Below, in pieces: positions 1-64,000 of a stretch of 64,000 nucleotides of DNA; within the stretch, counting starts at the first letter, position 1, and each line of letters starts with the position of its first letter. Made by a program: the position numbers and the translations under genes. The DNA lies in assembly GCF_003073045.1 (NCBI RefSeq), contig NC_037599.1, positions 25,396,695-25,460,694 of the forward strand. The letters run 5' to 3'. The notes below the pieces were generated by a model, which saw nothing but the letters and a program-made list of their open reading frames with translations, made no database searches and was not told the DNA's origin. The DNA comes from Pomacea canaliculata (Eukaryota > Mollusca > Gastropoda > Architaenioglossa > Ampullariidae).

Positions 1-2295
1 ACTTCCATCACATAACAACTTAAGCAGTCAAAAATGTGGGCTTCAAAACAAAGTTTATAGCATCTCTTGCATAGTCCATTTTCCCAGCTTTTGTCTTTTA
101 TAGCCTGCTATGCTTTTCTTTTGGCATCACTAGCAAAGTTACCAGTACTTTGATACAAAAGGATTTTTATGATAGGTCAGGCTATTTCTGTTACTGCATT
201 TTGACCAGAGGACATTTGTACTAGCGTGGCCCATATGGTGGTCAGCTCTTGATAATCTTTGTGCCACTCAGTGTCTTCCAGTGTCATAGTAACTGAAGAC
301 AAGTTTTCTTTACTGATTGCAGGCTGTTAATATCTTTTGATAAAAAGATTCCATAAAAATCTGCATTTCTACAATTAAAAAAATTAAATTGAAAAGTTTT
401 AACTTTTCAGTCCTTGCATAATAATGCTGTGCTTGTGTATTGTGAATTATGATTTAGCAAGATTGTTGACTTGATGTGTATTCATGTATGATCACTCACA
501 CAAGTGCAGAGACAGATTTGTATGCCAGGCTGCATGCCGACATGTTTGTTGAAATACAACTAAAGTTATTCATTGCATGCAGTGAAGAAAAGATCATATG
601 ATTATTAACATATATAAGCAACAGATTTTTAGCAAAGAAAAATCTAAATATCAGTAAAAGGTCCATTCATCTACATGTGAATGAATCGAAATTGAAAAAG
701 ACTGCTATAAAACACTTGTAGATAAATTTGACTAGAGATACAACAAACAGCTCAGAGTGAATTGTCCCTTTACACAGGATTCACATGTAAAGGTATCCTT
801 ATATCATGTTAGGGTAGCTTATTAAGATCTTTGAATCCATTCATAGAGGTATACATGTTTTGCATGTTTCCTCAGGGAAGCATGTTATGAAATTATGTAC
901 AGGTGAAAGTTATTGTCAACATTTAAAATGTATTCAGTGAATAAGTTAACAAAATGTCTTTTAAGTTAAAAAAAAAAAGATGTTTCAGAAGAACGCTTAT
1001 ATTTGAACACTTAACGCATCAAATAGGATTAATAACTTCATACATACTTGTGTGTTGTATCACTCAGTTGTTAAGTATGATATTAAATGGTCTGGAAAGA
1101 ATACAGCTTGCTAAAGAACTAGGTTTTTTAATGACGTGAAGATAGCATGAAATGTACTTTTTAAGTTTGGAGACGGAGATGTTTGCAAGCATGAGAGAAA
1201 GATCAACTCACAAAGTACATTTCATGCTATCTTTATGTCATTAAAAAACCTTGTTCTTTAGCAAGCTGTATTCTTCCCAGACCATTGTTGCTGTTTTGGA
1301 GACAAATATGTTAGCAAGCATGGGAGAAAGATCAGAAGGTGAAATGGCTATAATCAGTGGTTCAGTATTGCAGAAAGAATAAACAATTTTGAAAGGCTTG
1401 ATAAATCTGGTGCAGTATTTTGTATCAGCAATATATATAGAATATTGTGACTGACAATTGTACACTTGTATTTTTTCATAGACCAAAATTAAAATTGAAA
1501 CCAAGAGGGCATTTAAAACCAGAAAAATCTGATAATTGAACTAATAACTCACTGTAAACAGAACTTCATGGATGCGTCAATGGAGTCAGCAAAATGATAG
1601 CAGTTTATTTTTTTTATATGTGGAACTGGTTGCTCTGAAGAGTTTTGAAGTGATGTTAGAGGCATCAGAGATGTCAGTATAATGTTCATTTGTTTATTTT
1701 CTGGCCAAAGCATAAGCTGGGCACCATTTGCGATTTATGAACCTGCAGAACTTTCCAAACCTTGTTTCAGGATGGATTTTTTTCCAACATGAAATTTGAT
1801 TGTGGTTATTGCTACATTCTTTACATTTTCCCACTCTTCCTGTTATCGCTCATATAGCAGAGCATTGAATCATTGCTAGATGGAAACACTTTTCTCTCCT
1901 CCAAAAAAGTGATCCAATCTTCTTTCTGCTGTCCATAGACTGAAAAAATGCCACATTATTTTATGACTGATAGCATAAAATCTTTCCAAAGGCTGTCTTG
2001 ACATTAGGCTTTACTCTCCAGCTTGTACATTTGGTTAGTTTGCCACATCCAGATGACAATTGCAACAATGAAGCCTCAGACCAAGGTGTCATTTTTTTTT
2101 CAATCTGTGTTCTGAGTCCCACATAAAGTTTTCATCAAAGCAATTTTCTTCTTAAGTCAGCTAGGCATACACTACCAAAATCAATACTGAATTTAGCCTA
2201 CATTTCCAGACAGATGCAAATCATGTTCTGCTGCTGATTCTTTACATATCACCACAAAACGTTTACAAATTTAAAAAAAGTCATTAGCTCTTCTA
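1..2295. other. 3' flank of EXOSC3, no gene recognised
   Basis: AT-rich sequence downstream of the EXOSC3 stop codon. I recognise no conserved reading frame on either strand. It holds the inverted duplication listed at 1089-1290. A minus-strand AATAAA (plus TTTATT) at 1693-1698 could be the EXOSC3 polyadenylation signal, which would give a 3' UTR of about 600 bases. That is inference from the hexamer alone. Confidence 0.4.
1089..1290. repeat. inverted duplication (long hairpin)
   Basis: Left arm 1089-1164 and right arm 1214-1290 are near-perfect reverse complements of about 75 bases, separated by about 50 bases. The spacer motif (GGAGACGGAGATG...AAGCATGAGAGAAAGATCA) recurs in direct orientation just beyond the right arm (1295-1340). 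This looks like a local duplication with inversion. No terminal transposon motif or target duplication is evident. Confidence 0.75.
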
Positions 2296-2509
2296 TTAAA
2301 ACCCATCTAATGCATCAGCCAGTCTTTGACACATATTTTTGATTTCTTCATTGGTCATGTATTCTGAAGCTAGGATAGCATTTGCCACAGCAATGGTCTC
2401 TTTGTTGGATCGGGCCTTTACCCACACTCGGCCATTCATTCCTACAGCTGCCTCAAAAGGAATCTTGTTTCCCAAACACTTCATCAAGACACAGTCGGCA
2501 TTAAGAATC
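2296..2509 (-). CDS. EXOSC3: EXOSC3 coding exon 4 (terminal)
   Basis: Acceptor TCTGCAG, then G to complete the lysine codon, then 70 codons and TAA. It carries the KH domain with the Rrp40 GxNG motif ([10 protein letters not shown]) and ends LADALDGF. Confidence 0.95.
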
Positions 2510-5500
2510 CTGCAGAAAATGAAGAAGATAACTATCAGCATTCACTTAGAAGGCCATCGAAATCACACAAAGAAATATTTGTGCGAGCCCAGGTGCTCCA
2601 TCAGCATGGACTGTGTACAGTCTGTATTCTTATCAATATATTTCGTGAGGGAATTTTTTCAAACTGGTCTTATTGCGCTTTAAATGAATGAAAAAAAAAA
2701 ACCCAGCCTATTCTCTTTTAATAAAATGGTGTAATCATTATCCCCATTAAAAGTGAAGGTCGCTTTCTGGTGCCTTTTACCTTCTCTAATAAATTAGGTA
2801 CCTATTCTTGCTGGATGGAAAGTGAACAAGCTTTCTAGTCACAGTCCTGTGTAAACTTCAGACCATGACCTTAAATTACATATTTGAGCAGAGTAACCAT
2901 CACATTACATATCTGAACACAGTAACCACCCCATTATATATCTGAACACAGTAACCATATTACATATGTGTAGAGCCTCCACCTCATTCTACTTTAATTA
3001 AATTGTGAAAATTATCTTCACATGTTTATGCTTTAATTGGATTCAGTTTTACTTATTATGAAACTGCATAAATTATTTTATGTTCTGCGCTTTCAGTATC
3101 GGTTTGGTTTACTGAAAAGATATGTGACATTGTCAGAATTTAATTCTGCCTCTTTTCTCATTAAAAAAAAAAGGAAAAAAAAAAACCACCATAGTTTCAC
3201 TTCTCACTTGTACATACTTCCTGACTAGGCTGAGTGATGTCCTCACAAGAAAGCCACCATTACGAATGACACCCATTCCACTGCTTCGGCCCTGACCATC
3301 AATACAGACAACCTCAGGCTCCATATCCTTGTTGGCTACCAGCAACCGACAGTAAACAATGTCACCTACCTGAGGAAGATGGATAAAACTTGAACCATTA
3401 GTGTAAGTCAAAACACATATTGTACAGATATTAATGCAACAAATAAGACAAATTAGTCCAGGATAAATACGCACTAAATGTCTTAATACTGTTAGCACAA
3501 TATGAAAATGGCAGGTTGACTCAAGAACAGCAATACCTGACTTTGTGACTTTTGCAGCCAGTAATTCATTTGCAATGTGATACAAATATTAGCACTGTCC
3601 CAAAAACATTATTGCTGTTAATTATTTTATAGATACCTTTACATCTGGGCGGTTTCGTTTGGTTGCACCCTCAAAGGAAAGAAAAGACAAGCTTGCTTGC
3701 TCACTTCCACCAATGTCTACCCGAAAAGTATCACCAACTTTTTGTGTAATGATGCCAATCACTGTTTCTCCTTTAACTGGAACATACTAGACATGGAAGA
3801 AACATTAGAAACCCATTTTGGTTTAACTGTATGTGTGAGACAGAGAAACCAAGAGAGACTTGGTTCCATAAATGCCACTGATTTCAGCATTATGACATGG
3901 GGAAGATTCAAGAATAATGTTAACAAAGCAAAGCAGAATATAGAAACCAACATGTAATAATGAACATTTTTGTTCCGTTTGAATCCAGAAATACATCTGT
4001 GACCATCAGGCATAAAAAATTTATGCATGACCTTTATGCAGTTATGCTCTAACTGAAGTACAGTTTTCTTTCTAAATGCAGACATAAAAACACATCTCTT
4101 GTGCAATCATATAATTATTCAAGCCATTATTTGCTTATTCTTATATCAACAATAGCCTAATGCACAGCTTTGCACAATTAGAACTGGAAATGTTTTGCCC
4201 TAATTTTACTAGCTTCAGCTATGCGTTTTGCTACAGCGATAATACCTTCATTCCTTAGTAGTGTCAGTACCTCCTCTGCTCTCTTTGTTAGGTGTTTAGA
4301 AAAACTACATTTTTCCTGAATTATGATCCATTCTACTATGACAAAATACTGACTTTTTCTTGAATAAACTTCATTCATTCAGTCAATGAAATGATACCCC
4401 AAGCATATTTCGGAACTTCTATTTGTCCAAAAATGCAAAATTACTTAAGTGCCTACAAAAAATAGTAGAATAAAAAATGCTAGTGATGATTTTTCTAACT
4501 GAAGGAGTTTTTAGTGTTTGGCTCTTTCCATGTGACTACATACAGCATCTATACCCATGCTGGAAAATTTCCCTTCCTTGCCATTGAGTACAATGAGTAT
4601 CCATTGGCCTGCTAAGAGAAAGCAGTGCAGTGTAATCTGAGAATTTGACAAGATATTGATCCTTGTGGTTACTGGGACAGCTGTCGGTATATAGAATAAA
4701 CAGAAATTTGTAGAACTTATGCACACAGAATAAGCAGAAGCAGGGATAAAACACAGCCTTAGGGTAAGCTGGTGCACACTGTACAAGAGAAAGCTCGTCA
4801 AAGAATATTCTAGTTAGGTTATGTGGTTGTATGGTGTCGAAAGCCAATGAGAAGTCAGCAAACAACAGTTGTTCATGGGAATAAGGATTCTCCAGGTGTT
4901 TGAACAGAGTATGGATGATAAGCAGTTTGGCATCATCAACACTTCATTTGGTATGCAAACTGCAGGGGAAGTCAATATATTTATTAGTAATCTGAAGCGT
5001 TCTTCGGAACTGGGACAACGGCTGACAATTTTCAAGCAGCAGGGATTGCGTGAGAATCCATAAAGCGCTGAAATAGGTGTTGGAAATGCCTCCAAATTAA
5101 TGCGTGCGGAAACGTAATGTTCTGCCACAAATACCATCTGGACATGGAACCTTGCGTATGTGTACTTGGAACAGCTATAGAACTTGTTCTGTTAAAAAAC
5201 CCTCTGGACAGGATGAAGAGAATGTCATCTTTAATCCTCGCAGAAGTCACGAGTCTCGAAACAAACAATCAGAGATGTTATGACAAAGAAAAGGGGTTAT
5301 TGTACAAGTATTTAACTATGTTTGTCATTGTTCTAGATAAATATTAACATTTAAATTCTATAAAACAAAACTTTAAACATAAAATTTTGCTTATACTTTG
5401 GCTTACACGCGTTTGATGAGAATCCACCCAATATACATTTGGCTCACGAAATCTTAGAATCCCTGATTTAGCAACGCAAATATCTTCATCTTCTAGTCTC

Positions 5501-5637
5501 AGTCCAGGTCCCAAAATTATTTTACTGCTGTCTGCACAGTTCTTCAAAGCATTTATTTTCTCTCCTGGCATCACAACTCTTCTGGCTAACTGTTTTGTCT
5601 CCATGTTTGATGTTGAGCTAAAGCCAGCAAACCACAT
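2296..5637 (-). CDS. EXOSC3: Exosome complex component RRP40 (EXOSC3), four coding exons
   Basis: Non-catalytic cap subunit of the RNA exosome, which binds RNA with S1 and KH domains and guides substrates into the barrel for 3'-to-5' decay and rRNA maturation in nucleus and cytoplasm. The coding exons on the minus strand are 5407-5637, 3637-3786, 3218-3369 and 2296-2509. All phases agree and every junction is GT-AG. The product is 248 residues; human is 275, with a longer N-terminus. Family landmarks in order: [55 protein letters not shown], and the KH signature [10 protein letters not shown] (residues 201-210). The start is the first ATG after an in-frame TAA four codons upstream. The promoter side faces SLF1. 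The gene appears intact; assignment rests on recognised family sequence, not on a search. Confidence 0.95.
2880..2975. repeat. short tandem repeat, ~31 bp x 3
   Basis: Three imperfect copies of an ATTACATATCTGAACACAGT-type unit in EXOSC3 intron 3. No function is suggested. Confidence 0.6.
3218..3369 (-). CDS. EXOSC3: EXOSC3 coding exon 3
   Basis: 50 codons plus two bases. Acceptor CCTCAG, donor GTATGT; the split lysine codon (AA|G) joins exon 4 in frame. It contains [20 protein letters not shown] and [15 protein letters not shown], the end of the S1 domain and the start of the KH domain. Confidence 0.94.
3637..3786 (-). CDS. EXOSC3: EXOSC3 coding exon 2
   Basis: 50 codons, phase 0 to phase 0, acceptor CTAG and donor GTATCT. 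It encodes the S1 domain core: [19 protein letters not shown], then [20 protein letters not shown] and [10 protein letters not shown]. Confidence 0.95.
4505..4600 (-). mobile_element. hAT-type BED zinc-finger remnant
   Basis: The minus strand reads [24 protein letters not shown] in part (SMGIDA...H...H). This is the second half of the BED-like finger found at the N-terminus of hAT transposases (typically C..C...F...NMG..AL..H...K.H). The same family is present on the plus strand at 26640-26825 (GKEGKLSNMGIDA). Only a fragment is left, in EXOSC3 intron 1. Confidence 0.45.
4615..5290 (-). mobile_element. CR1/Rex1-like LINE reverse transcriptase fragment
   Basis: The minus strand encodes pieces of a non-LTR reverse transcriptase: [18 protein letters not shown], then [17 protein letters not shown], then [20 protein letters not shown]. 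These correspond to the DFSSAFNTI and LVKFSDDTALL blocks of Jockey-superfamily (CR1/Rex1/L2) elements. Several frame changes and stops are present, so it is dead. It lies in EXOSC3 intron 1 in the gene's own orientation. Confidence 0.75.
5407..5637 (-). CDS. EXOSC3: EXOSC3 coding exon 1
   Basis: 77 codons from [10 protein letters not shown] to VDSHQTR, ending in phase 0 at donor GTAAGC (5401-5406). It holds the N-terminal domain with RRVVMPGE and [15 protein letters not shown]. The first ~27 codons and upstream DNA recur as a decayed copy at 10766-11009. Confidence 0.93.
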
Positions 5638-5759
5638 GACGATTAGTTAATAGAAAATAACCATGTTACCTTTCTAGTTCTTTTGCTTTCTTATGTATAC
5701 ATATCTCATAGATATAAGCAATAACAAAAACAACAACAAAAGCCTCAAAAACACTTTAT

Positions 5760-6260
5760 GAACACACTATTCTCATATGGCCAATTAGAGGGTTAATCTA
5801 GAACTAATGAATGAACCGGAAGCATCACAACTATAAGTTGTTTGCATTTAAAAAAATAAAAAATAATACATATAAAAAACTACGAAAACATATATGTCTT
5901 GCCTGTCAGTAAATATCATTTATATTCTACAGTTTTATTTTCTCCAAATCATTGTTTCGTCGTACAGGCAGTGCACATTTTGTATTGACACAAGAGGATG
6001 TGCCCGCGGGAGCGCGGTATTTGACTGACGAGTAATTTATTCTGCACGATGCAGAATTTCACTAATTTGATAACTACAAATGTAGTTTGAAATTTGACAG
6101 ATTATTTATTGCAGTTCTATGGCACGTATGTAAAAGCTTTTTGTATAGCGCGGCTCACCTGCTAAAGCTTTGCTCACTGCGCACTACAACACAAAGTACA
6201 AAAGAAACGCATATCCTCTCATTGCGTGTTAACGAAGACTGTCGGAACGCTGGAGGAAAT
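5760..6260. promoter_or_regulatory. candidate divergent promoter region, EXOSC3/SLF1
   Basis: The two start codons are divergent (5637 minus, 6963 plus). The interval contains an ETS-type ACCGGAAGC at 5815-5823, 178 bases upstream of the EXOSC3 ATG, and a CCAAT motif at 5781. A GC-rich patch (CCGCGGGAGCGCGG) lies near 6004-6017 in otherwise AT-rich DNA. The placement is inferred; no transcription start can be seen directly. Confidence 0.4.
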
Positions 6261-6962
6261 CTTTAAAGACCAAGATGTTGACCTCGTACTAACAAAATCT
6301 ACTTGTCGTAAAGGTGTTTCTTCCATGGCAAACGCAGAAAAGATCGTATATATATTTATATAGCAAGTATCAAGTATATAAAATTTATCAATTATACATA
6401 CATAAAATACATAAGTTTGATAAGAGAAAGGATTCCATACATTAATTATTCTAATAGTTCATGTACCTTGGAGCTTTCAAACACTGGCATTTTGGAAGAA
6501 ATGCATTACATTCCATTTGCGATGACAGCTTGATTTGGTGGAGAGGTGCTCACATCCATTGCCACTGTGTGTGCACCTGTTTTATACATCTGTGCTTTAT
6601 TATTCTAAAATATAAAAATACAATGAAAATTGTCTCCATGCAAAACATAGTTCATAGAAGAAAACTTGGGCATCAAGAACTATTAACAAGAATTATGAAT
6701 TTTCAAAAAATGATAGATTACAAGGGTATTGTAGTGGATGCTGAAGATAATGTCCATGTTTGCCATTGTTCAGACTGTATGTGATTCTTATTTTCTGTAT
6801 TGTGAACTGCTGTACTGTAAGCTGAGTAAATGGATGTTAACATAAAAATTATAAATTAATGGAAAATATATAGTTTGGTATGTAGACTGATTACATTATG
6901 TCCTGGTTCATGATGTGCTGTACTGGCAGACTAAGGAACATACTGCCGAGAATCATCTTGCA

Positions 6963-7091
6963 ATGCTGCCACAACGACAAACCCGCCGAAGTGCATCTAG
7001 GGTATTTCTGATATCAGGGATTCCTGAAACAGAAAGAGAAGAGCTAGGACAAATGATACAGAAACTTGGGGCTGTATATTTGAAAACGGAT
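6963..7091 (+). CDS. SLF1: SLF1 exon 1 (start, BRCT1)
   Basis: 43 codons starting MLPQRQTRRSASRVFLISGI, donor GTAAGT, phase 0. The ATG is the first in this frame after the stop at 6888. A possible acceptor (TACTGGCAG) just upstream suggests a noncoding first exon further 5'. Confidence 0.82.
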
Positions 7092-10000
7092 GTAAGTTCT
7101 GTCTTGGTCTTGTTATTAATTGTTACTGTTTTAACTTAAATCTTGGATTGGTGTAAAACTTCCTAAACTTTTATTATTTGTCTAATTAGTCATGGTAATA
7201 AACTCATCTCTTGACAACATATATAGCAATAATGTCTCACACAGGAACTAAAGAATTCAAATTCAACTAAGGAAAAGCACAAGTGACTTGCCACAAAACT
7301 GAGAAGTGAATTGCCTTAAAGGAGTGATAATGACATCAACAAATAATAGTGATTTGTTAAAAAGATGTGAACAGTTTATATAATGAACCACTCATTATCC
7401 ATTACTGCATTCAGTGAACAGCTCAGATCTGACTGAATAAACAGTCTTGCTCCAGTAATTAAAATTAAGCTACCATATGCATGCAGAAAGCATTACAATA
7501 TCTTAAGAAATGCATGTAGTTCAGTTTGCCAAGTAATATCTTAAGTAGAACAAGGTTAATAGAATAGCATCAAATCCGTTTTGCCAGAAGTCAATCAGAA
7601 TATTGTACAAGCATCATAGAAGTCTTGATCACTACACAATATAAAATTCTATTTTGGGGATGTTCTGGATCAGTAGTACCAGCAGGTTTAACCATTACAG
7701 GGAAAGGGATGTGGGTGTGACATGTTCACAGACCAAAGTCATTATTCTCTGTTTGCAGGTCTTCACTAACAATGCCACTCACGTGGTTTGTAGAAAACTG
7801 ACTCGGTCTGAAAAATTCCTAGGAGCAGTAGCTCTTGGTAATGACCTTGAAATATTGTGAATATATGCACAAAAGTTTTGTATGTGTGCGCGCATGTTTA
7901 TACATATGTGCATGTGTGCTGTCTTTGCACAATAATTCATGTATGCACATTTGTTTGAAGAAATTTTATGTATATATATATATTTTGGTACATTTTCCTT
8001 TTATAAGTTCTTTCATAATTTCTTTGACTGCAGTTGTGTTGCATAACTTGAGTGACTGCAAATCTTGTGCATGTGGATGACCATTGCTAAAATGTAGTTG
8101 CTTTTCAGGCAGGTGGGTGGTGAAGCCAGAGTATATTGGAGACTCTTTCCTGGCCAAGAAATGGCTAGATGAAGCTGATTATGAATGGAGTGAAGATAAT
8201 ACCGAGTTGTCCTCCTTACTGGCAGCTGCTGCACAAAGGGGACGCAGGCGGGCAGAGATGTCAGCAGAGAAAATCTTTGCAGGGTGGCAAGTTGCTGTGG
8301 TACTGGGGGATCATAAAAGACAAAATGTATACAAAAGGTGAAGAGCTACTCTTTGTGCATTTCATTTGACATAGTTACAGTTGACCCAGTCTTTAGACCA
8401 TTCTGCTGTTAGGTATGTTAAAGGTCAAACTAGCTGTAACTAACGAATTGGAAGAGTTTTACCAACAATTAGATGGTGAAGGACCTCCTTGTACTCGTTG
8501 GCTACAATGCCAAGGTCCGCTCAGATGCCTGCCAGGAACAGGCAGGAACGGTGGGCAAGTTGGGCCTTGGCAAAACCAATGACAGGGGTATCAGACCCCT
8601 AGAATTTGCGTAGAGCTAGAGACTCACTTTAGCTAACACCTTACACTCCCACAAAAAAATCAAAGATGGCCACATGGCACACCAGAGGGGTTGATCCAAT
8701 CAACTATATCATGCTGCCAAGACGCTTCCAATTCAGCATCAACAAGGCCAAATCAAGGACATACCCAGGCGCTAACATAGCGACCATGACCTTGTTCTAA
8801 TGAAACTGAAAGCGAAACGACTCAAACACATCCTGCTTTGATTTAGAAAAGTTTAAGGACCCAGACACAGCAGAAGTCTTCAAATCCACAATGTCAACAG
8901 CCCAGGAGATTCTAGGGCAACATATAAATACGAAACAGCCATGGGTTGCGAATGACCCCTCCCTATAAAGTCATACTGAAAGTCATACAGAATCACCACA
9001 GGAGCTAGCAGCAGAACAGGCTGGCTTCAGACCATACAGCAGCACAGTTGAGCAGATCTTCAACTATCGCATTCTTATAGAAAAGCATTTTCAGCATCAG
9101 TGGGACCTCTACCACAACTGCATTGACTTTAAAAAGGCATTTGACAGAGTCTGGCACGTCTGGCAGAGTCTGGCATGTGATGCAAAAATTCAAGTTCGAA
9201 AAAGGTCTTGTTAAGTCAAAGTGCTGTACAACAGCTCAATGAGTACAGTACTGCTGAACAACCAAATAAGAGCTTACTTTCGAACCACATGCGTGCATCA
9301 AGGATGTCTTCTATCTGTGGTGCTGTTTAATATCTTCTTAAAGAACATCATGCTCGAAATCCTCAATGACTTTCATGCTTCCATCTTAATTGAAGGAAGG
9401 CAGATCTGCAACTTACGGTTTGCAGATGACATAGACCTGCTAGCAGGCACTAACAAAGGACTGCAAGACTTCACCGACAGACTGACAGACTGCTCAAATG
9501 CATATGGAATGGAAACCAGCACTGAAAAGAGAATGGTCAATGGCAGTGGCAAAGGAGAGATCTCTATGAACAGCAGAGGTAAGCAGCTTCAAGTACATAC
9601 TTGGGAGCCACCCTAACCAAAGACAACAGCTCCATGTCAGATATCCGCATCAGGATCATGACAGCAACAGCGTCAATGGCTATACTACAAAGGATCTGCC
9701 ATAGCCATAACATAAGGTTCACTACGAAGTGCAAGCTGTACAAATCTCTGGTAGTGCCGATCCTGTTCTATCGATGAGACTCATGGACTCTGCTTTTTGA
9801 TACAAAGAGGAGAATCCAGGCATTGGAGAATGAGTGCCTGAGGAGGCTGTTCATGACTGCTCAGTATGAAACTAGATTGCCACACTCGTAGGACACCGGG
9901 AGCCTCTACTTTCAACAGTCAAGCGATGTAAGCTGGTCTTTGGCCACCTGACCCAGCATGACACCTTGTCAAAGACTGTCCTTCAAGGCACCTTGGAGGG

Positions 10001-13000
10001 TAGTTGATGCCGCGGTGGTCAGAGGAAGAACTGACTTACGAAGGTCAAAGACTGGACTGGTCGTCCTGTACAGGACCTGTTGACTATCACCTACAGTAGC
10101 ATATATTTTAGTAAAAGGTCAAAATCTTGAGCTTGCTTATGAAAGTGCAGTTTGCTGTCCATAATAGTGCATAGTAAAAATGAAGTGAACTATAATATCT
10201 TATCCAGAGTAGTGCATTCTAACAACAAAATGAACTATAGGATTGCCAGGGATGGCAAGGGATGAGAAAAAGGGAAAGATGTATGATAGTGAGGGTGCTA
10301 CTCTTATGTATGGGAACTGAAATCTATTATTAAAAAGTCACTCCAGACAAAACTGTTGTTTTTGTAACATCCTGGTATGTTGTTACCAGTAGATAAAGTA
10401 TTTGTCTTACATTGATAAATCCTGTATTGATGATTTTTGTTATTATACAATGTATTCCTACATTCTTGTAGGGTTGTGAAGGTATGTAGATACAGATGTC
10501 TGGTGACCCCAGTTTCAATGTAGGGCTGTGTAGATAGATCGGTACAGATGTTGGGCAATCCCAGTTTAGCTGTAGCCTGTTTTTTGTCTCTCTCCAGCAC
10601 CACATTTTTTGTTTCTTCCAAGTACCACTAATGCAACACATCCATTTGGGTTACACACATCCACAAGTATGCCCATGTGTGAAATGGTATGCATTGCGGT
10701 GACGTGACTAGAGTGGCCACTGAACTTGACCAGTGCTATTTATCAAGGCTGCAGTGTCTGGGGCTATTTTTGTCTCCTGGCATCACAACTCTTCTTACTG
10801 GATGTTTTGTCTCCATGCTTGATGTTGAACTAAAGCCAGCAAACCAATTGAAGATTTTAATATGAAATAACTGCTACCTTAATTCATTTGCTTTTTTATA
10901 TATATCTCACATACATACAAAAGAAAGAAACACTTTATGAACACACTGTTTTCATGTGGGCAACTAGGAGGTTAATCTAAAAGCTAATGAAAGAAACAGA
11001 AACATTATCTGTAGTTTTGTTTGAAATAATTATAGATATGAAGCTAGCGGAAGACAAACAGGATCACGTAACAATAGAAGAGGGAAATATAAAACTACTG
11101 GAAGACCAAAGTGGCCATGTAACAATAGAAGAAGAAGGGTGGAGAGGATCTGCAAGGTTCAGTGGGGGAGGGGTGAACATCACTTTTCTAGATTCGTCTG
11201 TTCAGGCAGGCTCTGAGTGATAGTCAAACTGCGGAGAGTTTCTTTACCCGATTTTTCTTACCAGGACAGTAATCCATGAACTATAGCCTACAGCAATCGC
11301 CATGAGACCACCAGCACAATAACCCAGAAAGAGATCATGAAATGGTTATAGGAGGCATTGAAAAAATTCAAGGTGTCCCTGCCATTGACCACAATGCCAA
11401 CACACACATGTATGTGTGAAATTAGTTTTCTTTTGAATTGACACTGGAGAAGTGTCCATTCACAACTGTGTGTGTACACTCAATTATGTAATTGCTGGTA
11501 TTAAATGTTGTAATTGTGTGGTTATATTACACTTCTGCTGCATTAACATTTCTGTTTGTTACACTTTTGAAAATGAAAAGCCTACCACCGAACCAGAACT
11601 AAATATTTTTGTCTGCAGACTACTTGCATATGGGGGTGCCAAGGTCTTCACCTTGAAACTTCCAGCCACCAACCCAGAAGCTGAATCAGAGAAACTTACC
11701 TACCTCTTCACAGACCCATCCAAAGCACAGCTAGCATGTGATCTGCAGAAATGTGGTGTTATGTGCCTCAACGTTGACTTCCTCAGTGACTTTCTCATTC
11801 TTGTAAGTTTATATGAACAAAATTGCAAAAAAGAGGTCAATTTTAAAACAGGTGAGTATGAGCAACAAGGAACATGTTAAAATATCATGTTTTAGAGGGA
11901 GGAAGCAGATAGCTGTGTGGTTGCAGCAAGGGTGTTCAAACTGAGAGGCAGCATACAGCACGCAGCACACTAGCTGATTTGATACCTGTGTCATGCAGCA
12001 TGTCTCCCCAGTTGATGCAGATATGGAGTTAGTATCTGACTACATAGAGGGTTGGAGAAGCTAGCACTTTATTTAACTTGAGTGTAATATTTTGTTGTTT
12101 TGTATATAATAGTAATAGTTGTAAAGTGTATAAACACACAATACTTATCAACAATAGAAGCAGAAGTTCAAAAAAAAAAAATTCCAAAGCAAATGCACTG
12201 TAAAAATTCATTATTGTTATTATCGGTCTATTAAACATTTTGAGACTTAGCATTTTATCATAAATTATGCCTGTTTATTTGAAACTAAATTTGCATTTGA
12301 TTCGGTATTTTAAAGAGGTAGATACAGCACACTTATACAGACGTGTGTATATTCATCATTTCAATTCAAAATAATGGAATATGCTGTTCTGTAGGATCCA
12401 CCACCAGATCCCTTGAACTACACTTTATTGAGTTTGGATGGCATCCCCTCAACTCCAGCTTTGGCCAGAACTTCCTGTGACCTCCCTAAAGGTCTTAGCA
12501 GAGTTGCTTCCCTGCAGAAGCAGCATGAAACGCTTTCTTTCTCACAGGTTGGTAGCTGTGTCACAGCATCACAATGTGACAAGTCTGCTACTATCTCACC
12601 GCTCCTGTCCCAGCATCACAATCTAACTGGTCTGCTACTGTCTCACCGCGTGAGGCTAGCAATTATCACCTGTTGCAATCTTCTCCATGCTTGGTGAGCA
12701 CAAAAAAAGATTGTTCTTCAGTTTTGGTTCCATTTGTTTGGTCATTTTATCGTTTGGCGGAGATTACTTAGAAAATAGTCTAATAGCATGTTATCTGTAT
12801 AAGTGATCATTTTTAAATATTTCAATTAATGATTACTATTTTCAAAGTTTTTACTGCTCGCTTGTACAAATGCTGTATTCCTGCAGCTTTGTGCCTCATT
12901 TCCAGTTGGTGGTGACTATATGAGGAAGTGATTAAAAAAATTATAATTTATTGTTAATTACTAGGCAGTGGGCAGTAAAAAGGATGGCAGACTTATTTTA

Positions 13001-16000
13001 TTCAGCGCATTGCTGGGTCGTTTAAAACTCTTGGGACTGGAATGGATGGGATGTAAAGAAATATATTAACCTACACATATGCATAAAGTGTATTTCTACA
13101 ACTTAATAATACTTTTTAACATGTTTAAGCACTAACAGTTACTAAAAATAATACTTTTGAACATATGCACTAAGAATAACTATAGGCTAACACTTGAGCA
13201 CCAAGACTACTACTTAAATTATTCTTATTTTTTTATAAAGTTTTGTTGCCAGGTGGCCTTGACAGATATTGTCATGCCTCCATCTTTCACTGCCACAGCT
13301 ACTAACTCCTTAGCTGCTATAACCAAACGCTTCTTACAGAAAAATTATATGAGGATTTCACATCAGGTACACTACGCCTAGGTTATAAAAGCATCGCTGT
13401 AGTACATGACACTTAGATTATAAAAATATTACAGTAGTACATTGCTCTATCCTTAATAGCATAAACTTTTTCGTTTCTGACATCATCACTACTCTTTGTA
13501 TACATTATTGTTTTTATTACAAAGAGCCTGGCCACATGCTAGGATTCTACTCTTTGTAGTCATCATTATCACTACTAATGTGTATGCATCATTGTTTTTA
13601 TTATAGAGATTTTAAAGAAGGAAAATTTTTTTCAATCTTTGCTTATCAAAGAAAAATCAAGAAACCAAGATTGGAGCTGAGATAGTCCAAAGCACAGGAA
13701 GTTTGACAACAACACCAGTGCTAGCTTCTCAAAGATCAATTCGAGATTGGTTTGGACGTCAAGACAAGGAGAATGACTGCGCAAAGGGAGGTAAGGTTAT
13801 TTGCTCTAAAATGATCCTTTTTTTATTTCTTGTAAAAATAAAAAGCACCTTTGATGAATGCAAAGTAAGAACATTCATCGGAAAGACAAATCTTGAACAA
13901 AATTGTGACAGTCAGATTCCAGTTTGTTTATATGAAACAGAAACAAATGATTGTTGCTGGTACAAGAAGACTGCAATATTCTCCACAGCACAGCATTGTG
14001 ACAGAAATGCAGGGAAGAGGGATGGACTAAATATCCCCAGGGGAAAGCAGGCACACTGCTGGCTAGTCTCACACCCGCCTACCTCCCTTTTACGCCCACT
14101 TGCCCGATTTCGCACATCCACATGCTCACACACAGGTAACTACTTCCATTTGCATGTACAAACAACAACTAACAGTACAGTTGTACAAACAATATCAAAT
14201 AATTTTTCGACAAAAGAGGTTAGCATAACAGGGCTTCTGCTAAGGTTAAATTCTTTGGGGTCCCAGGGACCCCTTCTTCAGATTTTTAAGGGGTCCCTGT
14301 TCTTCGGCCAAATTTGAAGGGGACCCCATTGACGAAAACTGAAGGGGTCCTCCAAACTTTTAATGCGTACTGTACGCAATTTTTTGTGTAAGCAGAAGCC
14401 CTGGCATAAAATCAGATACATAATGTAGAGTGACGATTATTAAAAGTTGACAATGTCATAAATATTTACACATGCGCCTGGACCTGGGCCAAAAGTTCAC
14501 AGTTCTCAGAATTCTCCTTGTACATCACTGGGATGTGTTCAGCTCAGGCTCTCGCTGAAAATGGCAGTGCCACTCAGCTATCTCCCCCTTGGTGCTCATA
14601 GACGGACAGTGAACACACCATTATCACCACTATTACAACTGCTGACTCCTTCTTTCATTGATGGTTGCCTGCCGTTGAACAATTGCCCCAGGCAATGGAC
14701 GACAGCGGTGGGTGATTATCCAAACAGAAGTGGTGATCTGTTAGCTGCACACAACACCAAGCTGAACTGGTGGCACGGTGGGATTTACCAGCCGCTGCCT
14801 CACACCTCTTGCTGCTGGTAACACACTTGTCTCATTCGTTTATTTTCTGGGAGAATCAGCCTCTTGCTTGCACTACTCTCTTTCTTTGCATAACTCAGAC
14901 TGCAAGTGTTAGCAGGTGGTGGCGTACTTTCTGGCAATTAATTTTCCCAGGGCACTGGGATGGTTCTAGAGGGCCGGACTAATATAGTTAACTCAGATAC
15001 TGTATATATAGAGCGGGTGAGGCCCAGGTCTGTTCTAAGAGAATGGACCCCTCTCCAGTCCTGCTGCTTACAGTTGTAAAATCACTCAGAGACTATTGTC
15101 CTCTGCTGGAGAACGAGGAAAGGCACTTAAAACAAATTTATCCTAAACTATATACCCATCTAAACACATGACAAGGGCAGCTTTAAAATCACGGTAAAAA
15201 ATGGCAAAAAATGCGGTGAATTAGCCCCCACTTTCTCTCCATCGTCTTAAACTCATGCTATCCTATGTCTGTCTTTAAAAAGCTCATCCTGGAAACCCTG
15301 CGTACCATGCTGTTTTCAGACCTCATCATGCTGCCCTATGTGCCATTCGTACCAAGGAACAAAAGCCATTATCACTCCTCACCTACAAGCTGCCAGAGTA
15401 GATATTCAACAGGTAGAGCCTCTCTCTCTACTACCAGCTCCTCCTTGGACCCTTCCTGTTCCAGAGATTCGCCTTGATCTTACAGCTTTTGAAAAGGGGG
15501 ACACTAGTGATCCCATCTAGCTCCAACATTTTCATGAAATCATTTCTGACTATCCTGGATTCTGTTCTGTATTTACAGATGGCTCAAGTGGTGGCCCAGT
15601 CACTGCGGCAGCAGTTCTGTCCTGCCAACCGCAACGGGCTGCTTCAATCCGACTGGTGGATGGATGTTCTATTTTCACGGCGGAACTTCACGTCATCGTG
15701 CTTGCCTTGCAGCATGCTCACCGCTCTTTGGAGCACAACTTTTTGATTATTTCAGACTCTCTTTCTGCACTCCAAGCTCTCCTTTCAAATTATTTTGACC
15801 ACCCTCTTGTGATCAAGATTCATAAAATTCATGCAGCACTCATTCAACGAAACAAGGACATTGTTTTTATTTGGTCTCCTGGCCATGCTGGTATCCCAGG
15901 CAATGTTCGGGCAGACCAGGCTGCCAAGGCTGCATGTCAGTCCCCTGGCAAATTACAGACACTTGTTTCATCAAACTGTAAACCTTTCTTCTCGGCCTAC

Positions 16001-19000
16001 GTTCAGTCCTTATGGCAACGCCACTGGGTCACTCTAGGCCAAAATAAATTTTACGCCACTCTTCCCTGTCTTTCTGACCGCCTACCTTCATGCCATCCTG
16101 AGAAGCAGGAGGAGGTGGTCCTTGCTAGACTAAAGTTAGGACACACCTATGGTGACACGAGGTGAACCACCACCTCTTTGCCCATGGTGTAGGGGAAATT
16201 TTAATGTGGTACATATTTTGATTGTTTGTCCTTAGCTGCAGATTATCCGATGACAGTTTTTTTACAGAAAACTCTTTGTTTTCTTTGTTCAGGTCCGTCC
16301 CATTGGCAGCAGTCTTTACATTTTTAAGGAGGATAGGACTTTATCATCAAATGAAATTTTATGTCCTGATAATTGTTTTTCTTTTGATTCTTGGTCTGTT
16401 GGTGGCCTTTTTGGGCTTCACTTCTCCATTTTACGCTTTACCCAATCTTTTACATATTGATTACTTATTGTGTTGATTTTTTAAAGAATGTTATGGTTGT
16501 ATTACTTGGAAGGGTTTTTTTTTTCCCCTAAACTTTTAAAGTTAAGATTACTTTTGTCGCCGTGATATAGCCTTGGCTGCTGGCACAGCATTAAAAACAA
16601 ACAAACAAACATCCTTCGTTTTCTACACTAGGTTCACATCCGTTCTGGCATCTAGTACAAACTGTCCATGCTGTCTTTTAATTTCTTTGCTGGCACCTGC
16701 CTTTATTATTTCTCTGAACTGCTCTTCTCTTACGTCCCAGCTACACAACTCCACTCCTTGTCTGATGACCAGAAGAACAATATATGGCCACAGGATGTTT
16801 AGTTATGGTGCAGCGAAACAATGGAACCCTCTCCTTTATACAAGAGCATTTTCTTACTACTATCTGCTCTACCAGTGCAGGTGGGAAGTAATCTGCAAAT
16901 GCACAATAAAATCCGAGGCTGGAAGCAAGAGGGCTGAGTTTGCATATGCACTGCTGTTAGTTTGGCTCTGGTGTGGTTTGTTTTCTTTTGTCTCATAAAT
17001 CCTCTGTAAGAACAATCTGATGAATATAAGGTTCCTCTGTGGTGTAATTCCTGCAGGCACTTGTTAGATTCTACAAATATTCATGCATGCATATGGGAAC
17101 AGGAGCATTTATTACAATAATGTTTTATGCTTCAATAACCTGAACTACAAATGCACTAAAAAAAGTTGTTGTGCAGAGTGCTTCAGACGTAGTGCAGTGG
17201 TGACTTGTCATGTGTCAAGAAATCTCTTGTCAGATAGGTCATCTGGTGGTGCAACAGTTAGTGCCTGTCACCAATACAGTGTCCTGGGTTTAGCTCTTGT
17301 CTTGAGCAAGCTGCTTTTCACTGCATGTGGCATCTGTTTACAGGGCTGGCTGCTTTGCTGTGATATAGCCTTAGTTGCTGGCTCAGCATAAAACACCAAT
17401 TCCCACACACACACAACCCTCTTCTTGGTGTAAGCAGATAGGCAGGTGATTAGAGCATACTGGTTCAATGACTGATTAGAACAGCAAACTTCCCCCAGTC
17501 AACCCAGCTGGCGGGAATGACTCCTTAGAGGGTTGGGGAAGGTAAGGCAACGAGGGAGAGATGGCCACCACCCTCATGTAAAAGACTGGCCCTGAGAAAA
17601 GTGAGGTCTCTAACACCTCACCCCTCAACAACCTGAAAAGGCTAGGGGATGACCGTTACCTTTTTTTTACCTCTTCTTGACAGATGAGGGTTGAGATAAG
17701 TGGAGATAGGAGATGTCTTAATATTTTACTTATCTGTTTTCTCATCTGTTTGGGTTGGTCCTGTTACGTTGGATTAAATTTTTGATTTCTGTATGGAATA
17801 ATTTTTATGCTTTTGTTCTGTTTCAGTTCATTGTCAAGATAGACCAACAACGAGACAGTTATCTAAAAATATAGATGTAGACCCAGCCCAGGTCATGAAC
17901 AGCAGGACTGGGAAAAATCTCAAGCATACAGGCGGAGTTGACAAACAGTTGCATGAAGTTCCTAAGAAAAAACTTAAATTAGAAGCATGCTTTTCGCCTC
18001 CAGTCAAAATCACAAAATTCCTAAAGAAAAAAACAGTCTCGACTGACCAAGAAAATCACAGTTTAAGAAAGTGCAGTTCAGAAGTTGAGGGAGTTTCAAC
18101 ATGGGAACTTATGCAGTCAACTTATGTTGCACTGATGACAAGAAATATTAAACATCTTGATAAGTTGTCCCAGAATGAGAAAACAAAGCCGATTTCAAAG
18201 GAGTCTCATAAATCTGGTGGTGAACCTGTAGTGCATATGGTAGAGAAAAAGACACAAAGTTGAGAGGAAAACCTGTAGAGATGCCTTCTACAAGGGTTTT
18301 GCAAGTTAGCCATCAGAGTGATGTCAGCTTCCATCAGGTGAGTGGTGTCATACAAAACCAAAAGAGACGCAGCATTCCCACAGAACGAATGACCTTATTT
18401 ATGTCAGCTGTACAGTCGAAGAAAAAGAGAAATGGTTGTGGAGGTAAAAAACGGTCAAGCAAATCAATCTTTTGTAGAGATGTGCCAGAGAAATCTGTCA
18501 TTGCTCATCAACAGGAAGAGTGTCAGCAGGGTCTCCAAGGTGACTCCAAGGTAACAGAAGGTTGTCAAAAAGCTGCTGATGGTCTGCACCTGTCACAGAT
18601 GGTTTCAGAAGGTAGGACTAGACAGAAAGTAAAGCTTAAGGGATGAGTTTTATCAAGAGCATTTAGACTTGATAGCAACCAGAAGTAACAGGCATGGAGA
18701 GCTGAAGGATAAGAATCTTATAAGGCAGGCTGATTTGAAGTCTGATGATAAAGTGAATGAAAAGAGTTGTGTAAATATTCAGGTTGATAATGAGCTGCTG
18801 GGTTCTCAAGATGGCTTGACTGCTGGTACAGCCCACAAAAGTCCAGACACTGTCCACAGTACTGACAACGAGTCAGAGAAGTTCTTAGTGGAACTTCCTC
18901 GAAAGACATCTAGGAAAAAAAACTTCTCACAGAGATCTATAGTTACTGAAATCTCGGGGTCTGCAAAATTAAGATCTTTCCAGTCCAGCAGTGACAGTAT

Positions 19001-22000
19001 TAATAAAAACATATCTAGCGTCAGAAAGCGGGTGCTGACATCTCGAATGGCAGGATTTATGCAGAACCTGCAAGATAGAAAGGTGTCCAAGTCAATGATG
19101 CATGAAGTGGAGAAGCCAGACAGTGACTTGACAGTTCAAGCTGCTCTTGCAAGAGGTGCAGAAAATGGAAGAGTGATCCAATCATGCACTTTACACTGTG
19201 AAAGTCAGAATCTTGATTTGCCTGTAGACAAAAATGACTTCTTAAAGGTATCCACTAATGGCCTGATGGATGTAGTGAACACAAATGGACCAAATGACAT
19301 GGTCAACATCGATAAACATGGAGATCTGAAGTCAAACAGCATCCTGATCACAATGTGCGGTGAATGCTCAGATCTGAAGGAGAGTTTCACTGCATCTGTA
19401 CCTCTCATATCCCGATTGAGGCCAGTGGAAGATCGTCTGCTGCAGACTGCTGCCTATGGAGCAAGCTCACAGTTTGAGCCGAGTACTTGCTCTCAGTCTG
19501 CTCGTGGTGGAGCTGCTATTTGTAACAAAAACCGATGGAATCAGTCTAGCCAGCAGATATTTGTAAGACCTCGATGGCATTTCTTGCACTCACCTATAGA
19601 AGGAGTTGTGTTAATGAATGACAGGGCCAAGTGGTCCTTGAAGGATCCTGATGTTGTGCATCAGAATACATTGACATCCCTCAACTTTCTGCTGACCAGC
19701 AGCTTAGAGGAGGGATGTTACAATACTACCATTGCCACTGCACACTTGCTGACATCACAGTGCCCATCGGAGCAGATGATTTGGTGTCTAGTGAGCATAT
19801 TAAAGGTGAGACTTTCAGTAGATGAATGTTAATGTGCATAGAGACTTGTAAAGCCACATAGACACTAGTTGACGCATGACCTCGACAGAAACATACATGT
19901 ATAGTAAAATTAACATTTCTGAAAGTTTGACCTCCATCTATAATCTAAATTTTTCATTGTATAGTTTGTTGCTGCAGTCAACATAAAAACACCTGACAAT
20001 TTTTTTTAACTGCAATATTGTTTGGGCAGGATCATTTCCTTGCTTAAGTTTCTTAAATTATTTGGAGTGTGATCTTGACATTCAAAATCACCTAGATGCG
20101 CGTGAAATTCACAAACATAAATAAATTAATTATAAATAAAATGAGCAAAAATAAAAATTTGTAATTAAATTTAAAGTTTAAAATTTGCAGAAATTATTTT
20201 GATGCTGTTTAGTGTAATGGTTGTACATGTTGATATGTAAAGCTTGATGTGCTGGCTCTTTGTATTATGCCATTTCAATATAGTAATGACACAATAGTGT
20301 AATGTAATGATATGCTGCTTGTATTATGTGAAGTGCATTTCCCTTACGACCCAGCTAAACAACTCCCCTCCTTCTCTAATGATTGTCTTCTTACTCTTCT
20401 TGTCATTAGAACAACAGCATATGGCCACAGGATGTTTAGTTATTGTGCAGCGAAACCCGCCACCTACCCACTATTGAATCCTTTACACGTGCACTGTAAA
20501 CACACCTCTTCTGTAAACATGACTCTTAACAACCTTTGTCACACCCTTTCTTCTGCAATATCGTGTTACTCTCAGCTCTTGTTCTTGTTATTTGGTTCCT
20601 CTTTGTGTTTTCTGTATTTGACTTAATTCTTCGTTTAGTACGGTTGTTTATTCTGTTATAGCTCATATGTTATTTGTTTGTTTTCCTGTCCCTCGTATGC
20701 TGTCCATGTTTCGTTCTTGTTCTTAAGCACTAAGAGCTTGCTCCTTAGGAGTGTGAGTAGGAGCTTTACAAATTTTGCATTTATTGCTATTAATGGTTAT
20801 ATTGATCCTGATGTTTGTATTATGATGTTTAGTGTAATGGTTGTACATATTGTGCTGTTAGTATTATAATATTCAATGTAATATCAATGTGTGAAGCTTA
20901 ATGACCTGCCTGTTTGTAACAGGAAGCTAAAGAGGAGAGTACATTGAATGCAGCTTACTCTTTGCTTATGACGTGGCTGAAGCAACATCCTCCTATTGAT
21001 TCCGACATCAGGATTTTGTATGAAAAAGGACTCAAGCTGTATGACTGGGATTCTGTTCAAGAAATAATAGAGTAAGTTGTCGCAGATGTTGATAGTGTGT
21101 TTGTTGAAACATAGAATATTGAGTATGTGGTGATAGATAAAGTTTCAACAGATGAATGATCAAGAATATGTAGCATATGTAGGTGATGGCTGCTGTATTG
21201 TCATTCTTTTTTTATCCCTTATGAAGTCTTCAGACCACCTCACTGTGATATCAGTCATGTTTCACTTGCTGTGTTATCAAATGGGTCATGTCAAAGGTCA
21301 TACCCAGTATGTATCTGATGTACCAGTAGTACCAGTATACAGTCAGCCGTCCCTTGACCTGTGGTTGGGGGGATCACATGGATAGACACGACAGCTGACA
21401 GGGCCGCCACTCTTGCCTATTGTGGGCGAGAGTCAGCAGGTCCTGTACAGGACGACCTGTCCAGTCTTTGGTCTTCCTGTCTGTTCTTCCTCTGACCACC
21501 GCGGCGTCCACTACCCTCCAAGGTGCCTTGAAGGACAGTCTTCAGCAGGTTGTCGTGCTGGGTCACGTGATCAAAGAAGATCAGTCTGACTGTTGAAAGT
21601 AGAGGTTCTTGGTGTCCAGTGTGGCAGGCACTCAGGCACTTGTTCTTGAATGCACAAAGCATACAGAAGCAATAAAGATGGTCTTTGGTATATCTGCTAA
21701 GACAGAGATTCGTGGCTGTTGTTAATATTCAGGTGTCCAGCTTCTCAAACTGGATAATCATTTACCTAAGGTGGTGTCGCATCACTCTTAGACAATGGGA
21801 CCAAAGATAATCTAAAGGAAGAGGTTTGTTGTTTGTTTTATCAAATGCAGGCTGTCAGTAGATACAGCAGCAGGCGAGACTGAGCAGCTGCTGGCATCTT
21901 GGGGTGGGGCACGGCTGCATCTAAAATTCCTGCTGGCAACATTAGAATGCAACTTTCTGCACTTTCTACACAAGTAAGTACTGCCTGTGTTAGGTTTTAG

Positions 22001-25000
22001 TGCACATTTATTGTTATATAGGTATTTGCGTTATAACACCTATTGATTAAAAGAATTTCTGCACCGCATACCACAACATACCAATGTTACAGAGAAGCTG
22101 CTAACTATTGCACATTGTACTTTAGCATCAACAAGCAAGGGGCATGTAATTGCTTGCTCATCCGCTGCCTCTGGGCCCCTTCCTACCAGATCTGCTGCAA
22201 CCCTCGTATTCGAAGGCTTCTCACATTTCTACAGAGATCTCTTAAGGCCTTCAAATCAGCACAGGTGATGCAATAGTTACTAGTTTTATTTTCTTGTTTC
22301 TAGATTGTTTTGGCCAATATCTTCTGTGAATTATTATTATTAGAGGTTTTGTCTGAAGTATTCTGTGAGTTTTCTAAAATATTGTGGTTTTTTTTCTCAT
22401 TTCATTTAGGCATGCTGGGAGGAAATCCTAGGTTTACTTGCAATGGTGGCTCAGTGCTGCCATCTTGCAGACAATAACTGGCAGTGGGGGGAGGCCGTGT
22501 GCTCAGGAGGGGTTAGCACAACTTACTTCGTACAGGAGCTTGCAGCATCAGTCTCTGGTTTGTGAAAGGAATTTATCTTTTATTATTTTGTTTGTGAAAG
22601 GAATTTATCTTTTATTATTTTGTTTGTGAAAGGAATTTATCTTTTATTATTTTGTTTTGCAAGAAACTGAATTATTTTTCCAGTAACTGAATCATGTGCA
22701 TATGATGATTTCTACTGCAGTTTGTGACAGACAAATCCTTCAGCTGGTGTTGTCAAGAATCCCAGCGCCCTGGCTCCGGGGGCAGTTGTCAGCAGCCCTG
22801 CTGTCCAACTACGATGACTACCTTGTTCCTGGTGGCTTGTTGTCAGACCAGTGGTCACTGGCCAAAATTGTGAGTTTAGGTTTTGTTTTGTTCTTTTCAT
22901 GGAGATTGATATATTGAAATAGGTATTTAGCTTTTAAAACATTTTGTCAATCAAATAAAAATTGTTCACTATCTAACAATTGTTATTTGATACTATATTC
23001 CTGCACATGTCAAACTGCATGTTGACAGCCTCAGGACAGTGACAGTGCATGTAGACTGCTTCTTGGCTACATCACCTTCACAGCTCTGGGAGCATGGTTA
23101 CATGTTCATTACAGGATTGCATGTTCCCACATTACATGATACACTGTAGCACATACTGTAGGCTCTACAAGTTTGTGGCAGATCATCTGCCTGTAACCTT
23201 CAACTATATGGAGTGGATGAAAGATATTATCAGGAAAAAAAGATAGGTGAGTAGCTAGCTGAGAACAAAGATATTGGTCAGGACAGCAAATGTGGGTAAG
23301 TAACTGAAAACAAAGAAATAAGTTTGTGCTTGTGTTTGACATTGGACTCCCTTATTTAACAGGTTGTTTCTTGTTTGTAGGTGTCGCAGTTCTTTTATCT
23401 TCTGCCCAATATGAGTCACACCAGGCAAGTTATAGCTGTCTTTATTCTGTGTCTCTATCTATCTCAGACACTTAAGCATTGTGCTGAACAAAATCTCTTT
23501 AGTAGGATGTGTGAGTTCATGAGTGTGGAAGCATACATACACATACATGCATGTAATGATATTTTCTTTTGTAATACATTGTCATATTCTTCCATCTTCC
23601 ATTCTTCCATGCTTTAACCATGAGCATTTAGCAGTTAACTGCCTGGATAACAATAAGCGAAATTATAAGCAATCAATATGAGCAGAGAATATAGGTACCT
23701 TGTTCGTTTCTAGAGAGGAAAGAGAATCTGAGTCTCGTGTTCTGTGCTGTGTGATACCTTTTCTTTAAAGTATCTTGTTCATGTCTGCCTTGTTCTTACA
23801 CATCCCTTATCATAGCAAAGTGCTTTCTTATTTTTAGTGACAGTGAGTTCACCAGAAAAAAGACAGCAGAAACAGACATTGTGGATCCAGATGTATCAAC
23901 ATCATTGGCTGGCCAACGACTCACTGCAGACAGGATCAACAAAAGGAATCCAAAAGGCATGCGACTGTAAAGCCAGTGTTTAAATAAATTTCATGTGGGC
24001 TTTGGGCATAACAGTGGGCATTGTGCATTGTGATGTGGGGTGGCTTTGGGTTAGATGTGTGTTGTGGTGTGTTAGTTGGAATGGTTGGGTGTATGGTGGG
24101 TAGACTTTCAGTATATGTGTAAGTGTCAGTGACGAATCAATCAGTTGGATTATGTGTAAGCATTCATGACAAAGCTCAGAAATGGGATTGTATGATTGAT
24201 GATTATATTGCATCACAAGGGAGATCATGCTTATTGCCAGTAACCCATTTTATTGTGACTGGCAGGGGAGACATTGCTTCACCGAGCAGCCATCAAAAAT
24301 GATGTTGTCCTTCTGAAACAAATGTTATCAGTCCCAGGTACAACTTTCCTTGCTTGATCTGTAGTTACATATCTGCCATTTGCACAAGCCAAGCTGGGAA
24401 ACTGGTGTATAGGTCTACATTGCAGTGTTAAAGAGGCTTGTATCAGACATTTTTAGAGAGGTATATGTGACTGGCTTTGGAGTTTACTATAAAATGCATT
24501 TGTAGAACTATGTATATAGGACAGACTTCAAGGGATAGATTTGTAGGGTATATATGTATATAGGACAGACTTCAGTGGAGACATTATAAATGTACTTGAA
24601 GTCTGCCCTATATAATACATACTCTATAAATCTATCCCTTGAAGTCTGTCCTATATACATATATACTCTATAAATGTACTCCTTGAAGTCTGTTATATAT
24701 ATATAATAGTTTTGTATATAGGACAGACTTCAAGAAATACATTTATAGAGTTTTATATATAGGACAGAGTTCAAGGAGTACGTTTACAGAGAAGTAAATG
24801 TGACACAGAAGTACAAACTTGAGTGTTACACAGAATGTTGGTGGGGAGAACTAGGTGCTTGTCTGTGTAGCTGTCTGATATGTTGTGTGCAGCTCTGTAA
24901 GATATCTTGTGGCACACTATGGGTAGATCTCTGACAGCTTGTGGCATAGTTTGGGTAACTCTTTGTGACAGGATAGGAAAGTGTCAGAGACATCAAGGAT

Positions 25001-28000
25001 ATTAATTCTGTGTCTGTGGCAAGTGTTAGAAGCTGGACTAGGAAGTAAATGATTTAGCAACTAAAGTATTGGGCTTAGTGTCTGGGACGCTGGTAAGGGG
25101 ACTGAAGTCAGCTGTGGAAATTTAGTTTGGAGCATTTTGAAATCTGTTGCTTAGGTTTTTTGAAAAAATGAAATTTTCTTGAAAAATAAGCACACTTTAT
25201 TTCCTTGCAGGTGTAGATGTCAATGCCCAGGACAATGCTGGTTGGTCACCTTTACATGAAGCTTGTCATCATGGCAATGTGGAGTGCGTCAGAGCACTGC
25301 TTAAGTTTGTTCCTAAGAAGACTATTGACGCATATACTTCTGGTAATGTCTTTTCGGTTTTTTTTTGTTGTTTTTTTTTTTATAAAATCTGTTAACTGTC
25401 TCTAAAAGGATTTCTATAACTATCAGTATAAGTGGACGTCAGCCAGTTGTTGTCATTTGCACTGCAGTTCAGATTATCTTTCCAGGATTCTTTGTAGTGA
25501 TGCTGCACACATTCAAGAGGACCCTTACCTGGATGCACCAATGTTACTTAATAAATAGACTGGTGCTTTTCTATTTCACTCAAACTGAAACTAAATGGAA
25601 AGGTGATTGTCAGCTGCACCAAGGAGAAGGATAACAGCTGTTTGAAACATCAACAGTACAACATAAGACTACAATGCCAACAAAATAAAATACTGCAATC
25701 TAAAAAGAATACAAACTAAAATTATTCCTGAAAATTAATCATATTACAGGGACAAATGTCTTCGATGTTTCTAAAACAAAATATCAGTTCCGGCTTTTGT
25801 TCTTCCCAGGAGCAGGGAAATTGAAGCGTGTTGATATTCGAGCACTCAGTGAGGAGAAGATCACCCCTCTTCATGATGCTGTCCTGAAGAACCATGTCAG
25901 CGTTGTTACACTGCTTCTCCAATATGGAGGTGGGTATGTATCAGTCTGTGTGCATGTGTATGTGTGTGTGTGTGTGTGTGCAATGTATATGCTGTGTATG
26001 TGTTATACTGTCCTGAAAAACTATATCAGAACCAAAATGAGGCTCATATTTGACCCTTTGTTATACACACATCATTTGTGCCATGCTGGTGCATATCATT
26101 AGAGCCACATACCTGAACTTGTAATAGTCTTGAAGTTATTTCTAAAGGTCCCAAATCATCTTTTCTTGATCCGTTAATGGTTATTTTTGAAAGTTTCCAG
26201 TTTGAAATTTGGAACATGAACCATTTGCTTTTCCCTCTAACAGCAAGCATCTCTGTTCTTGGCAACGTGGCTAAAATTTTGTTGATTCTCTTAGACACAC
26301 AAGTGATTGTTGAAAATTTGATGAAATATCCTGGATGCCTTATTTAGCTTTATATATCTTGTTAGGGAGGAAATATTCTTAAAATTCAGCTCAAAATTCA
26401 ATGACTTCAAGTAAATTGAAATAAGTTTTGGGAAATATCATTTCAAAAATCATGACCTGTTATCTGGGTCCATAATATCTGCTGAAAATTGTTTATGCTA
26501 AATCTTTGAAGCATTATATTAAAATATTTTTAGATTTACTGTGCTTGTTCATTGTTCTGTATAAGCCAAAAATCAGCACATGGCTGCAGATTTTAGTGTC
26601 GCCGTTTGCACTGGCGTCATCATCCTCTTACAGTGTCAATAAAGGAACTTTTTTCAATGAGCTGTGGTTTACAGACGAAAAATACAACAATTTTTGGAAT
26701 GTTGTTCAAGAAAGAAAGAACGACAAAGCCAAATATAAATCTGATCTTTGTGGCAAGGAAGGGAAACTTTCAAACATGGGTATAGATGCCATGCATAAGG
26801 TAGCAGGCACAAAAGGCTCCTTTCACAAAAATCATCAGTGACAACTACTGCTAGCTTTTTTTTTTGATTATGCCAAAGTAATAGACAAATGCAAACTATT
26901 TAAATGTATAAAATTTGGTGCTTTCTTCTGAAATATGCTTGTGTGTGGACTGGATGAGTGAAGTCTATCCTGGAAAAAGTCGGAAAAGTCAGTATTTTGT
27001 TTTTGTCATAGCAGTACAGCCTATGTACTATGACCTACTAGAAACAAAGGGTTTTGCCGGTATTATAATTTACTAACAAAATCTTCTATTGCTATTCAAA
27101 TTGTAATGATGACACAAACAAAAAAACTGATTTAATGGACTATCGTTTTCTTCTGCATGTGACAACTAAGCTCTCAGGTCTTCATGAATGGATGCTACAA
27201 AGCTGGTGTTTAGTTTATTCCTTATTACTCCTCGAGCAGCATAAGGCCACATGAGGAATCTTCCCGACCAGGCCCCTGTTGTGGTACTGTTGCGGTTTCT
27301 GTAACATCTCTTTTTTACATGAGTGGGTTGTTAGCCCAAAGCAAAACCTCCAACCTAATGAGCCAGGGTGCAACATTTTAATTGGCCTCTACCCTGACAG
27401 GCTTGGTTGGCTTGGTTAGACCTGCTCTGTGGATCGACAAGGCACGCAAGTCACCACACCACTACAAGGTAAAAAGCTGGTGTGGCGGTGGTCCTTTCTT
27501 ATTCGCAGAGTTGGGTCCGAAGGTCTCAAGGTCTACCCCTTTTGGGGAGTCTTTTTCTGCTTCAAGTGACGTGGAACAAATGACGCACACAAGACATCAG
27601 ACACAAGACACCATTCACCAAAACAATACAAGACCTACCACAACTCACTACACTGACACTGTCTTGATGAGCATTCAAACCACTAGGCCTGTATGAAGGC
27701 TGTAGATGAGGGTCTGTCTCTCAAGCTGCTGGATGAGGTCAGTCATAGATCAGTCATTCAGTGAACTAATCTTCTCTGTATGATTTTGGAGGAGATCTTT
27801 ATCTTTCTGTATGTTGTGACATGTTGCTATATTTATCAGATATTTCTAGAGCATTTCTCTTCCTGTTTTTTTTTTTAAGGTAAAGTGGATTTATTAAAGT
27901 TGTATGCCTTTAGTTTTCTAGAAACACTCATTTCAGATGAAAATGAAATGAACTATTGAGGATAGTGTCTAATGTTGTGAATAAAGTGTTGTGTAAAGCC

Positions 28001-28174
28001 AAATCCTCTTGTAATCCCCACATACCAGATCTTAATTTCATCATGTTTTGATTCTCTGAACTAGGTACCAGTTTACTCCAGGCTAGAACTGTCCTTGGCA
28101 ACACGCCTTTGGATCTTGCGAGGACAGAGGAGATGCGACAGGTGCTGACTTCTGCAAAGTCTGTGGACACCTAA
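6963..28174 (+). CDS. SLF1: SMC5-SMC6 complex localization factor 1 (SLF1/ANKRD32), 19 coding exons
   Basis: Adaptor that, in vertebrates, binds phosphorylated RAD18 through tandem BRCT repeats and, with SLF2, brings SMC5/6 to DNA interstrand crosslinks in the nucleus. Exons 1-3 encode BRCT1 (THVV..KLTRSEKF, GRWVVKPEYI). Exons 3-4 encode BRCT2 (WQVAVVL, LLAYGGAKVF, LNVDFLSDFL). Exons 5-8 are long, polar and basic, with NLS-like PKKKLK and a PIP-like QRSIRDWF. The end of exon 8 through exon 14 matches the conserved helical (NSE5-like) region. Exons 16-19 are ankyrin repeats (GETLLHRAA, NAQDNAGWSPLHEAC, ITPLHDAVLKNHV, GNTPLDLA). Length is about 1440-1470 residues against 1058 in human, the excess being mainly exon 8. 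Two one-base frame changes in exon 8 look like homopolymer errors. The C-terminal extension of human SLF1 may lie at 28643-29091. Confidence 0.9.
7759..7837 (+). CDS. SLF1: SLF1 exon 2 (BRCT1)
   Basis: Acceptor TTTGCAG, donor GTAATG, phase 0 to 1. Encodes VFTNNATHVVCRKLTRSEKF, matching human NCTHLIAERLCKSEKF in the first BRCT domain. Confidence 0.93.
8109..8337 (+). CDS. SLF1: SLF1 exon 3 (end BRCT1, start BRCT2)
   Basis: Acceptor TTTTCAG, donor GTGAAG, phase 1 to 2. GRWVVKPEYIGDSF has the conserved BRCT tryptophan, and KWLDEADYEWSED matches human RWLDETTYEWG. FAGWQVAVVLGDHKR opens BRCT2. Confidence 0.94.
8400..10110 (+). mobile_element. RTE-like LINE, degraded, 5'-truncated
   Basis: Runs from endonuclease-end pieces (near 8770-8840, SDHDLVLMKLK-like) through reverse transcriptase to a 3' region. 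RT landmarks: AEQAGFRPYSSTVEQIFNYR, then FIDFKKAFDRVW-like near 9115, then ICNLRFADDIDLLAGTN at 9403-9450 with the FADD catalytic motif, and AYGMETSTEK. The end has the TWKGS.RRGGQRK...WTG..VQDL block typical of this clade. Several stops and frame changes make it inactive. Related copies are at 21390-21660 and 40450-41600. It occupies SLF1 intron 3. Confidence 0.85.
10430..10610. repeat. imperfect ~60-bp tandem duplication
   Basis: AGGGTTGTGAAGGTATGTAG and AGGGCTGTGTAGATAGATCG begin two diverged copies, each ending in a CCCAGTTT block, in SLF1 intron 3. Confidence 0.45.
10766..11009 (-). pseudogene. EXOSC3: Partial duplicate of EXOSC3 exon 1 and promoter
   Basis: On the minus strand the sequence reads [15 protein letters not shown], then RRVVMPGDKN. 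This copies the first ~27 codons of EXOSC3 ([24 protein letters not shown]) and continues through ~195 bases upstream of its start. It aligns with 5556-5832 throughout with scattered small gaps. The initiator ATG is lost (CAT has become CAATT) and no splice donor is included. The ETS site ACCGGAAGC has decayed to AACAGAAAC. Upstream DNA is included, so this is a genomic duplication rather than a processed copy. It lies in SLF1 intron 3. Confidence 0.9.
11619..11802 (+). CDS. SLF1: SLF1 exon 4 (BRCT2)
   Basis: Acceptor GTCTGCAG, donor GTAAGT, phase 2 to 0. LLAYGGAKVFTLKLPATNPE aligns with human RVLEAGKANVILPKSSPSG. Near the end, VMCLNVDFLSDFLIL aligns with FYPIQYLGDFLLE. Confidence 0.94.
12395..12649 (+). 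CDS. SLF1: SLF1 exon 5 (linker; alternative donor at 12548)
   Basis: Acceptor TTCTGTAG, entry in phase 0 with DPPPDPLNYTLLSLDGIPST. Two donors keep the frame: GTTGGT after 12547 (51 codons) and GTGAGG after 12649 (85 codons). The extra 34 codons contain a 47-bp tandem duplication (CAGCATCACAAT at 12564 and 12611). I give the longer form because its donor is stronger. Confidence 0.7.
13253..13366 (+). CDS. SLF1: SLF1 exon 6
   Basis: 38 codons, phase 0 to 0, acceptor TTGCCAG, donor GTACAC. Encodes VALTDIVMPPSFTATATNSL and then AAITKRFLQKNYMRISHQ. No domain is recognised; it is part of the linker after BRCT2. Confidence 0.78.
13652..13790 (+). CDS. SLF1: SLF1 exon 7 with PIP-box-like motif
   Basis: The frame is closed upstream, so the acceptor must be internal. 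The best phase-0 choice is AG at 13650-13651 after a T-rich tract (TTATCAAAG); this acceptor is AAG rather than CAG and is the least sure in the gene. Donor GTAAGG, phase 1. It contains QRSIRDWFGRQDK at 13730-13768; the Q-x-x-I-x-x-W-F spacing fits a PCNA-interacting peptide. Confidence 0.7.
14223..14409. mobile_element. 175-bp CAGGG-type MITE with GCATAA flanks
   Basis: The element at 14229-14403 has inverted ends CAGGGCTTCTGCT...AGCAGAAGCCCTG and is flanked on both sides by GCATAA (14223-14228, 14404-14409). Its inside is full of GGGGTCC/GGACCCC palindromes. The CAGGG ends suggest a hAT-like element, but hAT usually makes 8-bp duplications and only 6 match here. It lies in SLF1 intron 7. 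Confidence 0.75.
14410..15244. other. SLF1 intron 7, unassigned repeat-like sequence
   Basis: Intronic sequence between the MITE and the LINE. Short open frames show no recognised family. Part may be the 5' half of the LINE that follows, too decayed to read. Confidence 0.3.
15245..16612 (+). mobile_element. I-superfamily-like LINE, RNase H end and 3' tail
   Basis: A ribonuclease H domain is readable at 15575-16165. It shows a TDGS start, SIFTAELHVIVLAL (catalytic E), LIISDSLSAL (catalytic D) and FIWSPGHAGIPGNVRADQAA (H and D). These are followed by RLKLGHT and a CPWC-like end. LINEs of the I group carry an RNase H at this place. The 3' end at 16557-16612 is GATATAGCCTTGGCTGCTGG, then an (AAAC)n tail. 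Frames change upstream and the reverse transcriptase is missing, so it is a dead 5'-truncated copy. Its tail is shared with the SINE at 17240. Confidence 0.8.
16613..16900 (+). mobile_element. CR1/Rex1-like LINE, C-terminal fragment
   Basis: The translation retains the tail of a Jockey-superfamily ORF2: the TIYGHRMFSYGAAKQWNPL block (consensus TYG.RAFS..APKLWNSLP) near 16776-16830. A second copy is at 20312-20880. It sits directly behind the AAAC tail of the previous LINE. Confidence 0.65.
17240..17420 (+). mobile_element. tRNA-derived SINE with LINE-shared tail
   Basis: A tRNA-like head (GGTGGTGCAACAGTTAGTGC as box A region, GGGTTTAGCTC as box B region) is followed by a body. The 3' end TGTGATATAGCCTTAGTTGC, then TGGCTCAGCATAAAAC, is nearly identical over ~40 bases to the end of the RNase H LINE at 16557-16600. 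A short CA run ends it. A further tail-like piece is at 29697-29722. Confidence 0.75.
17430..17645 (+). mobile_element. second SINE-like element
   Basis: GGTGATTAGAGC and a box-B-like GGTTCAATGAC (17462-17472) form a tRNA-like head. A GC-richer conserved-looking body follows (CCAGCTGGCGGGAATGACTC, GAGGGTTGGGGAAGGTAAGG). Family assignment is by pattern only. Confidence 0.5.
17827..19805 (+). CDS. SLF1: SLF1 exon 8 (long disordered exon, two frame changes)
   Basis: 1979 bases between acceptor GTTTCAG and donor GTGAGA. The frame entered in phase 1 stays open to 18263. A second frame is open to 18646 and the first frame then resumes to the donor. The shifts sit at an A-run (18246-18250, one base apparently missing) and a G-run (18640-18642, one base apparently extra). 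They cancel, so sequencing or assembly error is the simplest reading. The product is polar and Lys/Ser-rich with NLS-like PKKKLKLE (from 17961) and SKKKRNGCGGKKRSSK. From about 19556 (FVRPRWHFLHSPIEG...) it enters the conserved helical domain shared with vertebrate SLF1. Confidence 0.85.
20201..20900 (+). mobile_element. CR1/Rex1-like LINE 3' fragment with flanking direct repeats
   Basis: 20340-20470 encodes the same C-terminal block as at 16776 (TAYGHRMFSYCAAK). A 3' UTR follows, with an AGCTTGCTCCTTAGGAGTG stem and AGGAGCTTTACAAATTTTGC end. Direct repeats (TTTAGTGTAATGGTTGTACAT) at about 20208-20230 and 20828-20850 bracket it and may be a long target-site duplication. It lies in SLF1 intron 8. 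Confidence 0.6.
20923..21071 (+). CDS. SLF1: SLF1 exon 9
   Basis: Acceptor TGTAACAG, donor GTAAGT, phase 0 to 2. EAKEESTLNAAYSLLMTWLK and LYDWDSVQEII fit the helical domain. Confidence 0.88.
21390..21660 (-). mobile_element. RTE-like LINE 3' fragment
   Basis: The minus strand reads PLLSTVRLIFFDHVTQHDNL, then TVLQGTLEGSGRRGGQRKNR. This is the same C-terminal block as the LINE ending near 10080, inverted, in SLF1 intron 9. Confidence 0.75.
21851..21973 (+). CDS. SLF1: SLF1 exon 10
   Basis: Acceptor AAATGCAG, donor GTAAGT, phase 2 to 2. Encodes LSVDTAAGETEQLLASWGGA and ECNFLHFLH. Confidence 0.88.
22126..22264 (+). CDS. SLF1: SLF1 exon 11
   Basis: Acceptor GTACTTTAG, donor GTGATG, phase 2 to 0. 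Encodes NKQGACNCLLIRCLWAPSYQ and RRLLTFLQRSLKAFKSAQ. Confidence 0.86.
22410..22557 (+). CDS. SLF1: SLF1 exon 12
   Basis: Acceptor TTCATTTAG, phase 0 to 1. Encodes ACWEEILGLLAMVAQCCHLA and DNNWQWGEAV. The donor GTTTGT is the first base of a 33-bp triplicated repeat. Confidence 0.85.
22558..22656 (+). repeat. 33-bp tandem repeat x 3 starting at a splice donor
   Basis: Three exact 33-bp copies, each beginning GTTTGTGAAAGGAATTTATC. The first copy starts at the donor of SLF1 exon 12, so the weak donor hexamer is present three times. Confidence 0.95.
22721..22869 (+). CDS. SLF1: SLF1 exon 13
   Basis: Acceptor TCTACTGCAG, donor GTGAGT, phase 1 to 0. Encodes VCDRQILQLVLSRIPAPWLR and LSDQWSLAKI, comparable to human FICSFSSSWLQMFVAEAVF. 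Confidence 0.9.
23381..23424 (+). CDS. SLF1: SLF1 exon 14 (44 bp, GC donor)
   Basis: Acceptor TTTGTAG, encodes VSQFFYLLPNMSHT, then AG|GCAAGT. The GC donor matches the consensus of GC-AG introns, and phase 2 is needed by the next exon. Confidence 0.85.
23838..23956 (+). CDS. SLF1: SLF1 exon 15 (GC donor)
   Basis: Acceptor TTTTTAG, phase 2 to 1. Encodes DSEFTRKKTAETDIVDPDVS and RINKRNPKG. Joining NPK|GETLLHRAA needs the break at AG|GCATGC. The nearest GT donor is in the wrong phase. Known counterpart: human NLKGETALHRA. Confidence 0.8.
24266..24337 (+). CDS. SLF1: SLF1 exon 16 (ankyrin 1)
   Basis: Acceptor ACTGGCAG, donor GTACAA, phase 1 to 1. GETLLHRAAIKNDVVLLKQM is a clear ankyrin helix pair, matching human GETALHRACINNQVEKLILL. 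Confidence 0.93.
24500..24795. repeat. palindromic repeat cluster
   Basis: A TATAGGACAGACTTCAAGG unit occurs in direct orientation (about 24518, 24560, 24718, 24758) and inverted (CCTTGAAGTCTGTCCTATA, 24595-24700). The region can fold into a long AU-rich hairpin within SLF1 intron 16. Confidence 0.75.
25211..25342 (+). CDS. SLF1: SLF1 exon 17 (ankyrin 2)
   Basis: Acceptor CCTTGCAG, donor GTAATG, phase 1 to 1. GVDVNAQDNAGWSPLHEACH corresponds to human [20 protein letters not shown]. Confidence 0.96.
25810..25929 (+). CDS. SLF1: SLF1 exon 18 (ankyrin 3)
   Basis: Acceptor TTCCCAG, donor GTGGGT, phase 1 to 1. KITPLHDAVLKNHVSVVTLL and LQYGG correspond to human GVTPLHDALSNGHVEIGKLL and LQHGG. Confidence 0.95.
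26640..26825 (+). mobile_element. hAT-type BED zinc-finger remnant
   Basis: FFNELWFTDEKYNNFWNVVQ, then KAKYKSDLCGKEGKLSNMGI, fits the N-terminal BED-like module of hAT transposases (FN..W..D..F..W... C..C ...NMG). The first zinc-ligand cysteine is not clear. No terminal repeats are found. It lies in SLF1 intron 18. Confidence 0.5.
27230..27700 (+). mobile_element. probable LINE 5'-UTR-like repeat
   Basis: A GC-richer block with ACATGAGTGGGTTGTTAGCC, TTGGCTTGGTTAGACC and GGCACGCAAGTCACCACACC. I associate this pattern with the leader of RTE-type LINEs. No reading frame survives, so this is recognition by pattern only. Confidence 0.35.
28065..28174 (+). CDS. SLF1: SLF1 exon 19 (ankyrin 4, stop)
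   Basis: Acceptor GAACTAG, enters in phase 1. TSLLQARTVLGNTPLDLART continues the ankyrin array, then ends SAKSVDT and TAA at 28172-28174. Human SLF1 continues about 130 residues past this point (KIEDTVENF...). A donor-like AAG|GTATCA lies 11 bases after the stop. Confidence 0.85.
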
Positions 28175-28642
28175 GCTGTCACAAGGTATCAGTGGCTTTG
28201 CTTAACTTGCAAGAACTCAGGAAAGTACAGTTTGGCTGTATCCTACTCACACTAATTGTTAGGATTGAATGTTGCAACTGGAGCAGCTTAGTGAACACAA
28301 AGAATCTTGGTTGCTATGGAGCTGAAGGTGTGTTTTGTTTTAGTGTATGACACAGCCTGTCTCTCATTCTGAGACATCATCATCATCCTGTTTAATGTGC
28401 TCTTATAAGGACACCAGAAAAGGAGAGTCAGACAGTGACAAGTGAATAGAACGGTGATGACTGATGCCAGAGACCTGTACAGTTGCTGTGTTGCTGCCCA
28501 AAACTGCCTTGCTTTTTTCCTGAGTTAAGGTTTGGTGTTTAGTGGTTATGGTTTTAATTTTAATTTTGTGAAACTGAAGTCTTATCTTGTAAGAATATTT
28601 TCAGTTATTTAAGAAACCTGTAGCCTTTTTTTTTCTGTCCAG

Positions 28643-29091
28643 ATTTATTATCCCACCAGTCGTCTTGTACAGGGCACCTGCCACCCTCCTCATTTCTGTA
28701 CAGCCAGGTGCTAGGGGATGCTGACGTCACAGTCACTGCTTCTGCTGAGGACTGTGCACAGTTTTTGGATCTTCTTGTGTGTGTGCTGAAGGCTGATCTA
28801 CAGATAAAACGCTTACAGCAGTCAGGTGGTAACAGTCAGCAATTTCAACACAGTCTTCTGCTGACTCGGCACCATGAGGCTGCAGCAGGTCAGGAGAAAG
28901 TTGTTGGTGTTGCAGACAGCGTAACAAGAGCCAGGAAGAAGGCTAAGTTTCACAGTAAATGTTTATGTAGACATCTACACAAAATCACCACTCCAGATGT
29001 CTTCCAGGGCTTACACTTTCAGCTGGCGCTGGTTGATGAATTGTTGAAGGAATGCTTTCTGTATGAATACCATACTGGAATGTTGAGATAA
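28643..29091 (+). CDS. possible C-terminal exon of SLF1 (phase unresolved)
   Basis: A strong acceptor (T-run, TCTGTCCAG) opens a 149-codon frame ending TGA or TAA-type stop at 29089-29091. It contains AEDCAQFLDLLVCVLKADLQ and FQGLHFQLALVDELLKECF. Its length and Leu-rich helical character resemble the human SLF1 C-terminus (PGVHTEALMITLEMMC). No donor in exon 19 gives the phase needed to join it from 28643. A weak donor at 28159 fits only with an acceptor at 28703. An AATAAA lies at 29328-29333. Confidence 0.45.
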
Positions 29092-30733
29092 GGTTGAAGA
29101 ATTACTGAAGGTGTGCATGTTGTGTTGGAGCCAAAAGACAGTGGTATGGTTCAAGAATTATTGAAGGTGCATTCTTTGCCACATGGCAGTGTAAAGATTG
29201 AGTGGCTTGGCTGTTAAAAAAAACAACTTTATGCAGGTTTTCACGCTTGCTTTGGTGTAGTGAAAATATACTAGTGTGAATGTTGATGTTGTGTAAACAA
29301 TCTTTGCAACTGTGGTGAATGTTGATGAATAAATGCTCCAGAATTTGTGGGTGTCAGTCACTCATCACCTCTGGTTAGCTGATGGTGCATTGCCTCCCTT
29401 TCAGTCAGGATGGGCTTTTTTGTTTGAAAGATGGTTCCCTTGGTGGCGATACCTTTCATGCCTGTACTTGTTGTCCAGCACCACTATTACGTGCATCATG
29501 TTTTCCAGGTTTGATGGAGTGTGAATGGTTTTATGGGAAATGTCTATTATCTCATTTTGTCAGTTGCCTGAATACATACATCAGGAGCAAAGAATGACAA
29601 GTGTGTTGAGCTATCCCCAAGAAGTTTTTTAAATCCAGCATGTCTTGATCACCATTGTTTGTCCATGCATGTCTTAATTACCATTGTTTGTCCACAGTTG
29701 GCTGGCTCAGCATTAAACACCAGCATATTGCTTTATAACTGAAAAACTATGTAAAATCAGTCCAATCATCACCACCTCAATGTTTTGGATACACACTTAA
29801 TACTTCTCCTGCCATAGTGTGTGTCCACCTGTAAGCATGCCCATGTGTGCTTGTATATGTACAGTCCATAAACATTGCTCAGGTCTGATAAAGAACGTAA
29901 ACAATCACTGCTATGATCAGTTTTCTTCACAAATGTTACTTTTTTAATTTGAGAAGCATTCTTCAAGGGAAGGTGGTACTACTTGAAAAGCGGAATTACA
30001 GTCCTTGTGTTCTTCCTGTAGATTTGACTTTTTTCTTTGATTGTACATTTTTTGCAGATAATAAAGCTTTAAAAAATATAATTAAAACATAATCTATGAC
30101 TTAAGATAAAAGCAAGCCTTTGCACAGATATTGTATAGAAGTACTTTTTATGATTGTTTGTTAAAGGTTTTAAAAGTGTTTGTTATTTTAAAGCAATATG
30201 TCTTTAAAAGGTGGTGCATTTTTCTTGCTATGCATGACATTATAATTGATGCTGAAAGACAATAGTTTCATTACAACTTGATCCAAGGATTAAAACAAGT
30301 TAAAGGCAAAACAATTATTGGTGCACATGGTTTATTAACATTTGTATTAAACAGCATGCCGATATAACATGCCATCACACTTCTGCATCTTACACAAACA
30401 TCTTTTACTTACAAGACCACATTTTTTAATTTGATATTTTTCATCTCCAGTAATGCTCCTAGTGGAAAAATTGGGGAGCAGTAATATTGGCAAGTGGTGT
30501 TTATAGACACCATATCTCCCTTTATGTTTATAAAGTTACAGTGCTCACCTCCTGTCAGAGAGAAAAAAATGGCCCATGCTCAAAACTAAAAGGTAATCCT
30601 GAAATATCTGACCAATGAAGCCAGGCAACCATTGCAGGTGCCTGATCATGTCAGCAGGGTCATGCCTTTGTACAATGGATGTGACCTCAAAGCATGGTTA
30701 AACAGCTGACACTCCAACATCATCATGAAGAGC
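29092..30733. other. intergenic, SLF1 3' flank
   Basis: AT-rich, with AATAAA hexamers at 29328-29333 and about 30059-30065 as candidate SLF1 polyadenylation signals, and a SINE tail fragment at 29697-29722. I see no coding sequence. Confidence 0.4.
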
Positions 30734-30739
30734 AGGCGG

Positions 30740-31185
30740 TTCACACCATACCGAGTATACAGAGATAGGTGTCTAAAAGGCATACTCAGCAGGCGACAAA
30801 GGCTGTCCTGACGTTCCAGTAGTCTGTCATCGCATGTTCAGTATAGTGGCCACAGAGTTAAATCCCTTGTTAGTGTAGAGCATTGAATACTGAGTATGTG
30901 GCGACAGACAACAGGAACACCGAGTATGCTGTCACCGACTACATCATATATTTTATACATAATATTACTAACCCTAACCCCATTGTTATATTATATACAT
31001 AATATTACTAACCCTAACCCATTATAATATTATATACATAATATTACTAACCCTAACCCTCTGGCCACTATACTGAGTATGCGGTGACAGACTACAGGAA
31101 CGTCAGGACAGCTTTTGTCGCATGCTGAGTATGCCTTTTAGACACCTATCTCTGTATACTCGGTATGGTGCCAACCGGGTGTGAA
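30740..31185. mobile_element. foldback element with telomere-like inner repeats
   Basis: Left arm 30740-30857 and right arm 31059-31185 are reverse complements over about 110 bases (ACCGAGTATACAGAGATAGG at the outer end). Between them are three ~45-bp units, each ending TACTAACCCTAACCC (near 30965-31055). No transposase is present. Outer TTCACACC blocks on both sides may extend the arms. It lies between SLF1 and ARFRP1. Confidence 0.8.
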
Positions 31186-32264
31186 GAGAGAGCACCTAAA
31201 GTGAAGACTGAAATACCTTGCAGCAACTTTCCCAAAGAATGGCATATCAACAACTAAAGACTAGACTTTCTCTGACTGCAGAAGAAAATATCCCCAAACT
31301 CAGTAGAATATGAAGAAATAGTAACATTTGCTTTCTGTATAAACTCAAGTCTCTACAATAGTCACTGGGAGGACTGTGAAAGACGGACCCTAAAAGCTAG
31401 CCTGAGGAAGATGATTAAATCTAGCTACTTCCAGAAGCTTCTCAGTATCTTAACACACACAGAAACTATGTATGTAGCAGAGTACACATTGTAGCCAGTC
31501 TTTAAAAAGCCACATTCTTCTTCATTTGAGAAGAGGAAGTTGTTATGGCATGCACACAAGCCATGCCAAGATTATTCTGTAATAAGTAATAAAAGGAAAT
31601 GGCCCAAAAGCTGGTCTGAACACAGACTTGACCCCATCTTAACATCCCAACTCTGCTGCAGAAGACAGCATCTAACATATAGCTGAGGGTAGACTACAAT
31701 AAAAGAATTGTTTCTCATGTCCTACCACAACAACACAGGGAGAAAGGCGGATAATACGAAGTACAGAAAATGATTTTCAAACAGCAAGCCATTTACGGTT
31801 ACTGTCCATTTACATAACCCATTTTGGTTACAGTTATTGCTCGTCTGCCATGGTACCTTCATTTTTGTACCTTACAGCAAGTGTAGCAGCATAACTTGGG
31901 TACCTTTAGCTTTAAATGGCTTTACTAAGCACTTAAAAATTCTGACCTAAAAATGTCACAAGCATTTGGCCCTTATATTTTCTCCCACTTGCTGAGTAAA
32001 CTATACTTATCAACCCTATAACCGCTATGTACAAGAGCCTCTGCTGCCAAGACTGCAGACAGCAGATGACTACATTTATTTCAAAATAAAGCAAAACGCA
32101 CAGTCTTACCCACAATGCTATGCTACCCTAACCCAGTCATTGAAACTCTCCCACAATGCAACTCAACAACACATCACCATATTCCCCACTATGTATCTCC
32201 CATGATGATAACCCAGAATGTGCCTAAATTTCTGTTCCGGGCAGGATATCCATCCTTTTATATG
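31186..32264. other. intergenic, nothing recognised
   Basis: No coding frame, RNA gene or clear repeat recognised. Some stretches (31200-31700) look like decayed transposon sequence, but no family can be named. Confidence 0.3.
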
Positions 32265-33086
32265 TACAGTGGAACCTAGCGAACGCCTCGGATAGCGAAT
32301 ATTTCGGTTAACGAACAAAAGTTTCATTAAAAGTTTGTCTCTGATAGCGAACAAAATTTCGGATAACGAACAGCCACGTGACCGACCAGCATGTCATCAT
32401 TCGCGCTCGAGACACAGTTACGATCGGTCGTTACTTATCTGTGTGCATCCTTCTTATTTAGTGATTTTTTGCTTTATTTTAATAAGATAATCCTCAATCA
32501 TGGCTCCAAAGAAGATTAAGAGCAATTAATAGTAGCGAGGTAATGACAAGGAAGCGGCCAACAAATGAATTGAAAAAGGAAATGATTTCAAAGTATGAAG
32601 GTGGCATGCGTCTGTCGGATGTGTGATGTTGTATTACCGAAGAGTTTTACAAAAAAGACAGAAGGAACAGACACTGGACAAGCTTTTTCCTTTAACCTAA
32701 AAGTTAAAGAAAAGGGAAGTCACCCCCGATTTTATAATGTCACGTGTGCTCATGGAGGGGGAATCAAAGCAGTCATTCCACCCCTTCCTCCCCACACCTG
32801 CTCCCACCCAAGCCGTCAAAACGGCGAGTTTTCTTATGTTTAAATGCTTTCGTTAATGTTTTTATGTTTATTTAACTCCATTCATGTTGTATTATAACTG
32901 TTCTCATTAAAACAAATACCTATATAGCCTGTAACTTTAAAATATTAGCGAGTCAACAGGGGCTGGGAACCAATTAAATCTATTTCCTTTATTTCTTATG
33001 GAAAAAATTGTTTCGGATAACGAACATTTCGGATAACGAACAGCTTTCCAGAACGGATTAAGTTCGTTAACCGAGGTTCCACTGTA
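32265..33086 (+). mobile_element. Tigger-type (Tc1/mariner) DNA transposon, internally deleted
   Basis: The element at 32267-33084 is flanked by TA on both sides. Its inverted ends are CAGTGGAACCT...CGGATAGCGAA and its complement ...TTAACCGAGGTTCCACTG, with internal TTCGGATAACGAAC sub-repeats. A short frame near 32549 reads MTRKRPTNELKKEMISKYEG and GGMRLSDVC, the CENP-B-type helix-turn-helix of Tigger transposases. The MAPKKIKS leader just upstream ends in stops. The DDE domain is missing, so it is a non-autonomous deletion derivative. Confidence 0.9.
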
Positions 33087-34136
33087 CTATTTAAATTCGG
33101 AGAGGACACAAAATGTACGAGGATAATGCCACTTAAGCCAGCAAGATAAATACTAACATTAGCTTTGTAGCTCACTCTTTCCATATATACATGCATGGAC
33201 ATAAACAGCTCAGGTCTGTTTTAACATGATGGGTGATACATACTTAGTACAAAACTACCACCCACAGAAGTGACAAGATTTTAACACACAATTCTTTCAA
33301 TATTGCAGCAAATAATTTATGATAACCTGATTCATGCCTACCCGACATCTTGGATTGTACCTTTCACCTGATAACTTACCTGTTCAAAGCATTAAAAGGA
33401 AATATCTTGGCTATTCTGGCCATGATTGTACTAAGTTCTGTTACAAAATACTAAAAATCTCAGGGCACAGCCAAATCTTATCAAAAGAGAAAAAAAGGGT
33501 TTTCTGTATTCTGCCTAGCCTTTCAGCAAGTGTACCTACCAGTCCTAAAATTACAAGAAGTCCACAGTAGGTCTGTGTTTATCACCAGTTCCTACTGACC
33601 ATGCCCTTAACAGCCAAGCCCACCAGCAAATCTCTTTTGATCTTCTTTACAAACACCTTAACAACATGCCAACAGTTGAGCTTTTTTTTGTATAAGCGTG
33701 CACGTATACACACACATACAGAGGTGTGCAAAGGCACATCCATGCATATTTACAGACAGGATGCACAATCCAGTGCTCATAATGAGTCCCATTCTAACCT
33801 AGAGTAGAAAAGACCTGAAAATTCTAAACAACTACAGATATAGTCCCTACCTTTGATCAAGAAGATCTGACTGCAATGAGCAAAATCAGTGGTTCATATG
33901 TTATAAGTGACAAACAGAGCTCATCAACATATTGCTGGTGTTCTCTGATAACAGTCTTCCTCAAGAAGGTCCTAACATGCCATCAATCTTATCCCTGGGA
34001 AAGAAAACCCAGTGTCAACCTGACAGTAAACTGGGCAACAGATCATGATGCTGACTAGGTGTCTTCAAATACAAGCAACATTGGAAGCCAGTGTAAAAAA
34101 TAAATAGTCTTAGTGAGTGACAAGTGGGAAAATCAT
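33087..34136. other. 3' flank and UTR of ARFRP1
   Basis: AT-rich DNA downstream of the ARFRP1 stop. No gene or clear repeat is seen, and no minus-strand AATAAA close to the stop. Confidence 0.35.
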
Positions 34137-34227
34137 TCAGGTGATATCTCGTTGTGTGGGTGGCCGGGAGTGTGTATTTCTTTTGATACAGTTTGACAAC
34201 CAGTTGATACTTTCTTGTACGCCATCA
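34137..34227 (-). CDS. ARFRP1: ARFRP1 exon 7 (terminal)
   Basis: Acceptor TTGTGCAG, phase 2, DGVQESINWLSNCIKRNTHS then RPPTQRDIT and TGA. Human: GVREGIEWMVKCVVRNVHRP and PRQRDIT. Confidence 0.95.
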
Positions 34228-37200
34228 CTGCACAAAAAGATATTACCCACATGAAAAAAGAAGTCAGTGCTCAATGCAAAGCATAACTATACATCCACTA
34301 TTTACAGCTATGTACAGCATGTAACCCTCTGTATACAGCTATAAACACCACACACCCTCTATATAGAGCTATGCGTATCACACACCCTCTATGTAGTTAT
34401 GTACATCAGCCTCTGTACAACTAGGTACATCATGTACATGAAGCAAACGGTATCCACTATATACCCATCTACAGCTATGTATATCACACACCTGCTATAT
34501 GTATGTTACATCACTAGCCCTATTCAACTAGCTACACCTCTATATACAGCTATGTACACCACACCCTCCATATAATTTTGTACATCATAACCCTCTATAC
34601 AACTAGGTACACCACGTACACACAGCAAAAGGTTTCCTCTACATACCCTCTCAGTGCAGAAACCCCATCTGTTCGACAGTCTCTGCTGCCAACAACCTCA
34701 GGAGTCGGGTTAAATACATGTCTGATGTCACTCACAGTCAGGCAATCCTGCAAGTTAGTGACACAAGAAGTTTACTCATGAATGTGTATTACTGGACTGC
34801 TTGCTGATAATTTTTTCAGTTAACTACTTAAAGAAGGCAGGTGTATACAAAGCTTTTGGTTTAGCCATGTTTCAGCTTAACTATTAGAATGAGCCTGGCG
34901 TATACAAAGCTTCCGGTTTAGTCAAATTCATTGCTTAGGCTTGCCAACAAACCATTTCTAGTTTGTGAGATTCCAAAAATGACAATCATTTTGACATGCA
35001 CATTTTTAAAACACATTCTCTACACAAAATCAGGTCATGATTAATCACCATCTCACACAACAGCTTGCATGTCACTGGGTTAGGGACTCACCTCTAAGTC
35101 CTGCTTGTTAGCCAGCAGCAGGAGCGGTACACCTCTCAAAGAGGAATTGAAGACCATTTTGTCTACAGAAAAAAACATTTCTTGTCGATGACAAGCCTAG
35201 CACATGAAAATACTGTTTACAATGTCTTGACAAAATATTATGAAAATACAATGGGCAGCACAAATGAATAAGAGTGTGATCGTAGAAATCTGCAAGACAA
35301 CACCTCGTGCAAAACAACTAGGATAGCAATAGCATCAACATTTTTATATCGAAAGTGGTGTCCCTTTGACTTAAAGACTTGAGGGGGCACACTCCCTGGA
35401 TTTGTTTTTTTTCTTGGATTTGTTGTGCTTGTAATCCTGTTGTACTACCTGCACTTTTTTAAAAATGTCATCAGCGTTGAGTTTGACTGTTTACTTGCCT
35501 GTGGCTTTTATCTATTCCTTTGCTTATTTCAACTTTCTCATCGCCATCAATTCTCTTTGGTTAGCGTCATCACAGTTTCCTTATTTTTACAAGTCGTCCA
35601 TGGGATAGTGCCAATCAGTTATTGCACTGCAATTTCTGCTTTGTGATCACCTGGATATTCTCCTGACAATTTGATCTATGTGATTGATAACTGGTCTATT
35701 ATGCGCCAGTCCAATGACTGTAGATCTTCTCACTCATTGACATCTTGATCTATGAATGTCATCCGGCAGAAGAATGACCTGGCATTCCCATTAACTTTAC
35801 AGATTCACTGGAATTTTTTAGTTGTCTTGTGTTTTTGTGATTTGTAAAGTATGGAGAGCCGGGGATGCTAAGCTATAAAAGCTCAAAACATGATTACTAT
35901 TGAACATGTCTATACTTTTACATTCTTGAACACATTTATAGCAAAAAGAATGATGCACACAAAGTAAGACTGAAGTTCCTGGCACAGCTGAAGCATTGAA
36001 AGAGATGAATGCTTTCGCTGAAGAAGTGGGAGAATGTAAATATACACTTCCTGTTCTTGTATCACTGTTTGTCTTCAGGTTAATTACTTACAGGTGAGAA
36101 TCATGATAACTACTTCTTTACTTTTTGTAAAATCGAGCAGATACATACCAAATGCCATTTTGGATTCCTCAATCCGATCTCTGTCTGAAGAATCCACAAC
36201 ATAGATGACTGCATGTGTTTCTGCATAATACTGCAAAAATGCAAATACTGTATAAGATAGTAAGAATCAAACACTGCATAAGACATATGAACTGCATATG
36301 CACACTCATAGGACAATAACAACATAAACACTGTTTAAGACAATGAAAACACAAGCACTGTATAAGACAGCAAGAAAACAAGCACTATATAAAACAGTGA
36401 GAACCCAAACACTTCTGACAGAAGTAAGAACATTAATAATGTGAAAAATTGATAACATAAATATTGCATAAGACACTGAGCACAGACACTGCATAAGACA
36501 CCAAAAATACAAACACTGAATAAGAAAACAAAAATAGAAATACAGCTAGTGAAACTCTACATATCTATCCCCGTATTTAAATTCCAGAAAGAAAATCTTG
36601 TGGTTAACATAAAAAAGGCACTTTATTGTTTTGAAATTGATTTTCATAACAAGCGATGACTATACTGATACATTTCTACAATGTAGCCTACTTAAAAATG
36701 TAGGTCTGTATTTTGGAAGGCTCTGCCAAAGAGCTCTTTCCAGTGACCTGGACTGTAAATGTCTCTTGACCCTGCAAGATCATCTGACCTTATCCCACAG
36801 GGACTGCAGTTCCTCCTGACCACCAAGGTCCCAGAAATTCAATCGTGTTTTCCCAAGGTCAATCTTGCCAACTGTATGAAGGAGACAAAACTATTATTAA
36901 GTTGGCAAGATTTAATAAATAACACCAATTTTTCTAATATTAATTCACACTAAAACAACTCTAAAGATAAGTTACTAAAATGGTATTAAAGTGATGCTAA
37001 AATGTATAACTTTTTTAAATAGTAACATTAATAAGAAAGGAAATACTTTAGAATCTTAGCACTAAAGTAATAACTCAGAGCAGTTTCATAAATTTGATCT
37101 AAACAGACACTGTGCATCACAATCTTACTATTCAGTCCAACTGTTGTAGTGACTTTAGCCAAATTCATGCCTTTGTAGCCCTTGTTGAATTTTGTTTTTG

Positions 37201-37668
37201 TTTGCTCCAAAAATGTCTGAAAGAAATAGTTCTACAAATAAAGAAACCAACTAGAAAGGGAATGTATACCAACAGTGACTAGAAGAATTTGTGAATGAAT
37301 TTTGAAGTGAATAACAGAAGAAGATGTCTTGACAAAACTTGTAATAACTGTCATTATATGGCACTCTGTGATTATCGTCATCAAAATATCTAGTTTATTC
37401 AGCTCTTTGTATTCATTATTACATTCATCTGTAGAGATCTAAATGTGGAGTTATTTATTTTTTTCCAACAACTGCTTTTCTAGAATAACTTTCCTGCTCT
37501 GTATTTTTTTAAATATGCAAGCAGCTTGTTTCCAGATAGCATATATGCCGCATACCTTGAGTTGATTAAACTTACTGTCTTTCCAGCATTGTCCAATCCA
37601 AGGATAAGAACAAAAAATTCATCCTTCTGGAATAAATATTTCCAAAGTCCTGATAACAGGGAGTACAT
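34137..37668 (-). CDS. ARFRP1: ADP-ribosylation factor-related protein 1, seven coding exons
   Basis: ARF-family GTPase of the trans-Golgi (yeast Arl3p orthologue) that recruits ARL1 and golgins. Minus-strand exons: 37576-37668, 37129-37216, 36789-36871, 36149-36230, 35092-35162, 34647-34747, 34137-34227. All phases agree and the product is 202 residues (human 201). GTPase motifs: G1 GLDNAGKT (24-31), switch I TTTVGLN (54-60), G3 WDLGGQE (74-80), G4 NKQD (134-137), G5 SAL (169-171), C-terminus RPPTQRDIT. It starts MYSLLSGL with no Gly2, so it is not myristoylated. In the yeast orthologue an acetylated Met-aromatic start binds SYS1, and the MY start is consistent with that. The gene looks intact. 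Confidence 0.97.
34280..34640. repeat. degenerate ~33-36 bp minisatellite
   Basis: Diverged copies of ACAGCTATGTACATCACACA with ACCCTCTATAT fill almost the whole last intron of ARFRP1. Confidence 0.7.
34647..34747 (-). CDS. ARFRP1: ARFRP1 exon 6
   Basis: Acceptor CTTGCAG, donor GTATGT, phase 0 to 2. DCLTVSDIRHVFNPTPEVVG then RDCRTDGVSALR; carries the G5 SAL motif. Confidence 0.94.
35092..35162 (-). CDS. ARFRP1: ARFRP1 exon 5
   Basis: Acceptor TTCTGTAG, donor GTGAGT, phase 1 to 0. Encodes DKMVFNSSLRGVPLLLLANK and QDLE with the G4 NKQD motif. Confidence 0.95.
36149..36230 (-). CDS. ARFRP1: ARFRP1 exon 4
   Basis: Acceptor TTTTGCAG, donor GTATGT, phase 0 to 1. YYAETHAVIYVVDSSDRDRI then EESKMAF. 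Human: YYAECHGVIYVIDSTDEERL. Confidence 0.95.
36240..36530. repeat. degenerate ~33-bp minisatellite
   Basis: Repeated CAAACACTGTATAAGACAGT-type units with much divergence in ARFRP1 intron 3. They produce overlapping open frames on the minus strand that are not genes. Confidence 0.7.
36789..36871 (-). CDS. ARFRP1: ARFRP1 exon 3
   Basis: Acceptor CATACAG, donor GTCAGA, phase 1 to 0. GKIDLGKTRLNFWDLGGQEE then LQSLWDK; carries the G3 motif. Confidence 0.95.
37129..37216 (-). CDS. ARFRP1: ARFRP1 exon 2
   Basis: Acceptor TCTTTCAG, donor GTAAGA, phase 0 to 1. TFLEQTKTKFNKGYKGMNLA then KVTTTVGLN, the switch I region. Confidence 0.95.
37576..37668 (-). CDS. ARFRP1: ARFRP1 exon 1 (coding start)
   Basis: The ATG sits directly after an acceptor (TTTTTTGCAG|ATG), so upstream exons are noncoding. 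31 codons MYSLLSGLWKYLFQKDEF... to GLDNAGKT, donor GTAAGT. Confidence 0.95.
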
Positions 37669-38730
37669 CTGCAAAAAATCAACAATGGTGATGATAATGG
37701 AAGTTGTGTCAGAAGTAGTAATGACAACATGATTGTAAATATATCGATGTGTTATTTAATATAAATTAAAAGAACTGTTATGACAATCTGAAACCTGAAG
37801 TCATTTACATTCTGAACCTACTGCAAAATTTGTACTATCACTACTTTTTCTCAATCTTCTATCATCTCAAATGTTTTGTCTGCACAAGAGAGCTAGATGT
37901 CAACCCCAAAAATATGAACAAAGAGATTCTGTAGGAGCTTGTACAGAAAGAAAAAAATCTCACTGAAGAAAGATACAACTTCTGGCAAGAACCTTTCGAT
38001 CATCACAAAGAAATGAAAATTTCAATAATGTGGGCAAGCACTAGACATTTTTCTTTAAAAATCCTTAAAGATATTGTGCCACTGGAAAGACAGAGAGGTC
38101 AAAAGTCACATTTAAAAAGATAACAACTTCGTTTCACACACAGCTATGTTTATCAGAACACATCACTTGCTTACTGTCTTCTTTACTGTGACATGATAAA
38201 TGCTTTGTCGATCTTATGGAGCTGTCACAACTGCTATCTAAATTTTAATTTGCGCTAAGATTACTTCACATGCTCCAACACCCCATGATCTCAAACATAT
38301 GTTGATGCAGTCCTTGCTTTATCTTCATATGTGTCAGCTGAGCCAAACTTCGTCAACGTCACACAGTGAGACATGGTCTAGCGTCGGAATAACGCCATGA
38401 ATAAAAACATCCGATTATTATGAAAAAAAATGTAATACTGTTCATAAACCTGCTTAAAACTTACGTTACACAGTTTACCCTATAAATACCTAAAGACATC
38501 AACATCGCCCATATCGACTTAACAAAAATAGCAGGAATAATGACCTAACGCAAAAATTGTCACCAGATACCACCCCCCACCCCCCATATAGCCCACATAA
38601 ATCCTATGTGATTCTAAGGTGGGATGGGACACAGAATAAGATTGTAAAATTACAAACTAAACCATCTTATGTGAATCATAGATACCCTAGTACAGATAAG
38701 CACTGAAATACTACGAATGAAAATACTCAC

Positions 38731-38766
38731 GTTTACGTGTTTTTATGTCACATTACAAATCATATC
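38731..38766 (-). other. ARFRP1: probable 5' noncoding exon of ARFRP1
   Basis: A 36-bp block between a good acceptor (TTTGTTTCCACAG) and donor GTGAGT. It contains a short upstream frame that ends within the exon. The distance and strand fit ARFRP1, whose coding start follows an acceptor. It could be skipped in some transcripts. Confidence 0.55.
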
Positions 38767-38829
38767 CTGTGGAAACAAATAAATATGAAAAATTGATAAT
38801 GGAATGAATCACCAGCCCACACAACACTT

Positions 38830-38945
38830 GTTACACACGGGAAGGTAACTCTCTGCAACCGGAAGTCGTGAATGACGAACGCTACCACAGAGTTGTCTTC
38901 CCTGAACCGCTGCTCGCTGGGCTGATACACGGACAACTATAGAAT
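38830..38945 (-). promoter_or_regulatory. candidate ARFRP1 promoter
   Basis: A GC-richer segment with a full ETS-type ACCGGAAGT (38858-38866), directly upstream of the inferred 5' exon. The region also marks the switch to GC-rich sequence. Transcription start not seen. Confidence 0.4.
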
Positions 38946-39126
38946 ATTCAAGTGGTGATCATATACATACTGTTCTTGAAAACTGAATACCTAATAATGA
39001 TTACTTCTGGTGTTTCTCCAAATCTATTTCACGGTAATAGACATTTTTTTTTTGGGGGGGAGGGGGTGTGTCTTAGTTTTCTTGTTCACGTCTTCTCTCA
39101 CCAAACTCCGGAGTTAATGTCTAAGT

Positions 39127-39313
39127 CTCTAGTCCAGTGGTTCTTAACCCTTGGGGTTCGGTGAGTCGGTCTCAGGGGTTCGGCGGAGCCTCCGCCACGG
39201 AGGTCGAGACACACCCGCAATTCGTGATGACACTAAAGAAGGGTTCGGCGAATGTGCAGATGAAACTTGTGGGTTCGGTACCTCAAACAAGCTGAAGAAC
39301 CACTGCTCTAGTC
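39127..39313. mobile_element. 171-bp hAT MITE with 8-bp target duplication
   Basis: The element at 39135-39305 begins CAGTGGTTCTTAACCC and ends with GAAGAACCACTG, typical hAT ends. It is flanked by perfect CTCTAGTC duplications (39127-39134, 39306-39313). The clean duplication and internal GGTTCGG repeats suggest a fairly recent insertion, into a local direct repeat (GTCATTGCA.ACAAGTCCACC at 39311 and 39361). Confidence 0.92.
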
Positions 39314-39724
39314 ATTGCATACAAGTCCACCACAACATTTCAACTCCCGAGTTAGTGTCTAGTCATTGCACACAAGTCCACCACAGCATTTCTCTGTGTA
39401 AAAGTTTTCCTCGTCGGCTACCTCGTCTGTCATCTCCCTCTCAGGCTTGTAGTTCAAGTCAATCTTCTGTTTAAAAATACCGTCAGCTATTAATTCGATG
39501 TCAAGAGAGAATTTTTTTCACAAAAAAAGACTTACACAGAAGGCAAACTTGATAATAAAAATGTTTATTTGTATAGCGCGTTCCCCACCGTTACTGACTG
39601 TCCACAGTTCATGGCAATGGACGAAGATATCGTAATGTGAGAGAAGTCTCATGTTGTAGCTGCTTGGTTAATACAACTTCTCTCTGTACACAAGACAACT
39701 CGTGATGTAAGTTTAACAATCCGT

Positions 39725-39942
39725 TTAACAACCACCTGCAGTCCTGCTGGTGATGCTGAGATAGATGCACTGTGGCTGTATCTTTGTGACTTTGCCTATT
39801 GCTGCATACAGCTGATAGACACATGCCACACTGTCAAACTGCACGATGATCTCTTCTGATGACGATGACTCGTTGATGTTGAGAGTGACCTTCACCTTGT
39901 TTTCTGACGACGGTGGGGAGGTGATGTCTTCAGGCTGACTTG
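39725..39942 (-). CDS. unassigned terminal-exon-like frame
   Basis: Acceptor CTCCACCAG, 72 codons, then TAA. Contains SENKVKVTLNINESSSSEEI and VQFDSVACVYQLYAAIGKVT. It would join in phase 1 to an upstream frame KVKEIEKVDEKVFELEV with donor GTAAGT (ending 40242). A beta-rich protein is suggested, but no family is recognised and no start exon is found. It may be chance or a decayed gene. Confidence 0.25.
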
Positions 39943-40449
39943 CTGGTGGAGAATCAGACAGTTGAGATTAGGAACTAATACAATGATTTGTCACTAATTT
40001 GTCTGACATGACTTTTGTCTGTCTGTCGCCTCTTGTCACTCTGGAATCTACGAGCTTGACCAGCTACTAGTTTGACCAAGTCATCTGCCCCGGGGCCCGT
40101 GCTGGCTCTCAACGGCCCTGAGTTTACGTCTAACAGGTAAGAAAACCAACGAAAAATCCGAAAGTTGCAGTGTCAGGGGATTTCAAGGTGGACTCCAACA
40201 GGAAAGTTGGCAATGAACAGGAGGTTAGGCATCAGACTTACTAACTTCAAGCTCAAATACTTTCTCATCAACTTTCTCAATCTCTTTAACTTTAATTGTC
40301 AAAGCACAACAATGATGTGATGTTTGACACCAGAAAAAAAGCAAAGGTAAAGGTAAGTAAATATCAGAATTTATAAAACAGCCATGTGGTTATCTCCCAT
40401 GCACGGCGAGTTGGGAGGATGTTGACCCAGTGATTGTCACCTCTTAGGT

Positions 40450-41600
40450 TGGAAAGAAGTGACACGTTTGTTTCTTCCCCACCCCAACGATACATCGATG
40501 TTTTCAAGTAGTGGGAAGCTGGACAGCTGAAGGGACACGATTTCTGAATTAAGAGGTTTTGCTGAAAGTGTCTGAAGACTACGAGCAGTGACTTTGGTCT
40601 TGTCAGTGCTGGTCGCCATTCCATGTGAATGTGAACTGTCAGTCAGTCTGTGGGTGAGGTCTTGCAGGTCTGTGTATGTAAGTAGTCAGATGTCAGTGTC
40701 TGTGTCAGTGCCTGTGTCAGTGTCTGTGTCTGTGTCAGTGTCTGTGTCTGTGTCAGTGTCTGTGTCAGTGCCTGCTAACAGGTCTGTCGTCTGAAAACCG
40801 TAGGTTGCAGATCGGTCTTTCATCAGTTGAGGTGAAGTATGATCGTCGTGGAGAGCCCCATCATATGTCCTCCGCGAAGATATTAAAGAACACCGGTGAT
40901 TGGGTTGGGTGGACATCATTGACGTACGTCTACTGTGGTGTGAAAGCAATCTCCTATTTGGTTGTTGACCATTGCTGTACTCACTGAGCTGTTGTACAGC
41001 ACTGCGACGACTTGAACGAGGACACGAGGACACATTCTTCGATGTTAAATTTTCGCAGCTCTTGCCATAGGCCACGTGCCAGACTGTCAAATGCCATTTT
41101 AAAGTCAATAAAGTTGTGGTAGAGGTCCCGCTGGTGCTGAAAATGCTTTCGATGAAAATGCGACAGTTGAAGATCTGCTCAGCTGGTGTGAAGCCTGTTC
41201 TGCTGCTAGCAGCTCTCCTGCGGTGGTTGTGATGCGGTTCTGTGACCTTCCGCGTGACTCGGTAGAGCCTTTGTAGTTATTTCTCCACCCTGTGTCAGCA
41301 GCTCAGTCAGCACATTGTCCACGCCTGGCGACTTTCCTCCCTTCACACTATGTACTGCTTTCTCCACCTCTTCCTGTGGGTCTGGTAGGTCTGCAAGTTC
41401 GCTGTCTCTACAGTGCTCAGTCCACGGGTTGAGTACAGCATTGCTGGAGGTGAGAAGGTGGCCATTGCTGTCTTGGATGACTGGGGTCAAGATCTCGGGT
41501 AGCACACGACAGAGGCTGTCAGTCAGAGAATCAGCTGTAGCTGCTTGTGTACATCATGCTGACGACAGGGGGAGTAAATATCAGCTGAACCTGGTGTAAA
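40450..41600 (-). mobile_element. RTE-like LINE reverse transcriptase, split by microsatellite
   Basis: The minus strand reads DPQEEVEKAVHSVKGGKSPG, then AEQIFNCRIFIESIF-like and NFIDFKMAFDSLARGLWQEL. After it come LYNSSVSTAMVNNQI and ICNLRF.DD, the same family as 8400-10110. The (GACACTGACACA)n block at 40684-40780 interrupts it. Beyond the block it resumes with LQDLTHRLTDSSHSHGMATS. Frame changes show it is dead. Confidence 0.85.
40684..40780. repeat. (TGTCAG/TGTCTG)n microsatellite
   Basis: Hexamer-based repeat grown inside the LINE reverse transcriptase at its LAGTD codons. Open frames through it are artefacts. Confidence 0.95.
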
Positions 41601-42980
41601 AGCTTACGTTTGTCACAGGTCACAGTTGTCTGGCGGAGTGGGAGGAGGGGGGGATCGAGACAGCACTCCGAGATGCGTGCGAGGACAATCGTCAGACATC
41701 AAGGAGTGTTCGGGGTCAGCAATTGTCAAACATAAAGCAGTGTTGGGGTCAGCAACTTCCTGTCGCGCTATTGTCTGGGGTCTGACAGCAGAGTCGCTAC
41801 ATGATGCATGCAGGGTTGGATTTGACGAGCGCCACCCGTCATCACACGCACACCCCGGTCCCCCTCTTGTCTCTGGCTTACCTCAAGCAGCCATGCGTGC
41901 TCGTACCAGCAGCTCTTCCAGCCGGCTGACCATTTCGCAGTTATCACCCATTGTGGACGCGACTATAGGTGTCGCTGCACGAGACGGAAGTCACCGAAAA
42001 ATCCGCCGACAGATGGCGCTTCTTGAGCTATGGGTTGACGTCATTGGATAATAACGGTGCATCCACTAAACACCTTCAAACTTTTGCTCATATCAACATC
42101 GAGAGGTGGGGAACGCTACTTCTCTTACAAAACTGGGAAAACTGTTCATCTTTCTCTCCACGTCTTCACTGTAGACCTCTGACCTCTCACCCCTGACATA
42201 AACTTGACCTGCGGAGGTTTTCTGAAGCTTCAGCCATATTCACTAGCGAGCAGGCTATGGCAGAGATCACCGTGTGTGCTGCTAGCGGCTCTAGGGGGAT
42301 GGGGGTGGGGGAGGCAAGTGTGTGGTTACACACATTGAGGTTGTGCATCCACCTCCTCTGTCTTTGCTCCATTTTGGTGTGGGGGGAGGGGGAGCCCAGC
42401 ATCGCTAGCTATCACGTGCCACAGCAAATTTATGCAACCGGATTTTGCATGCGCAGGAAGCCATGTTTATGATAGTAACGCCACCTGGCGGCATAAAACG
42501 TGATGACATGGCTGACACAGGACAGATAATCTGGCGCCGCCATAAGCCTGCCCCCGGGGCTGTCGTGTGGCCCGTGTGGCGCACAGGTATGCACCGCGTC
42601 TCGTCCCACCACCGGCTCCCTCCCGTCATGGCTGCCCACTGACTTCAAGACACAGCTACCGTCACTGGGCGAATATCTTCCTAGTGAATGTCTGAAATAA
42701 AGCAGGTTAGGACACGAAACTGCTGACATCGGAAAGCTATCTCCCTGATACTGTGGCGCCTCGTCCACAGCTGAGCATCCCATGATGCAACAGTGAGAAC
42801 ACGAAGCCTTGGATGCTTGATGAAAGACAAGAACGGCGTTGGTACAATGTTACCTGCACACAGTGGACTGCATCTATTGCACCTGAACACGATGTAAGCG
42901 ATAAATAAACTAATGTAAGTATATATAACTAATATAATAAGTGACATCTGCAACTACATTAAAATACAGCTCACTGTGTC
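41601..42980. other. GC-rich intergenic sequence
   Basis: No gene recognised. A minus-strand splice donor (GAG|GTAAGC near 41881) follows a short frame MGDNCEMVSRLEELLVRARM and could be a 5' exon, but nothing downstream supports it. A CTCF-like CGCCACCTGGCGGC lies at 42480-42493 and an NRF1-like TGCATGCGCA at 42447. Confidence 0.3.
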
Positions 42981-42999
42981 GGTGAACTTGATCTTCACA

Positions 43000-43032
43000 T
43001 CACATCACATCACATCACATCACATCACATCG
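43000..43032. repeat. (ATCAC)n microsatellite
   Basis: About seven perfect pentamer copies. Confidence 0.95.
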
Positions 43033-43154
43033 CATGCTCACAATTTTGAACAATGATCCCGAGGAACTTAGAATTTTCAAAAAGCACGCGGGCGCGCGAA
43101 CACACAACCAGAAGGAAGGACACACTGCGCTAGTCTTCATTCCGTTCTTGCAAG

Positions 43155-43215
43155 TTTGTATGATGATGATGATGATGTAGTTTTGTAGCGCGCTAGTATC
43201 CGCATCACAAAGATG
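43155..43215. repeat. (GAT)n with repeat-tail sequence
   Basis: A GAT run followed by TTTTGTAGCGCGCTAGTATC, similar to TTTGTATAGCGCG at 39570. Both resemble the 3' ends of invertebrate SINE/LINE elements. Confidence 0.5.
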
Positions 43216-43859
43216 CGCTCAATGAGCGAGTGCCCCAGGGGTTGGGGTTGTTTTGACGAGACCTGTCGGGGTCAGCTGGGGTCTGTCTGCAGCAATCCAC
43301 AACAGAGATAGAAAATTTCCTTTGTTGGAACGCTTCGTGAGTAATAAGATAAAGAAAACACGGTCACACCTCACCACTCTCACAGGTACACTTACATCCC
43401 ACCTCCACCTCCTCGCAGCAGTTGTCGGAGGCGCGTGATGTGATGGGTGAGAGGAGTTTGTGGTGATGCTGACAGCTGACCTCACGATCCCGGTGTATGG
43501 ACCACCTCGTGGTCTTTCCCAGGAAGCCAGTGAGCCTGCTGGTTGTCTTGACCGCCATCATCAACTTCATCTTTTGGGGGAGAGAACTCTGAGTCCCATG
43601 GACTCTCGTGGACAGCGAAGACAAGTTTGGTGACACTAACAACACATTGCAGCTGAAAAATGTGTCACGTGCACATGTCGCAAATAAGGATTTAGTAGCA
43701 AGTAGTGTGATGACGGTGGATGTGCGCGTGTTTCACGTGCAGTCTCGTGCACTTTACACACTCAGGTCTGAGAAAGTGTGGACCACAGAGGTCTACATGT
43801 GAACCACGGGACTCTATAGGGGTGGCAACATGGAGGATCATGGTGATGGTCTATAAATG

Positions 43860-44095
43860 TCGGGACAGGTGTGGTTGTGTGTGTGGTCGTGTGTGTGTGG
43901 TGTGTGGTTGTGTGTGTGGTTGTGTGTGTGGTTTGTTGTGTGTGTGGTCGTGTGTGTGTGTGGTTGTGTGTGTGTGGTCGTGTGTGTGTGTGGTCGTGTG
44001 TGTGGTTGTGTGTGTGTGGTTGTTGTGTGTGTGGTTGTGTGTGTGGTTTGTGTGTGTGTGGTTGTGTGTGTGGTTGTGTGTGTGTGTGAGTGTGT
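43860..44095. repeat. (TGTGTGTGTGGT)n array
   Basis: GT-rich repeat with GGT/CGT interruptions. It yields overlapping Cys/Val-rich (plus) and His/Thr-rich (minus) frames of up to 165 codons, none credible as protein. Confidence 0.97.
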
Positions 44096-44339
44096 GGTGG
44101 GGGGTGAGAAGCGGGTTGTACATGCGGGTAGGGGGGCAGGTACCCCCCAGGGTGACCAGGGTACTGTTGGGAGGCAGACTATCACAGATCGTGCCGCCTC
44201 TTGTTGCAAGCGACTGACATGTGCCTTGCAGGTCACACGTGTGATGTTGTACTACTTGCAGGGGCCTGTGTGCAAATGTGAACACCTATGTGTTTGTGTT
44301 TCGCTCGTGCGTGCGCGTGTGTGTGTAAGATAGTTAGAC

Positions 44340-44987
44340 GGGTAAAGTTAACCCCGACGCCACAAACTGAATTGTAGTAAACAACCAAAACACGAGCCAA
44401 GAAATAAATAAAACGACCAGACTGCAGACTGCGTACAGCGCTTTTGACCCCACCCGACCTCTCGACCCCACCCGACCCAGTGGCGCCTACAGACGGCGCC
44501 AGTGTACATCATGAAAGCATCAAGGGCAGGCTCTCCTCGTGTACTATCTTGTCCACACGCTGAGGGGTCTGCCATAACACCGATAAACGGCATCTCGCCA
44601 TTGGCCGCTTGTCACCAACGCCAGCTCGTGGGGCTCCAGGCCGAGATAAAGGCGGGTGGTGTGTTGTCACGGGGAGCTAATAAACACTGCGGCCACTGAT
44701 AGCACCGCGACCAGCGCCGCCAAGGAGGGAGGGAGGCAACTCTGACCGTCAGGCAGGAGGTCGTATCGAAATTGAGATATTTTCTGTGGAACAGACACCT
44801 GACGGGTGGAAAAACCGAGCTGGAAATTCTTGCTTCCTGCTTCTCCACCAGACTCCTACATCCGCCGGCAACTTGTCCTGGACAACATTGTTCCACCGGT
44901 CGCCTCTTGAGTTTGTTTCTCTCGCTGTACCATCACATGTTCTTGTGTTGTGATATCAACCTTTGACCTCCCCCTCTACTAGTAATA
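44340..44987. other. GC-rich sequence, nothing recognised
   Basis: No homologous coding sequence or repeat recognised. Confidence 0.3.
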
Positions 44988-45074
44988 ATGATACTGAAAC
45001 TTCCCAGAGCCCGCTGTCTGCTGATTATTGTGGGTCTGGCATCGCACCGATTGCTTGAGGGCAGCGCAGCGGTG
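44988..45074 (+). CDS. candidate signal-peptide first exon
   Basis: ATG followed by ILKLPRARCLLIIVGLASHR and LLEGSAAV, then donor GTGAGT at 45075. The layout (basic start, hydrophobic CLLIIVGLA core, small-residue cleavage site) is that of a secretory signal peptide, and signal peptides often end near the first intron. No downstream exon could be matched. It could be chance. Confidence 0.4.
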
Positions 45075-45102
45075 GTGAGTGGTCATCAGACTGCAAGTCA
45101 CT

Positions 45103-45432
45103 TGTCGTCAGGTCACTATAGACGATAGATGACTAGTGGTCAGGTCACTACACTATAGTCGATAGGTGACTAGTGGTCAGGTCACTACACTATAGTCGAT
45201 AGATGTCTAGTGGTCAGGTCACTATATAGTCGATAGGTGACTAGTGGTCAGGTCACTACACTATAGACGATAGGTGACTAGTGGTCAGGTCACTACACTA
45301 TAGTCGATAGGTGACTAGAGGTCAGGTCACTACACTAAAGACGATAGGTGACTAGTGGTCAGGTCACTACACTATAGTCGATAGGTGACTAGTGGTCAGG
45401 TCACTATAGCCGATAGGTGACTAGTGGTCAGG
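45103..45432. repeat. ~37-bp minisatellite, ~9 copies
   Basis: Unit GACTAGTGGTCAGGTCACTA with CACTATAGTCGATAGGT. It starts within the intron after the candidate signal-peptide exon. Confidence 0.95.
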
Positions 45433-45612
45433 ACCACCCTGACGGCTACATCAAGCTACAGACCGACAACCACCCTGACCGCTACATCAAGCTATACAGA
45501 CCGACAACCACCCTGACGGCTACATCAAGCTACAGACCGACAACCACCCTGACCGCTACATCAAGCTATAGACCGACAACCACCCTGACCACTACATCAA
45601 GCTCCTGACCAC
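45433..45612. repeat. 36-bp minisatellite, ~5 copies
   Basis: Unit CACCCTGACCGCTACATCAA with GCTATAGACCGACAAC, immediately after the previous array. Confidence 0.95.
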
Positions 45613-46053
45613 ACTACGTGACCGCTGTCACGACCCACGTGCACACAACACGTACAGTCAGACTGGCGTTGGCGCCTGTGTTAAGTGAATGAATACGAGG
45701 CCTAGCCGAGGTCTGGTGACGTCACAGCAGGAAGTGGCAGAGGAAGAAGGAAAATTGTCAGAGAGCTCTGCTCACGTGACGTTAATCTGATTAACAAAGC
45801 GTGGTCCTCTGTGTGTGGCGGGCTGAGCTCCGTGAGGTGTTTATCAGGTGTAAATCACAAACACCTGTCTGACGACCCAGTGGCCGTCTGCTGTTTTGAT
45901 GTATGTGTCCTGTGAGGCTTAAAATAGCTACAGAGTGAACAGAGCCATTGTGTTCACACGAGGTGACCCTGTAATGTAATGTTTAGTTAGTGGAAGGTAA
46001 GTCCTTGGAAACTGCCACAGAGTTACAGGGGGCTGAGTACATGTAGGCCCTGG

Positions 46054-46308
46054 TGACTGAGATCAACTACACAGTGACTGAGATTAAACAATACAGTAAC
46101 TGAGATAACCTACACCGTAACTGAGATAAACTACACAGTGACTGAGATTAAACAATACAGTACCTGAGATTAAACTACACAGTGACTGAGATTAAACAAT
46201 ACAGTACCTGAGATAAACTACACCGTAACTGAGATCAACTACACAGTGACTGAGATCAACTACACAGTGACTGAGATCAACTACACAGTAACTGAGATTA
46301 AACTACGC
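46054..46308. repeat. ~22-bp minisatellite
   Basis: Unit ACTGAGATCAACTACACAGT and variants, about 11 copies. Confidence 0.95.
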
Positions 46309-46309
46309 T

Positions 46310-46558
46310 AGTCATACATATAGCCAGGTGTGTATACTGTAATGATACTAACACTCAGGCGTGTATACTATAATGATACTAATCATACATATAACCAGGT
46401 GTGTTTACCGCTATGATACTCACACTCAGGTGTGTATACTGTAATGATACTAATCATACATATAACCAGGTGGGTTTACCGCTATGATACTAACACTCAG
46501 GTGTGTATACTGTAATGATACTAATCATACATTTAACCAGGTGTGTTTACCGCTATGA
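46310..46558. repeat. ~71-bp minisatellite, 3-4 copies
   Basis: Unit includes ACCAGGTGTGTTTACCGCTA and CTCAGGTGTGTATACTGTAA. Confidence 0.92.
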
Positions 46559-47454
46559 CGTGTGTACGGGGACTCAGCCCTCCACCCACAGGGCGTGGCC
46601 AATGTTGCTCAACTAATTCTGTGGGCGACTGTGTGGCTGCAGGTGGTAATCAACAGGTGTGCGATTAGTGGACACTGGCTAATCGGCCTGCACACGTAGA
46701 GTAGCAGGTGTGCGACAGGTGACAGCGTGGGAGAAGGGGCGACTCTATCAACAAGTCCGCTCGCTGACGTGTCCCCACGTTGTGCGCATGCGCCTCGCCG
46801 GCCAGTGTTTTGCTCTGTGATGTCTACGGGAGCATCCTACCCCTGCAGTCAGCTTGTCTCCAAGGTTTCCATGGCGTGGCGGTCAGTCTGTGTGCTGCAA
46901 GCTGCGGTGGAAGAGGCTGAAGGCAGGGTTGGTCCAGAAGTTCCACAAACAGGTTGATGCCTTGTGCCACGTGACCTTTTCTAGTCAACAGCAGAGCATC
47001 GCTGAGAAACTTGTCCGCCTGCTGCTTCTTGCAACACCCGCCAGCCGGGGTTTGTACACCCGGAACACCTTGCAACTGATGTGCTGGAGTCTCTGCACTA
47101 CAGGGTTGTCATGGCGACTGACTGGCCAGCGGGTGTGGGTACCGGAAACTACGGGGACGCCATGACGGCAACGTCCTCAAACTTTCTCTCTCTCTCTGGT
47201 TACAGAAGGTTATTCTCTAGCTAAAGACAGTTAGACAGATGAACTCGGTAAAAACCAAAATATTTCATTTATATTATACACACAAGAATGTAAGGTCATG
47301 TTTCCTGGGCGCTGATTGGTTGATCTGTGACCTTCTTGGCCCATATGCAAATGAGCCAGCCTCGTTTCAACTATGGGTTACAGAATTCATTGTATGAGTA
47401 TACAGTTGAAATGGAGGTGTGTGTATGAAATGATGAGGAGAGCGACGTCTGAGT
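46559..47454. other. unique GC-rich sequence
   Basis: No family recognised. A minus-strand frame at 46824-47075 (KQQADKFLSDALLLTRKGHV, NLFVELLDQPCL) has a protein-like look but no matched splice sites. I do not call it a gene. Confidence 0.3.
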
Positions 47455-48065
47455 AGAAAACAAGTGAAATGAGTCTCTCTCTGTGACTGTGGGATGCTCT
47501 CTGTACTTACACACTGTAGATGTAGATGTAGATGTAGATGTAGAGAATGTAGAATACAAGTGAAATAAGTCTCTCTCTGTGACTGTGGGATGCTCTCTGT
47601 ACTTACAAACTGTAGATGTAGATGTAGATCGAGAATGTAGAATACAAGTGAAATGAGTCTCTCTCTCTGTGGCTATGGGATGCTCTCTGTACTTACACAC
47701 TGTAGATGTAGATGTAGATGTAGATGTAGAGAATGTAGAATACAAGTGAAATAAGTCTCTCTCTGTGACTGTGGGATGCTCTCTGTACTTACAAACTGTA
47801 GATGTAGATGTAGAGAATGTAGAAAACAAGTGAAATGAGTCTTCCTTTCTGTGGCTGTGGGATGCTCTCTGTACTTACAAACTGTAGATGTAGATGTAGA
47901 TGTAGAGAATGTAGAATACAAGTGAAATAAGTCTCTCTCTGTGGCTGTGGGATGCTCTCTGTACTTACACACTGTAGATGTAGATGTAGATGTAGATGTA
48001 GAGAATGTAGAATACAAGTGAAATGAGTCTCTCTCTGTGACTGTGGGACGCTCTCTGTACTTACA
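47455..48065. repeat. ~92-bp minisatellite, 7 copies, alternating variants
   Basis: Copies begin at about 47461, 47547, 47645, 47741, 47827, 47919 and 48015 with AAGTGAAATGAG or AAGTGAAATAAG in strict alternation. Length differs through an inner (TAGATG)n run. The frames YREHPTVTERDLFHLYSTFS on the minus strand are read-through. Confidence 0.96.
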
Positions 48066-48234
48066 GGGAATACACTGTATACGTACAGAATGTAATGTAC
48101 AGCTACAGAATGCATTCTATACTTACACAATGGAATTTTATAACTATACAATACATTATACACGTATAGAATGAATTTATAGGTGTAGACTCCATTGATG
48201 AATGAATTCTGTGCTTATACAATGTATTTATAAT

Positions 48235-49295
48235 TTATACTTATAGTGTATCCTATCGCTGTCAAGTTCATTCCCTACTTATACAATGTATTTATAATTT
48301 ACACTTACAGTGTATCCTATCGCTGTCAAGTTCATTCCCTACTTATACAATGTATTTATAATTTACACTTACAGTGTATCCTATCGCTGTCAAGTTCATT
48401 CCCTACTTATACAATGTATTTATAATTTATACTTACAGTGTATTCTATCGCTGTCAAGTTCATTCCCTACTTATACAATGTATTTATAATTTACACTTAC
48501 AGTGTATCCTATCGCTGTCAAGTTCATTCCCTACTTATACAATGTATTTATAATTTATATTACAGTGTATTCTATCGCTGTCAAGTTCATTCCCTACTTA
48601 TACAATGTATTTATAATTACACTTACAGTGTATTCTATCGCTGTCAAGTTCATTCCCTACTTATACAATGTATTTATAATTTATATTACAGTGTATTCTA
48701 TCGCTGTCAAGTTCATTCCCTACTTATACAATGTATTTATAATTTATATTACAGTGTATTCTATCGCTGTCAAGTTCATTCCCTACTTATACAATGTATT
48801 TATAATTTATACTTACAGTGTATTCTATCGCTGTCAAGTTCATTCCCCTATTATACAATGTATTATATAATATTATACTTACAGTGTATTCCTATCGCTG
48901 TCAAGTTCATTCCCTACTCTATACAATGTTATTTATATTTACACTTACAGTGTCATTCTATCGCTGTCAAGTTCATTCCTACTTATACAATGTTTTATAA
49001 TTTATATTACAGCATCCTATCGCTGTCAAGTTCATCCTACTTATACATGTATTTTAATTTATACTTACAGTGTATTCTATCGCTGGTCAAGTTCATTCCC
49101 TACTTATACAATGTCTTTATAATTTATATTACAGTGTATTCTATTTCTGTCAAGTTCATACCCTTTTATACCAATGTATTTATTTTTACTTAAATTCTAT
49201 CGCTTCGACAGTTCATCCCTACTGTATACAATGTTTTTATAATTTATACTTACAGTGTATTCTATCGCTGTCAAGTTCATTCCCTACCTACAGAC
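48235..49295. repeat. 64-bp minisatellite, ~16 copies
   Basis: Unit TGTATCCTATCGCTGTCAAG, TTCATTCCCTACTTATACAA, TGTATTTATAATTTACACTT, ACAG. Copies are tidy to about 48840 and then carry many one-base indels. The 251-codon plus frame here is read-through. Confidence 0.97.
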
Positions 49296-49436
49296 CTGAA
49301 TTGTGTAAGTATAGACTACATTATGTAGGTACACAATGGTGTAGCTGTTTATCAATTCTATAAACATCAAAGCATGGTGTAGCTCGGCGCCCATACGAAA
49401 CAAGTGTACTGGTGCAGCATAGTCTACAAACGGGTA

Positions 49437-49581
49437 TCAGCACCCCGAGTACTGGCAACTGTATCCTGGAAACAAGGATAATCCTCCTGGCACTTGGAGA
49501 CAATAGCCTGGATACGGCAGACAATCCTTGAAGAAGGGGAGGCAATATCCTGGGTAGAACATGAAGACGGCCGGTGACACC
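49437..49581 (-). CDS. candidate terminal exon of a PGYC-repeat protein
   Basis: Acceptor GACTTTGCAG, then VSPAVFMFYPGYCLPFFKDC, LPYPGYCLQVPGGLSLFPGY, SCQYSGC and stop. Three ~14-residue repeats start with PGYC/PGYS, echoed as 42-bp repeats in the DNA. The Cys/Tyr/Pro/Gly make-up would suit a small secreted or matrix protein. No start exon is found and no family recognised. Confidence 0.35.
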
Positions 49582-49599
49582 CTGCAAAGTCTTACGGGT

Positions 49600-51080
49600 G
49601 GTGTGTGTGTGGGGGAGGGACAGGTAACACCCGTGCAGTAGCCTCGTCCTTGGTGGCTGGATGGAGGGAGAGATCCACCTGGGTCCTGATCCGCTTGACT
49701 GCGTCAGTCTGTAGCACAGGTGCCAACAGATGACAGTTCAAAGCGCTTACACCCGACCTTTCGTGTTTGAACCTGTCTCTGACCTCTGCCACCTCCCGTC
49801 TTCTCTCAATCCCTCAACAACGCAATCAAAGCAGGTGATCACTCGATATCTGTGTAGAACACAAGCCGTTAAGCCATGCATCTCCCCACACCAGCCCTTG
49901 CTGGATGGCTGGCTGGCTGGCCATGTCTCTGTCTCCCACTTTTTCACCATATGTTACTCTGCGCGTCTGCTTGTATTCCCGTTTGTCTTGTGTTTTATTC
50001 GCGTATTTGTCTGTGCGTTTTCCGACTTGTTCCTGGCGGTTCGTGTCTACTCTTCCTTCAGTCGCTTTCGTCGTAGGGTTGGGGTGCATGAGGGTGAGCA
50101 GTGGATGAACAGTGGATGAACAGAGGGAGTGAGCAGTGGATGAACAGAGAGTGAGCAGTGGATGAACAGAGGTGTGATTGAACAAGGGTGAGCAGTAGAT
50201 GAACAGAGGGTGAGCAGTGGATGAACAGGGGGAGCAGTGAGTGCGTAACACCGCGTGTAATCACACAACTCACATGACATCACAAAACACCACACATTTA
50301 CATTTTATCACAAAATATTCTCACTAGATCACACATAATGTGACGAGTTATCATAGAGAATTCTCTCTCCATAGCACGAGACAAATTACAAATATTTTCA
50401 CGGGGAAACACGACAGTCACGAGACTCACACAAGCTTCCTACACGGGATGAACGTCACCGCAAGTCTTGTAGGACAAACATCCATGTTAGTTAGCTCATT
50501 CCTTGCTACTCCTAGCATCCTGTTATTACAAAATAATCTCACGTCACACACAAATATGTCGATAGTCGGACAGGACACGTGTGCACGTTGCTAGACGATG
50601 TCACGTGTTACGTGACACACAAATGGCAGCAATCGGACAGGACACGTCACTAGACGATGTCACGTCACAGACCACTATGTCTGATTTTCACTTTTTGTTC
50701 TATTTCATTACTGTTGATTGAAGCCCTCCAGTCCGAAGTCTCCAGCTCGAGGATTGTAGAGTCCTGTGACCTCAGGTACAGGCGGAGACTGAGGTGTGTG
50801 GACCGCCAGGGCTTGTAGCAGGCTTTGTTATCACCCATCGCTACAATCATCGCCCTCCATCACATTATCTTCATTGTTTCACGTCAAGTACAAGATGGTT
50901 GTGGACCTGTCACTGGCAGACTAACATCTTTATCTCACGAAAGGCGCTGGCGAGACTCGTGACATGCCAACAATCAGCTGAAGGTTGTTGCTGTTGCAGT
51001 TGTCCCTCACCAGCGCCACCTCAGCACGTGTGTCGGGTACACGGGGTGGATTCGTGCTCCTCACAGCACCAACTTTCCTC
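49600..51080. other. GC-rich sequence with short tandem repeats
   Basis: Contains a 22-24 bp minisatellite at 50095-50235 (AGTGGATGAACAGAG unit). Otherwise nothing is recognised. A CTCF-like CAGCGCCACCT is at 51011. Confidence 0.4.
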
Positions 51081-51082
51081 AC

Positions 51083-51217
51083 TTGCACATAGGGGTAGGA
51101 GGGGGGGGTGATGATGAGGGTGGGGGTGGACTTTCCTCGTGAAGATGGTTCACCGACCGAAGCTACAGACGGCGAGGAGAGGAAGTCCAGCCCCGTGTCC
51201 TTATCGCCGCCCTCCAT
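51083..51217 (-). CDS. candidate first coding exon
   Basis: ATG is the first in frame after an upstream TAA, then MEGGDKDTGLDFLSSPSVAS and KSTPTLIITPPSYPYVQ, with a strong donor GTGAGG after 51083 (phase 0). The Ser/Pro-rich acidic start looks like the N-terminus of a nuclear regulatory protein, but no family is recognised and no exon 2 is found. Confidence 0.4.
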
Positions 51218-51289
51218 TTGCGGTATTTTTTAATTAGATGCGCTCATGTCTTCAAACTTCTTTTTTCACTTACTTTCCCTTCAAGGTGT

Positions 51290-51690
51290 GTTGCTTTATC
51301 CCACTCTCGCACGTGAGCAGTGGGGGGGTGGGATGGTGCCAGACTGGCAGGGGAGGGGGTGTGGAGCCGACTTGTCCTGTTGCTGGCTGATGTAGCAACA
51401 CACCTGGCGCGGAGTGTGTGGAGGTATTGAAGGCAAAGCTCGCAGGGCCAGACAGCCTGGCGCCGCTAGTCTCAAGTGTTAGCGTGGCCGCCGCACACCT
51501 GTGAGTCCTCCCACCCGCCCCTCCACCTCCCCGCACGCCCCTGGCTCCGCCCCTTCTTGCACCTCCGACCCGCCTACCGCCGCAGCCAGGCTCCGCCCAG
51601 GGGTCCCTCGCTCGTGTCCCGAGGTGCAAGTCTCGGCGGCTGTGATTGGCCAGCCGGGTGCATCCTCGGCCAGGAGCGGGTGGCGATGGT
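51290..51690. promoter_or_regulatory. CpG-rich candidate two-way promoter
   Basis: GC-rich block between the minus-strand candidate exon (51217) and a plus-strand ATG|GTAAGT donor near 51686. It includes an NF-Y type GATTGG (CCAATC) at 51644-51649. Long frames across it on both strands are a by-product of the base composition. Confidence 0.3.
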
Positions 51691-51759
51691 AAGTAATAGT
51701 TGTCACGGCGGGTGGACTTGCCAGGACACTGCTGGCTGTGGACACTCGCCACTCACCTC

Positions 51760-53290
51760 CAATATTGTCACGTGTTCATCCCACCAACCTCCGCAACAGT
51801 AAAACATCATCAATCACGGACGAGGTTTTCACAGAATATTTGCAACATGAGATAATTTCGATGTCTGTCCTCAAGATGAGCAGTCCTCTACGGGTGGCTC
51901 AGCAAGGAGAGGTAGGGGAGAGGCTGGCCGTCACACCCATCGAGATGTTCTCTGAAGTGAAATGTCTTTCTTCTGCTTTTGGTCAGAGGTGATGACAATA
52001 ACCCGCGGCCCTCCCAGTTATAAACAGATGCATTGACATCCGTTGTAGCCACAGTTGCCTCAGTCAAGACCCTCACGAAGATGATTGCTGTCAGCCTGTG
52101 TAATCACCGTGTGCTCGTCCTGAGTACTCGTATACTCATCTATACTCATCCATACTCATCCATACTCATCTCTATCATCTATACTCTTGTATAGTGGACG
52201 AGGCAGTGTGGGGGAGGATGTCTTATTGACGATGCTGACAGCGAGGACATTTGTAGAAGTGTTGATACTCCAGTACCCCAGTGTCCACCCGTCAACTGAC
52301 CACAGCCCAACAAGCTGTCACATCTTCCTACAAGTCCAGTCACCTCATTGCGGACTCCAAACATGTATTTTCGTTGATAATAATTATCTTTGCCTCTTGC
52401 ATACATTAAAAACCGACGGTTGTTACATTCAGGCGATGAATGTTGTTTGTGGTGTTGGTGGCGGACGTTGGTGGACTAGCCATACACCCGACACACGAGG
52501 ACAGAGCGGCTTTGACAGCTAGACGGAGAGGATCAGAGCCCGACCCTGGCCACCCGACTGACAGAAATACACGGAACTTAATTGGTGAACAGCAATCTTC
52601 CAAGTGTGTAGGAAACATCTGTCTTATTGCCATTTACAACAAAGTTTTATACGTCAGACATCGACAATCAGGGTAGGACTGTGATGATACCAGTAAATAC
52701 CCGAAAACTGAAAACATGTCAACTGCCAGATGAAGTAAGGGTTCCACATTCCACTCAGTGTTCCAAGAGGTGAATTCGTCACAGAGGAGACAGCAATCAT
52801 GTCGCTCAGCTTAAGAACGGGTGGGAGGCTGGGAGGGTAGAGGGGCTGGGGGAGGGAATACCCCCACCCCTCCTGCACCCCCTTCTCTGTGTGTAGATGC
52901 GTGGACTTGCCACTGGCGCCGCCTGGTGAACGAACATGCTATGGAAGACAGAAGAGATGGAAGAAGAGGAAGCAAGGATGTGACTGTCTCCTAACTTCGC
53001 GAGAAATTAATTCCACCGTTGAGATGACATGACATGACATGACACGACTTGACTTGCTCACACAGCACTCAGGATGGCAATCAACCTCCGTGCAGCTAAT
53101 GACAACTGACATAAAACAGATTTCTTCCCGCTAAAACAGTTTTAATGGTGGTGATGTGTATTATTGGTGATGTCACACGGTTCGCCCCACCTGTTACATC
53201 ACACATGTTACATCACACACCAATTATTGTTTGGGAAAAACAGTCAGCTTGCTCAGTGGGTGGCAGTCATGAAAAATAGTTTAAAACAGT
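51760..53290. other. no gene recognised
   Basis: Includes an 11-bp (CTATACTCATC)n repeat at 52118-52190 and a (GACAT)n run near 53025. Confidence 0.35.
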
Positions 53291-53299
53291 CTTGACAGT

Positions 53300-53830
53300 T
53301 TTAAAAATTATGGAAAATATTTTACAACAACCGACAGTCTTGTTGTCTCACAAAACTACAGAAATATTTTACAGTCACAGACAGTCTTGTTGTGTCACAA
53401 AACTACAGAAATATTTTACAATCACCGACAGTCTTGTTGTGTCACAAAACTACAGAAATATTTTACAGTCACAGACAGTCTTGTTAGTCTCACAAAACTA
53501 CAGAAATATTTTACAGTCACAGACAGTCTTGTTGTGTCACAAAACTACAGAAATATTTTACAACAACCGACAGTCTTGTTGTGTCACAAAGCTACAGAAA
53601 TATTTTACAGTCACAGACAGTCTTGTTGTGTCACAAAACTCTTGAAATATTTTACAATCACCGACAGTCTTGTTAGTCTCACAAAACTCTTGAAATATTT
53701 TACAACAACCGACAGTCTTGTTGTGTCACAAAACTACAGAAATATTTTACAGTCACAGACAGTCTTGTTGTGTCACAAAACTACAGAAATATTTTACAAT
53801 CACCGACAGTCTTGTTGTCTAAGAAATTAG
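53300..53830. repeat. 47-bp minisatellite, ~11 copies
   Basis: Unit ACAGTCTTGTTGTGTCACAA, AACTACAGAAATATTTTACA, ATCACCG. Frames of up to 147 codons here are repeat translations. Confidence 0.97.
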
Positions 53831-54077
53831 TCGGAGAATGGTTGACAAGAACAGTCTTGACAGTTTGAACAAAATAGTTTCCAACAACAGATGGTTGTGA
53901 TGGTCTCTGGTGTGGCAGTGAGGGAAAATAGTTTGTAATCACAGTCTTGTGGCGAGTTGTTATTGTCAGACACTCAAAGGTCAGGTCAGGTCAAACTGGG
54001 CAAAGTCCTCAAAGTCCACATTAGCATCTTTATGTTTGTTGTTGACGATAATGTCATCCGAGCTCTCGACTGTGCGT

Positions 54078-54210
54078 GTACAAACATAAACAGCTGTGGA
54101 TATGTGTGTACAAACATAAACAGCTGTGGATGTGTGTGTACAAACACAAACTGTGGATGTGTGTACAAACATAAACTGTGGATGTGTGTACAAACATAAA
54201 CTGTGGATGT
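54078..54210. repeat. ~26-30 bp minisatellite, 5 copies
   Basis: Unit GTACAAACATAAACAGCTGT with GGATGTGTGT. Confidence 0.93.
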
Positions 54211-57200
54211 CTGTTGTGTATGTTGTATGTGTGTATGTTGTGTGTGTTATGTTACTGGCCTCCTCGCGAGAAAACTCGACACTGTGAGAACTGACAGTCT
54301 TGCCGGGTCACGTGACGAAAGTGGTAACGTCATGCCATCACGTCACTAGTCCCCCCCGTGCCCACACAAAAGTCACGTGATCAGAGCGTTCAAACAGGTG
54401 GATAATCTTACTTTTTGTCCAGACATGTAGTGGACACCTACACAGCTAAAAATAACTGTATTATTCGGGAGAGCGAGCGAGAGAAAGACAGACAGCGCCA
54501 CCTGCGAAGACGTTAAAAACGTCTTTGACAATAATTCTAATATCGCCATCTGCTGGGTGTCCTGTGCGGCAGGCTAATGAGCAGACACCTGCACTGTCAA
54601 CCAGCCAGACACGCCGCCAACAGTCATTTCATTGAGCAGCCCCCGCCACACGTCCATCCAACTCCACGTCCACCTGTGCACATCTCAGGTAACTACAGGT
54701 GCTGCGCTCTGGTGTCACGTGACGTCCGTGACCTACCTGGCGGTGTCAGGCCGCGGTCCAGTGGGACTCGGCACAACCACTGTATGTCAGCGTCCACAAG
54801 GAGGTTTCTCTGGTGGTTACTGCACGAGGATGACCGATAATCATGTTGACGACCTGACGACAGGAGTTCGACACTTGAATGTTGTCATCGACCTCCAGGT
54901 GGCGTCCGTGTGGCGGTGAGCGTTCACACGCGGTGTCAGCCGTCAACACGTGGGGTGGCCTTGAATGCAAATATTTCTTAATCAATATCGCAGGTGCTTG
55001 CACGTCATTGTTGAGATGACAGTCACAAATGTTTGCAGGTGAAAAACGCAGCATGCTGCTGTGCCATACAGGGTCTGCACAAACGGTCACGTGGTCTCCA
55101 CAAAGCCACTGTGCACGTGACCACCTCACCTGAAGACCAGGGGCCTGTGGGTGCAGAGGGCAGGTGGAGGGACCGACAGGCTGAGGAATCGTCGTGGTGC
55201 TTGTGGTGTTACTACAATGTGTCAACAACAGCATGTGTTGTGCATGTCAGAGAAAGAAAGCGTTGCCGTGGTTACAGTTTTCTGACATTTAAATCATGAA
55301 CAGGAGGTACAGACCCTCCCTGCTGTCCTCTGACATTTAAAACATTAGCAAGAGGTACAGACCCTAACATTTAAATTAAATCATGAACAGGAGGTACAGA
55401 CCCTCCCCACTGTCCCCTAACATTTAAAACATCAACCTAATCTCCTCAGCACCGCCTCGTGTCGAGTGACAGGTGACAGGTGACTGCTGTCCGAGTAGCC
55501 GAGTCTACTAACGGTACTTTGTGGCTGACGTCAGAGTCTGGCCGTTGGGCTGCACTCTGATCACGTGGTGCGAGGGCGGAGACGAGGTGGGGGGAGGGGA
55601 GGAAGTGACCAGCCACCTGTAGCAGTGACATCGAGATGCACGTCACATAGTGGCGTGACGTCTGGCCTGGATAGTTTGTATACTGCAGACAGTGTCAAAG
55701 CACTAATTATCAAACAATATTTGGTAAGTATGTAACTATGTAGACGTCAGCCTCATGTATGAACATTACATCATCCATACAGTCAGCACCACACAGGTGT
55801 GCAGGTGATTTCCGGTTTTTAATCCCAGATGGCGCCACATGCAGCTACATCTCATCAACTACACCAACTGCCGCTACATCTCATCAAAAACCAAGTTTTC
55901 CTACAAAATGTGGTTTTCGTCCTCTGACTAGTTTATTGCTGCTGTCGGAATAATCAACACACTCTAACCTACTCTAACCTAAGGTTAATAACAACGCCCT
56001 CTGGCGGCCTGGTCAAGCTGTCCTGCAATGCCGCAGCTCAGGGCCCGTAACTCGCAGTAGTGTCGTGCACGTGCGGGGCTGACATTTCGTCCTCGTCATT
56101 ACACGGCGCCGCCAGTGATGGAGGAAACCTCCTCTTCCTCCTGCCCCCCACAGTGAGTTATCACCCCATCCCACCCCACAGTGAGGCAGTGAGCGACACT
56201 CAGCAGGGAGGGTGGAGGGGTGGGGAGGGTGGGCGAGCAGTTGGGAGGAGAAGTTAGTTCCTCTTGACACAGGTGAGCGGCCCCAGGAGGAGAGGGGGTG
56301 TAGACAAGGGAGAGGAGGGACCCTGACCACGCAATGCGGCGCCAGGCTGGCGGCTCCACCTGTCGGGAGGACGGGGCTCGAGACACAGGAACGTCGCAAG
56401 TACGTCGCGGCCACGTAAGTCGGCAGACGACATGTCGCCAGGGGAGGTCACTCTGGCGCCACCTCACGGCCCCTGACGGCGACTGTACTTTGTCCGAGGG
56501 AAGGCTGACCATCCGGTGCCTTTCTCGTGCCTTTAGCTCAGTGGGATAATTAGATGCTGATGGTGTTGACCCCAAGGGGTCAGCAGACACGCGGACAGGT
56601 CAACTGCTTGTCGGGCGGTTACCTGGCGATGACGTCCGCTCTGTCCACCTGCGGGCTGCTGCTGCTGCAATAGTCTACTTCCCACGCTCAGGGCGATCGT
56701 CTCCACAAGGGTCGGGTGTGTGTGGGGGTGGGGTTCAACTGGAGACAAGGAAACAGCTCCCTAGGTGAGCGTGCCGTCACATGGCAGGTGACTAGGCTAG
56801 CAACAGGTGCGAAATCAAACGGCAGACACTAGGGGTCAGTCTGGCACTGACGACGACAGAAGATGCCAGAAGATCAGCAAGCTGTCAGCCTTTGGTCCCG
56901 ACACTTACTGTAACTTGTGTAAGTACCTGCCCACCCACCTGTCTCTGGTCTTCCGTGAAAACACGCGAGGGCCGAGGTCTCCACGTGGGACAGGAGGAGG
57001 TGTGGAGTTGTGAGTCTCTCTCTCACCAGTCCGGGGGGAAGCCCAGTGTGTTTCAAAGAAGTTTTAATCGTTTAACACCTTTTCAGGTCGATCAGACGGT
57101 GGCGAGAGGAGGATAAAGAGATTGCCGCCTCATAGCGCCGTGCTGTCTGGCCCCGCGCGACCCCGACTGTGGGAAATCCTCCCTCACTCACTCACCGCCC

Positions 57201-57720
57201 CCTGGCGGCCTTTCCGGTCCTACAGGGAGTGACGGAGGATTGCAGGGACAAGCACACAAACACATTGAGATACGCAATCACAGACCTTGAGGACTACACG
57301 AGTGTTTTTGTCTACACGCAGCGTCTATAGTCGGCCTGGACGACGGGAAGAGTGAAAGACGAACATGTCTGTGTGCAGCCTCCATCACTCCGGCTTTTAT
57401 TTGCTGAATAAAGAGATATTTTATGGTCTGTGTGTGCGCGCGCGCTTGTTTTCTACTCATTGTAGTTCTCCTTGATGTTTGTTGTGGTTGTGAGTGTGAT
57501 GTCTGTAAACACGTGAGTCACGTGACATGTTTGTCACTGAAGTGTGAAGTGAATGTCGTGCACTGTGTCTACTGTTGTTTACTGTGACTGTGACCTGTTG
57601 GTGCTCCTGACGTCACTAACATTTTTGTTCTGTAGATTTTCTGCAGTTTCAGCCGTTAGTGACGTCCGTCGCCGTTTACTGACGGATTGCAGCAAGTGTT
57701 CGCATTGGTCTTTGACCTAC
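54211..57720. other. GC/CpG-rich unique sequence, no gene recognised
   Basis: Rich in TCACGTGA-like and CTCF-like motifs. Exon-like pieces with good donors are at 54577-54687 (MSRHLHCQPARHAANSHFIE..., TCAG|GTAACT) and 56336-56413 (MRRQAGGSTCREDGARD..., CAC|GTAAGT); neither has a partner exon. A tRNA box-A-like TAGCTCAGTGGG at 56533 lacks a foldable tRNA. Confidence 0.35.
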
Positions 57721-57724
57721 ACCA

Positions 57725-58150
57725 TAGGTAGTGTTCTGTAGATACACTGTTGAAGTGTTCTGTAGATATACTGTAAGTGTTCTGTAGATACACTGTAAGT
57801 GTTCTGTAGATACACTGTAAGTGTTCTGTAGATATACTGTAAGTGTTCTGTAGATATACTGTAAGTGTTCTGTAGATACACTGTAAGTGTTCTGTAGATA
57901 TACTGTAAGAGTTCTGTAGATATACTGTGAGTGTTCTGTAGATACACTGTGAGTGTTCTGTAGATATACTGTAAATGTTCTGTAGATATACTGTAAGTGT
58001 TCTGTAGATACACTGTGAGTGTTCTGTAGATATACTGTAAGTGTTCTGCAGATACTGTAAGTGTTCTGCAGATATACTGTAAGTGTTTTGTAGATACACT
58101 GTAAGTATTCTGTAGACATACTGTAAGTGTTCTGTAGATATACTGTAAGA
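57725..58150. repeat. 22-bp minisatellite, ~19 copies
   Basis: Unit GTGTTCTGTAGATATACTGT plus AA. Minus-strand frames YLQNTYSISTEHLQYIYRTL are repeat translations. Confidence 0.97.
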
Positions 58151-59399
58151 CGACTGTAACTGTTGTGCAGATGCTCTACATGCTGTAGAGTGCGGTGAGG
58201 TGCTGACTGTCTAATGTCAGGTTCAGCTGCTCCACACATTTCAACTGTAAGCCCTTGTCAAAGCTGAAAATACTAAAACATTTGTCAATATGTGTGTCGA
58301 TATGTTTGTCGATGTGTTTGTCGATATATGTGTGTCGATATGTTTCTCCAAGACTTTGTAGATGTCGACACGCGGGTTGCGAGTGACGTGACTGAGGTGC
58401 AGACTGCTCACACACACATACACACACTGTGATTGCAGATGACTAGGCGGGTAGCGCCCGCAGGCTGGATGCTAAGCACACACACACCAGCGACTCAAGA
58501 GAGCGTGTCACTCCCCGTAGGACCTCTCGTCCCCCCCCTCCAACATTACACCCCCCTGCCCCCGGTGCGGGGCGTAGGAGGTCGGCAGCCAGTCGCAGTT
58601 ATCTGCCCCCGTACGCTTGCTTGTGAGAGAATGGAGGAGCGCAGCAAAGGGCCGATAAGCGGCGAGGCCCAGGTGTTGGCCAGACTCACTGTCGCCGCTC
58701 GCCGTCCGTAAACACGCCTCCCGGGGCTGGGCGGGGGGGTGAGGGGAGGGGGGAGGACAGGGGGGGCCGCATTCCGCTGCTCTCGCCGCCTTGTGTCATG
58801 GTGGCCGCTTGGCGATTACACTAATCGTCGCCCCCCTCCTCCTCCCCTCCCTTCTATTCTCTCCCTTCGCCCTCCCCCCACGCTCAACCACACTTCACTC
58901 CGCCGGGCGGCGCTGGCGGCACGAGGTGAGAGGCAAGCGGCAGTTAGCGCGCATGTGCAGCAGGGGGGTAAGAGGGGGAGGGAAAGTCGTCGATGGAAAG
59001 GTGGAGCAGACGACACTGGTTCAGATGAGGATGCTTGATTGGGGGTTGGGGGGAGCAGCTGCCCGTCACTACTGTGAACCTGGAGATCAATGATCGGCTT
59101 CTTGACCCGCAGGTCAAGGTTGTGGTGAAGACTGTGACGTCACTGACAACAGCCACCGAACTGAACTCACGAGTTTGATGACTTTCCTCTCCACATGCAA
59201 TGGCTGGTCATCAACCACTCGTTACAGTTGTCTCGACGTCAGCATGACCTCACAGTGAGGGTCACGTGGACAGGCACTGGTACCTCCCGCTGTGAGGGAG
59301 GAGAGGCTGACTGGATTGCTTACTTCTTTGCTGTCAGTGATACGAGGCAGTGAAGGCGAGAGTGGGGGGCAGTATTCTTGTCTACAGAGGTCACTAACT
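58151..59399. other. GC-rich sequence, no gene recognised
   Basis: Short (GATATGTTTGTC)n run near 58290-58350. The strongly GC-rich stretch at 58430-59060 gives frames on both strands, without recognised domains. Confidence 0.35.
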
Positions 59400-59505
59400 G
59401 CACGTGACGTATGTATGCACGTGACGTCATCACGTAACTGGAGGACAAGTGACTGCACGTGACGTCATCACGTAACTGGAGGACAAGTGACTGCACGTGA
59501 CGTCC
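59400..59505. repeat. ~39-bp repeat carrying E-box and CRE, 3 copies
   Basis: Each unit has GCACGTGACGTCATCACGTA followed by ACTGGAGGACAAGTGACT. CACGTG overlaps TGACGTCA in the copies; the first and last are partial. Confidence 0.85.
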
Positions 59506-59764
59506 TCCCATTTCCATCTTTCATTCCCTCCTTGTAGCTCTTGTCAGGGGAGAGAACCTGACCGTCAGCGAGCTACACGTACGACATCTCGCCCCAAATC
59601 ACCATAGACATGTAGATGTTGACATCCCAACATCTACACACCGATGTCTAGAACACAAATATACACTCACCACGTGTATCGCTAGATGTGTACACCGAGT
59701 GTATTACAGATATATGTATACACCTGCCGTCTACAGGTGTACCACTCAATGTGCACGTGGACCA

Positions 59765-62315
59765 CGTGTACGTGTAGACATCACAAATATACAATATACA
59801 CCTCCTGTATGTATGATCCTGTAGTGTACGTGTAGACATCACAAATATACAATATACACCTCCTGTATGTATGATCCTGTAGTGTACATGTAGACATCAC
59901 AAATATATAATATACACCTCCTGTATGTATAATCCTCTAGTGTACATGTAGACATCACAAATATACAATATACACCTCCTGTATGTATGATCCTGTAGTG
60001 TACATGTAGACATCACAAATATATAATATACACCTCCTGTATGTATAATCCTCTAGTGTACATGTAGACATCACAAATATACAATATACACCTCCTGTAT
60101 GTATGATCCTGTAGTGAGCATGTAGACATCACAAATATACAATATACACCTCCTGTATGTATGATCCTGTAGTGTACATGTAGACATCACAAATATATAA
60201 TATACACCTCCTGTATGTATAATCCTCTAGTGTACATGTAGACATCACAAATATACAATATACACCTCCTGTATGTATGATCCTGTAGTGTACGTGTAGA
60301 CATCACAAATATATAATATACACCTCCTGTATGTATGATCCTGTAGTGAGCATGTAGACATCACAAATATATAATATACACCTCCCGTATGATCCTGTAG
60401 TGTACATGTAGACATCACAAATACAATATACACCTCCTGTATGTATGATCCTGTAGTGTACATGTAGACATCACAATATACAATATACACCTCCTGTATG
60501 TATGATCCTGTAGTGTACATGTAGACATCACAAATATACAATATACTCCTGTATGTATGATCCTTATGCATGTAGACATCACAAATATACAATATACACC
60601 TCCTGTATGTATGATCCTGTAGTGTACATGTAGACATCACAAATATACAATATACACCTCCTGTATGTATGATCCTGTAGTGTACGTGTAGACATCACAA
60701 ATATACAATATACACCTCCTGTATGTATGATCCTGTAGTGTACGTGTAGACATCACAAATATATAATATACACCTCCTGTATGTATAATCCTCTAGTGAT
60801 CCTGTAGTGTACGTGTAGACATCACAAATATACAATATACACCTCCTGTATGTATGATCCTGTAGTGAGCATGTAGACATCACAAATATACAATATACAC
60901 CTCCTGTATGTATGATCCTGTAGTGTACATGTAGACATCACAAATATATAATATACACCTCCCGTATGATCCTGTAGTGTACATGTAGACATCACAAATA
61001 TATAATATACACCTCCCGTATGATCCTGTAGTGTACATGTAGACATCACAAATATACAATATACACCTCCTGTATGTATGATCCTGTAGTGTACATGTAG
61101 ACATCACAAATATACAATATACACCTCCTGTATGTATGATCCTGTAGTGTACATGTAGACATCACAAATATACAATATACACCTCCTGTATGTATGATCC
61201 TGTAGTGTACATGTAGACATCACAAATATACAATATACACCTCCCGTATGTATGATCCTGTAGTGTACGTGTAGACATCACAAATATACAATATACACCT
61301 CCCGTATGATCCTGTAGTGTACATGTAGACATCACAAATATATAATATACACCTCCTGTATGTATGATCCTGTAGTGTACATGTAGACATCACAAATATA
61401 TAATATACACCTCCCGTATGTATGATCCTGTAGTGTACGTGTAGACATCACAAATATACAATATACACCTCCTGTATGTATGATCCTGTAGTGTACATGT
61501 AGACATCACAAATATATAATATACACCTCCCGTATGATCCTGTAGTGTACATGTAGACATCACAAATATATAATATACACCTCCTGTATGTATGACCCTG
61601 TAGTGTACATGTAGACATCACAAATATACAATATACACCTCCCGTATGATCCTGTAGTGTACATGTAGACATCACTAATATACAATATACACCTCCTGTA
61701 TGTATAATCCTGTAGTGTACATGTAGACATCACTAATATACAATATACACCTCCTGTATGTATGATCCTGTAGTGTACATGTAGACATCACAAATATACA
61801 ATATACACCTCCCGTATGATCCTGTAGTGTACATGTAGACATCACTAATATACAATATACACCTCCTGTATGTATAATCCTGTAGTGTACATGTAGACAT
61901 CACTAATATACAATATACACCTCCTGTATGTATGATCCTGTAGTGTACATGTAGACATCACAAATATACAATATACACCTCCTGTATGTATGATCCTGTA
62001 GTGTACATGTAGACATCACTAATATACAATATACACCTCCTGTATGTATGATCCTGTAGTGTACATGTAGACATCACAAATATATAATATACACCTCCCG
62101 TATGATCCTGTAGTGTACATGTAGACATCACAAATATATAATATACACCTCCTGTATGTATAATCCTCTAGTGTACATGTAGACATCACAAATATACAAT
62201 ATACACCTCCTGTATGTATGATCCTGTAGTGTACATGTAGACATCACAAATATACAATATACACCTCCCGTATGATCCTCTAGTGTACATGTAGACATCA
62301 CAAATATATTTCGTA
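59765..62315. repeat. 58-bp satellite, ~44 copies
   Basis: Unit GTGTACATGTAGACATCACA, AATATACAATATACACCTCC, TGTATGTATGATCCTGTA. Variants: a short form lacking TGTA before TGATCC (CCCGTATGATCC), an ATATATAATATA plus CTCTAG form, GTACGTG, and CACTAATA in the right third. Minus-strand frames (MMSTCTLQDHTYRRCILYIC) are repeat translations. Confidence 0.98.
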
Positions 62316-62609
62316 TGAACCACTCAATGTGCACGGTGACCACGTGTATATCACAAGTAAATATACTCTGTCACATTTACACCTCCAGAGCGGCACATCA
62401 ACCATCGTACACCATATACACTACAATATATATATACAATCACTATCCACACGCTGACTTACACATCTGTCACGTGGCACAGTTAAATATAAACACCTGG
62501 CATGTATATATATAGCGGTAAATGTGCAGGTCGACATAGACTGCAATATATATATACACAGCACACAACTGAGTACTGACCACGTGACTGTTACAGACAG
62601 CAGTATATT

Positions 62610-62705
62610 ACAGCGAGTACTGTGTTACAGGTACTAGTGTTACAGACCACTGTTACAGGTAGCACTGTCTTACAGACCACTGTTACAGGTAGCACTGTCT
62701 TACAG
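62610..62705. repeat. 30-bp repeat, ~3 copies
   Basis: Unit TTACAGGTAGCACTGTCTTA with CAGACCACTG. Confidence 0.9.
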
Positions 62706-63239
62706 CGATAGCACCGTCCATCATCTGTCAATGCGCTGAACTACGTTTTCCTGTTTTACGTCTTCGCTACGTTTGCCGCACGTTGTGGCCGCCGTCACAG
62801 TTCGACCTGTCACATACGTTAACCCAGGGTATACGTCAGGGACCTGTGTACACGTGTGTGTGTACTCACAGGTGATCTTGTTTGTATCTGTAGGTGACGT
62901 ATTACTCAGCCGTGCACACGTCACACACACACACACACACACGTCACAAGCACGTGCAGCACGTGCGGCAGCAGACTGCACTCGGTGCACCATGTCTTGG
63001 CTACGAGGTTCTAAGGGCCCGACACACGGAGCACGTGAGTGGTTTGACCTGACAAGTGCGGCGCCTCCATAGTTTGCTTCCACCCTCACCACCATCATGG
63101 CTGCCCCAACCTGTGGGAGCGGGTGGCAGGCGGGGAATGTACAACATGGGGAATGGGGAACATGGAGCACATCCTCCCCACCACCTGCCACACGTGTTAG
63201 TAAAGCGCAGACCACATGAAAGACAAAGTGGAGCTCAGG

Positions 63240-63460
63240 AACGGCTGTGTGTACCCGTGTGGTGTCGGGTACCATGGTGTGCTGTGTCCACCCGTGTGGT
63301 GTCGGGTACCATGGTGTGCTGTGTCCACCCGTGTGGTGTCGGGTACCATGGTGTGCTGTGTCCACCCGTGTGGTGTCGGGTACCTTGGTGTGCAAGGTGC
63401 TGTGTCCACCCGTGTGGTGTCAGGTACCTTGGTGTGCAAGGTGCTGTGTGCACCCGCCTC
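63240..63460. repeat. 37/44-bp minisatellite, ~6 copies
   Basis: Unit GTGTCCACCCGTGTGGTGTC with GGGTACCATGGTGTGCT; later copies add GCAAGGT. It is open in several frames on both strands, so the long frames here are not genes. Confidence 0.96.
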
Positions 63461-63734
63461 CTCACTACCTGCACAGCGGACGTCCCTTGGGTCTTTGAGT
63501 AACGGGTGGATTGACAGATGGACAGAGAGCACATATGTGTACAAGCCGTTAAGTCAGACGGCAGTGGACAGAGAGGTCTTGCACTGGAAAACAAACATTT
63601 GTACCAAAACATCGCCACCCACAGCCACAGCCACCCACAGCACCTGACGGTCACTCACATGACAAAAGTCTCACGTGCCCACAGCCGGGTGAAAACGAAG
63701 TGAGACAGGCGTGTGTGTGTGTGAGATGTATGTT

Positions 63735-63920
63735 AGTGTGTGTGTGACAGAGAGAGATGCATAAGGCGATGAGAGTGTGTGAGAGAGAGAAAGATGTATA
63801 AATGAGTGAGAGAGAGAAAGATGTATAAATGAGTGAGAGAGAGAGAAGACGTATAAGGCAGTGTGAGAGAGAGATGTATAAATGAGTGAGAAAGAGAGAG
63901 AAAGACGTATAAGGCCGTGA
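63735..63920. repeat. ~34-bp GA-rich repeat
   Basis: Unit GAGTGAGAGAGAGAAAGATG with TATAAAT, about five copies. Confidence 0.93.
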
Positions 63921-64000
63921 CATGACCCAGTGACCTGTATCAGAGGTCAGCCGCTTGTAACGCTGACTTCATTTGGTTATCGACCCTCCAGTCTGTGGCG

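Follow-up and report, generated by a model that had tools for sequence, protein, structure and literature searches.

A short direct copy of the 5' region of EXOSC3 within an intron of its SLF1-like neighbour in Pomacea canaliculata

The 5' region of EXOSC3 in Pomacea canaliculata has a decayed copy in an intron of the divergent SLF1-like gene, and this pair was very probably produced by a single short local duplication, likely through template switching, after which the copy would have decayed without function. The analysis was carried out on a window of 64,000 bases (C10:25396695-25460694, contig NC_037599.1), and the genome searches covered 440,159,624 bases in 24 contigs. The features are listed in Table 1.

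Table 1. Coordinates of the features within the window and the evidence for each
Feature	Position	Strand	Evidence
EXOSC3 gene, KH frame to first recognised coding frame	2296..5646	-	Pfam RRP40_S1, KH_6, Rrp40_N; PDB RRP40
Source: start of first recognised EXOSC3 (RRP40) coding exon and about 190 bases upstream of outer ATG	5556..5825	-	BLASTN, global alignment, Pfam, PDB
Inner ATG, preserved in copy	5602..5604	-	Alignment, codon comparison
Outer in-frame ATG, no start codon in copy	5635..5637	-	Alignment, codon comparison
ETS-like CCGGAAG of source, lost in copy	5816..5822	+	Alignment, motif check
CpG-rich stretch between EXOSC3 and SLF1, likely the shared promoter, not copied	5950..6300	.	CpG observed/expected
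SLF1-like gene with BRCT frames starting near 6.9 kb and ankyrin frames near 25.2 and 25.9 kb; 3' limit provisional	6891..26102	+	Pfam; PDB
Decayed copy in SLF1-like intron	10768..11005	-	BLASTN, global alignment, genome search

The source and the copy were homologous in a BLASTN comparison of the window with itself (E 2e-46), and the plus/plus match agreed with the same orientation given in the original prediction. Global alignment of the two showed that 204 of 237 aligned bases were identical, with 34 gap bases in 9 runs and a K80 distance of 0.156. The Smith-Waterman score was 272, while the scores of 500 dinucleotide shuffles averaged 27.5 and never exceeded 58. The pairing of 5556-5832 with 10766-11009 that had been predicted is thus true homology, far above the shuffles, and not a short chance similarity. 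Identity was 72/82 in the coding part, counted from the outer ATG, and 132/155 in the upstream part. All 9 gap runs were upstream, and none fell in the 82 coding bases. The gap-free coding stretch could be a hint of constraint, but it is also expected if the upstream DNA of the source also gained insertions and deletions. Beyond the ends of the pair, four of five flank comparisons were at the level of shuffled sequence (24 to 40 of 100 shuffles scored as high). The fifth covered 1500 bases past the upstream end, and its score of 55, compared with a shuffle mean of 39, was reached by 1 of 100 shuffles; the alignment behind this score was gappy, A+T-rich and at a different offset, and the match is taken as chance. 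The similarity between source and copy ends at both sides. At this K80 distance the pair would be too diverged for an artefact of haplotype assembly.

The self-comparison of the window at E 1e-4 gave 94 rows, and the matches listed were those 60 bases long or more that lay more than 300 bases apart, 32 in number. Besides the source/copy pair and tandem arrays, the matches listed contained two inverted pairs, 8988-9530/40598-41231 and 9878-10099/21417-21626. A 128-base pair was also seen at 16715/20329. The window further carries a long tandem array at 59766-62308, with about 44 copies of a 58-base unit, and an inverted repeat (30737-30860 / 31054-31177) with 124-base arms that are 92% complementary.

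The identity of the two divergent genes was examined with Pfam and PDB searches. The three minus-strand open frames of EXOSC3 gave RRP40_S1 and KH_6 above the Pfam cut-offs, and in the first coding frame Rrp40_N scored 25.3 bits, just under its cut-off of 26.9. The first coding exon also matched RRP40 in the PDB (best E 0.00047). These matches uphold the view that the source is the 5' end of EXOSC3. On the plus strand, the BRCT domain in the first frame alone was below the Pfam cut-off, and Pfam gave nothing for the frames 8081-8341 and 11437-11880 searched singly. A query joined by hand from four plus-strand frames gave a BRCT match with E 1.3e-14 in Pfam, with BRCT_TopB1_SLF1 below cut-off, and its best PDB match was SLF1 (8ir2, E 2.9e-20), followed by TOPBP1 (1.2e-19). 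The ankyrin frames come after the BRCT frames, which we take to be the domain order of SLF1. The copy falls in the gap between the third recognised coding frame (8081-8341) and the fourth (11437-11880), and together with the best PDB match this position agrees with the predicted target, an SLF1 intron; the number of that intron would shift if the SLF1-like gene has 5' non-coding exons. Since EXOSC3 is the conserved gene, we infer that it was the source and that the SLF1 intron was the recipient. This intron also contains a reverse-transcriptase remnant (Pfam RVT_1) at 8969-9616. Its inverted partner lies some 31 kb further on, at 40598-41231, where the RVT_1 frame was above the Pfam cut-off.

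The number of places of this sequence in the genome was determined by searching with both members of the pair. The search with 5500-5900 (E 0.001) found solely the two known places, and using the copy as the query (E up to 10) again gave two places only. These searches skip very common words, yet both known places were scored. A dispersed repeat or transposable element family, for which many copies are expected, was therefore rejected, and the pair is a local one, as the original prediction had supposed. The protein of the EXOSC3 exon had one place in the genome (E up to 0.01). The left-hand flank of the copy, 10270-10790, had 6 other genome matches, five at query positions 94-254 and one at 383-465. 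Older repeat remnants thus adjoin the copy on its left and are absent from the copy itself.

The state of the copied coding stretch differed in part from what had been predicted. The claim that about 27 codons were copied holds when they are counted from the outer ATG, but only about 16 codons follow from the inner ATG. Likewise, the start codon was said to have decayed, and the alignment showed that the outer ATG is lost but the inner one is kept. The predicted loss of the ETS site was confirmed, as CCGGAAG at 5816 is gone from the copy. The reading frame of the copy is open across all 27 codons from the outer ATG, and the copy breaks off before the remainder of the exon. In the coding part pN was 0.116 (7.5 nonsynonymous changes at 64.7 sites) and pS was 0.153 (2.5 synonymous changes at 16.3 sites). 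These small counts suggest no strong protein constraint and are about as expected for a neutral copy of a constrained gene. A neutral rate of 2-3e-9 per site per year was assumed. At this rate the K80 distance would be equivalent to about 26-39 million years, a figure that is only a guide. The split of Marisa and Pomacea, placed at about 33.7 Ma (PMC13336756), is near this rough age.

The most probable origin would be an event of break repair or replication in which the template was switched to a nearby site, as happens in microhomology-mediated templated insertion. A piece of about 270 bases from the 5' region of EXOSC3 would have been copied once, 5.2 kb away and in direct orientation, into the SLF1 intron, leaving out the remaining exon, the putative splice donor and the CpG-rich putative promoter core. 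The copy would then have drifted without function; neither the outer start codon nor the ETS-like site has survived in it. The repair mechanism and the absence of function are put forward here as probable. The donor has been kept, and the insert is surrounded by unrelated sequence: four of five flank tests were at shuffle level, and the genome search found no second place for the right-hand flank, 11000-11440. At the left edge, only a short T-rich tract is common to donor and copy. The copy is homologous to part of EXOSC3 only, as expected of a partial DNA-mediated gene duplicate. It also includes DNA upstream of the coding start, which may or may not be transcribed, and no A-tail is visible. 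Partial gene duplicates are described as frequent among young animal gene duplicates in a review (PMC3449122). The copy resembles the partial duplicates and gene-fragment pseudogenes described there in being a truncated, local and decaying copy of a conserved gene that lacks the full open frame, but it is very short (about 270 bases) and lies in the intron of a divergent neighbour. Templated insertions are reported to occur in human germlines (PMC8421209), and in the insertions linked there to microhomology-mediated break-induced replication, a short segment is likewise inserted elsewhere and the donor stays. However, the human insertions have junctions that can be resolved in sequencing reads, whereas the junctions here are old and their microhomology is not scorable. 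Literature listings on partial or copied-promoter duplications contained nothing on this locus, and within the library searched no paper mentions EXOSC3 together with Pomacea.

Two other origins were weighed against such a templated insertion. The copy might be the remnant of a larger tandem duplication of about 5.2 kb, which included the promoter common to both genes along with the first exons of SLF1, and of which the second copy was later mostly deleted. The direct orientation fits this origin, and so does the position of the copy, which starts where a unit of 5556-10767 would repeat; the 1500-base flank score, equalled by 1 of 100 shuffles only, also speaks for it. However, among the matches listed from the self-comparison (E 1e-4), neither SLF1 exons 1-3 nor the sequence from 5826 onward was matched after 11009, the 1500-base match is A+T-rich and at another offset, the stretch 11000-11440 is single in the genome, and two events, a duplication and a deletion, would be needed. 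We consider a larger duplication rather improbable. A retro-insertion of a 5' fragment of the EXOSC3 transcript could point to the reverse-transcriptase remnant at 8969-9616 in the same intron. However, no A-tail was seen in the sequence, and the two 30-base flanks share no exact match longer than 5 bases, a length reached by 49% of 2000 random pairs. A 5' fragment is moreover the wrong end for ordinary reverse transcription, and the probability of such a retro-insertion seems negligible.

The original prediction held that the first exon of EXOSC3 had been duplicated together with its promoter. The start of the exon and DNA upstream of it were indeed copied, but the likelier promoter, the CpG-rich stretch at 5950-6300, was not. 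The CpG observed/expected ratio was 1.22 in this stretch, 1.29 in its left half (5950-6140) and highest, 1.39, at 6000-6249 (250-base windows), while the ratio of the copied source was 0.26 and the copy holds 0 CpG. The background ratio was 0.48 for the window and had a mean of 0.63 in 20 sampled stretches, and among 300-base windows, those containing 17 or more CpG with a ratio of 1 or higher made up 1.1% of those in the window and 3.6% of those in the sample. Since invertebrate methylation is mainly in gene bodies (PMC3985014), CpG richness in the gap separating two divergent genes is the better mark of a promoter, and the stretch is likely an unmethylated promoter shared by EXOSC3 and SLF1. 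This mark is weakened by the likeness of the right half to a dispersed element: a search with 5800-6300 matched three other places in the genome (on C3, C7 and C1) over 6141-6300 at 71-72%, the likeness extends over about 6141-6346 with 71-73% identity, and those three are alike among themselves. This right half may derive from an old dispersed element; Pfam searches of two frames within this region found no match. A minus-strand sequence like a splice donor, CAG|GTGAGC, occurs near 6158, inside the element-like part, and a non-coding first exon of EXOSC3 is possible there, in which case the copied upstream DNA would be intron or 5' UTR. A candidate splice acceptor at 5618 had a moderate score, and 24% of 1955 sites scored as high with the rough matrix used. 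An intron in the EXOSC3 5' UTR is a possibility.

Two readings that give the copy a role were also considered. In the first, the copied promoter would drive, or, as in the original prediction, could once have driven, minus-strand transcription across SLF1 intron 3. The copied source does hold an ETS-like site, the orientation fits, and half of the rival CpG-rich stretch resembles a dispersed element. However, the CpG-rich stretch was left out, and the copy has neither the ETS-like site nor a single CpG. The function of the copy as a promoter is a weak story of which no sign was found, and we judge it very improbable. In the second, a stretch of SLF1 intron 3 is antisense to the start of EXOSC3, so that small RNAs or double-stranded RNA could dampen, silence or edit EXOSC3 RNA. 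The predicted duplex energy was -260.5, whereas 30 mononucleotide shuffles averaged -70. The runs of exact complementarity measured 23, 20, 17 and 15 bases, and the longest of them lies inside the EXOSC3 coding start. However, such complementarity is automatic for any copy of this kind and is therefore no evidence of function, and the complementary stretch is intronic. In an Rfam search of 5400-11500 (E up to 1) no family matched the source or the copy; the sole match, at 7865-7931, was below the gathering score. An antisense-RNA role is unsupported, and we regard it as extremely improbable; if it were true, it would be an RNA circuit linking two divergent genes, one of which encodes an exosome subunit.

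The background rate of comparable pairs was estimated from 20 stretches, each 10 kb long and together covering 200 kb of the 440 Mb, chosen non-randomly at round coordinates in 5 contigs (C1-C4 and C7). Non-tandem self-matches at E 1e-10 were present in 6 of the 20, and one segment from each of five of these six was searched genome-wide; L019, which matches 3 other sequences of the sample, was left out. In L033 (C7 near 3.0 Mb), a non-tandem direct pair was found at 828-1278 / 3884-4185, and its segment 1091-1278 had 2 places in the genome (176 bits, 80% identity). The other segments had at least 41 matches listed (L036; 305 candidates, 40 scored), 27 places on a single contig (L023), 22 places on a single contig (L031), and 6 places (L020), of which 5 fell within about 23 kb. 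Comparable private local pairs therefore do not seem to be rare, at 1 in 20 stretches with a wide margin, and as a local partial duplication the copy of EXOSC3 in the SLF1 intron is of an ordinary kind. It illustrates cleanly how a short gene piece can be copied over a few kilobases into the intron of a neighbour, and it warns against taking every copy of the DNA ahead of a start codon for a copied promoter.
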